DNA of 64,000 bases from Nymphaea colorata (taxonomy: Eukaryota; Streptophyta; Magnoliopsida; Nymphaeales; Nymphaeaceae): positions 4,564,723 to 4,628,722 of the forward strand of contig NC_045145.1 of the NCBI RefSeq assembly GCF_008831285.2. The letters are read 5' to 3'. The translations under genes and the position numbers were made by a program. Below, piece after piece: positions 1-64,000 of the stretch. Position 1 is the first letter of the stretch. The number at the start of each line of letters is the position of its first letter. The notes beneath the pieces were generated by a model. It saw only the letters and a program-made list of their open reading frames with translations. It had not been told where the DNA came from and made no database searches.

Positions 1-290
1 ACGACAACTTATGAAATCTGTCAGCTGCAAGAACGGTACGCTTCCTAATTATTTGCAACACCAACTGGTGGGTGCTCTAACTCAATGTTGGACATATTCT
101 AATTATCTGCATACTTTCAACTTCAAAAGGAAAAGGGGAACATTTGAACATATTCAATAGCATATATTTCTTATTTCTTTGTTAACCCTACATAATTAGG
201 TTACTTGATTAAATGGATAGTTTTGTGCAGTGACACATGGGAATAGGGCAGTGGTATTCAAGACATACTAACTCCTTCTTTCTTTAACCG
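1..290. other. Intergenic, nothing recognised
   Basis: AT-rich non-coding DNA with no long reading frame, repeat or structural motif that I can recognise. Confidence 0.5.
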
Positions 291-555
291 TAGGGATGTC
301 AACGGATCTGATTCAAATTGGATGTACCCTTAACTATATCTTTTTTTTTTTTTATATTCACATATTTGTATTTGAATACGAACAAAGAAAAGTCATATCT
401 GAATGTGAATCCAATATCCGGTTTTACAATTGGCCGATTTCTAAAATGGAAGAGTAGTAGATATATGATATTTTATGTATATCCATACCCAAATCCAACC
501 GGTTGCTATTTCTTAAATTTGAATCAGTTCCGAGTTTTTAATCAGATACTAATTT

Positions 556-651
<96 letters not shown>

Positions 652-680
652 GATCCAAATAGGATATGTTGGTATCCTTA
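291..680. mobile_element. Possible hAT-type MITE interrupted by a TA microsatellite
   Basis: The left end begins TAGGGATGTCAACGGATC and the right end, read on the minus strand, begins TAAGGATACCAACATATCC, so the termini are imperfect inverted repeats. The flanking 8-mers TTTAACCG (283-290) and CCTAACGG (681-688) match at 5 of 8 positions, which could be a decayed 8-bp target duplication as hAT elements make. No transposase is encoded. A related terminus, TAGAGATGTCAACGGATC on the minus strand, ends at 14915. Confidence 0.4.
556..649. repeat. (TA)n microsatellite
   Basis: Nearly pure alternating TA with one small interruption. It generates a spurious Tyr-Ile repeat reading frame on the plus strand that should not be taken as a gene. 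Confidence 0.95.
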
Positions 681-958
681 CCTAACGGGAGTGAAAAAGA
701 ACAAAAAAATAGAAGAATGAGGAAAATAAAAAGTGAGAGAGTGAAAGAGGGAAAAGGAGCTAAAAGATATGTAGAGAGAGAGAGAGTATGTCTTTAGATC
801 CAAATTAATGCATGCTAACATGGTTTTTCTTTTGACAAGTTGAATTGAGACAACCATGCCTAGAATCTCAGGATCCGGGTCCAGGGTCAGCATCTACTGA
901 TCAGGCGCAGGCTACTATAATACATATGTAAAACGTATGATTCAAATGAACTAGTATG

Positions 959-970
959 ATACACACACAC

Positions 971-1006
<36 letters not shown>

Positions 1007-1034
1007 CACACACACACACACATATATATATACA
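959..1034. repeat. Compound (AC)n-(TA)n-(CA)n microsatellite
   Basis: AC dinucleotides, then a TA run, then CA dinucleotides and a short TA run. Reading frames across it are low-complexity artefacts. Confidence 0.9.
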
Positions 1035-1135
1035 CCTGAGTTGCATGAACCAGTGTGTATATATAATATAAATCTATTCAAACCTTAGCAGTAACCTTCA
1101 CTATCTCTGTGCATCAAAATCTCCTCCTCAGATAC

Positions 1136-1208
1136 ATGGCTACTATCTGTCGATCTGTTCTCATGTCATTACTATGCTTTGCAACTATGTGTGTTCTTCT
1201 CCTTCAAG
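1136..1208 (+). CDS. Possible first exon of a small secreted protein
   Basis: An ATG at 1136 opens a short frame that reads like a signal peptide: MATICRSVLMSLL followed by a hydrophobic stretch ending VLLLQ. It runs directly into a good plant 5' splice site (CAAG|GTAAGCC) near 1209. The nearest AG (about 1250) would make an intron under 50 bases, shorter than plants usually splice, so the downstream exon is not established. I do not recognise a family. It could be a real small-peptide gene, a decayed exon or chance. Confidence 0.22.
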
Positions 1209-1329
1209 GTAAGCCTGTATGTCCTTAGGCCTTACACTACCATCATTGCAGATTTGTGCTTTGGGACATGAGGAAGGGAAATTTGGCTGCAAGTTTCACA
1301 CAAGTTCCAGGCTTCTCTGGTGTCAACGT

Positions 1330-1543
1330 TTGCGAAGTGGTGTTTCCTAACCTGGTAAGACAAACACGGTGAAGGTGAAAAGGTCACCGTTCTGCGGAAT
1401 GTAGTGCTCACGTCGGTAGATGATCAGGGAAAAGTCATCCGAAGTAAACATTTGGGAAGTGGTATTTCCTCACCCTGGTACGACAAACACGGTGTGGGTG
1501 GAATGGTCACCGTTCTGCGGAATGCAGTGCTCACGTCGGTAGG
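1330..1543. repeat. Tandem duplication, about 121-bp period, two copies
   Basis: The stretch 1330-1422 is repeated at 1451-1543. Both copies contain GACAAACACGGTG and GTCACCGTTCTGCGGAATG in the same order with scattered substitutions. No protein family is recognised in either copy. Confidence 0.75.
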
Positions 1544-1572
1544 AGTCCGAAGTGTATATTTACTATTTAGTG

Positions 1573-1914
1573 GTATAATCACAAAAAACGCGTTGTGTTA
1601 CACGAAAAAATGCGAGAAAATGAAATGCATAAAACTTAAAAAAAAAAAACTTATTTTTTTTTTTTGAAAAAAAAAGTAACAATAACACTTTTTTTTCCTT
1701 TTTTCGTGTTTTTTTACTTTTTATTTTATTCATTTTTTTTATTTTTTATTTTTTATTTTTTATTTTTTATTTGTTACAAATTTACTTATCTTTTTTGATG
1801 TTTGTGTTATTGTTTTCTCACTTATTTTATTTTTTCTCATTTTTAGTTTTTAAATTTTTTTTAATTACTGTCTTTTTCCTTTTTTTGTTGTGAAGACGTT
1901 ATTTATAACTATAG
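1573..1914. mobile_element. AT-rich MITE, copy 1
   Basis: A very A/T-rich block whose ends resemble each other in inverted orientation: ATAATCACAAAAAACG at the left, and ATAGTTATAAATAACG when the right end is read on the minus strand. The interior, which includes ACTTATCTTTTTTGATGTTTG, matches the reverse complement of 13305-13657, so the two are inverted copies of one family. It has no coding capacity, and poly-T tracts dominate the inside. Confidence 0.5.
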
Positions 1915-2649
1915 TCTAACCACAACTTGGAAAAAACTCGTGGCAACGGGGAAACCAAAATTTTTTCATTAATGACACTAGTAACAAAAAAATTTATATT
2001 TTTAGGAATCATTTTTTTGGTCTGTGTGGGCAATTGCCCCCACACCTGCATCCACCCATAATTAACAGTCTTTACTTCTAGGGTAACATGAGGAACTGTA
2101 AACCGAATTTTGGTTGGGAATTAAATGGCCTGGCTTTGCATGGCGTCTTTGTTGGCTTTTAACTGCATTAACTCGTAATATTTCACTTTGTTTTAGTTGC
2201 TTGCATAAATTACCAATTATTTTATGACAGAAATTCTTTGTTGGTGCACTTGAGTTGGAAAGCAATTGTTTGAAAAACAACGGCGGAAGAAACCCTTTAC
2301 CCTTGCCACCCCAAAAAAGATAAAAAAATAAATAAATAAACAAATAAAATGAATGAACAAATAAATATCCCCTAACCACATACATAATTAATCATGTCTT
2401 TTGTATCTGCCCTCCTTTCCCGTGTGAATGCTACAGTTAGTTACATTTGGACATGTCAAAATTCAGCAGTTCATAAATTTGTCCTTCCACACAAACTAAC
2501 TATATGGCACCAAAATGACGTTCCTTTCTTCCCGATTGGTGCAATGGTTGTTACAGGAGCTGGTAGGCGTTCCCGTTTCAAATTCACCTATTGTCAATTA
2601 CTTGCATTTGCAAAAAATGTGTCACAATTGGAAGCATTACCATGTACCT
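1915..2649. other. Intergenic, no supported gene
   Basis: Open frames of about 100 residues occur on both strands (2062-2385 minus, 2394-2678 plus), but neither shows a known domain, a convincing start or splice context. I treat the interval as non-coding. Confidence 0.5.
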
Positions 2650-2651
2650 TG

Positions 2652-3530
2652 AGAGGTCGTTTGATTGCTGTCCACTGAGACAGGACAGACAGGACGTTCT
2701 GTCCATTACACCACTGTCATGTCCTCATGGATAATGGTGTTCCTTGTCCACCATTTGATGATTTTAAGAACATAACACTATGTTCTTCTTGTCCGGCGTT
2801 TGTTTCGTGTGTGTTTGTTTTGTCTGTCCTGTTTGACGTTTGTTTTTATCTTGTTTGATCTATCTGTTCTGTCTTATGTTTAATTATGTCTGACGTTTGT
2901 ACTGAACGAAACCTTCAATTTCAATATGTCATGTATTTATTTCCAGAGAATATTTTATTTACAAGTACAACTTCATTAGCAATAAATAAGAAAAAACAAA
3001 AAACTTAAAAGCCTTTTATCAGGAAGCAATACAAAACGCCAGTGAACAAAGGGGGAAACATTCACATCACATTGGAAGAGCGTGTACCCTTCACCTTAGT
3101 TTTGAAAGTATTTCAAATGAACTCTTCTTGTAAGGAGTAAAAGCATATATTTAATCAAATACAACAGAATGTCACAACCACAGTTGTGACGAAGCTTTTA
3201 CAAAGCTTTTATGAAAACCATATTAGGTTCGTCGATTTCGTTGATCATGTCCCAAAGTAAGGAGAAACATCGCTACTTGTTCTTCAATTGTGATTTCTCT
3301 TGCATCAAACAATAACTCTCTACTTTTTAGCAAATTGCATAACAATGCATATATTCGTTGATCTACCCTCAATTGATCTAAACAATTTTTGGGTGTTCGT
3401 GCATACAGTCATGCACAAATTGGGCTCCTGCTAGTCGATTAGTATGTACTAAATTTCTAGTAGGTCTACTTTGAGCTTTCAAGCATTCCATCATCAACCA
3501 CATAATAAGAATAAAGATAACTGGTCCATC
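2652..3530 (-). mobile_element. PIF/Harbinger-type DNA transposon remnant
   Basis: On the minus strand from about 3530 to 3225 a decayed reading frame encodes the N-terminal part of a PIF/Harbinger (DDE_Tnp_4, ALP1-like) nuclease. Diagnostic pieces are HDCMHEHPKNC, LDQLRVDQRIYALLCNLL, then ITIEEQVAMFL and GHDQRNR, close to the family pattern in which 'EQVAMFL..GH..RNR' follows an 'LC.LL' helix. A one-base frameshift lies in an A run near 3390, a stop follows about 3222, and the catalytic DDE part is absent. The left end (about 2652-2672, GGTCGTTTGATTGCTGTCC) resembles a PIF/Harbinger or Tourist-type terminal repeat. No matching right terminus was found, so the boundaries are approximate. Confidence 0.6.
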
Positions 3531-3701
3531 CTGATAATAAATACACAAATTTCATGAGAATAAACACTATTTAATTACAAATAATTGTAAAATGAAAAAT
3601 AATTGCAAGCATGAGTTCATAGCAATTTACTATATATTGTAAATTATAAACAATTAAAAACATAAAAAATACACTATTATGAACAATTATTATATCACAA
3701 A

Positions 3702-5398
3702 TTACAATGTAAGCATGAACCTGCTTACACAATCCCAAGTTAGCAAGGTCGGCAATTGCTGACAGTCCATTAACCGACAGAGCTGCATCCATTTTGTTGG
3801 TTGATCCCCAGTTACCATCTTTATCATCAATTTCGTAGCATTTTCTGCTTGGCCATTCATTATATACCTTGAAATCATGGAACTCCAAGTAACTTGACTC
3901 CTTTGGGACATCAAAGAAAATATCATCTCTGCAGATTGCATGTCACCACACTTAAAATATACTGATATTAAAGAATTTCCAATATGAAGTTCAAACCCCA
4001 GACCCCAAAGAATAATTTGATTATGGACGATCTTAAGTTTTTGTAGATCACCTAACACTGCACATGCACTAAGCAGAGCGACCATTGAAACCATGTCGGG
4101 TTCAACATTTGCACTTCTCATCTGCCAGAAGAACTTCAGAGCATTAACAGGACAACCAGCAGAACCATACATGTTGATCATTGTGGTCCAACTGATCACA
4201 TCTTTCACCTGCATTATGTTGAATAGCTTAGATGCATCATCAATGGCTCCAATGCTCGAATACATTTCCAAGAGTGCATTACCTACTTTAAGGTGTGCAT
4301 CAATTCTGAGTTTAACAGTAAAGCTATGAATGCATCTGCACAGTTTTTCTGACCCCAGCCCAGCACAAGCAGAGATCAGACTCAACATTGTCACTAAATT
4401 AGGTCTCAAATCCAACAATTGGACTTTCTTAAACAATGGCACAACATCACCAAACAAGCAACGATTCACTGACCCAGAGATAATGGAATTCCATGTAGCT
4501 ATATTAGGTTCAAGAACTTCCCCTCCCCAAGAGCTCGATGAGAGCCATTAATACATCCACATTTCACATACATGTCCACCAAAGAGGTCCTTACGAAAGA
4601 ATCACCTGCCAAACCACTTTTTATAACGCAACCATGGATGCAAGAACCAAGACTCAAATCGATAAGGCGAGCTGAAGATCCAATCAGGCTGACCATGATG
4701 AATGAATTAAAAGAGAATTCCTCATATCGCATCCGAGAAAACAAACTCATAGCCTCCCCATCATATCCATTATGGATGTATTTGGAGATCATCAAAGACC
4801 AAACCACCTCGTTTCTTTCAGACATTTTGTCAAATACTTGGTGAGCAGAGTCTATGCAGCCCAGACCACCGTACATGTGGATGAGTTCAGCACAAACATA
4901 GAAGTTACGCAACATCTCGCCATCAATTTTGTAAACTAGCGTCAATAGCTTCGGTATGGCGATTATTTCTCTGTCCTTCCCTGAAAAGCGATAGAAATAG
5001 AAAACGATGGCGAAAGAACGTGAGGCAAGACGAGAAAGGAACCTAAAGCAAGAAAAAAGAGGAAGGGGGGGACCAGAACCTGGGGAAGAAGGGGAGACGT
5101 AGGAGGGAAGGAGGGTCGGGAGAACGGATCGGAACCTCGTCTCCAAGGGATCGAGGTCGGGCTGGGACTGCGACGAAGAAGACGGAGTGGAGGAGAACGA
5201 CGCAGCCACGTTCTTGCAGGCGATGCGCTCACCGAGATCCTGCTCTGTTAGGGGACAAAAAAATGGGGGCAGAGGAGAAGAGGAGAAAGGCAGGGGAGAT
5301 GGAGGCGGAGGTGGAGGAGAAGGAGATGGGGGCAAAGGTCGAGGGCTCGGGGTTGTCGGGGGGGGGTGGAATTTCTGTCCTGTCTCTTTCCGAACCAT
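3702..5398 (-). pseudogene. PLS-type pentatricopeptide repeat (PPR) gene, frameshifted and truncated
   Basis: PPR proteins bind organellar RNA and act in editing, splicing or stability. Two overlapping minus-strand frames make one PPR body. The first (5398-4499) has a low-complexity proline-rich start, doubtful as coding, then units such as ELIHMYGGLGCIDSAHQVFD and TSLVDMYVKCGCINGS. The second (to 3702) continues with NALLEMYSSIGAIDDASKLF, DVISWTTMINMYGSAGCPVN, PDMVSMVALLSACAVLGDLQ and NSLISVYFKCGDMQSAEMIF. The frame changes in a G-rich stretch near 4520-4530, and the stop at 4499-4501 would end translation there. A second shift near 3800 moves the next unit (LCKQVHAYI) into another frame. 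No E, E+ or DYW tail follows; the coding signal ends by about 3700. These are decay or base-call errors; I favour a pseudogene. Without RNA an intron near 4970 cannot be excluded. Confidence 0.75.
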
Positions 5399-5459
5399 GG
5401 AATTAGATTGGAGTTTCGGCTCTTATCTTTTTTCGGAGTTTGGATGAAATGCATCTCAC

Positions 5460-6600
5460 CTTAACCTTAACTAGTTGTGAGTTCAGCAACGGTTTTCGCC
5501 GTAGCTAAAAGGTTTTTTAGCATTTACTTCCTACGTTATGTTCAAATTAACATTTACTTTCTACAACCATATGAAATCAATGACTTTCGATCGTGCTCTT
5601 GGTTCTGTTAAAAAGCTGTCTCTGCTGGAAGATCGGCACAAGAGCCTATTGGCCCCGTTCAAGGCGCAGAGGTCCATACTGTACAGGGAAATGGAGCGGC
5701 TGGACACAACATAGTCGGGGGAAGGTGCTTCTCCCCCTTTGATTACGGCTGGTGCTGTGTAACGACCAAGCAGTGCTGGATTTCTCGAAGCGACTGCGAG
5801 ACCTACTACCCTAATTAACACCTAACTACTTCACCTTCACCACAGCCTGTTCCTAGCTAACCTCCTCACTGAAGTGTTTCCATGTCAAGAATGATAAAAA
5901 AGAATAAAGTTGACGATTCCTAGTAAAGGGTCTTAGACCAACTAGTGTGCATATTATCAAACTTTGGAAGTTTCCTTTGACTTGCTTTTGTTCTTTTTCC
6001 TGCAAGTTTTGCGGTTAGACAAAGTGCACTATCTGTGAAACTTAATTACAATGTGATCATTTGAAATGAGAATCAAGTAAAATTTATGTGCTTTTTATAA
6101 CATTTTTATACTTGCTTCACATTGTCTTTATATATGACAACAGTTCAAAATCAGATCCACAGATTGTGGCTGCAATTTGAGTGGGGCCTCTGTGTGCTTA
6201 CTATGCAGTTTTAGTTGCAAAACTTAGACCGATCTTCTTAGAAAAGAATAGGTTTTGAAGATATTCCGAGCTTTTTGTGATTCAGCTTACCTTAGCATTT
6301 GAGTGCTCATTCAATGTCATAAAAATAAGCACGGCAAGCTGCGTTCATAATCGGTGCTTAAACTGTTTTAACTTGCTGTTCTACTCTCGACAAATTTTAG
6401 TTTTAGTTCCGCTTTTTAACTTCAAGCATTACGTACATGTGCTTGACATGATAACAAGCAAGCTCAAACTCCGCTCCTTTGCTCCTTTCTTTATGAGTTA
6501 TGAGCTTGAGCTTGTGTTGGTTCGTTGCTAGCTCAAAAGGGCCAAGCCTGTGGACATCAAACTCCAGTTCAGGCGCTGGCGCCATTCCCTGCCCTCGAAA
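5460..6600. other. Intergenic, no recognised gene
   Basis: A plus-strand stretch near 5585-5705 can be read as an unrecognised peptide (RALGSVKKLSLLEDRHKS and onward) that soon meets a stop. The rest is AT-rich with no clear signal. Confidence 0.4.
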
Positions 6601-7320
6601 GAGATAATTAAGTTACTTCTGCTGTTCTTTTTGTTCTACAAAAACTTGGAAGGATACATGATGAAACCACTTTCATCATTGAAGCCTTCTTGAATTCCAA
6701 CACGTTGTCATGGGACACATAGTTCCTCCAGCACCAGATTTTCCACACTATGATATGAAAACATACTGCCCATTTGCAGTAACTCTAGAGAGAGCCTAGA
6801 ATTGAACCATATTTGCAAGGCCTGCAGAATGTCCAGCCATGAAATTGGCTTGCGACCAAACCTGTTAACTACTACCCCATTGCATACGTTTCTAGGAACC
6901 CCACAGGTTAAGATGGGATGTTTACTGTTTTTGTTCTTCCTTCCTGCACAAGAACCACCTGTTAGTCATATGGAAAACGCCATCTCATGAATCTCTCCAG
7001 AGTTTTGAGCTTTGCACGCTAAAACAGCAAGCTCATGGAGAAGCATGACTGATCCAGACCCAGTCTTTTTTCTTTGCCCGTCCCTCGAAAGCTTTTTCCT
7101 AGTGGCTCACCAAATTGGCCCACTACAAAGGTAAGGGACCTCTCCAGCCCCCCACACTAAGGAATCACCGCCACCACTAGTCCCCATGCTATGGGTTTCA
7201 TTCATGGCCTCCTTAGCAACAGTTCTCTCCACTAACAGATCACATCAGAATCTACCCCTGCCATCAGTCAACCCAAAATTTCGGCTTCTTACCATCCCCA
7301 ATTCTCTAAATCAGGTTGCT
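6600..7320 (-). mobile_element. Decayed LINE (non-LTR retrotransposon) 3' fragment
   Basis: Read on the minus strand, the DNA near 7300 gives IGDGKKPKFWVD-stop-WQG, close to the 'G.G..I.FW.D.W.G' motif that follows the reverse transcriptase in plant L1-type elements. Further on, near 6830-6690, come ISWLDILQALQIW and, in another frame, VWKIWCWRNYVSHDN, resembling the C-terminal 'W.IW..RN..F' signature. The remnant has stops and frame changes, and no catalytic RT motif was found upstream. Family assignment rests on short motifs only. Confidence 0.4.
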
Positions 7321-8600
7321 GCAGTATATTAGATTCCAGCCGACTCACATACCATGCCATGACCAAGAAATTTTCCACAGAGTCTTCATGGTTCATAAGC
7401 TTCACTTCCTTCTCAAATGTTCTTCTGGTTTTCGGTGAATTCCACCAGAATGATCATCTATCACATGAATTCTGTTTGTCTCATTTTTTCTTGTTTTAAA
7501 GGCATTCAACTTCAATGACGTTGAGCACTATCACCCTGTCTTAGTCATGAGTATAAGGACTAGCTAACAGGTTGCAATGATTGATAATTGTCCTTGGTTT
7601 CGAACTATGAAAGAACTTTTGTCCCGTTATGTGATCTTCAAGAATGTTATGTTGGCCGTTGGTCATCTTTGTTCTATGGCCAACGGTAGACAACTTTTCT
7701 TTAATTTTCCAAAGGCACTGCAAAGATTCTCCTTGCCTTATTTTCTCAGTGTTCTAATCGGTACCCGTTGAAGAAAATAGATGATCAGGAACTTCCCACC
7801 TCCATAGAGGCATGTATCTCTATCAATGACAAGTTTGTACTTTCCTTTCATCTTCCATGAGATGTTCACTTTTCCTGCTACTCTTCATTATAGCTATGAA
7901 AGGCCTTGCCACCCTCTTCAAAACAGATGCAAATGCAAACTTCACTGGTCCAGTTGAGCTTCACGAAATTTGCATTAAGCTCTCATAGTTTGCCAGTCAC
8001 GTATATATATTTATCAAGGCCACCATTTCACATATGTTTTATTCACCCCAATCGTGCATGCTTTTTCAATGAGTTCAAGTCTTATTATCAACAAATTAGC
8101 AAACAATGTTTAACATTGTTTAGTGTAGCTCTAAAAACGCCAGTAACAACACCTCACCTTGTTAGTTGCATTCACATACTTCTGCCTCCATCTTATTTGG
8201 GGATGCCATTAAAGTTGGACAGCCTGACCCCTTCAAATTAGTCTCCAATTGTTGAGAAGAAGTGGATTAAAAGGTCAAATTATTGTGCCATTGAGAAGTT
8301 TGTGCTATTGCTATTCGTGAGTGCGCCTTATTTGCATAAATTCTCTCCCTTAATTGGGAATGAACTACCTATCATTGTTATGTTATTCTTTCCAATCTCA
8401 TCACACATAATCTTCCTTTTCATTTTCTTCTAATTAGTTGCACAGCGCGCTCTGGATCATTCCTATAGCACAACCTCTCAGAAATAGTAAATCAAATAGG
8501 GATTTTACCTTCACGTGGATTTAGGCCTTATGTCAAACCATGTAGACAGTTGTATATATGTGTGTCTCTTTCGATTGATTGTGGTCTTACACCCACTCAC
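7320..8600. other. Intergenic, no recognised gene
   Basis: Only short open frames (7541-7723 minus, 7577-7771 plus, 7906-8241 plus) with no domain that I recognise. Part may be older transposon DNA continuous with the LINE remnant. Confidence 0.4.
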
Positions 8601-8613
8601 ATATTGTTGCAAC

Positions 8614-8755
8614 TAGGGCTGCATAACGAGCCAAGCTAACTCTGGTTCGACTCGAACTCACTTGAAAAAACTCGGCTCTTGATAAACTCAAACTCGCTCT
8701 AAAAAACTCCGCTCATGCTCGACTCATTTATAACGAGCCATGCTTAAGCTTACAA
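8614..8755. mobile_element. Single terminus of a TAGGGCTG hAT-type element
   Basis: Begins TAGGGCTGCATAACGAGCC and continues with degenerate CTCGACTC and ACTCGGCTC subterminal motifs, the same terminal family as the elements at 16290 and 30308. The opposite end is not found, so this is a truncated copy. It lies just beyond the 3' end of the polygalacturonase gene. Confidence 0.55.
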
Positions 8756-8890
8756 AGACACTTGAAATGATAAACTAGTCATCACGGTTGCAACTGATTT
8801 TGCTATATCACTGTGACAATTTGGATCCGCTTAGATTTTAGAAGATTTCTACATCTCTTGAAAACTGGCTTCTATGTCTGCTACGAACCT

Positions 8891-11800
8891 CTAGAGACAA
8901 GGGACACGGGGGGAGACGATGCTGCTAAACTGCCCTCGAGTGTTGGAGCAGTAGGCTCTCGTCTTCTCGTGGGGAACTGCAGCTGTCAAGTTCACGTCCC
9001 TCAGCAGAATTTCGGTGCAGGGGACGCTGCTACTGCACTTCAAGTTGATCGCCACATCACTCGTCGTCGTCCCGACTGCCCCAATGAAGCTCACACCCTG
9101 TATTTTCACAGCTTCTTTCTGAAAATTAACACAGTAAAATTCTACTTATGACAGTATACATTGCCTGCTCATGAGAATGGCGTCTCAATTGAATAAATCT
9201 ATTTGTGGTTTCTCCTTTGCTTCTCTATGCAACATATCTAATGATAATGTAATCAACCAACAAATCCATATTAAGCTTACCTAATGATTTCTAAAGTCGC
9301 AACCTTATCAAACTTAAGAAATATATATGTTCAAAAGAGATGTAGATTTGTCGTCCTTGGGATGCAGAGTCACTCGTTGGAGCTGATCAAATGCGAGAGA
9401 ACTACTTACATGAATTGGGCAACTCTTTTGGCCAGGACAGTAGTATTGATCAATGATTATTGGATTTTGGGCTCTCCAGAAACGAAGATTCATGAACACG
9501 ACGTTTGTCACCAATCCTCTGCCTCCCTGAAAATCAAACAGTGAGCTGATGAATGATGCTGGTCCTCTCCATTGATGTAGAGGTATCCACATGTAGAGGC
9601 AAAATTGGCAGTGACGATGGCGGATGCATCTTGAACGTTGATCAACTCTTAAGCTCCTTCACATTGGTGGTCTTAATGTAAGGGGACCTAAGTTATAGAA
9701 CTAACCTGCCATGTTTTGATCCGAGCACCATTCATAGTGTCAAAGAAATTAACATCTGTGACGCCAATATGATCCACTTTGTCCATTTGGCTGTATCTGC
9801 CTAGGCTTCCAATGCTGCAAATGGAAAATGAGATGATTAAGAAGGTCTGATTCTTTTAATGTTAATGGATGGGAAACCAGAGGAAACAAACCTGACGCCG
9901 TGACCTGGTCCGCAGGAGATACGGGATATATTAATGTGACTTGAACCAGCCAACATGGCAATGCAGTCATCCCCTGCAAAAGCCAGCAAAGATGTCAAGT
10001 AAGATACAAGTATTTCTTAAGAACACTTTCCATTGGATTGCTTGTTTGCAAGTTTTGTGCCTCCCACTGCATCTAATTGTCCCAAGAGGAGTAGCGAAGC
10101 TGACTAGACTGATAGGCTAGTGAAAGTTCCCAAGAGGAGTAGCGAAGCTGACTAGACTGATAGGCTAGTGAAAGTTTGGCCGTCAGTTCAATTCTCATAG
10201 GCACTACTTTTCTAAACTACAAACGTTGGATACATGGCACTCTAATTTGGCAGGTGTTTTGCTCCCAACCAAGGTTCCGAAGCAGCCTTAAATCTCAAGG
10301 GCAAGAAGAAAGGGGGAGGGGCTTCAGCCTCTTCCTTGTATTGATCTCTCTCCAAATTTTGAGTGAAAAACAGTGAAAAGAAGAAGAAAACCAACATGCC
10401 CAAATGAATAACAATATATATATATATATATACCTGTCCTTATGGTGCAGTCCTGGATACGCACATACTGAGAGCCACCCATATTGATACCATCTGTATT
10501 TGGGCTGTCCTTTGGTGCTATGATCTTGATGTTGGAGACGGTAACATCCTGGCTGAACCCAATCTTCACATGAACACCTTGGCTGTTGAGGGTGGTTATA
10601 CCACTCACTGAAACATGCTCGCATTGCATAATTTCAAGAGCCTGTACATTCAATGAAAACCCATCCAGTTAGTCGATGTCCTTAACTAATAAACAACTGC
10701 TATATGTTCTATCTTAAGGTAAATCGATCCAAATATCAGCCTCGCTCACTAAGCTTAGGCTTCAAATCTTTCACTGCTTTCAGTCTTGGAAAAGTGTGTT
10801 TCGTGTCATAGCAATCCAGCTCGAACTCTGTGTCTTTTAGCTCGAGTTTCTTTATGAGATTGAACATTCCATTGCTCATCATAAAAAACACGGGCGACAA
10901 GTTTGACAGATTCGAGCTTTGCTTCGATCACCTGGATTGATTATTACACTAGTAGCCCTCGTCAAAACTCCACTTACCGATGGTGCCCAGCTACAAGTCT
11001 GCAACAGTCGAGAAGAAAAAGAAAAAAAAATGGAGTTAGCAAAGAATGAATCTGTAAATCAAGCGCAAATGCAAGAAATCAGTTGTGCAACGTTGACTGC
11101 AAACGTCCCCTCTGCTTCGAATAGTCATCAATGTACACATGAACTGATTGGAAGCTGTTTGATCAACTTGATAAGTAATCTTCATCTTTAGGAAAACAAA
11201 AGGCTTTACAATGAATTTTAGTTAAACGAATTTAGTTTTCAGTGCTATTGAACAAACTATGAAAACGCACCTCTATTTGTTTTTTTTTAGTGTAAGTGGT
11301 GTAAAGAACAAAACTAAAATCGTAAATTTTGGATAGGAAAGGATTCGGTTAAAAGCTTAATTCATATATTTGATGAACTGCCTACATAGACATGTGTGTG
11401 TATGGGTGCTATGTTTATAATAAGGTAGTGGAACATGAGATACCTTGTCTTGTCGGCGTTTGCAATCCCACCAGGCGGATCCCATGCCATTGATCGTGCC
11501 CGTGCCATCGATGATCAAGTTGTGTACTTGGTAGAAAGAGAGCCAGTGTCCCATGTCATGGCCCTTCCAATGCGAGGGAGAGGCAGGTGCGGTTATATTC
11601 CCTAGAATCTGCAATTGCACCACAACGGAAGCACTACTTATACTTGAACAAGAACGGAGCAAGGAAGACGAAGTTGAAACACTGAAAGCAGGTATATATA
11701 TATATATATACCTGCTTTAGAGAGAGAGAGAGAGAGAGATTTACTTGGACGTGGATGAAATCTGAGCGGCAACGGCCTTTGAAGTAGACTGGACCAACCA

Positions 11801-13993
11801 AGAAAGTCCTCAATTTAGGGATGATTAATTCCACTGCGCCTGGTGTCCGGCATGCTGCTTCCCATGCTCTCAGAAACGCCTAGCACCAGTCAATACATTC
11901 AAATAATCAATATATATAACATTAGAATATATATAACATTTTCAAATTTCTAACAGCACACATGCCGTTTACTGTATCAGCTATACTATGCCCTTTGAGA
12001 CAGAAGTATATCAAACTGCATGTCGTTTACTGGATCAGCTATACTACGCCCTTTGAGACAGAAGTATATCAAACTCAATGAAATTGATAAGAGAATTAAG
12101 AAATCTATGGGAAAAAATATCTGATAATATCTTTGTTGTTTTCCCGTCTATGAAGATCAAAGAAATGACACTTGCTTCTTTAATTACAAGGAATTTGACA
12201 AACAAGGAGTGAATATCCTATTTGCCATATTATTAGATTTAATCACTTCCCCGTTTGATCATATTCAGGTTTTGATCCAAAGCCTTTGGTTAATGAGTTG
12301 GTTGCTTAAAGGATTTTCCCAAAAACATAAGTGGGTAGTAATAAAGCTAGAGTTACTATGTATGAGAGAAAGTTGTGTGCACCGGGCTTACGGTATGAAC
12401 TATGAAGTAAATGAGGGAATGATATTTTGGTGATTTGTTAAAAAGGAATGTCTTTTACAATCTTTTTACTTTTCTTCATGTTCATTTTTGTCTTTAAAAA
12501 AAAATAAACTAAAGGTTTTTTCATCATTAACTGGCGCATATTACCGGTTCGACCGTGTACCGGTGCACAATGGTAACTAAGTACAAAGGGATCGATTGAA
12601 ATTATTTTTCGTCAATAAAACATTTTCACCGGTTACGTTTTGGTTACATAAATTGCACCATCGAACATGCGGTTTTCTCTCCAACTCTCTTTTCCTTTAG
12701 TTTTTATTTTCTTATATTCTACAGGGCCAGAAATATAAAATATTGTGAGTTTGACATAAGTTAATTAGCGGTTAAAAAACTAACTTATTCTCTCTCTGCT
12801 CCATATTTTTCTCTCTGGTCAGCCAATAACAATATCTAAGACTACTTCTGGAACTAAGTTCTATGCTTTATGAGATTTTTTTTCAGCGAATCTAACTGCG
12901 TAGATGTTACTCAAGTATATGAAAGGGTTTGATGTGTTTGATTCTACCATGTATAAGTATGCATCCGGACACATCCCAGTACGTTTCAATACTTATTGAT
13001 CAGATGCAGTCTTTGATAAATCCAATTCATTGATGAATTTTACATGTCTAAAAACCTAAATGTTATACGGTGACCCTTTCTTAAATCCGCCAGTAGCTTT
13101 CATAAGACCAAAGAATTTCTGATGTTAATTTGTAAAACCTCAGAGGCTTTCTACCTGTATATCATAAACTTAGAAGTTAGATGTTTTCATATAATGCGTT
13201 TATATAAATTAAACTTAGGAAACTAATTGGTTCTTGTTAGACAAGAAATCTTGCATTGTTATCTGTGTTTTCCTGAAATACTGTGATTATTTCATTATTT
13301 CAATCATAGTCGCAAATAATGTTTCAAAGGGTGAGTTTTTTTTTGGTATAGGATGATGAGTTTTAAAAAACGAAAAAAATATGGTAAATTTTTAAAAATT
13401 TAAAAAACTAAAAATGGAAGGAAAATAAAATAAGTGAGAATGTAATAAGACAAACATCAAAAGATAAGTAGATTTGCATTAAATAAAAAAGGAAAAAGGA
13501 AACTATTTGACGTTAAAAAATTGGAAAAAAATGAAAAAACTGCAAAAAAAATGAAAAAAAACAAACGTTTTTTCTAAAAAAAAAATTGTTTTTTTTTTTA
13601 GTTTTAAACTGCTAGTTAATTTATCGCATTTTTTCAAAAAAAAAATGTGACTATATTCACAATCACAGTAACAAGATATAAATCAAGGTGAAGTACATGA
13701 AATTCCTGCATTTCGACATATCTCAAAACAACTTTAGCCAATTTAAATTATAACATGCATGATTTTGAAGATGTAGGGATCTTTGACTATCTTACACACA
13801 CACAATATTAAGTCCTTCTTACCGTGGTATCCAAGTTCCTCCCGTTGCCAACAGCACCATAGTCAACGACGTTGAAGCTCGAATGGCATCTGATCGGAGT
13901 CGTCGATGCGGCGGCACAACGAGAGATGGCTAGAAGGGATATCAAGAGCACCAGAGAGATGGCTCGTGAAGGAGGGAAGGTGGAAGGATGCAT
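8891..13993 (-). CDS. Polygalacturonase (glycoside hydrolase family 28), nine exons
   Basis: Secreted pectin-degrading enzyme that hydrolyses alpha-1,4-galacturonosyl bonds of homogalacturonan in cell walls. Minus-strand exons: 13993-13823, 11879-11745, 11608-11444, 10998-10978, 10641-10434, 9973-9892, 9814-9706, 9526-9410, 9118-8891. Every junction is GT-AG, the phases agree, and the joined frame is 411 residues with no internal stop. Residues 1-29 look like a signal peptide. The GH28 motifs are intact: SPNTDGI (about 210-216), GDDC (234-237), CGPGHG with His about 258, and RIK (292-294). VDYGAVGNG and AFLRAWEAAC are family-typical. There is no long prodomain. Exon 4 is a 21-base microexon encoding TCSWAPS, which supplies a conserved Cys and the AP-A-L joint. 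Introns carry transposon debris; intron 1 is 1,943 bases. Length is normal for plant polygalacturonases. Endo or exo action cannot be decided here. Confidence 0.93.
10081..10350 (+). mobile_element. tRNA-derived SINE with duplicated head, in polygalacturonase intron 5
   Basis: The head CCCAAGAGGAGTAGCGAAGC (10081-10128) is repeated exactly at 10129-10176. After it come a box-B-like GTCAGTTCAATTC, GGCACTCTAATT, GAAGCAGCC and a pyrimidine-rich end near TTGTATTGATCTC. The same modules in the same order occur at 29673-29893 and about 34615-34785. This supports a tRNA-related SINE family. It is antisense to the host gene and lies wholly inside an intron. Confidence 0.65.
10412..10433. repeat. (TA)n microsatellite touching the exon 5 splice donor
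   Basis: On the minus strand the donor of polygalacturonase exon 5 reads ACAG|GTATATATAT, so the dinucleotide run starts within the donor consensus itself. Length variation here sits immediately downstream of the exon. Confidence 0.85.
11696..11740. repeat. (TA)n and (GA)n microsatellites in polygalacturonase intron 2
   Basis: A short TA run (about 11696-11710) and a GA run (about 11719-11739) lie next to the donor of exon 2. The GA run gives a spurious Leu-Ser repeat on the minus strand. Confidence 0.85.
11961..12076 (-). repeat. 58-bp tandem duplication with SINE-head similarity, intron 1
   Basis: Unit 11961-12018 is repeated at 12019-12076 with a few substitutions. On the minus strand each unit reads CTCAAAGGGCATAGTATAGC, close to the SINE head near 34785 (CTCAAAGAGGCATAGTGTAG). 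I infer a truncated SINE head that was duplicated, as also happened at 10081-10176. Confidence 0.55.
13305..13657. mobile_element. AT-rich MITE, copy 2, in polygalacturonase intron 1
   Basis: Inverted relative of 1573-1914. Shared stretches include AAAATAAAATAAGTGAGAA and ACAAACATCAAAAGATAAGT, which match the reverse complement of the first copy. Its ends, ATAGTCGCAAATAATG and (minus strand) ATAGTCACATTTTTT, are imperfect inverted repeats. Non-coding. Confidence 0.5.
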
Positions 13994-14086
13994 GACTGTT
14001 GGTGGTGGTTGGCACTCAGCAAGAAGCAGCTAGCAGAGAGAAGGGAAACCAGGCATGCATGTTCTCTGCAAAATACTTGCTGAAGG

Positions 14087-14094
14087 TATTTAAA
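14087..14094 (-). promoter_or_regulatory. Candidate TATA box of the polygalacturonase gene
   Basis: The minus strand reads TTTAAATA about 95 bases upstream of the ATG at 13993, a plausible core-promoter distance for a plant gene. No transcript data support it, and AT-rich DNA makes chance matches common. Confidence 0.35.
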
Positions 14095-14099
14095 ACGGA

Positions 14100-14729
14100 G
14101 GGATATCCTGATTTTGGTGATCTTTTTGGGAGCACCAATGCAGGGAGTGATGATGGGAAAAGAATGGATTATGCAGAGGATTTGGCTCCTTCTTTATGCC
14201 CTAATGGCATTTATTTTATTGCTCTTTATGTTGAATCAATTGCTATTTTATTGCAATAACGGCACAGACGAGAGATGTAGAGAGAGAAAGAGGAGGGCAT
14301 GGAGGTTGATTTATGGCAAGGTCGGGGAGGACGTGCCTTATTTGACGGTTGTTTCTAACTTTCTGTCTCCCTTTTTCCCAACGGTTCAGAGTCCTAGTCT
14401 CCTCCTTCTTATATTTTCAGTTTCAAGATTTACGTTTGCTGCAAAAGCAAAAGATATTAAATGGTGGAAGCAGTTTTTGGGATGAAAGGAACCCCTTAAT
14501 TAAGAGGTAAAACCCTGACCAGGCCTTGGTCTATTAATTGGTATTAATAAATGAGGTTTTCCTCGGGTATTTTTCAATAAAGCTGAATCTTTTGAGAAAA
14601 AATCGGTAATATTCTTTTTTAGAAAAGGAAAAAGAAAACCCATAAATTCGGAGAAAGTAAAACAAAAGAATAAGTAACAAGTAAACATAAAAACAACTTG
14701 TTAAAATGAGACAATAAATGATGTTTTAG
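14100..14729. other. Upstream flank of the polygalacturonase gene, nothing further recognised
   Basis: Two overlapping plus-strand frames (13999-14259, 14114-14485) have no known domain. The interval presumably includes the promoter of the minus-strand gene. Confidence 0.4.
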
Positions 14730-14915
14730 TAGTGATGGAAATGAACGTAAATAATTTAACTCAAGTTTTAAATTTTGAAGCAAAAATGGTGTTCAAATCA
14801 TCAAAAAATGTGAAAAAAATGCAGAAAAAACGTAAAAAAATAATTTGGAGCTTCTTTTGAAAAATGGGTTCTTTATTTTTATATCTGATCCAAAAGCGAT
14901 CCGTTGACATCTCTA
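14730..14915. mobile_element. Possible small hAT-type MITE
   Basis: The right end, read on the minus strand, begins TAGAGATGTCAACGGATC, as at the terminus at 291. The left end TAGTGATGGAAATGA is a weak inverted match. No target duplication was found, so the boundaries are tentative. Confidence 0.3.
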
Positions 14916-15152
14916 AGCACAGAGGAGGAACTGGTTCCAGGCATCGGGTGCACGGGATAGAACTGAGAACAATAGACCTGTCGGGGCTGTCCTTGTTGTA
15001 GACGGAAGGATGACCATCTTTCCGGAGCTTAGTAAGGGTTGCTATGGCCAAGAGTCACAAGCTTGGTCATTCTGGTGAGGATGCCGTCCAAAACCTGGTG
15101 AGGATACTCTCCAAAACCTGCCGGAATGCCGGCCACCCAGTTGGGCAGGTCC

Positions 15153-15345
15153 AGGGGCGGAGGCAGGGTAGAGCCCGCAAAGGCTATGGCCCCATCTCTT
15201 GAAATTTAAAAATTTTACTTGTTCTATATAAAAATTTGGGTCGAAATTTATAAACTTTTTTGGACTCCTCATTATATAAAAATTTAGGTCGAAATTTAGA
15301 AACTTTTTTGGACTCCTCATGAAAAAAATTTACCTCTGCCCATCC
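15153..15345. mobile_element. Small MITE with GGGGCGGAGGCAGG-type ends and an internal tandem repeat
   Basis: The left end is AGGGGCGGAGGCAGGG; the right end on the minus strand is GGGCAGAGGTA, an imperfect inverted match. The same style of termini bounds 63668-63855. Inside, a unit of about 58 bases beginning TATATAAAAATTTGGGTCG is present twice (about 15224-15282 and 15273-15320). Confidence 0.45.
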
Positions 15346-15808
15346 ATGGATAGGTCTACCCTAACACTGGCTGGATTTTACTATGCACCCTGCATTCTAT
15401 TCTAATTTCAGGAGACCATCTTCCAACACTCCTCAAGCTGGCCAGCAGAGGAGATCTAATCTTGCTATTACAGTTGAATGAAATCATGGGAAGAGGAAAT
15501 TATATCTAATCGTGAGCCTACGTTTCTTGAAGAACCGAAGCACGTAGACTTTGGGTCTTCTTCGCTTTTCTCTTTTTCTTTCCTTTTTTTTCAATTAACT
15601 TTCTTTAATTTGTATCACAAATTTTACAAGGAACAATTGCAGGGACAACGTCTAAAACAGAAGGACGCATTTAATTTGTTCAATCTCATGGTCCTTACAT
15701 ATCTTGTGCAATGGATCCAGCAATAAATTGTAAATATTTTCATCTCTTCACCCCTCCCCAACAAGGCGAGTTGCCTTTAAGTGGCTCAAGCGACAGGGAT
15801 TGAGCTTA

Positions 15809-16018
15809 TACCTGGGCATCGGGCTGGTTACCGTACCCGACCAGATCGGGCCCAGGCCGACCTGACGGGGCTCGATTGAGAACGATAACAAATAAAAGAA
15901 AATTTATATTATTATCAAAATACATAAATTTTATTTTATATTTAAAAATATTTTTATTGTAACAGGGTGGTATCAAGCTCGGGTTTTGGGCATGGCGCCG
16001 GCCCAATGCCTAGGTCTA
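15809..16018. mobile_element. Small MITE related to the CCTGGGCAT family
   Basis: The left end TACCTGGGCATCGGGC and the right end (minus strand) AGACCTAGGCATTGGGC are inverted repeats related to those of the larger element at 19517-20440. The centre is A/T-rich. I could not find a clear target duplication. Confidence 0.5.
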
Positions 16019-16289
16019 AGTGAGTCCTCTCCCTCTCTCTCTCTCTCTCATTGTTTTTGCTGAAATAGATGGAGCATCGTGACCATGGGGGTGGTAATAC
16101 CATTGTGAATCGTGGAAAGGAATGGATGCGAAAAGGGGAGAAGAAATTTCAAATAGATTAAGGAGTAAAGAGAATTTTGAACGTGAAGGAGACACAGCTA
16201 AAACATAAATCTTCTTCCTTTTCATGGTCCATCTTTAATTTTTTTTTTTTTTCTTTTCTTTTTCTTCTTGGTGGAAAAGGCACACAATG

Positions 16290-16959
16290 TAGGGCTGCAA
16301 AAGAGCCAAGTCAAGCTCAAGTTGGGCCAGCAGGAGCTCGACTCAACTAAGAAAACTTGAGCTTGAACTCGAGTCAAGCTCGAGCTAGACTGGATGTTGT
16401 GCTGGAACTCAACTTGTTCATGCTAATCATGTTAAGCATGTCTCATTTCTTTTACCTCATTTAATTTGATTAACTTAATTCATTTAACTCATGTAGTTGC
16501 TACTTGTTTAAATATTTTTTTATTAAGATTCAATATTCATTGTGTAGTCAAGCTGAGCCAAAATTTATAAGGCTGCACAAGAACCAAATCGAGCCAGCAC
16601 GAGCTCGACTCAACTCAGAAAACTTGAGCATAAAACGTTGAGGTGGAACTCAACTTGTTTATGTTAAGCATGTCTCATTTCTTTTAACTTATGTAATATG
16701 ATTAACTTAACTCGTTTAACTCGTATAGTTGCTACTTGTTTAATTATTTTTTATTACCATTCAACATTCATTGTGTAGTCAAGCTGAGTCGAGTTTAAAC
16801 AAGTTGAGTTCTTACAACTCGAACTCGACTCATTTAGAGCATATATTGGAACTCATAACTCAAGCTTGACTCGTTTATAAACAAGTCAAGTTCGAGTTGT
16901 GTTTCAACAAGTGAGTTCAAGTGGAATTTGTGCTACCTCGACTCGCTTGTGTAGCCCTA
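16290..16959. mobile_element. Non-autonomous hAT-type element, 670 bp
   Basis: Starts TAGGGCTGCAAAAGAGCC and ends CTCGCTTGTGTAGCCCTA, an inverted terminal pair of the same family as 30308-33943. Flanking 8-mers ACACAATG (16282-16289) and GCACCATG (16960-16967) agree at 6 of 8 positions. Inside, roughly 16290-16557 is followed by a diverged second copy (about 16569-16798); both contain GTTAAGCATGTCTCATTTC and CATTGTGTAGTCAAGCTGAG. No coding sequence. Confidence 0.7.
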
Positions 16960-19516
16960 GCACCATGCCTTTGAACTCAGGACAAGGTCGACTATACCAT
17001 ACGTAGTCCAATTCCTGATCCAAAATTGAGGCTGTTATGTATTTAGTTCGGCTTGGACCACCCATTGCATGATCACCCGCCCAGCCCATCTCCCCCTCTC
17101 TTTCTCTCTCCATCTTTTTACTTAACATGATTTGGCTTTCACTTATTTTAAACATTTTGAATATTAAGAGTATTATTGTAAATTATTATAAATTTTATCT
17201 TCTTCACCTCTTTCTTTTACTTTCCTTTCCATTTTCTTCCTTTCTTATTTTTTCTTTTTCTTTCCTTTCCTTTTTCACCCCCTCCCTTTCCCTTCATCCA
17301 AAGAAAACCTTAAAGATTGGGCTCATATCCTGTCAAATCGCATTTAAAATATATTGATTTCAATGAATACGTTGGACTGATACACACGGCCCCAAAAATC
17401 ACCCGGTGGACAAAACAAATTAATAAATGCGATATGCAAAGTGTATTTAATAAAGATTAGTTAATTTGAGTGGCGCTATTTAAATGCATGTGGAGCGAGA
17501 AACAAACTTGACGGCTTAAGAAAATTATGATTCTGATGAGAAAAATCATATTAAAGGTAGGTTCTTTCAGCTGAATCTATTTGACCCACATTGAATTTAG
17601 TGTTTGTTTTTTTTTACCCTGTTAGGAAATTGGCAGAGTACCGAATCAATGAGACTCATGTTCTTCGGAGTGGAGATTCCGGTTGGATTGGACTTACTGC
17701 CTCAAGACTCAAATCTAAATTCAAAAGGGACTGGGTGTAACAGATCTGGACCAGGTCCATACGGCACAAATGAGAAATTAGTGATGTCCTTTTCATTTTG
17801 CCCATCAATATTAGAAATTTGGATCAGAGCCCAGATCTTGTATGAATTACTACGAAAGTCATACCCGGAAGGATATTACTAATAGTTACCTACAGATCTC
17901 ATCAAAACTTGATTATATTCAATGCCTTGACACCCAACTGACCTGATCATGAGATGCAAACATGGATCTTTTCCATGTAATTCATGTTCTAGATTTGACA
18001 CTTGGGATCAGCACACAAATTTTTTTTAGTTATTTGAGGTAAACAAGGAGTAGTATTTCATCATATCGCCTACCACCCATGAAGAAAGCCAAAACCCCCA
18101 CCCTTCCCCATCCCCGAAGAGCATGTACCTCCACCACCTATCATATTTGACTTAATAAAATCTTTCTTGTCAACACTACATAAAATCATCTAAAGGGGGT
18201 CTCTATTGGAATCTTTACTGCTAACCAGCCTAGAAAATCTAAAGAACTAAGCAAAAAAGAAGACACTATGTGTCAAAACAAAATATATAAAATATTTTTT
18301 TTTTGGTGGAATGAATTTTTTAGTACTTTATTTTGATAAAAATTTCAGAGATCAAAGATACAGAACAGAAAGTAGAATAAGCAACAGATGTTAGATTTAA
18401 TTACGGCTGACTTAATCGAAACCTGGACTTTTTTGTTATTATATAAGTTTTTGGACTTGCTAACACGCAGTTACACCATGTTGATTTTGGAGTTGGCAAT
18501 ATTGCACATTATATTAGAATTGGGTGAAAATTGATTAGATTTTTATCAAACAGAAAAATAAATAAGATTGTAAATGCATAATTCTAACAAGATCAAACTC
18601 ATATGTGTTTAAACAATGGATCTGCTTGTAAAATTGTTTAGAATATGAATTAACGACTAGATTTTTTTTTTTTTTTTTTTTTGGGATTCAATGTATAAAT
18701 TCAGAGTCGGGAAAAGTCCAATTAGAGCAACAATTGATTAGTGAAATTAGAGGTGGATTTAACTTATGCAATTTGATTCCAATGTCAATAAACGTTAACA
18801 TCTTATTAAAAAATTGCATCTGATTTAAATTTAAGAAATGATATAGATCGTCAACTTGTGGACCGAAGTAAGGGCGATGGCCTAGAGCTGCACCTTTAGC
18901 CTGCAAAGATGTACCTAGACGATCATGCTGGTCGTAGTCAACTATTACCTAATTTTAAAAGGTAAGAATTTGGATTTTCTATTACCTAAATTATTTAATA
19001 TTATTTAGCTTGTAGACTTATATTTTAAAAAAGACGAAGGCGCTAACCCTTTACCTTTTGAGTTAATAATTTCAATGAAAACTCATAGTGCACATTAATA
19101 ATCGTAATATATGTTTATTTAGCTTGTGTCTAATTACAAGGTCATTGTCGAGCAAAAAGGCCAGATGGGTGGCATCCAGTTGATTTTGACGAGTAGAGGA
19201 TGCAGATTAAGTTAAGTCCCGTTGGAGTTGATGTGACAGGGATTGGATTTCCATGGATTCACATTATCTATCCAAGGACATGAAAAATTTTATTGCAACG
19301 AGTAAATTTCTTTGAAATGAAATGTGTTCAATCCACTGACCATCCTGGTTAACGGACTAGAAGAACTAGTGGCAACCGAGAGGATCGCCACGACACAATC
19401 CATACCATTGACTCTGGGAGGCAAGCTAAGAGGGGGCTTTTCTTGCTGGTCAAGCCCATGACAGCTAAAAGAACATAGACTAGGTCAAGTCAAGGATGAC
19501 AACTATCTAAACTAAC
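16960..19516. other. Intergenic, no supported gene
   Basis: Contains a pyrimidine-rich strand (17170-17300) and a poly-T run (18660-18683). Short open frames at 17604-17882 and 18688-18906 have no recognisable domain. Confidence 0.45.
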
Positions 19517-20440
19517 TAGGCCTGGGCATCAGGCCGGGCCGGGTACCAGGCCTGGTCGACCATGCCCGAGGCCCAGTCCAGCCCGTTTTCCATTTTTGTT
19601 AACTGGCGGGCCGGGCCGGGTCTTGCGGCACCCCCTCCCAGCTGACCCAATGAATCCCATCCCGACAACGGCTGTCCTCAGCTTCCTCTCGGCGGTATAC
19701 GAAAACTCTCCCGGCAGGCTAAGAGAACAAATTCCTGCCTCGCATCGGTAACTCTCATTACCCCCTTCCTCAATCCCTCCCCCTTTATCAATTTTCATCA
19801 ATCGCCTGATCTCTGGCGCTCACCCCTGTCTCCCCCTATATCCTTAACACCCATATTTGTGCTTTCTTGAGTGTTGCTCAATCGGAGCTTCCAAAACTGA
19901 TCGACAGGCTCGGCCCTCGCCACTTTCGCCGTCGTTGTTCGCCACCCGTGCCATCGCCGGCGTTCCTTTCGGTTTCTGAACCTCAGGTGCGCCGGAAGTA
20001 TTACCCCCATTTCATGTTGAATATTTATCTTAGTTATATTGTGAACAGAAGATTTCATTTGCGCTTAAAACCTTACATTATTTTATGCAGTTGTTGAGAC
20101 GAACCTGAAAATGCGATGGTGGCCCAGTGGTGGAGCGAAGACGGACCAGACGGTGGCGACGGTGGAAGACCTCTCTCTGCGGCGAAGGAAAAGAAAATGT
20201 GACGGGGAGGGAGGGCGCGGGACGGCGGGAGGAAGGAAATGAGGCCATCAATCGATTGACCTAACGAGTAACGGGCTGTTGGGCCGGGCCGGGCTTAGAA
20301 AGTAATAACCAGGCCCGGCCCATTAAGATATCGGGCCGGGTCGGGCATACTAAACTTAAGCCCGATAAGAAATATGTGTGACCCAGACCCGACCCATACC
20401 GGGCCGGCCCGGCGGTGGCCCGGCCCGACGCCCAGGCCTA
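19517..20440. mobile_element. Non-autonomous hAT-type element with exact 8-bp target duplication
   Basis: The termini are TAGGCCTGGGCATCAGGCC and, on the minus strand, TAGGCCTGGGCGTCGGGCC. AAACTAAC flanks it on both sides (19509-19516 and 20441-20448), an exact 8-bp duplication as hAT transposases produce. Subterminal regions are dense in GGGCCGGG and its complement. The 924-bp body is much more GC-rich than its surroundings and has short frames (19798-20058 minus, 19867-20097 plus) without a recognised domain. No transposase is present. Confidence 0.85.
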
Positions 20441-21362
20441 AAACTAACTGCCTGGAGTGGTTAATTTCCAGGCAATTTTCTGCCATTAATTCTCTTCTTT
20501 TTGCTCTCCTCCTTCCTGATCTCTCTTCTCCAAAAGTCGAGAAATATGGGGACTCATGGTACGGTGGGCTTACAATAACGTGTCACCTATTATTATTCTT
20601 CTTCTTATTCTTGTAACTAGTGGTAACCTACTGAACTCCTCAAGAAAATTTTATCTCCAATATTCATGACATTTTCTTGCAATGAATACAATCACAAAGT
20701 GGTGGGGATATGCCCAACACATCACCTGACAATACCGACACCTTTTTGCTTTGATGTTCCAGCGAAGCTTCATATTTTGTCTTTCTCTTTCTCTTCTATA
20801 TTTATAATGAGGTAGTTTCTTCACAATGCTTCCTAATCGTAGAAACTATCTGCCTGTTTATGTCCACCTTCACAATGCTTCTTAACCAAAGAAACAACCA
20901 CCTATTTATGCACACCTTTACAATGCTTCCTAATCGAAGAACATGTTTATTTATGCACACCCGTTAATTCCTAACCAAAGAAACTACAAGTTAATTCTTG
21001 ACAGAAGAAACTGATTCTTTCCCTTTTATATATTTATGAAGAGGTAGTTTCTTCAGTTAGGAAGCATTGTGAAGGTTCCCTTTTATATATTTATGAAGAG
21101 GTGGTTTCTTCAGTTAGGAAGCATTGTGAAGGTGTACATGAATAGGTAAGTAATTTCTTTAGTTAGAAGGTATTGTGAAAGTGTGCATAAATAGGTAGGT
21201 AATTTCTTCGGTTAGGAAGCATTGTGAAAGTGTACATAAATAGGCAGGTAGTTTCTTCGATTATGAAACATTATGAAGAAACTTCATAAATATAGAAGAG
21301 AGAAAAAAAAGTTAGTTCTTACGAATTTGAGGAATTTACTAGGAGAGAGGAGGAGGAGCACC

Positions 21363-21763
21363 ATGGACAAGATCATGAAGAAGGCTGCCATGAAAGAACC
21401 AGTGACTCTTGATGTTCTTCCAAGAGAAGTCGTTGCAGAGATCGTAGCACGCGTTGTTTCTTCATCGCCAATCATGTCGTCGATTGATCTTACCAACATG
21501 AAGCTCACGTAACTTTTCTATCTTCTTCAACATATTCAACATTCAAGCACTCTGCATGGATTCTCTAAAGGGTTTCATTTGAATGGGGTGCGAAGGTGCA
21601 AGATGATGCGTGAAGCTGCAAGTGATAGATGGGTCCTCAAACGAGCCACCATTATGGATGGATCTTTAAGGCTAGGCTGGTGGCTGTATCGGCCGGGCTC
21701 ATTGCCGTTGGCATTAAATTGTGCAGAGGCAGGAAATCAATTAGCAACTGTGTTACAGGCATG
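21363..21763 (+). CDS. F-box protein N-terminal exons, array unit 1 (best-preserved copy)
   Basis: Exon 1 (21363-21508) starts MDKIMKKAAMKEPVTLDVLP and has an F-box-like helix pair, LPREVVAEIVARV then SSIDLTNMKL. An 87-base GT-AG intron (21509-21595) leads to exon 2 (21596-21763): CKMMREAASDRWVLKRA, GWWLYRPGS and LNCAEAGNQLA, ending at a GCATG|GTATAAA donor. The layout (LP..V...I.ARV, L..CK.....A, WW, C.EAGN..A) resembles plant F-box proteins of the At1g67340/At2g35280 type, which act as substrate adaptors of SCF ubiquitin ligases, often with SEL1-like repeats. Only the N-terminal portion is present, with no clear C-terminal domain. No stop or frameshift is visible here, unlike the other copies. 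Confidence 0.5.
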
Positions 21764-22189
21764 GTATAAATTTGTTGTTCTTTTTTCCATATTACAGATT
21801 TAATCTTTTCATTCGATAATGTTATTTTGTTATCTTCATATGTCACAACACAAGCTAAATTTTGTCTCTCTCTCCCTTCTATATTTATGAAGAGGTAGTT
21901 TCTTTACAATGTTTCCTAACCGTATAAACTATCTGCCTATTTATGCATACTTTCACAATGCTTCGTAACCGAAAAACTACTTGTCTATTTATGCACATTT
22001 GTTAATTCCTAACTAAAGAAACTACATTTTAATTCTATCTCTTCTATATTTATGAAGAGGTAGTTTTTTCAATTAAGAAGCAGTGTGAAGGTATGCATAA
22101 ATATCAGGTAGTTTTTTCGGTTAGGAATGATTGTAAAGGTGTGCATAAATAGGGAGGTACAAATCTTAGCATGCATTGCATCTTATTCT

Positions 22190-22538
22190 TGCAGAAGAAG
22201 TCATTGTAAAGATCGTAGCACGCATTGTTTCTTCATTGTCGATCATGTTGTCGGTTCTTTAACTTGCAAACATGAAGCTCACGTAAGTTTTCTGTCTTAT
22301 ACAACATATTCAACTTTCAAGCACTCTGCATTGATTCTCTAAAGGGTTTCATTTGAATAGGGTACGCATGTGCAAGTTACTGCGTGAAGCTGCAAGGGAT
22401 AATTAGGTGCTTAGATGAACCACCATTGTGGACGAATCTCGAAGGCTAGGCTGGTGGCTGTACCGGCCGGGCTCATGGCCATTGGTACTGGATTGTGCGG
22501 AGGCAAGAAATCAATTAGCGGTCAGTGTTCTAGGAATG
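22190..22538 (+). pseudogene. F-box fragment, array unit 2
   Basis: Lacks the start region. Exon 1 remnant (about 22190-22282) has GTTCTTTAACTT, putting a stop where other units read GAA. The intron acceptor CAG has become CAT (GTACGCAT|GTGCAAG), and exon 2 (to 22538) has a TAG in place of a Trp codon. Clearly non-functional. Confidence 0.7.
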
Positions 22539-23122
22539 GTATGAATTTGTGGTTCTTTTTCCATATTATAGGTTTAATCTTTTCATGTGATAATCTTATT
22601 CTATTATCTTCATAGGTTGCAACATAATCCAAATTTTATCTCTCTCTCTCTCTTTTCTATATTCATGAAGAGGTAGTTTATTCACAATGCTTCCTAATTG
22701 TTATCTGCTCATTTATGCACATCTTCACAATACTTAATAACCGAAGAGACTACCTGTCTATTTATGCAGACCTGTTAATTTCGAACCGAAGAAACTATAT
22801 GTTAATTCCTAACCAAAGGAACTGGTTCTCCCTCTATTCTATATTGATGAAGAAGTAGTTTCTTCAGTTAAGAAACATTGTGAGGGTGTACATAAATATA
22901 TAGGTAGTTTCTTCGGTTAGGAAGGATTGTGAATGTATGCATAAATAGGTATGTAATTTCTTCTATTAGAAAGCATTACGAAGGTGTGCATAAACAGGCA
23001 GGTGGTTTCTTTGGTTAGAAAACATTGCGAAGAAACTACCTATTCATAAATATATAAGAGAGAGCGAGAAACTGGTTCTTACGAATTTGAGGAATTTAGT
23101 AGGAAATGGGAGGAGGAGCACC

Positions 23123-23529
23123 TTGGGCAAAATCATCAAAAAAAAAACTACCACAAAGGGACCAGTGACTCTTCGTATTTTTGTAGAAGAAGTCATTGTA
23201 GAGATCGTAGCACGCATTGCTTCTTCATCACCGGTCATGTTGTCGGTTCTTGAACTTGCAAACATGAAGCTTACGTAAGTTTTTTGTCTTCTACAACATA
23301 TTCAACTTTCAAGCACTCTGCATTGACTTTCTAAAAGGTTTCATTCGAATGGGGTATGCAAGTGCAAGATACTGCGTGAAGCTGCAAGGGATAGATGGGT
23401 GCTCAGATGAGCCACCATTGTGGACAGATCTTGAGGCCTGGGCTGGTGGTTGTACCGGCCGGACTCATGGCCTTGGTACTGGATTGTGTAGAGGCAGAAA
23501 ATCAACTAGTAGTCTGTGTTCTAGGCATG
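23123..23529 (+). pseudogene. F-box fragment, array unit 3
   Basis: The usual start CCATGGGCAA reads CCTTGGGCAA, so the ATG is lost. Exon 1 runs to 23274 with a normal GTAAGT donor. The acceptor region has lost one base relative to its siblings (GTATGCAAGTGCAAG). Exon 2 ends GGCATG, and the following donor and intron are deleted. Confidence 0.65.
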
Positions 23530-24058
23530 TTCTTCTATTATCTTCATAGGTTGCAACACAAACCAAATGTTCTTTCTATCTCTTTGACATTTATGAAGAG
23601 TTAGCATCTTTATAATGTTTTTTAACCGAAGAAACTGTTTGCCTATTTATGCACACATTCACAATACTTCCTAACCGAAAAAAATACCTTTCTATTTATG
23701 CACACCTGTTAATTTTTAACGGATGAAACTACATGTTAATTCCTATCAGAAAAAAAGTTCTCTCTCTCTTTTATATTTATGAATAGGTAGTTTTTTTCAT
23801 TTAAGAAGCATTGTAAATGTGTGCATAAATAAGTAGGTAGTTTTTTCGATTAGGAAGTATTGTGAAGGTATGTATAAATAGTATGGTAATTTATTCAGTT
23901 AGTAAGCATTGTAAAAGGTGTGCATAAATAGGCACATAGTTTCTTCCATTGGAAAACATTGTGAATGAACTGCCTCATCATAACCATAGAAGAGAGATAT
24001 AGAGAAACTGGTTCTTACGAATTTGAGGAATTTAGTAAGAGAGGGGAGGAGGAGCACC

Positions 24059-24455
24059 ATGATCATGAAGAAGGCTGTCACGAAAGGACCATGACTCTTG
24101 ATCTTCTTTGAGGAAAAGTCGTTACAGAGATCGTAGCATGCATTGTTTCTTTGTCGCTGGTCATGTTGTCTGTTCTTGATTTTGCCAACATTAGCTCACA
24201 AAAGTTTTTTGTCTTGTCCAACATATTCAACTTTCAAGCAATCTGCATGGATTCTATAAAGGGTTTCATTCAAATAGAATGTGCATGTGCAAAATGTTGT
24301 GTGAGGATGCAAGGGAACAATGGGTGCTCAGTCAAGCCACCATTGTGGATGGATCTCGAAAGTTGGGCTGGTGGTTGTAATGGTCGGGCTCATGGTCTTT
24401 AGTATTGGATTGTGCAAAGGCAGGAAATCAACTAGCATCCTGTGTTCTAAGCATG
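24059..24455 (+). pseudogene. F-box fragment, array unit 4
   Basis: The start is shifted by a small deletion (CACCATGATCATGAAG). A further deletion (GGACCATGACTC against GGACCAGTGACTC) breaks the frame. The donor GTAAG is replaced by AAAAG, and the acceptor reads GCAT. Four independent lesions. Confidence 0.7.
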
Positions 24456-24995
24456 GTATGAATTTGTGTTCCTTTTTTTTATATTACAGGTTTAATCTTT
24501 TCATACGGTAATGTTCTTGTGTTATCTTCATAAGTTACAACACAAGCCAAATTTTGTCTTTTTCTCTTTTTTATATTTATGAAGAGCTAGTTTCTTTACA
24601 ATGCTTCATAACCAAAGAAACTACATGTCTATTTATTCACACCTGTAAATTATTAACTGAAGAAACTACATTTTCATTCTTAACCAAAAAAACTGGTCTT
24701 TTCTCTCTTTTATATTTATGAAGAGGTAGTTTCTTCAGTTAAGAAGCATTTTGAAGGTGTGTGTAAATAGGCATGTAGTTCTTTCGGTTAGAAAGCATTA
24801 TGAAGGTATGCATAAATAGACAGGTAATTTGTTCGATTATGAAACATTGTGAAGGTGTGTATAAATAAACACGTAGTTTCTTTGGTTAGAAAACATTGTG
24901 AAGAAACTACATCTTCATAATTATAGAAGAGAGAGAGAGAGAAACTGGTTTTGTTACGAATTTTAAGAATTTAGTAGGAGGGGAGGAAGAACACC

Positions 24996-25399
24996 ATGGG
25001 CAAGATCATGAAGAAGGTTGCCACAAAAGGACCAGTGGCTCTTGATGTTCTTTCAGGAGAAGTTGATGCAGAGATCGTATGCACGCATTGTTTCTTCATT
25101 GCCGGCCATGTTGACGGTTTTTTATCTTGTCAGCATCAAGCTCACGTAAATTTTTTATCTTGTCCAACATATTCAACTTTCAATCACTCTGAATGGATTC
25201 TATAGAAAGTTTCATTCAAATGGGGTGCGTAGGTGCAAGATGTTGCATAAAGCTGCAAGGGTTAGATGAGTGCTCAAACGAATCACCATTATAGATGGAT
25301 CTCCAAGGCTGGGCTGGTTGTTGTACCGCGGGCTCATGGCCGTTTGTATTAGATTGTGCAGTTGCAGGAAATCAACTAGCAGCCTGTGTTCTAGGCATT
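24996..25399 (+). pseudogene. F-box fragment, array unit 5
   Basis: Starts well (MGKIMKKVATKGPVALDVL), but an inserted T (ATCGTATGCACGC) shifts exon 1 after residue 28. Splice sites at 25146 and 25232 are intact. In exon 2 the conserved Trp codon is TGA (GTTAGATGAGTG). Confidence 0.7.
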
Positions 25400-26412
25400 G
25401 TATGAATTTGTGTTTCTTTTTTCATTGCAGATTTAATCTTTTCATGCGATAATGTTCTTCTGTTATCTTCGTAGGTTGCAACACAAGCCAAATTTTGTCT
25501 TTCACTATTTTATATACCTATGAAAATGTAGTTTCTTCACGATGTTTCCTAACCAAAGAAATTACCTGCCTATTTATGTACACCTTCATAATGTTTCATA
25601 GCCAAAGAAACTACCTGTCTATTTATGCACACATGTTAATTCCTAACCAAAGAAACTGGTTTTCTCCCTCTTCTATATTTATGAAAAATTAGTTTATTAA
25701 GTTAGGAAGCTTTGTAAATGTGTGCATAAATAGGCAAATAGTTTCTTTGGTTAGAAAGAATTGTAAAGGTATGCATAAATAGGTAAGAAATTTTTTCGGT
25801 TAGAAAGTATTGTGAAGGTATGCATAAATAGACACGTAGTTTATTCGGTTAGCAGCCTGTGTTCTATGCATTGTATGAATTTGTGGTTCTTTTTTTCATA
25901 TTACAGGTTTAATCATTTTATGCAATAATATTGTTATGTTATTTTTTTTTTGTTGCAACACAAACCAAATTTTGTCTACCTCTTTATTTTATATTAATGA
26001 AGATGTAGTTTCTTCACAATGCTTCTTAATTGAAGAAACTACTTATATATTTATTCACACTCGTTAATTTCTAACCGAAGAAACTACATGTTAATTTCTA
26101 ACCGAAGAAACTGGTTTTTTCTCTATTTATATTTATGAGGAGATGGTTTCTTAAGTTAAGAAGCATTGTGAAGGTTTGAATAAAAAGACAAGTAGTTTTT
26201 TCAGTTAAGAAGTATTGTAAAAGTATGCATAAATAAGCAAGTAATTTCTTCGGTTATAAAGTATTATGAATGTGTGCATAAATAGGCAGGTAGTTTCTTC
26301 GATTATGAAGTATTGTGAAGAAAATACCTCTTCATAAATATAGAAGAAAGAGTGACAAAAAATGGTTCTAATGAGTTTGAGAAATTTAGTAGGAGATGGG
26401 AGGAGTTGCACC

Positions 26413-26816
26413 ATGGGCAAGATCATGAAGAAGGCTACCACGAAGGGACCAGTGACTCTTGATGTTCTTCCAAGAGAAGTCGATGCAAATATCGTAGCAT
26501 GCATTGTTTCTTCATCACCGACAATGTTGTTGGTTCATGATCTTGCCAACATGATGCTCACATAAGTTTTCTGTCTTCTTCAACAGATTCAACTTTCAAG
26601 TACTCTGCATGGATTTTCTAAAAGGTTTCATTCAAATGGGGTGAGCAGGTGCAAGATGCTGTGTGAAGCTGCAAGGGATAGATGGGTGCTCAGACGAGCT
26701 ACCATTGTGGACGTATCTCGAAGGCTGGGCTGGTGGTTGTACCGACCGGGCTCATGACCGTTGGTATTGGATTGTGTAGAGGCAGGAAATCAACTAATAG
26801 TCTGTGTTCTAGCATG
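26413..26816 (+). pseudogene. F-box fragment, array unit 6
   Basis: Exon 1 (26413-26561) is open and reads MGKIMKKATTKGPVTLDVLP then VSSSPTMLLVHDLANMML. The donor has changed from GTAAG to ATAAG, and exon 2 (26649-26816) has TGA where other units have a Trp codon (GGCTCATGACCG). Confidence 0.7.
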
Positions 26817-27183
26817 GTTTGAATTTGTGGTTCTTTTTTCCATATTACAGGTTTAATTTTTTCTTGCGAGAATGTTCTTCTGTCATCTTCATAGGTTGCA
26901 ACACAAGCCAAATTTTGTCTCTCTTTCTTTTACATTTATAAAGAGATAGTTCCTTCACAATGCTTCCTAACCAAAGGAACTACCTGCCTATTTATGCACA
27001 CCTTCTCAATGCTTCCTAACCAAAAAAACTATCTGCATATTTATGCACACTTGTTAATTCTTAACCGAAGAAACTATATGTAAATTCCTAACCAAAGAAA
27101 CTGGTTTTCTCGCTCTTCCATATTTATGAAGAGTTAGTTTCTTATGTTAGGAAGCATTTTGAATGTGTGCGTAAATATGTAGG

Positions 27184-28867
27184 TAGTTTCTTTGGTTAGG
27201 AAGTATTGTGAAGATGTGCATAAATAGGCAGTAATTTCTTCGGTTATGAAACATTGTGAATGTGTGCATAGATGGGCAGATACTTTCTTTGGTTAGGAAG
27301 CACTATGAAGAAAGTACCTCTTCATAAATATAGAAGAGGTAGAGAGAGAAACTGGTTCTTACGAATTTGAGGAATTTTGTGGGATAGGAGATGAGGAGCA
27401 CCATGGGCAAAAGAAGACTGCCACGAAGGGACCAATGACTCTTCATGTTCTTTCAGGAGAAGTCGTTGCAGAGATCATAGCATGCATTGTTTCTTCATCG
27501 TCGGCCATGTTGTCAGTTCCTGATCTTGCCAACATGAAGCTCACGTAAGTTTTCTGTCTTCTACAACAAATTCAACTTTCAAGCACTCTTCATGGATTCT
27601 CTAAAGGATTTCATTCAATGGGATGGGCATGTGCAAGATGTTGCGTGAAGCTGCAGTGGATAGATGGGTGCTCAGACGAGCCACCATTATGGATGGATCT
27701 CGAAGGTTGGGCTGGTGGTTGTAACGACCGAGCTCATGGTCGTTGGTATTGGATTGTGTAGAGACAGGAAATCAACTAGCAGCCTGTGTTCTAGGCATGG
27801 TATGAATTTGTAGTTCTTTTTTCTATATTACAGGTTTAATCTTTTTATACGATAATGTTTTTCTATTATCTTCATAGGTTGCAACACACGCCAAGTTTTG
27901 TCTCTCTCTCTCTTTTATATTTATGAAGAAGTAGTTTTTCTTTACAAACTAATCGAAGAAACTACCTGTCTATTTATGCACACCTTCATAATGTTTCTTA
28001 ATCGAAGAAACTACCTACCTACCTATTTATGCACACCCTCACAGTGCTTCATAACTGAAGAAACTATTGAAGCCAGTAGAACTAATTGATGAACATAGCT
28101 AATGGTTCAGCTCCTCGAATGTTGTTCATAATCAAATCTTCAAAGTGAAAGCTGAGGATGATCTTGTTTGTAATTAGACACAAGCTGAATAAATGTATAT
28201 TACGATTATATTAAGATTTTTCTTTCAAGAACTTTAGTGATAAAAGAAAGGGTTTCAACGTTAAATAGAGGTTAGCTTTTGCTTCAGTAGAACTTACAAG
28301 CTTAAGGTACATGTATAGTTGCATGTGTGAGCGCACACATACACATGATTTCTTCTAATCAGACTCTAATAAAGATTTTAAAATATTGCAAATGTGATTT
28401 ATGTTCTCTCACCTGGGAACACACATGGTTGTTTTTGTTCAGGATCTAATAAAGGATTATAAATTAATATTGCAAACATGATTTGTGTCCTCTCATTTGG
28501 GAATATATATTGAGTGAAGGTGTGAGAATGGACAATTATATTTGGCTCGCTAGCTCTCTTGCATTGACTTGTACTAATGATCATGGTTTCATGCTATATA
28601 TTCTTCATCACAGCGCAACTTATCACTACCTGTGAAAGGATTTTCCTCTTCTTTTCTTTAAGAAGGGCACCCGATCATCGAAGTACCTTAACATTGAACT
28701 TTGGGATTATTTTTTCTCATGGCATTTATCAAACTTTGCAAGATGTTCTAATTTATTTTAATAAGAAAAAGCAAACAAAAATATGGGGCTGTGAATTCTT
28801 CAATAGTTCCCTTCGAGCAAACAAAATAAAGCATGCCATCTAATTTTTAGTAAGGAGCTCTTGTTAG
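27184..28867. repeat. 1.68-kb segment duplicated at 38530-40214 (source copy)
   Basis: Direct repeat with offset 11,346, becoming 11,347 after a one-base difference in an A run near 27618 (TTCAATGGG against TTCAAATGGG at the other copy). I saw no other difference by eye. It includes F-box unit 7 and about 0.8 kb of unrecognised flank. Both breakpoints are sharp. Confidence 0.9.
27403..27799 (+). pseudogene. F-box fragment, array unit 7
   Basis: A small deletion after the start (ATGGGCAAAAGAAGACTGCC) throws exon 1 out of frame. The acceptor is GCAT. This unit and its downstream flank to 28867 are repeated almost exactly at 38530-40214. Confidence 0.7.
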
Positions 28868-29672
28868 CATGCTTCAAAGATTATATAACAATGCCAGCCA
28901 CTTTCGTAACCTACATAAAGTTCCTTTAATGAAATGCTTAGCCAATGTTGAGGGTAATCTCACCATAAAGGAGAACGATAACAAATGCACATTGAATCAC
29001 CAAGTCGGCCTTCTTTGCATAAGCAAGAGAAAGACCTGCTCCCCAAGTGAGAGTTGAAGCCTCCCTGCCTCGAGAATGTAGGGCTGCATATGTGTTTAAG
29101 TTGGAGTCTGCACCTTATGTTCATAGTGCATCACTTTACAGCCATTAGCACAAGAGGTGTGTGGTACCCATACCACCAGAACCAGGAACCAATCACCTAC
29201 CAGCCCATGGCCCAAGCCGGTCTCCCAACGCCTTTTGGGGCACCAAGGAAGCCTTTTTAACTCACTGATCTTTCACTTTGAAGGATATACTAAATCTAGT
29301 AAGAAGCAAGTAGCTAGGGCCTGCTAGGGTCTTGAATTGTCTAATCTTATGGAGGGGGTTTAACACCCACAAAAAAACATACCAAGAACTTGTCTTTTAC
29401 TAGTCACTAGTCTGAGTAGCTATGTCAAACCCCTTAAAAGGCTCTTTGAAGGCTCTACATCACTTAGATAAAATAGAGAACATCTATTAATTAAATTCTA
29501 TGCATTGTGTCTATAATGCTCTTTTAATGATGATATTGAGTTATTGGGCATCTTGAGGGAAAAATCCTTCTCTAACTAGAGATAAATGTCTTAGCATGAA
29601 CCAATTGCACATTGTATTAGCATGTGGCACTTCCCAATGGCCACCTATGGCCACATGTCCCAAGTACAACTT
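28068..29672. other. Intergenic, no supported gene
   Basis: Contains a roughly 80-bp imperfect tandem duplication at about 28350-28510 (both units hold CTAATAAAG and TATTGCAAA, then a CTCTCA...TGGGAA stretch). Open frames at 28577-28843, 28869-29057 and 29054-29260 carry no domain that I recognise. Confidence 0.4.
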
Positions 29673-29893
29673 ATTTGGGTTAAGCTACCCAAAGAAGGGC
29701 TGAAACCCTCCCCCCTTCCCCACCGCTGGGGTCCAGGCTTCTTCAAAACTGGGGTGGACCTGTAGTGATCATGTCAATTAGAGTGTCACATTACTACCGT
29801 TTATACTCTAGAGGAGTACACAAGAATCAAACTGACGATCAGGTTTTCACTAGCCTACCAACCCAGCCACCAACTCTACGCCTCTTTGGGCAA
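29673..29893 (-). mobile_element. tRNA-derived SINE with 14-bp target duplication
   Basis: On the minus strand the element starts about CCAAAGAGGCGTAGAGTTGG (box-A-like), then GGTAGGCTAGTGAAAACC and a box-B-like GTCAGTTTGATTC. Modules GACACTCTAATTG and GAAGAAGCCTGG follow, as in the copy at 10081. Flanking 14-mers CCCAAGTACAACTT (29659-29672) and CCCAAATACAACTT (29894-29907) match at 13 of 14 positions, the expected target-primed insertion footprint. The sequence is only tRNA-like and not a tRNA gene. Confidence 0.75.
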
Positions 29894-29959
29894 CCCAAAT
29901 ACAACTTCTTAAAATAAAATCTTGTTGAGTAAAACATGTTGATATTCCAAATTGACATA

Positions 29960-30240
29960 AACACCACATCAATAAAAGTCACAAAATTTTAGTGGCACAA
30001 TTGGCGTTAGGAAAAGGAACAAACATGGAACTTCAAAACTGATTTTTAGTGACATGTAATCTTTCACGTCAGTAAAAGTTCATGTTTTACTGACACAAGA
30101 TGAAAACACCAGTAAAAGTATCAATGATCCCACTTTTACTGACATTCATGTGGAAATATCAGTAAAGATTTTACTGGCATTTAGCTTAATTTTACTTACG
30201 TTTTTCTCACCTCAGTAAAAACACCCTTTCGAATATCCCT
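29960..30240. repeat. Block of repeated CAGTAAAA/TTTTACTG motifs
   Basis: GTCAGTAAAA-like decamers occur several times in both orientations (for example near 30077, 30095, 30112, 30137, 30158 and 30172). This resembles the subterminal region of a DNA transposon, but no termini or target duplication were identified. Confidence 0.35.
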
Positions 30241-30307
30241 CACACAATTGGTTATGTGCTGACCTAAAGGTTAACTTGGTGAAACAAACAACTAATAACT
30301 CTATGAT

Positions 30308-33300
30308 TAGGGCTGCACAACGAGTCGAGCTACTCGAGCTCGACTCGTTTAATAAACGAGCTGCTTATTTCGTTAAACGAGTCGAGCTCGAGTTAACGAG
30401 TCGACTCGTTTAACTAATCGAGTCGAGTTCGTGTTCACTCAAGTGGGCTCATTAAAACTCGACTCGGCTTGATTAGTTAATGAACCAATTAAAAAAACCG
30501 GTTCAGAAGCTTATCACAGGCGGGAAAGTTTTTTCACTTTAGGGTTTTGTTTTTTCACTTTTTAGGGTTTTGTTTTTTCATTCTCCCTCTCTCCGACTCC
30601 GACTCTCCCTCTCTCGGTCTCTCCGTCGTCTCTGACTTCTTCTTCTCTTCTCCCGTTCTCCGCCTGTGTTCTCTGCTCTGCGCTCCTGCCGGCTCCCGCC
30701 TTGCTTGTGCTCTTCTCCTTCGCTCACATACCTCCGCCTGGCGCCTGTGCTCTGCGCTCCTAACCTAAACTAGAAGCCATTCCCTCTACCTGAATCCGTC
30801 ATTTCGTGGTTTCCTTATGTTGTCATCTTCCTCTTGCCCCTCTCTTCCGCCCACCATCTTCGCATCCTCAGCCCGGCAGTCCGCTTCTTCCGGCTCGCAG
30901 ACTCTCAGTACTCCCTTACTGTGTTTCCCGTCATTAATATTAAGAGGCTGTCCAAGATTCTAGCTATCGTTGAGGAGAAATCGACAGTGGAAACATCGGT
31001 GCCTGAGGAATCGACGCCAGAGGCCGTGCATCACCCAAATTACTTTGTAGGTGATTTCATTCTTGCCTCTTGATTTTCTTCCAAGGTATTTAGGCTGAAT
31101 CTCATGAGTTCATATGTACTAGAAATGCATCTAAGGTAATGCACGAAAATGTTGTAGACTTTTGATCGACTTGTTTTATGGCCTTCTGGAAAAAAGTGTC
31201 TGGAATCATGTTCACGTTTTTTTTGGTGGAGTCTCCTTTCTTCCTTATTCTTTCATTTTTTTGTTAGCCATGCTCGTGTTCATGCTTGTTTACGGTTTGT
31301 GTTCTATGTTTGTCTACGATCTTGTTTCTCTTTCTTGTTCTAACTTTCTAATTGCCTAGCTTTGGAAAGATGCATCATCTGTAGCTCTTTTTTTGCACAG
31401 AGTGACAAGATCTAGGGCTAGGACAAGTTCTCTTGAAGTCCTTGAGAAAAGGGAGCACAATGATAAAGATTGTGATCTGCTTCTTGGTGCATTCAACTCA
31501 TTGTTTACAGTTCCATTTTTATTGTTCATCCTCAAAAACAATCTACTTACAGGATCTGTACCTTCAACGCTGTCACAGATTCCTAATCTGAAAATATTGT
31601 AAGTTGTCATTTTATATTTTATTTCATCAAATTTTTCTTTGGTTTGCTGAACTTTCCTTTTTGTGCTGTCAGGGATCTAGCACAAAATAACTTAATTGGG
31701 GAAATACCACGACTTATTTATTGGAATGAAGTTTTGCATTGGTTCCAGGTCACTTCAGGGCAACAGATTGAGTGGGGAGATTCCATCAGTAATTGGCTTG
31801 ATGCAGGCTCTTGCTGTTCTGTGAGCATCTTAATAACAAACACAAGCCTCTTTTACTTACTTTTTGAAATCATATAGAAGATAAAGCCTCTTAGCATAGA
31901 TTAGATTGTAATACATTATTAAATGTAACCAACATTATTAGATTCTTCTGGACATGCTAGGAATGCCATCTCAAATATGGAGATGCAATATTCCTTAAGT
32001 GTATTTATCATGCCAAAAGTTTTTATTTTATTTACTTTCTTTCTGCATCAAGCTGTGTGCCTGTGTGATAGACGAGATCCATCTGATAACAAATTTGGTA
32101 TTGAACCAGGGACTTGAGCTGCAATCTTTTGACTAGCCCTATTCCTCCAATACTCGGAAACTTGACTTGCACTGAGAAACTGTAAGTATGTATTAAGTCT
32201 AAAAGTTGGGAGTTTTATATCAATTACTTCGTTACCTACCAGTTCAAAGTTTGTAATGCTTTAAGCATGAGCTTTGCTTGCATTGTTTTGTGACACGTTC
32301 TGCATTCTTCAATGCTATTTTTTGTTGATATTTTAATGGAGAACTTATCAATTTTAAATGTTCAAGACTAGAACATGTCCACTTAGTTGATCCCTTGGGA
32401 AAAAGGTTTATATAGAAGGAAAGTTGTGATGTTTGATGTTTGATTGTGATCAAAATTGAAAGTTTCAAGAAATGAACTGAAGTTTTGTTTCTTTACTTTT
32501 CAGCATTTTTGGAAGCGTGTGCTTTTTCCTTGTTGATAAACAGCATTTTTTCATTTTGTTCAAAATTGGTTGACTTAGCCCTTTGGAGTTTTGGATGATT
32601 ATTGATATTGCTGTGTTTTTTGAAAGCAATGTCCTGATTTGTTTTCATTTCCTTTTTCTCTTTATGTAGCTAGCTTACCCTGTTCATGTTGAGAACACAG
32701 GTATTTGCATGGAAACAAGTTGATGGGTTCTCGTTTCTGCACAATCTAATCCTGTGTGGGTTTCCAGAAACCTGGCTAACAACAATCTTGAAGGGCCCAT
32801 TCCATGTAATATTAGTTTCTGTGTGAACCTGAATAGCTTGTACGTTATTAAGTATACTTCTGTTGTTTATTGCTGTTACTTCCATTTGTCCACAATGCTT
32901 TTTCTGTTTTCTTCCCCTTCTAAGTCTTGTTTGAATGCAGCAATGTGCATAACAACCGATTGAATGGAACCATACCAGCTGCATTTCAACGGCTTGAAAC
33001 TATGTCATACTTGTAAAATTGCCCTCTCTTGCGGGTTGATGTTGCTTTCTGCACATTATGTGGATTGAGATGTTGGCATACCGATTCTTGCATTCTTGAT
33101 GTTTTTGCTACCATTATTCCTTTGTCCTGATTTAACAGGAGTACGTTGCATAGTCCCTTTTCATTTCATCTATCCTGTGATTTTCAATTATCCTGTCTCT
33201 GGTCAATCTATATCCTTGGATTTTCTTGATTCTAAATGTCACTATTTCGTGTAATTATCTGGGAAAAAAATTTATCAATGGGGTTTTAGGAGTTTAGTGT

Positions 33301-33943
33301 TTTGATTCATGAATGTTTGGTCCCGAGCATGTCCTTGAGTTGGTGATTAATTATGTATCTGTATTACATCTGTAGGAATTTATCATCAAACAATCTTCAG
33401 GGTGTTTGCATTCAGGGATATTTCTGATAACAAGATCATTGGCTCTATTCCACCGTCCATTGGAGATTTGGAACACTTCCTCAATTTTTTAGCTTTAACA
33501 TTTGATAAGTGTAATTATCAGATAAATGAATTTCATTTGTGCTACTTCTGTTTCTTATGTTAATCATTATTTATCATGCTTTTAATCGAGCTTTAAATGA
33601 GCTCGATAAGGATGAGTAATATTAGTCGAGCTCACTTATTCGAGCCTTAGTCAAGCTCACGTATTCGAGCCTTAGTCGAGCTCAACAAGTATGGATGACT
33701 GTAAACGAGCTTATCGAGCTTAATCGAGCTGAGCTCGAGCTCGACAAGTATGGATGACTGTAAACGAACTTATCGAGCTTAATCGAGTTGAGCTCGAGCT
33801 CGACAATTGACTATCGAGTCGAGTTCGAGCCAGGATAGTCGAGCTTTATTCGAGCTCGAGCCGAGTCGAGCTCGTGTCATTCTTAGTCGAGCCGAGTTCG
33901 AGCTGACCGAGCTCTGGCTCGACTCGGCTCGTGTTCAGCCCTA
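30308..33943 (+). mobile_element. Non-autonomous hAT-type transposon carrying ERECTA-like gene exons
   Basis: The left end TAGGGCTGCACAACGAG and the right end (minus strand) TAGGGCTGAACACGAGCC are inverted repeats. An exact 8-bp duplication TCTATGAT flanks the element (30300-30307 and 33944-33951). Both subterminal regions are crowded with GAGCTCGAG and GACTCG motifs; near the right end a unit of about 68 bases with AAGTATGGATGACTGTAAAC is tandemly duplicated. The 3,636-bp body has a CT-rich leader (30580-30760), unrecognised exon-like frames (about 30834-31073, 31397-31500) and, from 31511, leucine-rich-repeat exons of a receptor kinase. No hAT transposase was found, so this is a gene-capturing (Pack-type) element needing a transposase in trans. 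Confidence 0.88.
31511..33487 (+). pseudogene. Captured ERECTA-family receptor-kinase LRR exons
   Basis: ERECTA-family kinases are plasma-membrane receptors controlling organ growth and stomatal patterning. Exon-like pieces: 31511-31598 (TLSQIPNLKIL), 31673-31820 (DLAQNNLIGEIPRLIYWNEV, then in another frame LQGNRLSGEIPSVIGLMQAL), 32110-32181 (SPIPPILGNLTCTEKL), 32701-32742 (YLHGNKLMGS), 32768-32839 (NLANNNLEGPIP), 32941-33012 (NVHNNRLNGTIPAAFQRLET), 33376-33400 (NLSSNNLQG), 33416-33487 (DISDNKIIGSIPPSIGDLEH). Order and wording follow the ERECTA ectodomain, and three pieces are exactly 72 bases, the one-LRR exon size of that family. Introns remain, so capture was from genomic DNA. The second piece fuses two non-adjacent LRRs, several are shortened, and the kinase domain is missing. 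Not a functional receptor. Confidence 0.85.
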
Positions 33944-33951
33944 TCTATGAT

Positions 33952-34614
33952 ACCATCACAAGTTTGTAGCGCAGGTGAAAAATAAAAGAAAATTGTTAAA
34001 GATGCCAATTTGAAGATGATCGATCAAAGTCCCTATGGCCTTGCTTGAACAACAAATTTCTTCACCTCATATTAAATTTTAAATTTGTGCCTAACTTTTT
34101 GGAACAATTTCGCCCTTTTACTACGAAATTCTAGAAAAAAAGACCACTCATATTTGTTGTATATTGTGAACTCTTGACTTTATTGGTGAGATTTGCCGTA
34201 GAATTCTTCAAGGCAGCTACTAAGGATTTGTCAAGAGAAGAAACATTGGTGAAATTTATTGAAAAAAGTAGGGTCACAATTATTGCCATGATTTCCTCGC
34301 GGTAGGAAAAATATATATAAATAATTGTGTTTTCTTTCATGTTTGTGTATGGTTTGACCAATTTGGTGTGACTAAAGAACTATGCCAGACTAAAGATAGT
34401 GTGCATTTTAAATATGAAATGAAAATAATAGTATAAACCCCACTTCATTCACCTTTTCCAAATGAAGTTGGCAAAATATTGCAAAATCAAGAGTGAAGCA
34501 GGTTATTTGTTAGGGAATTTCACTACCGCAGGTGCAATGCCTTAACATACAAGTTGCCCTCAACCAAGAGTGGTTTATTTTATCTCTTCTCAATATAAGG
34601 GTTTATTCATATCT
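33952..34614. other. Intergenic, no recognised gene
   Basis: AT-rich. A 76-residue minus-strand frame at 34131-34361 has no known domain. Confidence 0.4.
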
Positions 34615-34785
34615 TTTTTGTGGGGTGGGGGGATATACCAAAAGAAGTTAAAGCCCAGGGCTGCTTAGAAACCTGGGTAGAGAGCAGTACACCCATCAAT
34701 TAGAATGTTGCACAAAAATTGAGCTAATGATTAGACATTCACAAGTGTGTCAGTTGGACCAGCTACACTATGCCTCTTTGAGACT
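34615..34785 (-). mobile_element. tRNA-derived SINE, third copy
   Basis: The minus strand begins CTCAAAGAGGCATAGTGTAG, continues with a decayed box B, then ACATTCTAATTGATGGGTG, CTAAGCAGCCC and a pyrimidine-rich 3' end. Module order matches the copies at 10081-10350 and 29673-29893. No convincing target duplication was found. Confidence 0.55.
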
Positions 34786-35303
34786 GTTTATATTTTTGAT
34801 AAGGTGTACTTGAAGGCAAGACTTGCATATTATGCCCTTCACAAGACAACGTGAAGGGCACATGACCAACCAGGCTAAATATCATTATGAGGGGCACCTT
34901 CTTTTACATTGTTCCATGAACATGTTTAACAGTTTAGATTTCAAATTGTTTATAATGGTTCATTTATTGTCATATATACTCAATTGGTTCCTACCAAAAT
35001 TAACAACGAAAAAAGAATATCAAAATTATAGCTAAAACCCACTAGGATGGATGGTTCAAATTGATGTTTTATCAAGATGTTGAAAAAAAAAATTCTAAAA
35101 CCAACTTCATCCTTGCCATTTTTTCCAATTCTGGAGCAAAATCTGGTCTTAACCCAAGAATAACTCACATTCCCTTGCAAAAGATTAGGTGGTAAAGCAC
35201 ATCAAAGTCACTGGGATTATAGGAAAATGCATGCATAATATATATTTCATATTACTTTTAAATTTACATACGTCAGCATATTATGAAGCTTTCTTTTGAC
35301 TTA
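34786..35303. other. Intergenic up to the retrotransposon insertion site
   Basis: No gene or repeat recognised. It ends in the target sequence CATAT (35304-35308). Confidence 0.4.
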
Positions 35304-35308
35304 CATAT

Positions 35309-38300
35309 TGTAATCACCCCAAATTTTTCTAAAGGACTATGATGTTTTATCCAAGTGCGAAATTCAAATTTAGGCACAAGATTTTCAAAATACAACTTTC
35401 AGATCCAAATTAAATCCAAAAAACTACTCTTAGATCCAAATTAAATCCAAAATACTACTTTCAGATCCAAATTAAATCCAAAATACTACTCTCAGATCCA
35501 AATTAAATCCAAAATAGAACTTTCAGATCCAAATTAAATCCAAAATACTACTTTTAGATCCAAAACCCAAGTTCAGATTCAAATCAATCATTTAAGACAA
35601 GACCGATTTACCCATCCTTTTGATCAAAACCTCCTTTTAGATGGTGATTTTAGTCTTTTTGGGTAAACAATACCGATTTGCCCCTCCTTTTGACCAAAAA
35701 CCTCCTTTTAGAGGGTGATTTTAGTTTTTTTTAAACAAGACCGATTTGCCCCTCCTTTTGACCAAAAAACCTCCTTTTAGAGGGTGATTTTAGTCTTTTT
35801 TAAACAAGACCGATTTGCCCCTCCTTTTAATCAAAAAACCTCCTTTTAGAGGGTGATTTTAGTCTTTTTGGTAAACAAGACCAATTTACTCCTCTTTTGA
35901 CCAAAAAACATCCTTTTAGAGTGTAATTTTAGTCTTTTTGGGTAGACAAGACTCATTTGCTCTTCCTTTTGGCCAAAAAAATCTCCTTTTAGAGTGTGAT
36001 TTTAGTCTTTTTAGGTCAAAAAATTCAAATTTTGAGTTTTGGCTCCAAAATCCTCTATAGATACCCCCCCCATATCCTCCCTCTTGGGCAAGATTGGTCC
36101 TTGAGAGAAACTCTAGTGTATTCTCACTTGAAAACTTAGAGTTTCTCTTGAGCTCTCTCTCTCTCTCCCTCTTCCTCTTTCCATTTCCTTCTCCAACTTA
36201 GAGCAAGCACTCTTGGAGCTTCATTCAAAAGGGGATCTTCAAGTGAAGGTGTTCATCTTTCTTAGGTCATTTCCCATTAGAGGTATGTAATCTTCATCCC
36301 TCTCATTTCTCTCTTCTTTCTTTTCATTAATATTCTTATTATTATGTTATTTCTTTTTCTTAAATATAGTCTTGTTGTTGTTTTCATTTTCTCTTCACAT
36401 CTTCATCTCCCCATGGACAAAGGATATAGCACTCAACCTCTTTTTAGAGACAAGAGGCTATGCTCAAATACACCGGGAGTATGAGAAGATGAGATGATAT
36501 TTTATTTTATGATTAAATCATGTTCTTTCAAGTATTCTTGTTGTTCTTGTTCTTTCTCTTTATCAATATCTTCTTGCTCTTTCTTCTCTTCAATATATTC
36601 TTGTTGTTGTTATTCTTTTCCTTAATGAATATATTTTTGTTGTTATTGTTATTTCATTTCTTCAATATAGTCTTGTTCTTGTTATTTTCTTTTTTTCTCT
36701 TCTTCATCTTCCCATGATCAAAGGAGATAGCCCTCAATCTCTTTTTAGAGACAAGAGGCTATGCTCAAGTACATTGGGAGCGTGAAAAGATGAGAGGATC
36801 TTTCATTTCATAATTGAATCATGTTTTCTCTTTTATTAAATATAACATTGTTTCTCTTTCTACATTTTCTCCTCATCTTCATCTCCCCACGGCTAAAGAA
36901 GGTAGCTCTGAATCTCTTTTTAGAGACAAGAGGCTATACTCAAAGTGCACCGGGAGCATGGAAAGATGAGATGATCTTTCATTTTAATCATGTTTTTTCT
37001 TTTCATGAATACATTCTTATTGTTCTTTTGTTTCCTCTTATTTTCCTCTCTTCCTCATTTCTCCATGGCCAAAAGAGATAGCTCTCAATCTCTATTTTAG
37101 AGTCAAGAGGCTATACTCAAGTGCACCGGGAACATGAGAAGATGAGGTGGTATATCAATTCATAGTTACATCATGTCTTCCCTCCTAATTGAACTTTACT
37201 TTTTTCATCATCCTCTTTCTTTCTTTCCTTCCTTGAAAGTTATCTATATATTATGCATGCATAGTTGCTTGGTTCTTTACTTACATGTGAATGCATGTCG
37301 AGAATGAGAGTGTGGTTTGGGGACTCTTTATTTTTATATTAATCTTTGAGGTTGGGACTTGTCCAACCCGAGATAAACCCTCACGAAAATGTACATGTTA
37401 ATATGCATTTTCACATCATTTTGCGCTAGTTTCCTTCTTAATCATCACATTAGGAACCCTAACGAGTGCCTCGTTATGTTGCTTGTTTTCTTCCATACCC
37501 AACGGTGGAAGAAGTATATCCCTTACAACAAACCAAATAATATCATTCTATGCTTATATAAATCATATTTTCCAAAACATTTTCAAAAAGAACATTCTAA
37601 CATTTCCTTAGGGACTTAGCTTAGACTCTTGCATGAGTCCAAGCTCCCCTCCGGCCCACATTAAATTTGAAGTTGGTAATTTTAAGTTGTTCCTTGATTT
37701 TTCTAATCTTGTGAAGGTATGGATATATACACATGTTATATACATTTATGCCAACATGATGACCCTCATCTTTCTCTCTCTATGCTTTCATTTTCTATTT
37801 TATAAATTTTCATATGTGCATGAATACGTATGTACATGTGCTCCATTTCCTCTCTTTCAAATATTTATTCCTCTTTTCAAGACAAATATCTTCTCTTATA
37901 AAATTTCTCATACCCATATATGCGTATGATATTTTTCTTTTCCTCTAAAATCTCTCTTTCTCTTCGAATCAATACATCTTTTTCTCTTAAGCTTTCATAT
38001 ATGTGTATATGTGATGGTATGTACACATGTATGCATGTCTTTCTCTAAATCTCTCTCTTTCCTTTCATAAGAGTGTTTTATCTTTTATATTCTTTTTAAC
38101 ACTCTCATCTCATGAACTTTCTATATACCAACTTCAATAAGACCACAAACCAAGTAATGACCCAATATTAGAATCATGCTTGATGGTCTACAATCTCTAT
38201 CCATTTTCAAAAACTTTTCTTCTTATATACAATAATTATTACAACGAAATCTTAGATGTATGTTGTGGTAGGAATGACATTAGATGAATGTTGTGGTAGG

Positions 38301-38531
38301 AATGTTTTACATTTTTTCAATCATATAGGGTAAATGCATTCACGCATTCTCACCCACTTTATTTCACTTATGATCACAAGCACCTCTCCAAAGGAACTTA
38401 AGTAAGAAGGGATGGAGCTCTAGCTAGGTGGTAACCGAATTAGAGCAAAATCTCAAACCTACTTAAAGTCTTAAGAGAACACTAAAGAGATTTCAAAATG
38501 TTTTCACAAGTTTTTCAAATGATATTTACTA
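35309..38531 (+). repeat. 5' LTR, lacking its last about 300 bp
   Basis: Begins TGTAATCACCCCAAATTTTT. It aligns with 59809 to about 63151 and then leaves the LTR at GATATTTACTA|G, where the 1.68-kb duplicated segment starts. It differs from the other LTR stretches by many substitutions and indels, whereas those two are almost identical to each other. Its TATA box is altered (TATAGATA, 36056-36063). Confidence 0.88.
35398..37140 (+). repeat. Three tandem-repeat blocks inside the LTR
   Basis: Block 1 (about 35398-35590): about 33-bp units containing CAGATCCAAATTAAATCC, six or so. Block 2 (about 35595-36040): about 68-bp units with ACCGATTTGCCCCTCC and GGTGATTTTAGTC, about seven. Block 3 (about 36414-37140): four longer units, each with AGAGACAAGAGGCTA or a variant. 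The blocks recur at 49322-50970 and 59894-61760. Confidence 0.85.
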
Positions 38532-40214
38532 GTTTCTTTGGTTAGGAAGTATTGTGAAGATGTGCATAAATAGGCAGTAATTTCTTCGGTTATGAAACAT
38601 TGTGAATGTGTGCATAGATGGGCAGATACTTTCTTTGGTTAGGAAGCACTATGAAGAAAGTACCTCTTCATAAATATAGAAGAGGTAGAGAGAGAAACTG
38701 GTTCTTACGAATTTGAGGAATTTTGTGGGATAGGAGATGAGGAGCACCATGGGCAAAAGAAGACTGCCACGAAGGGACCAATGACTCTTCATGTTCTTTC
38801 AGGAGAAGTCGTTGCAGAGATCATAGCATGCATTGTTTCTTCATCGTCGGCCATGTTGTCAGTTCCTGATCTTGCCAACATGAAGCTCACGTAAGTTTTC
38901 TGTCTTCTACAACAAATTCAACTTTCAAGCACTCTTCATGGATTCTCTAAAGGATTTCATTCAAATGGGATGGGCATGTGCAAGATGTTGCGTGAAGCTG
39001 CAGTGGATAGATGGGTGCTCAGACGAGCCACCATTATGGATGGATCTCGAAGGTTGGGCTGGTGGTTGTAACGACCGAGCTCATGGTCGTTGGTATTGGA
39101 TTGTGTAGAGACAGGAAATCAACTAGCAGCCTGTGTTCTAGGCATGGTATGAATTTGTAGTTCTTTTTTCTATATTACAGGTTTAATCTTTTTATACGAT
39201 AATGTTTTTCTATTATCTTCATAGGTTGCAACACACGCCAAGTTTTGTCTCTCTCTCTCTTTTATATTTATGAAGAAGTAGTTTTTCTTTACAAACTAAT
39301 CGAAGAAACTACCTGTCTATTTATGCACACCTTCATAATGTTTCTTAATCGAAGAAACTACCTACCTACCTATTTATGCACACCCTCACAGTGCTTCATA
39401 ACTGAAGAAACTATTGAAGCCAGTAGAACTAATTGATGAACATAGCTAATGGTTCAGCTCCTCGAATGTTGTTCATAATCAAATCTTCAAAGTGAAAGCT
39501 GAGGATGATCTTGTTTGTAATTAGACACAAGCTGAATAAATGTATATTACGATTATATTAAGATTTTTCTTTCAAGAACTTTAGTGATAAAAGAAAGGGT
39601 TTCAACGTTAAATAGAGGTTAGCTTTTGCTTCAGTAGAACTTACAAGCTTAAGGTACATGTATAGTTGCATGTGTGAGCGCACACATACACATGATTTCT
39701 TCTAATCAGACTCTAATAAAGATTTTAAAATATTGCAAATGTGATTTATGTTCTCTCACCTGGGAACACACATGGTTGTTTTTGTTCAGGATCTAATAAA
39801 GGATTATAAATTAATATTGCAAACATGATTTGTGTCCTCTCATTTGGGAATATATATTGAGTGAAGGTGTGAGAATGGACAATTATATTTGGCTCGCTAG
39901 CTCTCTTGCATTGACTTGTACTAATGATCATGGTTTCATGCTATATATTCTTCATCACAGCGCAACTTATCACTACCTGTGAAAGGATTTTCCTCTTCTT
40001 TTCTTTAAGAAGGGCACCCGATCATCGAAGTACCTTAACATTGAACTTTGGGATTATTTTTTCTCATGGCATTTATCAAACTTTGCAAGATGTTCTAATT
40101 TATTTTAATAAGAAAAAGCAAACAAAAATATGGGGCTGTGAATTCTTCAATAGTTCCCTTCGAGCAAACAAAATAAAGCATGCCATCTAATTTTTAGTAA
40201 GGAGCTCTTGTTAG
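38530..40214 (+). repeat. Second copy of the 1.68-kb F-box-array segment, inside the 5' LTR
   Basis: Nearly identical to 27184-28867, including an eighth F-box fragment (38749-39146) with the same frameshift and lost acceptor. It replaces the last about 300 bp of the 5' LTR and the expected primer-binding site. The left junction shares only the dinucleotide TA with the LTR. No target duplication flanks it. Confidence 0.88.
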
Positions 40215-40923
40215 TATGTCCCCTATTTTGGCCTCGACCCCATTGGCATTTCATTGCATTGTTTGATGATTGTGAATGTTTTCTTGCACATAGGACTAAT
40301 TGAGAAGGATCAATCATGTTCACACATATTTATGATCACATACCACCCTTCTCAATTTAGGAGTTGTTTGAAAGCCATGTTTGCTCTTCTATTTTAATCT
40401 TCAAACTTATGCAACATTGCATTAGAGACAAGTCAATTTATATGATTTCTCATATTTCAAAATTCCTCATACCTATTTGTCCCGGTCATCATGTTGCCGG
40501 GCTTGGTCTTTGGCGGTAGCACAAGACTAAGCCTTACAACTAGACCACACCTTGGGCGGGAACGCCCCCTCGTTAGTACCATGAGTAGTAATTTATGGTA
40601 TATCGACGAGTGATCAAGAAGAAGTTGATGAACTCTACCCTTAGTTGCCTAAGGAAGAATCTATGCTTGTACTAAGCCATTTGGCTAAGGTATATAAGCA
40701 TAACTTGATATCGGATTATCGCGACACAAAATTATCTCAATTAGGTTCCTATACCCAATTTTCTAAAAAAAAAGAAAATTATTTCATGATAGATGTTGAT
40801 GTGCGTGAAACCTTATGTGATGATTTGCAACCTCATTCCACACATCTACCTCATATTGTCTTTGTCAACCTAGTCAATGTTTTCCACTAATTCAATTTTT
40901 ATCTTTTAGAGTCATCATTCAAG
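40215..40923 (+). other. Retrotransposon leader region, first copy
   Basis: Between the inserted segment and ORF1. I could not find a tRNA primer-binding site. One frame (40645-40890) has no domain. From 40489 the sequence is repeated after the N gap at 51080. Confidence 0.55.
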
Positions 40924-42145
40924 ATGTATTCTTTCCAACATGGTGTCACATTCCCTTATGATCACATCCTCTTTGGGGAAGGTCCCGAACGGTCCACCTA
41001 CATTTCTCTTGAGTCTCAACCTTTGGCTCCCGAATGGTATCGGACTTGGCATCCCACCTTCTCTCGGATGTTTCCTTCTTACTTTGAAGAATGTGGGCTA
41101 GAGATAGTGGCAGCTGGAGGAATGCAGTCAGTTGATGGAAATTTGGTACATGCAATCGCCGAGCGTTGGAACCCAAGGACCTCCTCTTTTTGGTTTCCAT
41201 GGGGAGAAATGACAATATTACTAGATGAATTTGCCGAAATACTAGACCTCCCAACCCCAACTTGTGACCCAAATGATCTATTGGAAAAACAATTCCTTAT
41301 GAACCCAACCAATGTCAATGCAAATGACCTCATTGCTCACTTTACTGGACGGAAAACTTGGCCTTTAGTAGAAAACCATGAAAATCAAAGCATCAACATG
41401 AAAAATTTGTATGAAGAATTTTGGAACCTATGTTGAACCTTCTACCCTACCTCGAAAAGCCATAGGGAGAATTAAACATTGTATGATGCTCTGCACAGTA
41501 GGAGTGACCCTTTTTACCGATGGAAGTGACATTTTAGATGTCCGTATTGCCCAACTTTTTCGAGTATGGGGGCATAGAGGGACCCGACACTTGTCAGTAG
41601 CAATGACAACCTTAGCCTTCCTTTACCGAGGACTCACCCGCTTTACCATTGGAGATATCGACTTCGTAGAATGATGCACATATGCTTTACAATTGTGGTT
41701 CCTCAAGCATGCGGGACCCCAAGCCAGTCTATTCAGAAACACTGATGGATCATTGACAACGTTGGAGCAATATCGTCGTTTGATCAAGCAATTGAATGAA
41801 GGAGAGATCATTTGGGATTATTGTGATCGTCGGCAGAGCCTACCCCGATACACTCACCATCATCATGGGCGTACCACACTCTTGGGCCCCTACTTCATAG
41901 TTGATTATTGTGCTGATAGATGTATGAGACAGTTCTCTCAAAGGCAGAAGATGGTCTCTGTGCATGCACCAATTGGAGCTATTCCCGAATTTGACCTTAG
42001 TTCTCCTCAATGGACAACATTGTTTGCAGTAACTCGACAAGAATGGAAGACACAAATATCATACACTTGGTTCATAGGTCCAGTGGTGAAGAAGGAATAT
42101 GCTGAGTGGTGGGATGCCAACCGACCACCATCCATCCTTCCCTAA
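40924..42145 (+). pseudogene. Retrotransposon ORF1, plant-mobile-domain-like protein (copy 1)
   Basis: The extra ORF upstream of gag starts MYSFQHGVTFPYDHILFGEG. Its core AERWNPRTSSFWFPWGEMTI followed by LLDEFAEILDLP matches the plant mobile domain (PMD) pattern 'W.....F..P.GE.T..L.D...LLGL', known from plant MAIN-like proteins and from some retrotransposons. It is about 400 residues overall but broken: a frameshift at about 41411-41436 and an in-frame TGA at 41672-41674. Its role in the element is unknown; an ORF of unknown function preceding gag is a reported feature of Ogre elements. Confidence 0.65.
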
Positions 42146-42317
42146 AAAGTTTTATGTTGTCAACTTTGTATTCCTTCTGTCGTTGTCATCTTTATTAGTA
42201 CCTTTGGATGTAACTTTTAAAAACTTGTAATGCAATATGAACCTTCATTTTGTCATCATTTCCGTCCAATAACTCTATTTTCTTATGTCATAAGGTGAAT
42301 ACTTGAAAGCCAACAAG

Positions 42318-43737
42318 ATGGTTGAAACTAGATCGCAAGCTAAGCAGACTCCTCAAAACGAGGCTTCATCCTCTGAACTCCGTCCAGAAACACTTGGCCT
42401 CCCAGCAATCGAGCCAGAAGCTTACTATATGTTCCGTTTGTTCATGGAGCGATTCATGAAAGATCAAGAAGTGCAAAAGGCCTTGATGGTTACTCCAGAA
42501 CCGGATAATGAAAAGACTGCCAAGCAAAAAAGAAAAAAGAAAAACAAGTCTTTTGTTGAAAATCAGGATGAAAGCTATTTGGGTTCAGATTCGGCAATTA
42601 GTAAAGAAGAAAAACCCGAACTGTTTTCTCTCAAAAAGAAAAAGACAACAAAGAAAAATAAAAAGGAAAAAGATGTTATGATAGAAAACAGCTCACCCAG
42701 TCCTATCACCACTGAAAGTTCGGAAGAGAAGCCCAAAAGGAAGACAAAACCTACCAAGAAAGTCAAAAAGACAAAGAAATACATCACTAGCAACAGCTCA
42801 GACAGTGAGAGTTCTGAAGAAAAAGAAAAGGAGATCAAGGGCAACAAGAAAAGACCAAGCCAGAATTGATCGAATCAAGTGATGATGAAAGTCCGATTAA
42901 GCGCAGATTCTATGAAATGGAGAAAAGAATGAACAATCTTGAGCTTAGGGGGAAGGAGGAACGTTCATACTCATGTGATGACTACTACCTTGGCATTGAA
43001 GGGGACGAAGACGTGAAAGGCTTGCCCAGAGAATTCATCAGATATGATGGAACCACTTGTCTACACATTCATCTTTAAACATTTTTCAATGATTGCTACA
43101 AAATTCTGACAAATAACAGAGCTTTGTTCTGATATTTTCCAAGAAGCCTTGAAGGCATTGCCGCACAATGGTATAAAGAAAATATCAATCCGATCGAGCT
43201 GAATGAGTTTGACAAGTTGATTAACATGTTTGTTGAAAGATTTGAATAAAATGCTCCCATGGCTCCAACCCTCAGTACCATTTGCAGTCTTCGTCAGAAA
43301 CAGTGAGAAAAGGCTCGAGAATTCATCAAAAATGGAGAATTCAATGCAATAAGATGAAGGAGCCCATTTCTGAAACACAAGCCTTGTCACTCATTAGGAA
43401 AAATCTTGTCCAACCTTTGAAAAGTCTCATCCGCAATGCCCCAATCAAAACCTTTGCTGAGTTAATTGAACAAGCAAACTCGATAGAAGAAGGAATTGAG
43501 GAAGGAGATTTTGATAGAATTATTGTTCCTAAGTACAAAGAAGATGGAAAGAAAGAAGGAAGGACACAACTGCCTGCACAATTCATAGCCAATACTGGCA
43601 TTAGAAATGACCATGATAATAACTACAAGCATGACAAGGGAGTTAGTTTCAAGAAGAACACACAGTTTCTTAAAGGCGACGATGAAAGGAAAAAAAACAC
43701 CCAGGTTGGAGCTACGACCGGAAATTCACTCCTTTGA
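42318..43737 (+). pseudogene. Retrotransposon gag (copy 1)
   Basis: Starts MVETRSQAKQTPQNEASSSE and has a long Lys/Ser/Glu-rich low-complexity region. A Retrotrans_gag-like segment follows (LEGIAAQWYKENINP, then NKMKEPISETQALSLIRKNL). Frames change at about 42866 and again around 43079-43340, where several stops occur. The structural protein cannot be made intact from this copy. Confidence 0.75.
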
Positions 43738-45095
43738 GCCAGTCTCGGGAGAAGATCCTGGAATACCTTCTCGCCAAAGGAACTATCGTCTCGCCAAAAA
43801 TATCAGAGCCTCCGAAAATGATGGGAGGAAATAAAGAAAAACTGTGCAAGTTTCATCGTACCTCTGGTCATGACACTGAGGATTGTTTTGTCCTCAAAAA
43901 TATTATTCAAGACTTCATCAACAAAGATCTCAAGATTTGTGATGATAGTACCCCTAAGATACTAAGGAATCCATTCCCTGACCACGGGAAGGCGGCAGTA
44001 GCCATGATCACTACAGGCACTCCACTTCCGTACCATCCACAAGAGCACATTCGACCTTATATTGGGAGCAGCTCACACAAAGTCATGGTGGTAGACCAAG
44101 GTAAGGAACCTCTAGATTTCATTGCTATGATGAATGGCAGGATAGAAAGTTTGCCCAAGAAACTTCTTATGATTCCAAAGACTTTTATCTTACAAGGCGA
44201 TGAATCATCAAATGACTCCTCAGATGAAGATCCATGCTATTTGGACGTTCTCCCCTTGGAAGAGCGTATGGATGAGGGAGACTCGATTCAAGCTTCTAAA
44301 AATCAGTCAATTACCTTCTCAGAAAAAGACCTCTCAAAATGGGGATATTTCCATGAAGATGCTCTTTACATCGTTGTTCAGGTCAATGGGATGACGGTGC
44401 CACATGTTTTGATTGATGGAGGAAGTGGTTTGAATATTTGTCCTGATCTCACGGCTAAAACATTGAGGTTTCGTGAAAACAAATATCGTTCTGATAATAC
44501 CAAGATCTACAGATACGATGGCCGAGGCATGAACAGCAAAGGTACCCTCGACATGAATGTGATCATTGAAAATACTAACCATTGCATTGTATTTCATGTG
44601 GTAGATGTACCACCATCATACAACCTGCTTTTGGGACGACCTTGGATCTATCAAGTACGAGGGATCTCATCCACTCTTCATCAATGCCTGAAATGGAATT
44701 TTAGTCTATCAGTCATCACTGTCCGTGCTGAGGATCCGGTCAAGAGGTTGATGCAACCTATGCTCCCTAGGCCAATTGATCCGATAGATGTACCGAGCAT
44801 AAGAACAACAAAGGACAGACCTTTGGAAGAATGGAAGAACATGGAGATAAGGGAATCATCTGGGAATGCTTATACTATTTCAAGCAATCGTGCAAGTTAC
44901 CAAGAACACCTATTGTATGTTCATTTCATGAAAAACCCGAAGGGTTTTCAGTTGCTTCTGAAAGGTGGCTACCCTCCATTCACTGGCCTTGGGAAAAATG
45001 AAGATGGCATCTTGCAACCGATTAGCATCTCTTTTCAGATGAACATGAGAGGACTGGATATCATGAAGGAATTTGAAGAAGATCTTGGGGGCTAA
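43734..45095 (+). CDS. Retrotransposon gag C-terminus and aspartic protease (copy 1)
   Basis: A 453-residue open frame. A zinc-knuckle-like CKFHRTSGHDTEDC lies at about residues 38-51. The protease active-site region is VLIDGGSGLNICP at about 225-237 (Asp-Gly-Gly in place of the commoner Asp-Ser/Thr-Gly), and LLLGRPWIYQ at about 300 is the second conserved protease motif. A G-patch-like GYPPFTGLGKNEDGI is near residue 415. It overlaps the preceding gag frame by four bases. The protein would process the polyprotein, but the rest of the element is defective. Confidence 0.75.
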   Translation: MSQSREKILEYLLAKGTIVSPKISEPPKMMGGNKEKLCKFHRTSGHDTEDCFVLKNIIQDFINKDLKICDDSTPKILRNPFPDHGKAAVAMITTGTPLPYHPQEHIRPYIGSSSHKVMVVDQGKEPLDFIAMMNGRIESLPKKLLMIPKTFILQGDESSNDSSDEDPCYLDVLPLEERMDEGDSIQASKNQSITFSEKDLSKWGYFHEDALYIVVQVNGMTVPHVLIDGGSGLNICPDLTAKTLRFRENKYRSDNTKIYRYDGRGMNSKGTLDMNVIIENTNHCIVFHVVDVPPSYNLLLGRPWIYQVRGISSTLHQCLKWNFSLSVITVRAEDPVKRLMQPMLPRPIDPIDVPSIRTTKDRPLEEWKNMEIRESSGNAYTISSNRASYQEHLLYVHFMKNPKGFQLLLKGGYPPFTGLGKNEDGILQPISISFQMNMRGLDIMKEFEEDLGG

Positions 45096-45431
45096 TAGTA
45101 TTCACTTTTGTTTCAAAATCCTCGCATGAATTTTGTAATTTTGAACATCTTTTTGTCTCGTCTCATGAGAGAACTCATTCTATGAACTAAGAACCTTTTT
45201 TTTATATATGCAAATGTAAGTAATTTTTTGTTGTCAATTTCGTTCAACTCTTTCCTTTATCCTCTTTACAGGATGTTGGAACTCAATATGTCTCAGTTTA
45301 TTCTTTTTCCACGAAAGTTCCCCCAGAAAGCATTTATCGAACAAGCAGTCGGTGAAATGGAACCTATGGCAATACCCGAGTCGGAATTACCAGAATTCAC
45401 TTAGATTCAGAAACAAGAACATCCCTCATCT
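45096..45431 (+). other. Non-coding gap between protease and reverse transcriptase (copy 1)
   Basis: Stops occur in all plus frames. It contains AATGTAAGTAATT (GT at 45216) and a strong acceptor-like CCTCTTTACAG ending 45271. Ogre elements are reported to splice out an intron between protease and RT. Here a donor upstream of the stop at 45093 would be needed and none is obvious. Confidence 0.45.
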
Positions 45432-48400
45432 TTGGTGAATGATCCAATTGAAGAAATTAATATTGGAACCAGTGAAGATCCTAAAATTCTTCAAATTGGC
45501 ACCAGTTTGTCAGTGGATGAGAAGAAAAGATTGGTGGACTTTCTTATAAGTAACCAAGAAGCTTTTGCTTGGACTTATGAAGATATGCCAGGCTTAGACC
45601 CCCAATTGGTCGAACATCGTTTGCCATTAAATCCTAATTGCAAGCCGATTAAGCAAAAATTGCGTAAGCTTGACCCTCGACTAGAAGGCCCTGTAAAAGA
45701 AGGACTAAAGGACTTGCTAAAGGCAAAATTCAATCGTGCCATCGATTACCCCGAATGGTTGGCGAACATCGTGGTGGTCCCCAAGAAAAATGGCAAAGTT
45801 AGGTTGTGCATCGACTTTCGAGACTTGAACAAAGCCACACCGAAGGATGATTATCCTCTTCCAAACATTGATCTATTGGTAGACAGTACTGCAGGCGATG
45901 CAATGTTTTCTTTCATGGATGGATATTCGGGATATAATCAAATCAAATTAGCAGTCAAAGATCAACTTAAGACCGCTTTTACTACACCCTGGGGTACTTT
46001 TTGTTACACAGTAATGCCATTTGGGTTGAAGAATGCTGGAGCAACCTATCAAAGAGCCATGGCCGCCATCTTCCATGACCAGATGCATAAAATCATGGAT
46101 GCATATATCAATGACATATTGATCAAATCCAAGTCAAGAGAAGATCACATTGAAACTCTTGCCCAAGTATTCGAGAGGCTTTTACAGTACAAGCTTCGCC
46201 TGAATCCTCAAAATGTGTGTTTGGGGTTGAGTCAGGCAAACTGTTGGGTTTCATGGTCAGTAAGAAGGGAATTGAAATGGATCTTACAAAAGCTAAGGCA
46301 ATAATTGATATGCCACCACCTACCAATATCAAGGAGTTGCGAAGCTTGCAAGGACGAATCCAATCCATCAGACGATTCATTTCCAATCTGACCATGAGAT
46401 GCGAGCCATTCAACCAGCTACTGAGGAAAGGTGTCAAGTTTGAATGGGGTTTTGAATGCCAACAGTCATTCAAAAGGATCAAGAAATACCTTCTAAATCC
46501 ACCAATTCTAAAACCACCAACGTTGGGCAGACCATTACTGCTTTACATCACAGTGAATGAGTCAGCATGTGGCGGCTTTTTGGCACAATATGAGGAAGGA
46601 AGTCGCATCGAACATGCAATCTATTACATTAGCAAGACTTTTGTTCAGTACGAAAAGAAGTACTCTCCAATAGAGAAAACTTGTCTGGCATTGGTTTGGA
46701 TGTGTCAGAAGTTGAGACATTATTTATTAGCTTGTGAGGTCAACATACTCTCCAAACTAAATCCTTTCAAGTACATCTTGGAACAACCATTCCTTAATGG
46801 GCGTATCGCAAAATGGCAAGTTCTGTTGATGCAATATGATCTTGAATATGTGTCTCAAAAGTCAATGAAAGGACAAGCAATTGCGGATCAATTAGCAGAC
46901 TTCCCTCAGTACGAAGAAATCAGAACAAATGATGAGTTTTCAGATGAACATGTACTAAGATTGAAAACGCGTCCGACTTGGAAGATGTACTTTGACGGGT
47001 CCAGAAATGTGATGGGAGCAGGCATAGGCATCTTACTCATCACTCCAGAAAGCGAAATGATCACGTACTCTTTGAAACTTGATTTTTCATGTACCCATAA
47101 CATGGCTGAATATGAAGCCCTCATACAAGGACTTCGTTCTTTATTGAGTTTTCAAGTGAAAAGAGTGAATGCCTTCGGCGACTCTCAGCTTATTATAAAT
47201 CAAGTGAATGGAGAATGGCAAATCAAAGATGAAAAGTTGATGTCATATCAAGAAATTGCTACCTCCTTAATCTGTCAATTCGAAGAAGTACAATTGGCTC
47301 ACGTAAAGAGAGAAGGTAACCCTATTGCGGATGGCCTCGCGAGCTTAGGATCGACCATCACTTTTCGAACCAATGAAGCAATCCGTTTTTTTGAGATTGG
47401 AAGATTAGAACACCCTGCTTTTGAAACGATGACGCATGTTCATCATATCCAAGGGGGAATACGCCTTGGTACCATGACATCAAAAGGTACATTGAAAGCG
47501 GAGAATTCCCGACTAAAATGTCTAAAAATGAACAAAAAGCAATACAACGTATGTCAGCGAGGTACTTTATCCTAGCAGGGGTATTATACAGACGTGGATT
47601 TAGCACTGAATACTCTCGGTGCCTTGATGAAGATGAGGCAAAGAAAGTAATCGAAGAATCACATCGAGGAGATTGTGGAGGCCATGTTGGTTACCAAACC
47701 CTCACCAAACAAATAATTCGAGCATGGTATTATTGGCCTACCATGCAAAAAGATTGTCACCAATTTGTCAAAAGATGCAAAGAATGCCAACTGCATGCTC
47801 CAGTAATTCATGCCCCAGCCTCTCATTTGCATTCTGTGACATCTCTTTGGCCATTTTCAATGTGGGCCTTTGACGTAGTCGGACCGATATCCCCTGCAGC
47901 TTCTAACGGTCATATGTATTTTCTTGCTGCAACAGATTATTTTACCAAGTGGGTAGAAGTCGTTACACTCAGAACAATGGAATGACGTCATGTAGTGTCC
48001 TTCATTCACAAAATCTTCTTTGCTGATTTGGAGTCCCTCATGATATAGTATCAGACAACGGAACTCATTTCAAGAATGAAAAGATGAGGCAATTGTGCAG
48101 CAAGTACCACATCACGCACCATTTTCAGCTCCTTATTACCCCAAGGCAATGGGCAAGCAAAGGCTACCAACAAGATCCTGATCCGCATCTTGGAACGGAC
48201 AGTAGAAACTGGAAGAGATTGGCATGAAAAGATGCACAACGCTCTATGGGTATATCGCACCACTATGAGAACTCCAACAAATGCCACTCCAGCAGAGCTA
48301 GTCTATGGAACAGAAGTGGTTCTACCATTACATGTGTTGAAACCTGCTTTGAAGTTCGCTTCTCTCATAGAGCTCCCTCTTACTCAATATCAACAAAAAT

Positions 48401-48710
48401 GCTAATGCAACTCGATTTGCTAGATGAAAAGAGGCAAAAAGCGGCTGAACATGCTGAAGCTTATCGCCAAAGGGTAGCCAGACAATTTGCCAAGTCAGTT
48501 ATCGAGAGACAGTTCAAAGTGAATGATTCAGTCCTACGATCTGCAGTGTACCTGAGAGGACGACCACGAGGCAGGTGGGCACCAAATTGGGAAGGCCCAT
48601 ATGTCATTAAGGAAGTTTTGCCCCACAATTTATACCGACTAATTGATGCTGATGGGGTGGAATTTGCCGATCCTGTTAATGCCCTTCACCTCAAGAAATT
48701 TTATGCCTAG
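45432..48710 (+). pseudogene. Retrotransposon pol: RT, RNase H, second RNase H, integrase (copy 1)
   Basis: RT motifs include RLCIDFRDLNKATPKD, FSFMDGYSGYNQIK and VMPFGLKNAGATYQR. The YxDD box reads YIND (Asn codon at 46110-46112). The RT-linked RNase H has YSPIEKTCLALV. A second, archaeal-type RNase H (MYFDGSRN, NMAEYEALIQGL, FGDSQLIINQVNGEW, HVKREGNPIADGLA) is characteristic of Tat elements. The integrase zinc finger H-H-C-C (HVGYQTLTKQI to CKECQLHAP), first Asp (WAFDVVGPI) and C-terminal module (WEGPYVIKEVLPHNLYRL) are visible. The catalytic Glu of NGQAEA is Lys (48160-48162). Single-base losses at about 46213 and 47455, a TGA near 47983 and further shifts break it. Confidence 0.85.
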
Positions 48711-48845
48711 TTCTCTTGTATTCATTTTTCAATCAATGTCAAAACATTTGTGTTTCCACATCGACTATTCAATCTAGATTCTTCCCAGTTGTAAAACATG
48801 ACAATTACACTGGGGCATTTTTATTTTTTATTTTTTTTATCGCTC

Positions 48846-49130
48846 AGGGCTTGAGAGCAACCTGTGCAGGTGAAGGGTTAAACCTGCAATATGATGGCAA
48901 CCCATGCAGGCAAGGGATTAAACCTGCAATGCTAGCCAAATCAACCCATGCAGGCAAAGGGGTTAAACATGTGCTACAAGCCAAAGCAACCCACACAGTT
49001 AAAGGGTTCAACTTGTGATGCAAGTCAAGGCAACCCATTCAGGGGGTTAAACCTGAATTTGAAATTGGGCAAACCCATGCAGGTAAGGGGTTAAACCTGC
49101 AATTTAAGCTCAAACAACCCATTCAGGTAA
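48846..49130 (+). repeat. Minisatellite in the retrotransposon 3' untranslated region (copy 1)
   Basis: About six or seven units of roughly 45-50 bp containing AACCCATGCAGGCAAGG and GGTTAAACCTGCAAT. The same array is at 59416-59700. Confidence 0.85.
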
Positions 49131-49220
49131 GGGGTAAAGCAAACATTTCTATGAAAATGTCTTGTTTGAAAATTTGTGGCGTTTATCTTTGTCACTAGCA
49201 CGGCTAACACCGGCTTATTA

Positions 49221-49234
49221 ACAAAGAGGGCATC
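49221..49234 (+). promoter_or_regulatory. Polypurine tract before the middle LTR
   Basis: ACAAAGAGGGCATC immediately precedes the LTR start TGTAATC. The copy before the last LTR reads ACAAAGAGGGGCATC (59794-59808), one G longer. It would prime plus-strand DNA synthesis. Confidence 0.6.
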
Positions 49235-50979
49235 TGTAATCACCCCAAATTTTCTAAAGGACTATGATGTTTTATCCAAGTGCGAAATTCAAATTTAGGC
49301 ACAAGATTTCCAAAATACAACTTCAGATCCAAATTAAATCCAAAATACTACTCTTAGATCCAAATTAAATTCAAAATAGTACTTTCGGATCCAAATTAAA
49401 TCCAAAATACTACTCTCAGATCCAAATTAAATCCAAAATAGAACTTTCAGATCCAAATTAAATCCAAAATACTACTTTTAGATCCAAAACCCAAGTTCAG
49501 ATCCAAATCAATCATTAAGACTATTTACCATTTCTTTTGACCAAAAACCTCCTTTTAGAGGGTGATTTTAGTCTTTTTGGGCAAACAAGACCGATTTGCC
49601 CATCCTTTTGACCAAAAACCTCCTTTTAGAGAGTGATTTTAGTCTTTTAGGCAAACAAGACCGATTTGCCCATCCTTTTGACCAAAAACCTCCTGGTGAT
49701 TTTAGTCTTTTTTAAACAAGACCGATTTGCCCTTCCTTTTGACAAAAAAACCTCTTTTTAGAGGGTGGTTTTAGTTTTTTTAAACAAGACCGATGTGTCC
49801 CTCCTTTTAACCAAAAAACCTCCTTTTAGAGGGTAATTTTAGTCTTTTTCAAACAAGACCGATTTGCCCCTCATTTTGACCAAAAAACCTCCTTTTAAAA
49901 GGTGATTTTAGTCTTTTGGTAAACAATACCAATTTACCCCTCCTTTTGACCAAAAAAACATCCTTTTAGATGGTAATTTTAGTCTTTTTGGATGGACACG
50001 ACTCATTTGCCCTTCCTTTGGCCAAAAAAATCTCCTTTTGGAGGGTGATTTAGTCTTTTTAGGTCAAAAAATTCAAATTTTGGGTTTTGGCTCCAAAATT
50101 CTCTATAAATACCCCCCCATATCCTCCCTCTTGGGCAAGATAGGTCCTTAGGAGAAACTCTAGTATATTCTCACTTAAAGACTTAGAGTTTCTCTTGAGC
50201 TCTCTCTCTCTCCCTCTTCCTCTTTCTATTTCCTTCTCCAACTTAGAGCAAGCACTCTTGGAGCTTCATTCAAAAGGGGATCTTCAAGTGAAGGTGTTCA
50301 TCTTTCTTAGGTCATTTCCCATTAGAGGTATGTAATCTTCATCTCTCTCATTTCTCTCTTCTTTCTTTTCATTAATATTCTTATTATTATGTTATTTTTT
50401 TTCTTAAATATAGTCTTGTTGTTTTTCATTTTCTCTTTACATCTTCATCTCCCCATGGCCAAAGGAGATAGCACTCAACCTCTTTTTAGAGACAAGAGGC
50501 TTATGCTCAAATACACCAGGAGCATGAGAAGATGAGATGATATTTTATTTTATGATTAAATCATGTTCTTTCAAGTATTCTTGTTGTTCTTGTTCTTTCT
50601 CTTTATCAATATCTTCTTGCTCTTTCTTCTCTTCAATATATTCTTGTTGTTGTTATTCTTTTCCTTAATGATATATTTTTGTTGTTATTGTTATTTCATT
50701 TCTTCAATATAGTCTTGTTCTTGTTATTTTCTTTTTTTCTCTTCTTCATCTTCCCATGATCAAAGGAGATAGCCCTCAATCTCTTTTAGAGACAAGAGGC
50801 TATGCTCAAGTACATTGGGAGCGTGAAAAGATGAGAGGATCTTTCATTTCATAATTGAATCATGTTTTCTCTTTTTATTAAATATAACATTGTTTCTCTT
50901 TCTACATTTTCTCCTCATCTTCATCTCCCCACGGCTAAAGAAGGTAGCTCTCAATCTCTTTTTAGAGATGTTTTTCTTT
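49235..50979 (+). repeat. Middle LTR stretch, cut off by the N gap
   Basis: Begins TGTAATCACCCC and follows the 59809 LTR closely, sharing its private variants (for example ACTTTCGGATCC and the shortened CCTCCTGGTGATTTT unit) that the 5' LTR lacks. It ends in the middle of LTR sequence at the gap. A TATA box CTATAAATAC lies at about 50103-50112. Confidence 0.88.
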
Positions 50980-51079
50980 NNNNNNNNNNNNNNNNNNNNN
51001 NNNNNNNNNNNNNNNNNNNNNNNNNNNNNNNNNNNNNNNNNNNNNNNNNNNNNNNNNNNNNNNNNNNNNNNNNNNNNNN
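50980..51079. other. Assembly gap of 100 N
   Basis: Exactly 100 unknown bases, a conventional placeholder of unspecified length. The sequence left of it is LTR; the sequence right of it restarts within the leader region equivalent to 40489. Confidence 0.99.
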
Positions 51080-51512
51080 CATCATGTTGCCGGGCTTGGT
51101 CTTTGGCGGTAGCACAAGACTAAGCCTTACAACTAGACCACACCTTGGGCGGGAACGCCCCCTCGTTAGTACCATGAGTAGTAATTTATGGTATATCGAC
51201 GAGTGATCAAGAAGAAGTTGATGAACTCTACCCTTAGTTGCCTAAGGAAGAATCTATGCTTGTACTAAGCCATTTGGCTAAGGTATATAAGCATAACTTG
51301 ATATCGGATTATCGCGACACAAATTATCTCAATTAGGTTCCTATACCCATTTTCTAAAAAAAAAGAAAATTATTTCATGATAGATGTTGATGTGCGTGAA
51401 CCTTATGTGATGATTTGCAACCTCATTCCACACATCTACCTCATATTGTCTTTGTCAACCTAGTCAATGTTTTCCACTAATTCAATTTTTATCTTTTAGA
51501 GTCATCATTCAG
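51080..51512 (+). other. Retrotransposon leader region, second copy
   Basis: Matches 40489-40923 with single-base indels, mostly in runs (for example ACAAATTATC against ACAAAATTATC). No separate gene. Confidence 0.7.
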
Positions 51513-52724
51513 ATGTATTCTTTCCAACATGGTGTCACATTCCCTTATGATCACATCCTCTTTGGGGAAGGTCCCGAACGGTCCACCTACATTTCTCTTG
51601 AGTCTCAACCTTTGGCTCCCGAATGGTATCGGACTTGGCATCCCACCTTCTCTCGGATGTTTCCTTCTTACTTTGAAGAATGTGGGCTAGAGATAGTGGC
51701 AGCTGGAGGAATGCAGTCAGTTGATGGAAATTTGGTACATGCAATCGCCGAGCGTTGGAACCCAAGGACCTCCTCTTTTTGGTTTCCATGGGGAGAAATG
51801 ACAATATTACTAGATGAATTTGCCGAAATACTAGACCTCCCAACCCCAACTTGTGACCCAAATGATCTATTGGAAAACAATTCCTTATGACCCAACCATG
51901 TCAATGCAATGACCTCATTGCTCACTTTACTGGACGGAAACTTGGCCTTTAGTAGAAAACCATGAAAATCAAAGCATCAACATGAAAAATTTGTATGAAG
52001 AATTTTGGAACCTATGTTGAACCTTCTACCTACCTCGAAAAGCCATAGGGAGAATTAAACATTGTATGATGCTCTGCACAGTAGGAGTGACCCTTTTTAC
52101 CGATGGAAGTGACATTTTAGATGTCCGTATTGCCCAACTTTTTCGAGTATGGGGGCATAGAGGGACCCGACACTTGTCAGTAGCAATGACAACCTTAGCC
52201 TTCCTTTACCGAGGACTCACCCGCTTTACCATTGGAGATATCGACTTCGTAGAATGATGCACATATGCTTTACAATTGTGGTTCCTCAAGCATGCGGGAC
52301 CCCAAGCCAGTCTATTCAGAAACACTGATGGATCATTGACAACGTTGGAGCAATATCGTCGTTTGATCAAGCAATTGAATGAAGGAGAGATCATTTGGGA
52401 TTATTGTGATCGTCGGCAGAGCCTACCCCGATACACTCACCATCATCATGGGCGTACCACACTCTTGGGCCCTACTTCATAGTTGATTATTGTGCTGATA
52501 GATGTATGAGACAGTTCTCTCAAAGGCAGAAGATGGTCTCTGTGCATGCACCAATTGGAGCTATTCCGAATTTGACCTTAGTTCTCCTCAATGGACAACA
52601 TTGTTTGCAGTAACTCGACAAGAATGGAAGACACAATATCATACACTTGGTTCATAGGTCCAGTGGTGAAGAAGGAATATGCTGAGTGGTGGGATGCCAA
52701 CCGACCACCATCCATCCTTCCCTA
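51513..52724 (+). pseudogene. Retrotransposon ORF1, plant-mobile-domain-like (copy 2)
   Basis: Same protein as at 40924, with the same in-frame TGA (52255-52257) and additional one-base losses near 51876, 51892 and 52471 that break the frame further. Confidence 0.65.
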
Positions 52725-52896
52725 AAAAGTTTTATGTTGTCACTTTGTATTCCTTCTGTCGTTGTCATCTTTATTAGTACCTTTGGATGTAACTTTTAAA
52801 AACTTGTAATGCAATATGAACCTTCATTTTGTCATCATTTCCGTCCAATAACTCTATTTTCTTATGTCATAAGGTGAATACTTGAAAGCCAACAAG

Positions 52897-54305
52897 ATGG
52901 TTGAAACTAGATCGCAAGCTAAGCAGACTCCTCAAACGAGGCTTCATCCTCTGAACTCCGTCCAGAAACACTTGGCCTCCCAGCAATCGAGCCAGAAGCT
53001 TACTATATGTTCCGTTTGTTCATGGAGCGATTCATGAAAGATCAAGAGTGCAAAAGGCCTTGATGGTTACTCCAGAACCGGATAATGAAAAGACTGCCAA
53101 GCAAAAAGAAAAAGAAAACAAGTCTTTTGTTGAAAATCAGGATGAAAGCTATTTGGGTTCAGATTCGGCAATTAGTAAGAAGAAAAACCCGAACTGTTTT
53201 CTCTCAAAAAGAAAAAGACAACAAAGAAAATAAAAAGGAAAAGATGTTATGATAGAAAACAGCTCACCCAGTCCTATCACCACTGAAAGTTCGGAAGAGA
53301 AGCCCAAAAGGAAGACAAAACCTACCAAGAAAGTCAAAAAGACAAAGAAATACATCACTAGCAACAGCTCAGACAGTGAGAGTTCTGAAGAAAAGAAAAG
53401 GAGATCAAGGGCAACAAGAAAAGACCAAGCCAGAATTGATCGAATCAAGTGATGATGAAAGTCCGATTAAGCGCAGATTCTATGAAATGGAGAAAAGAAT
53501 GAACAATCTTGAGCTTAGGGGGAAGGAGGAACGTTCATACTCATGTGATGACTACTACCTTGGCATTGAAGGGGACGAAGACGTGAAAGGCTTGCCCAGA
53601 GAATTCATCAGATATGATGGAACCACTTGTCTACACATTCATCTTTAAACATTTTTCAATGATTGCTACAAAATTCTGACAAATAACAGAGCTTTGTTCT
53701 GATATTTTCCAAGAAGCCTTGAAGGCATTGCCGCACAATGGTATAAAGAAAATATCAATCCGATCGAGCTGAATGAGTTTGACAAGTTGATTAACATGTT
53801 TGTTGAAAGATTTGAATAAAATGCTCCCATGGCTCCAACCCTCAGTACCATTTGCAGTCTTCGTCAGAAACAGTGAGAAAAGGCTCGAGAATTCATCAAA
53901 AATGGAGAATTCAATGCAATAGATGAAGGAGCCCATTTCTGAAACACAAGCCTTGTCACTCATTAGGAAAATCTTGTCCAACCTTTGAAAAGTCTCATCC
54001 GCAATGCCCCAATCAAAACCTTTGCTGAGTTAATTGAACAAGCAAACTCGATAGAAGAAGGAATTGAGGAAGGAGATTTTGATAGAATTATTGTTCCTAA
54101 GTACAAAGAAGATGGAAAGAAAGAAGGAAGGACACAACTGCCTGCACAATTCATAGCCAATACTGGCATTAGAAATGACCATGATAATAACTACAAGCAT
54201 GACAAGGGAGTTAGTTTCAAGAAGAACACACAGTTTCTTAAAGGCGACGATGAAAGGAAAAAAAACACCCAGGTTGGAGCTACGACCGGAAATTCACTCC
54301 TTTGA
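52897..54305 (+). pseudogene. Retrotransposon gag (copy 2)
   Basis: Near-identical to 42318-43737, with the same broken central stretch (about 53647-53910) plus extra single-base losses in A runs of the Lys-rich region (about 52935, 53047, 53180, 53230). Confidence 0.75.
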
Positions 54306-55662
54306 GCCAGTCTCGGGAGAAGATCCTGGAATACCTTCTCGCCAAAGGAACTATCGTCTCGCCAAAAATATCAGAGCCTCCGAAAATGATGGGAGGAAAT
54401 AAAGAAAAACTGTGCAAGTTTCATCGTACCTCTGGTCATGACACTGAGGATTGTTTTGTCCTCAAAAATATTATTCAAGACTTCATCAACAAAGATCTCA
54501 AGATTTGTGATGATAGTACCCCTAAGATACTAAGGAATCCATTCCCTGACCACGGGAAGGCGGCAGTAGCCATGATCACTACAGGCACTCCACTTCCGTA
54601 CCATCCACAAGAGCACATTCGACCTTATATTGGGAGCAGCTCACACAAAGTCATGGTGGTAGACCAAGGTAAGGAACCTCTAGATTTCATTGCTATGATG
54701 AATGGCAGGATAGAAAGTTTGCCCAAGAAACTTCTTATGATTCCAAAGACTTTTATCTTACAAGGCGATGAATCATCAAATGACTCCTCAGATGAAGATC
54801 CATGCTATTTGGACGTTCTCCCCTTGGAAGAGCGTATGGATGAGGGAGACTCGATTCAAGCTTCTAAAAATCAGTCAATTACCTTCTCAGAAAAAGACCT
54901 CTCAAAATGGGGATATTTCCATGAAGATGCTCTTTACATCGTTGTTCAGGTCAATGGGATGACGGTGCACATGTTTTGATTGATGGAGGAAGTGGTTTGA
55001 ATATTTGTCCTGATCTCACGGCTAAAACATTGAGGTTTCGTGAAAACAAATATCGTTCTGATAATACCAAGATCTACAGATACGATGGCCGAGGCATGAA
55101 CAGCAAAGGTACCCTCGACATGAATGTGATCATTGAAAATACTAACCATTGCATTGTATTTCATGTGGTAGATGTACCACCATCATACAACCTGCTTTTG
55201 GGACGACCTTGGATCTATCAAGTACGAGGGATCTCATCCACTCTTCATCAATGCCTGAAATGGAATTTTAGTCTATCAGTCATCACTGTCCGTGCTGAGG
55301 ATCCGGTCAAGAGGTTGATGCAACCTATGCTCCCTAGGCCAATTGATCCGATAGATGTACCGAGCATAAGAACAACAAAGGACAGACCTTTGGAAGAATG
55401 GAAGAACATGGAGATAAGGGAATCATCTGGGAATGCTTATACTATTTCAAGCAATCGTGCAAGTTACCAAGAACACCTATTGTATGTTCATTTCATGAAA
55501 AACCCGAAGGGTTTTCAGTTGCTTCTGAAAGGTGGCTACCCTCCATTCACTGGCCTTGGGAAAAATGAAGATGGCATCTTGCAACCGATTAGCATCTCTT
55601 TTCAGATGAACATGAGAGGACTGGATATCATGAAGGAATTTGAAGAAGATCTTGGGGGCTAA
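54302..55662 (+). pseudogene. Retrotransposon gag C-terminus and aspartic protease (copy 2)
   Basis: Same domains as the first copy, but one C is missing near 54967 (GGTGCACATG against GGTGCCACATG at 44396). The shift falls just before the protease active site, so the frame is split at about 54976. Confidence 0.75.
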
Positions 55663-55998
55663 TAGTATTCACTTTTGTTTCAAAATCCTCGCATGAATTT
55701 TGTAATTTTGAACATCTTTTTGTCTCGTCTCATGAGAGAACTCATTCTATGAACTAAGAACCTTTTTTTTATATATGCAAATGTAAGTAATTTTTTGTTG
55801 TCAATTTCGTTCAACTCTTTCCTTTATCCTCTTTACAGGATGTTGGAACTCAATATGTCTCAGTTTATTCTTTTTCCACGAAAGTTCCCCCAGAAAGCAT
55901 TTATCGAACAAGCAGTCGGTGAAATGGAACCTATGGCAATACCCGAGTCGGAATTACCAGAATTCACTTAGATTCAGAAACAAGAACATCCCTCATCT

Positions 55999-58900
55999 TT
56001 GGTGAATGATCCAATTGAAGAAATTAATATTGGAACCAGTGAAGATCCTAAAATTCTTCAAATTGGCACCAGTTTGTCAGTGGATGAGAAGAAAAGATTG
56101 GTGGACTTTCTTATAAGTAACCAAGAAGCTTTTGCTTGGACTTATGAAGATATGCCAGGCTTAGACCCCCAATTGGTCGAACATCGTTTGCCATTAAATC
56201 CTAATTGCAAGCCGATTAAGCAAAAATTGCGTAAGCTTGACCCTCGACTAGAAGGCCCTGTAAAAGAAGGACTAAAGGACTTGCTAAAGGCAAAATTCAA
56301 TCGTGCCATCGATTACCCCGAATGGTTGGCGAACATCGTGGTGGTCCCCAAGAAAAATGGCAAAGTTAGGTTGTGCATCGACTTTCGAGACTTGAACAAA
56401 GCCACACCGAAGGATGATTATCCTCTTCCAAACATTGATCTATTGGTAGACAGTACTGCAGGCGATGCAATGTTTTCTTTCATGGATGGATATTCGGGAT
56501 ATAATCAAATCAAATTAGCAGTCAAAGATCAACTTAAGACCGCTTTTACTACACCCTGGGGTACTTTTTGTTACACAGTAATGCCATTTGGGTTGAAGAA
56601 TGCTGGAGCAACCTATCAAAGAGCCATGGCCGCCATCTTCCATGACCAGATGCATAAAATCATGGATGCATATATCAATGACATATTGATCAAATCCAAG
56701 TCAAGAGAAGATCACATTGAAACTCTTGCCCAAGTATTCGAGAGGCTTTTACAGTACAAGCTTCGCCTGAATCCTCAAAAATGTGTGTTTGGGGTTGAGT
56801 CAGGCAAACTGTTGGGTTTCATGGTCAGTAAGAAGGGAATTGAAATGGATCTTACAAAAGCTAAGGCAATAATTGATATGCCACCACCTACCAATATCAA
56901 GGAGTTGCGAAGCTTGCAAGGACGAATCCAATCCATCAGACGATTCATTTCCAATCTGACCATGAGATGCGAGCCATTCAACCAGCTACTGAGGAAAGGT
57001 GTCAAGTTTGAATGGGGTTTTGAATGCCAACAGTCATTCAAAAGGATCAAGAAATACCTTCTAAATCCACCAATTCTAAAACCACCAACGTTGGGCAGAC
57101 CATTACTGCTTTACATCACAGTGAATGAGTCAGCATGTGGCGGCTTTTTGGCACAATATGAGGAAGGAAGTCGCATCGAACATGCAATCTATTACATTAG
57201 CAAGACTTTTGTTCAGTACGAAAAGAAGTACTCTCCAATAGAGAAAACTTGTCTGGCATTGGTTTGGATGTGTCAGAAGTTGAGACATTATTTATTAGCT
57301 TGTGAGGTCAACATACTCTCCAAACTAAATCCTTTCAAGTACATCTTGGAACAACCATTCCTTAATGGGCGTATCGCAAAATGGCAAGTTCTGTTGATGC
57401 AATATGATCTTGAATATGTGTCTCAAAAGTCAATGAAAGGACAAGCAATTGCGGATCAATTAGCAGACTTCCCTCAGTACGAAGAAATCAGAACAAATGA
57501 TGAGTTTTCAGATGAACATGTACTAAGATTGAAAACGCGTCCGACTTGGAAGATGTACTTTGACGGGTCCAGAAATGTGATGGGAGCAGGCATAGGCATC
57601 TTACTCATCACTCCAGAAAGCGAAATGATCACGTACTCTTTGAAACTTGATTTTTCATGTACCCATAACATGGCTGAATATGAAGCCCTCATACAAGGAC
57701 TTCGTTCTTTATTGAGTTTTCAAGTGAAAAGAGTGAATGCCTTCGGCGACTCTCAGCTTATTATAAATCAAGTGAATGGAGAATGGCAAATCAAAGATGA
57801 AAAGTTGATGTCATATCAAGAAATTGCTACCTCCTTAATCTGTCAATTCGAAGAAGTACAATTGGCTCACGTAAAGAGAGAAGGTAACCCTATTGCGGAT
57901 GGCCTCGCGAGCTTAGGATCGACCATCACTTTTCGAACCAATGAAGCAATCCGTTTTTTTGAGATTGGAAGATTAGAACACCCTGCTTTTGAAACGATGA
58001 CGCATGTTCATCATATCCAAGGGGGGAATACGCCTTGGTACCATGACATCAAAAGGTACATTGAAAGCGGAGAATTCCCGACTAAAATGTCTAAAAATGA
58101 ACAAAAAGCAATACAACGTATGTCAGCGAGGTACTTTATCCTAGCAGGGGTATTATACAGACGTGGATTTAGCACTGAATACTCTCGGTGCCTTGATGAA
58201 GATGAGGCAAAGAAAGTAATCGAAGAATCACATCGAGGAGATTGTGGAGGCCATGTTGGTTACCAAACCCTCACCAAACAAATAATTCGAGCATGGTATT
58301 ATTGGCCTACCATGCAAAAAGATTGTCACCAATTTGTCAAAAGATGCAAAGAATGCCAACTGCATGCTCCAGTAATTCATGCCCCAGCCTCTCATTTGCA
58401 TTCTGTGACATCTCTTTGGCCATTTTCAATGTGGGCCTTTGACGTAGTCGGACCGATATCCCTGCAGCTTCTAACGGTCATATGTATTTTCTTGCTGCAA
58501 CAGATTATTTTACCAAGTGGGTAGAAGTCGTTACACTCAGAACAATGGAATGACGTCATGTAGTGTCCTTCATTCACAAAAATCTTCTTTGCTGATTTGG
58601 AGTCCCTCATGATATAGTATCAGACAACGGAACTCATTTCAAGAATGAAAAGATGAGGCAATTGTGCAGCAAGTACCACATCACGCACCATTTTTCAGCT
58701 CCTTATTACCCCAAGGCAATGGGCAAGCAAAGGCTACCAACAAGATCCTGATCCGCATCTTGGAACGGACAGTAGAAACTGGAAGAGATTGGCATGAAAA
58801 GATGCACAACGCTCTATGGGTATATCGCACCACTATGAGAACTCCAACAAATGCCACTCCAGCAGAGCTAGTCTATGGAACAGAAGTGGTTCTACCATTA

Positions 58901-59281
58901 CATGTGTTGAAACCTGCTTTGAAGTTCGCTTCTCTCATAGAGCTCCCTCTTACTCAATATCAACAAAAAATGCTAATGCAACTCGATTTGCTAGATGAAA
59001 AGAGGCAAAAAGCGGCTGAACATGCTGAAGCTTATCGCCAAAGGGTAGCCAGACAATTTGCCAAGTCAGTTATCGAGAGACAGTTCAAAGTGAATGATTC
59101 AGTCCTACGATCTGCAGTGTACCTGAGAGGACGACCACGAGGCAGGTGGGCACCAAATTGGGAAGGCCCATATGTCATTAAGGAAGTTTTGCCCCACAAT
59201 TTATACCGACTAATTGATGCTGATGGGGTGGAATTTGCCGATCCTGTTAATGCCCTTCACCTCAAGAAATTTTATGCCTAG
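55999..59281 (+). pseudogene. Retrotransposon pol (copy 2), longest open frame 841 residues
   Basis: Open from 55999 to 58524: RT, RNase H, archaeal-type RNase H and the integrase zinc finger are all in one frame, unlike the first copy. YIND replaces YxDD (Asn codon 56677-56679), as in the first copy. A lost C near 58460 (ATATCCCTGCAG against ATATCCCCTGCAG) breaks the integrase. The remainder (58664-59281) carries Lys at the catalytic Glu position (58730-58732) and the C-terminal module. Confidence 0.85.
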
Positions 59282-59415
59282 TTCTCTTGTATTCATTTTT
59301 CAATCAATGTCAAAACATTTGTGTTTCCACATCGACTATTCAATCTAGATTCTTCCCAGTTGTAAAACATGACAATTACACTGGGGCATTTTTATTTTTT
59401 TATTTTTTTTATCGC

Positions 59416-59700
59416 TCAGGGCTTGAGAGCAACCTGTGCAGGTGAAGGGTTAAACCTGCAATATGATGGCAACCCATGCAGGCAAGGGATTAAACCTGCA
59501 ATGCTAGCCAAATCAACCCATGCAGGCAAAGGGGTTAAACATGTGCTACAAGCCAAAGCAACCCACACAGTTAAAGGGTTCAACTTGTGATGCAAGTCAA
59601 GGCAACCCATTCAGGGGGTTAAACCTGAATTTGAAATTGGCAAACCCATGCAGGTAAGGGGTTAAACCTGCAATTTAAGCTCAAACAACCCATTCAGGTA
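59416..59700 (+). repeat. Minisatellite in the retrotransposon 3' untranslated region (copy 2)
   Basis: Same units as 48846-49130, with AACCCATGCAGG and GGTTAAACCTGCA cores. Confidence 0.85.
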
Positions 59701-59808
59701 AGGGGTAAAGCAAACATTTCTATGAAAATGTCTTGTTTGAAAAATTTGTGGCGTTTATCTTTGTCACTAAGCACGGCTAACACCGGCTTATTAACAAAGA
59801 GGGGCATC

Positions 59809-62800
59809 TGTAATCACCCCAAATTTTTCTAAAGGACTATGATGTTTTATCCAAGTGCGAAATTCAAATTTAGGCACAAGATTTCCAAAATACAACTTTC
59901 AGATCCAAATTAAATCCAAAATACTACTCTTAGATCCAAATTAAATTCAAAATAGTACTTTCGGATCCAAATTAAATCCAAAATACTACTCTCAGATCCA
60001 AATTAAATCCAAATAGAACTTTCAGATCCAAATTAAATCCAAAATACTACTTTTAGATCCAAAACCCAAGTTCAGATCCAAATCAATCATTTAAGACTAA
60101 TTTACCATTTCTTTTGACCAAAAACCTCCTTTTAGAGGGTGATTTTAGTCTTTTTGGGCAAACAAGACCGATTTGCCCATCCTTTTGACCAAAAACCTCC
60201 TTTTAGAGAGTGATTTTAGTCTTTTTAGGCAAACAAGACCGATTTGCCCATCCTTTTGACCAAAAACCTCCTGGTGATTTTAGTCTTTTTTAAACAAGAC
60301 CGATTTGCCCTTCCTTTTGACAAAAAAACCTCTTTTTAGAGGGTGGTTTTAGTTTTTTTTAAACAAGACCGATGTGTCCCTCCTTTTAACCAAAAAACCT
60401 CCTTTTAGAGGGTAATTTTAGTCTTTTTCAAACAAGACCGATTTGCCCCTCATTTTGACCAAAAAACCTCCTTTTAAAAGGTGATTTTAGTCTTTTGGTA
60501 AACAATACCAATTTACCCCTCCTTTTGACCAAAAAAACATCCTTTTAGATGGTAATTTTAGTCTTTTGGATGGACACGACTCATTTGCCCTTCCTTTTGG
60601 CCAAAAAAATCTCCTTTTGGAGGGTGATTTTAGTCTTTTTAGGTCAAAAAATTCAAATTTTGGGTTTTGGCTCCAAAATTCTCTATAAATACCCCCCCAT
60701 ATCCTCCCTCTTGGGCAAGATAGGTCCTTAGGAGAAACTCTAGTATATTCTCACTTAAAGACTTAGAGTTTCTCTTGAGCTCTCTCTCTCTCCCTCTTCC
60801 TCTTTCTATTTCCTTCTCCAACTTAGAGCAAGCACTCTTGGAGCTTCATTCAAAAGGGGATCTTCAAGTGAAGGTGTTCATCTTTCTTAGGTCATTTCCC
60901 ATTAGAGGTATGTAATCTTCATCTCTCTCATTTCTCTCTTCTTTCTTTTCATTAATATTCTTATTATTATGTTATTTTTTTTCTTAAATATAGTCTTGTT
61001 GTTTTCATTTTCTCTTTACATCTTCATCTCCCCATGGCCAAAGGAGATAGCACTCAACCTCTTTTTAGAGACAAGAGGCTATGCTCAAATACACCAGGAG
61101 CATGAGAAGATGAGATGATATTTTATTTTATGATTAAATCATGTTCTTTCAAGTATTCTTGTTGTTCTTGTTCTTTCTCTTTATCAATATCTTCTTGCTC
61201 TTTCTTCTCTTCAATATATTCTTGTTGTTGTTATTCTTTTCCTTAATGAATATATTTTTGTTGTTATTGTTATTTCATTTCTTCAATATAGTCTTGTTCT
61301 TGTTATTTTCTTTTTTTCTCTTCTTCATCTTCCCATGATCAAAGGAGATAGCCCTCAATCTCTTTTTAGAGACAAGAGGCTATGCTCAAGTACATTGGGA
61401 GCGTGAAAAGATGAGAGGATCTTTCATTTCATAATTGAATCATGTTTTCTCTTTTATTAAATATAACATTGTTTCTCTTTCTACATTTTCTCCTCATCTT
61501 CATCTCCCCACGGCTAAAGAAGGTAGCTCTCAATCTCTTTTTAGAGACAAGAGGCTATACTCAAAGTGCACCGGGAGCATGGAAAGATGAGATGATCTTT
61601 CATTTTAATCATGTTTTTTCTTTTCATGAATACATTCTTATTGTTCTTTTGTTTCCTCTTATTTTCCTCTCTTCCTCATTTCTCCATGGCCAAAGAGATA
61701 GCTCTCAATCTCTATTTTAGAGTCAAGAGGCTATACTCAAGTGCACCGGGAACATGAGAAGATGAGGTGGTATATCAATTCATAGTTACATCATGTCTTC
61801 CCTCCTAATTGAACTTTACTTTTTTCATCATCCTCTTTCTTTCTTTCCTTCCTTGAAAGTTATCTATATATTATGCATGCATAGTTGCTTGGTTCTTTAC
61901 TTACATGTGAATGCATGTCGAGAATGAGAGTGTGGTTTGGGGACTCTTTATTTTCATATTAATCTTTGAGGTTGGGACTTGTCCAACCCGAGATAAACCC
62001 TCACGAAAATGTACATGTTAATATGCATTTTCACATCATTTTGCGCTAGTTTCCTTCTTAATCATCACATTAGGAACCCTAACGAGTGCCTCGTTATGTT
62101 GCTTGTTTTCTTCCATACCCAACGGTGGAAGAAGTATATCCCTTACAACAAACCAAATAATATCATTCTATGCTTATATAAATCATATTTTCCAAAACAT
62201 TTTCAAAAAGAACCTTCTAACATTTCCTTAGGGACTTAGCTTAGACTCTTGCATGAGTCCAAGCTCCCCTCCGGCCCACATTAAATTTGAAGTTGGTAAT
62301 TTTAAGTTGTTCCTTGATTTTTCTAATCTTGTGAAGGTATGGATATATACACATGTTATATACATTTATGCCAACATGATGACCCTCATCTTTCTCTCTC
62401 TATGCTTTCATTTTCTATTTTATAAATTTTCATATGTGCATGAATACGTATGTACATGTGCTCCATTTCCTCTCTTTCAAATATTTATTCCTCTTTTCAA
62501 GACAAATATCTTCTCTTATAAAATTTCTCATACCCATATATGCGTATGATATTTTTCTTTTCCTCTAAAATCTCTCTTTCTCTTCGAATCAATACATCTT
62601 TTTCTCTTAAGCTTTCATATATGTGTATATGTGATGGTATGTACACATGTATGCATGTCTTTCTCTATATCTCTCTCTTTCCTTTCATAAGAGTGTTTTA
62701 TCTTTTATATTCTTTTTAACACTCTCATCTCATGAACTTTCTATATACCAACTTCAATAAGACCACAAACCAAGTAATGACCCAATATTGAAATCATGCT

Positions 62801-63452
62801 TGATGGTCTATAATCTCTATCCATTTTCAAAAACTTTTCCTTCTTATATACAATAATTATAACAACGAAATCTTAGATGTATGTTGTGGTAGGAATGACA
62901 TTAGATGAATGTTGTGGTAGGAATGTTTTACATTTTTTCAATCATATAGGGTAAATGCATTCACGCATTCTCACCCACTTTATTTCACTTATGATCACAA
63001 GCACCTCTCCAAAGGAACTTAAGCAAGAAGGGATGGAGCTCTAGCAAGGTGGTAACCGAATTAGAGCAAAATCTCAAACCTACTTAAAGTCTTAAGAGAA
63101 CACTAAAGAGATTTCAAAATGTTTTCACAAGTTTTTCAAATGATATTTACTAATTTCACTTTTTCCTCAAAACATTTCACATTTTCAAGCAACTCTTCAA
63201 AAACCTTTTCAAAAGTTTGAAACTCCAAACTTTCAATATTTTCTACACCGCATATAAAATCAAAAAGATGTTTAAGTTAAAACGAAATGCATCAATGATA
63301 AACATAGTCCTTGGGTTGATTACCCCCGTTAAAGGCGCCGGGAACGGTCGATCCTCGTACCGACGGGCGAGTCCCTTTCTTTTCTCTTTCAAAACAAAAA
63401 CTTTATTTTTCTGGAGCACTCCAAATCCAATGAAAATTTTGGGATGCAAACA
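59809..63452 (+). repeat. 3' LTR, complete, 3,644 bp
   Basis: Starts TGTAATCACCCC and ends GGGATGCAAACA, giving the usual TG...CA boundaries, followed by CATAT, the target duplication. It contains the same three tandem-repeat blocks as the 5' LTR (59894-61760). The last about 300 bp (63152-63452) are not found elsewhere in the window. Confidence 0.88.
60684..60691 (+). promoter_or_regulatory. Candidate LTR TATA box
   Basis: TATAAATA within TTCTCTATAAATACCCCCCC, followed by a C run and a pyrimidine-rich region typical of a plant core promoter. The equivalent in the 5' LTR is mutated to TATAGATA. Confidence 0.55.
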
Positions 63453-63457
63453 CATAT

Positions 63458-63667
63458 TTCAGAGCAAGTTGTATTAACATGTTATTGGCTGAAAATGATG
63501 AAAATATTATGAACCACGGGCCTTTTTTACCCTTCAACTAGGTCAACTGCGTACTTTAGCAGTGACCAAAAACACTTCGGCTACGATTGTGCTACATTTG
63601 CGGACAGTCCATAAGGAACATACTATACTGTTATCAAACATGCAACTTGACCTGTTCATGTGCATTC
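63458..63667. other. Host flank 3' of the retrotransposon, nothing recognised
   Basis: Short non-coding interval between the CATAT duplication and the next MITE. Confidence 0.4.
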
Positions 63668-63855
63668 AGGAGCAGAGCTAGGAATTTTTCATTGGGGGTG
63701 GTCGAATTCTAGTTCGAAATTTTAACAGGAGCCAAAGTATAATTTTTTAAAATTTTTATATCGGCCAATGAAAATTTTCTATAATTACAGGTTTCCTTTT
63801 TAATTTGAGGGGAGGGCATGGCTCTTGCTGGTGCCCCTTGGCTCTGCCAATGAGT
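63668..63855. mobile_element. Small MITE with GGAGCAGAGCTAGG-type ends
   Basis: The left end AGGAGCAGAGCTAGG and the right end (minus strand) TTGGCAGAGCCAAGG are imperfect inverted repeats of the family seen at 15153-15345. Non-coding, about 190 bp. Confidence 0.5.
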
Positions 63856-63976
63856 GAATTTGAGTTGAGGAGGTGAGCTCCTTGGTGCAGGACCTGTAGA
63901 GATGAACCGGCGTTTCACCAGCCTGATCAAGAACATCATTCTTAGAATGGTCACCTCTTTTAATACAAGAGCCCAT
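63850..63976 (-). CDS. Possible N-terminal exon of an unrecognised protein
   Basis: A minus-strand ATG at 63976 opens MGSCIKRGDHSKNDVLDQAG and then ETPVHLYRSCTKELTSSTQI, running into the MITE at 63855 and a stop soon after. A stop (TAG) lies in frame upstream of the ATG. The composition looks like real protein, and MGSC would suit N-myristoylation, but I do not recognise a family. Whether an intron starts before the MITE is unknown. Confidence 0.25.
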
Positions 63977-64000
63977 GGCAATACCCTAACAGAATGATAC

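Follow-up and report, generated by a model that had tools for sequence, protein, structure and literature searches.

A probable Pack-type hAT element of Nymphaea colorata with intron-containing ERECTA fragments, and its ERECTA-bearing relatives

Results

Boundaries and ends of the element

The element localised at positions 30308-33943 (+ strand, 3636 bp) of the window is very probably a non-autonomous Pack-type hAT transposon. Its ERECTA cargo would have been captured once and then spread, the element itself would have lost its transposase by internal deletion, and the cargo is most likely carried passively. The window is the whole 64-kb stretch of DNA analysed here (C8:4564723-4628722), and the assembly searched comprised 407.8 Mb in 783 contigs. 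We call the element E and count its coordinates from 30308; coordinates preceded by P are those of the parent ERECTA gene. Members of the family carry genomic pieces of one ERECTA gene, with cargo junctions in common. E itself is non-autonomous and holds host coding DNA between its TIRs, namely fragments of ERECTA and of an RRM gene, as is characteristic of Pack-TYPE elements.

The limits of E were set from its TIRs, target-site duplication (TSD), subterminal repeats and family copies. The 8-bp duplication TCTATGAT was found at 30300-30307 and 33944-33951, both copies matching exactly, as the earlier note had claimed. The 5' terminal region (30308-30767, + strand) contains the TIR TAGGGCTGCACAACGAGTCGAGC, subterminal TCGAG repeats and a CT-rich leader, and is common to the copies L016 and L017 and partly to L018 and L030-L033; the 3' terminal region spans 33488-33943 (+ strand). 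Short TIRs, as expected of a hAT, are present as TAGGGCTG plus a gapped extension, the ends aligning as TAGGGCTG--CACAA--CGAGTCGAGC with TAGGGCTGAACACGAGCCGAGTCGAGC. This extended alignment had a local score of 33; no shuffle of the two ends out of 2000 reached it, and among 5000 random window pairs 3 did. Moreover, 37 of the 118 TCGAG/CTCGA sites of the window lay within 557 bp of the ends of E and none in its interior. The extended alignment and the subterminal clustering corroborated the inverted hAT ends previously proposed. No transposase was seen in E.

Identity and exon structure of the ERECTA cargo

A genome search placed the parent ERECTA gene on contig C10, within 15262500-15277000 of the minus strand. 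The ERECTA family has one-LRR exons of 72 bp, and the parent has 15 one-LRR exons across the captured stretch, with AG before and GT after the 72-bp exon in 14 of the 15. It continues into kinase exons, two of which match PF00069 (2.8e-11 and 9e-25), and thus has the layout of the family, an LRR ectodomain followed by a kinase.

The captured ERECTA DNA occupies 31467-33487 (+ strand) and corresponds to five blocks of P6414-9796 separated by four deletions; it begins inside an intron, and not at 31500 as had been given earlier. E is collinear with P6414-6481, 6914-7125, 7689-8689, 8939-9598 and 9711-9796, the deletions between these blocks being of 432, 563, 249 and 112 bp. Introns are kept in the cargo. 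Because the parent found in the same genome aligns with E across exons and introns, the capture was one of genomic DNA, and the claim that a hAT had taken up intron-containing ERECTA exons held when the suggested comparison with the parental locus was run and the C10 introns proved alignable to the cargo.

Nine exons, all on the + strand, could be delimited in E: e1 (31528-31598), whose acceptor was lost at junction 1; e2 (31673-31738), cut at junction 2 (31731-31738); e3 (31749-31820), of 72 bp and identical to the parent; e4 (32110-32181), of 72 bp; e5 (32701-32730), cut at junction 3 (32728-32730); e6 (32768-32839) and e7 (32941-33012), both of 72 bp; e8 (33376-33402), cut at junction 4 (33402-33405); and e9 (33416-33487), of 72 bp, with its acceptor kept and its donor lost. 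Five exons (e3, e4, e6, e7 and e9) therefore keep the 72-bp size, rather than the three counted earlier. The peptide encoded by the joined exons had ERL1 as its best match among 177,635 PDB sequences (E 4.8e-90), with 128 of 183 residues identical over the matched ERL1 stretches; ERECTA itself was absent among the best 60 of the 141 PDB matches. Identity was 142/184 to what we take to be the Arabidopsis ERECTA sequence. The ERL1 match and the parent gene together bear out the assignment of the LRR exons to the ERECTA family.

The four junctions show exact parent-to-parent overlaps of 4, 8, 3 and 4 bp. When 20,000 junctions were drawn at random within the parent, an overlap of at least 3 bp was obtained in 7.3%, of at least 4 bp in 2.6% and of at least 8 bp in 0.03%. 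At junction 1, which joins an intron to an exon start, the BLAST overlap was of 7 bp, of which only 4 bp were exact; junctions 2-4 lead from within an exon to a point shortly before a later intron ends. Substitutions between E and the parent amounted to 17/540 in exons and 108/1428 outside them, a contrast that is expected when a gene under constraint is compared with a copy free of it, and that does not prove neutrality.

A kinase stretch used as query had no match better than E 0.22 in the 64-kb window, and no convincing LRR exon was seen outside E within it. A continuation of the exons into a kinase domain outside the element, which the earlier note had named as a finding against capture, was not found in the window.

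Further donors

Upstream of the ERECTA cargo, the 5' part of a gene for an RRM RNA-binding protein occupies 30768-31188 (+ strand) in two blocks, 30768-31028 and 31033-31188 (E461-721 and E726-881), with 92.7% and 91.7% identity to the locus L027 on C9. Two frames of this locus match RRM_1 (1.7e-14 and 2.4e-5), and another copy of the C9 gene resembles it at about 92%. Positions 31194-31366 (+ strand) correspond to C4:21462758-21462928 (96% identity), and 31364-31463 (+ strand) to part of a 660-aa open frame on the minus strand of C5 (L041; 91% identity), in which no Pfam family was detected. The two 5' open stretches of E gave no Pfam matches. We considered the 5' segment as a coding region of the transposon itself and rejected this, since much of the segment is captured RRM gene. 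Judged from these alignments, E is a mosaic of four donors: ERECTA (C10), the RRM gene (C9), C4 and C5.

The family of ERECTA-bearing copies

When other elements with the same cargo were searched for, as had been suggested, further hAT copies with ERECTA pieces were found, some of them with common junctions. At least ten copies bear such pieces: E, L011 and L043 (C8), L016 (C7), L017 (C10), L030-L032 (C16), L033 (C12) and L042 (C11). In the search with E DNA the best 40 of 1598 candidates were scored, and in the search with the parental stretch all 17 of 17. The latter returned 33 rows, 24 of them in the ten hAT copies, one in the parent and eight at five loci that were not counted as hAT copies. 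One of these five, C6:4351134, had no pair of hAT ends around it; the others were C12:13148607, C7:13911983, C8:9981147 and C9:20023981-20024798.

The 8-bp TSD was exact in E, L016, L031, L032, L033, L042 and L043 and matched at 7 of 8 bp in L017, so that ERECTA pieces lie at eight sites having their own TSD and the cargo was mobilised with the element. L032 has one change in the 3' TIR and L043 a degraded 5' TIR. L030 and L031 have common flanks, with the 5' flank of L030 changed, and from this we take L030 as a probable duplicate of the L031 insertion. The flanks of L032 are also common to L030/L031, but its TSD is different. We also observed, by eye, that L030-L032 (C16:1.10-1.21 Mb) adjoin frames resembling the LRRs of NBS-LRR resistance genes; their long common flanks are as in a local gene cluster.

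Junction P8689/8939 of E was also present in L011, and P9598/9711 in both L016 and L017. The region E1671-2174 was compared among E, both arms of L011, L030-L033 and the parent; the transposon copies were 0.2-2.8% apart, whereas their distance to the parent was 5.0-6.7%. In a FastTree tree of the same region and copies the parent fell among the transposon copies, the inner branches were short and resolution was poor. Because the tree was poorly resolved, it is the common junctions and the distances that argue for a single ERECTA capture, which would then have spread.

L011 (C8:22160500-22167500) is an inverted duplication of an ERECTA-bearing hAT, with arms at 1170-2930 and 3608-5381 of that interval. 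The arms, of 1.77 kb, are 98.1% alike (20 mismatches and 13 gaps in 1774 columns) and are separated by a spacer of 677 bp; each has a stretch matching E1671-2576, which is ERECTA-derived. A single hAT end was found, the right outer end being truncated.

Some members have other cargo. In addition to ERECTA, L016 and L017 hold pieces of other loci in their middle 2.6 kb. One resembles at 97% a locus on C1, which has a frame with a malectin domain and exons that look by eye like LRRs; another resembles at 92% the upstream portion of a gene on C2, a later exon of which encodes a zinc-type dehydrogenase. Smaller pieces match C12, C4 and C9. L018 (C12:2733500-2740000, 1300-5075), a hAT of the same family with the TSD GTCTGAAT, had no ERECTA match and carries fragments of the RRM gene and of ribosomal protein L18A (PF01775, 2.3e-18).

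Transposase-bearing relatives

L030-L033, of 6.5-6.9 kb, have hAT transposase frames downstream of the ERECTA piece. The transposase of hAT elements combines a BED finger, an RNase-H fold and a dimerisation region. In a Pfam scan that covered L030, L032 and L033, PF14372 was detected in L032 and L033 (best 2.1e-30) and PF05699 in L033 (6.8e-27). A BED finger (PF02892) in L030 scored 18.0 bits, below the cut-off of 20.6, and the transposase of L031 was assigned by alignment to L033 only. L016 and L017 had no frame of at least 90 aa that read by eye as transposase. None of the four copies L030-L033 had an unbroken transposase frame, and because all four are interrupted a working transposase source was not seen.

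E3165-3313 and E3305-3636 match L030 2253-2402 and 6560-6837, which flank the L030 transposase. The two segments overlap by 9 bp at 33612-33620, the site in E of the transposase that is absent relative to L030 and L033; L033 gave the same pattern. Both transposase-bearing relatives aligned to E thus match it on the two sides of the absent transposase. Since four ERECTA copies carry a broken hAT transposase downstream, E looks like a transposase-deleted, Ds-like deletion derivative, as far as its anatomy indicates. L030-L033 hold less ERECTA than E; therefore E did not come directly from any of them, and a common ancestor with a longer cargo is required.

Other repeats in the window

A second hAT-like element, of 924 bp, lies at 19517-20440, with the TIR TAGGCCTGGGC and the 8-bp TSD AAACTAAC. 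The left flank of E (29980-30220) has many TTTACTGACA / CAGTAAAAGT repeats in both orientations (by eye) and resembles a subterminal region of some other DNA transposon. At 40487-50968 and 51080-61547 lie two copies of 10.5 kb with 99.5% similarity; their frames look by eye like Gypsy-type polyprotein, and the pair may be a retroelement in tandem or have arisen by recent duplication. A hAT lying between LTRs was ruled out: the flanking repeat 27184-28871 / 38530-40218 (1.69 kb, 1687/1689 columns identical, 99.9%) lacks TG..CA or other LTR-type ends. An Rfam scan of the window gave no matches.

Alternative readings of the element and its cargo

If the ends and TSD were coincidental, E would be a local ERECTA pseudogene. 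Forty Markov resamples of the window yielded, after filtering, 16 pairs of an 8-bp TSD with an 8-bp TIR; such a pair is therefore weak evidence when taken alone, and about 0.4 chance 8+8 bp matches per window speak for coincidence. However, the ends of E align over a much longer stretch and are accompanied by subterminal repeats, and seven further TSD-flanked ERECTA-bearing copies have ends identical or almost identical to these. The family copies rule out coincidental repeats, which had been listed earlier as a finding against the element, and the pseudogene reading is barely credible. Other readings have the cargo act on ERECTA. The earlier note had considered a decoy LRR peptide affecting the parental gene; such a peptide would compete with ERECTA, and a splice form minus two introns does contain an ATG frame of 71 aa that spans about 2.5 LRRs. 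It has no signal-peptide-like start (by eye), however, and no sense ATG frame was longer in any of 64 modelled splice forms (six assumed introns). On the unspliced minus strand, ATG frames of 104 and 84 aa occur. Read as fused exons, e2-e3, e5-e6 and e8-e9 measure 148, 139 and 112 bp, each 3n+1, so that three exon junctions shift the frame. Codon changes relative to the parent were 12 non-synonymous and 7 synonymous, cut-edge codons counted. Because the fused exons break the frame and the longest frame is of 71 aa, a decoy receptor is highly improbable and the earlier proposal finds no support.

The earlier note had also raised an antisense or siRNA effect. Among the copies, L011 would be the likeliest source of double-stranded RNA and is a candidate hairpin-RNA locus, and transcripts of the ERECTA elements, chiefly of L011, could be diced to siRNAs that lower ERECTA expression. 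The inverted arms, alike as described and each with an ERECTA-derived stretch, favour this, as do the perfect 21-mers to the 15 spliced parental exons: in a count covering E, L011, L016, L017, L030-L033 and L042, E had 193/1060, L011 80 and L030-L033 55 each. L017 had 23/1060. On the other hand, L016 had none and L042 only 7, and many such transposon copies are silenced. We consider an active cargo of this kind unlikely. The broader proposal of a hAT family harvesting genes in series (ERECTA, RRM, malectin/LRR, zinc-type dehydrogenase, ribosomal protein L18A and further loci), which retains captured host DNA in copies with transposase and tunes the parent by siRNA from an ERECTA hairpin, seems quite improbable to us. 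Passive baggage in neutral drift, with no receptor decoy, is the most likely state of the cargo.

Discussion

The element E probably arose when a transposase-bearing ancestor suffered an internal deletion, in the way that Ds derives from Ac; transposase supplied in trans would then have moved it. The mosaic of four donors and the 3-8 bp overlaps at the ERECTA junctions suggest template switching or micro-homology end joining, which would act during the repair of breaks within the element. Captured gene DNA sits within transposase-bearing hAT copies. With the parent, several donors and ten copies in one assembly, it can be traced step by step in which order capture, deletion and spread took place. 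L011 holds part of a developmental receptor gene in inverted-repeat form, and any effect that it has is testable with small-RNA reads.

No ERECTA capture by a hAT was reported in the titles and abstract openings found, mostly of non-subscription literature, and no literature match was found for hAT elements with TAGGG ends. Capture of genes by plant hATs, introns included, is already published, and E is a clear further example. The earlier description of such cargo as uncommon for a hAT thus stands only in part, since maize Ds, grapevine Hatvine-6 and Pack-hAT elements had been published. In the available part of the report on the Pack-hATs of maize and rice, elements including hATs are described as acquiring sequence by inserting in tandem and being mobilised again (PMC8903248). 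E resembles them in its hAT ends, 8-bp TSD, captured coding DNA and mobility; as far as that part of the report extends, E differs in that its donors are traced to ERECTA, the RRM gene and two more loci, and in that part of its cargo is also present in transposase-bearing copies (PMC8903248). Maize Ds2-22 and Ds-l4-354, in the portion of the source available, are hAT deletion derivatives with captured gene fragments that contain introns (PMC3260210). E is likewise a deletion derivative with introns kept in its gene fragments, whereas it belongs to another transposon family, has several donors and is one of at least ten copies with pieces of one gene (PMC3260210).

Grapevine Hatvine-6 elements have similar transposase and TIRs, and their remainder often matches exons and introns of grapevine genes; unlike them, as described in the accessible section of that report, E has an ERECTA cargo and a history of common junctions (PMC2528002). 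For animal Pack-TIR elements, the corresponding section of another report describes gap filling, template switching and short junction homology, with a median capture of 224 bp and one multicopy Pack-hAT in frog (PMC8277862). E shares with these elements the short homology at its junctions, while the genomes in that report are those of animals (PMC8277862).
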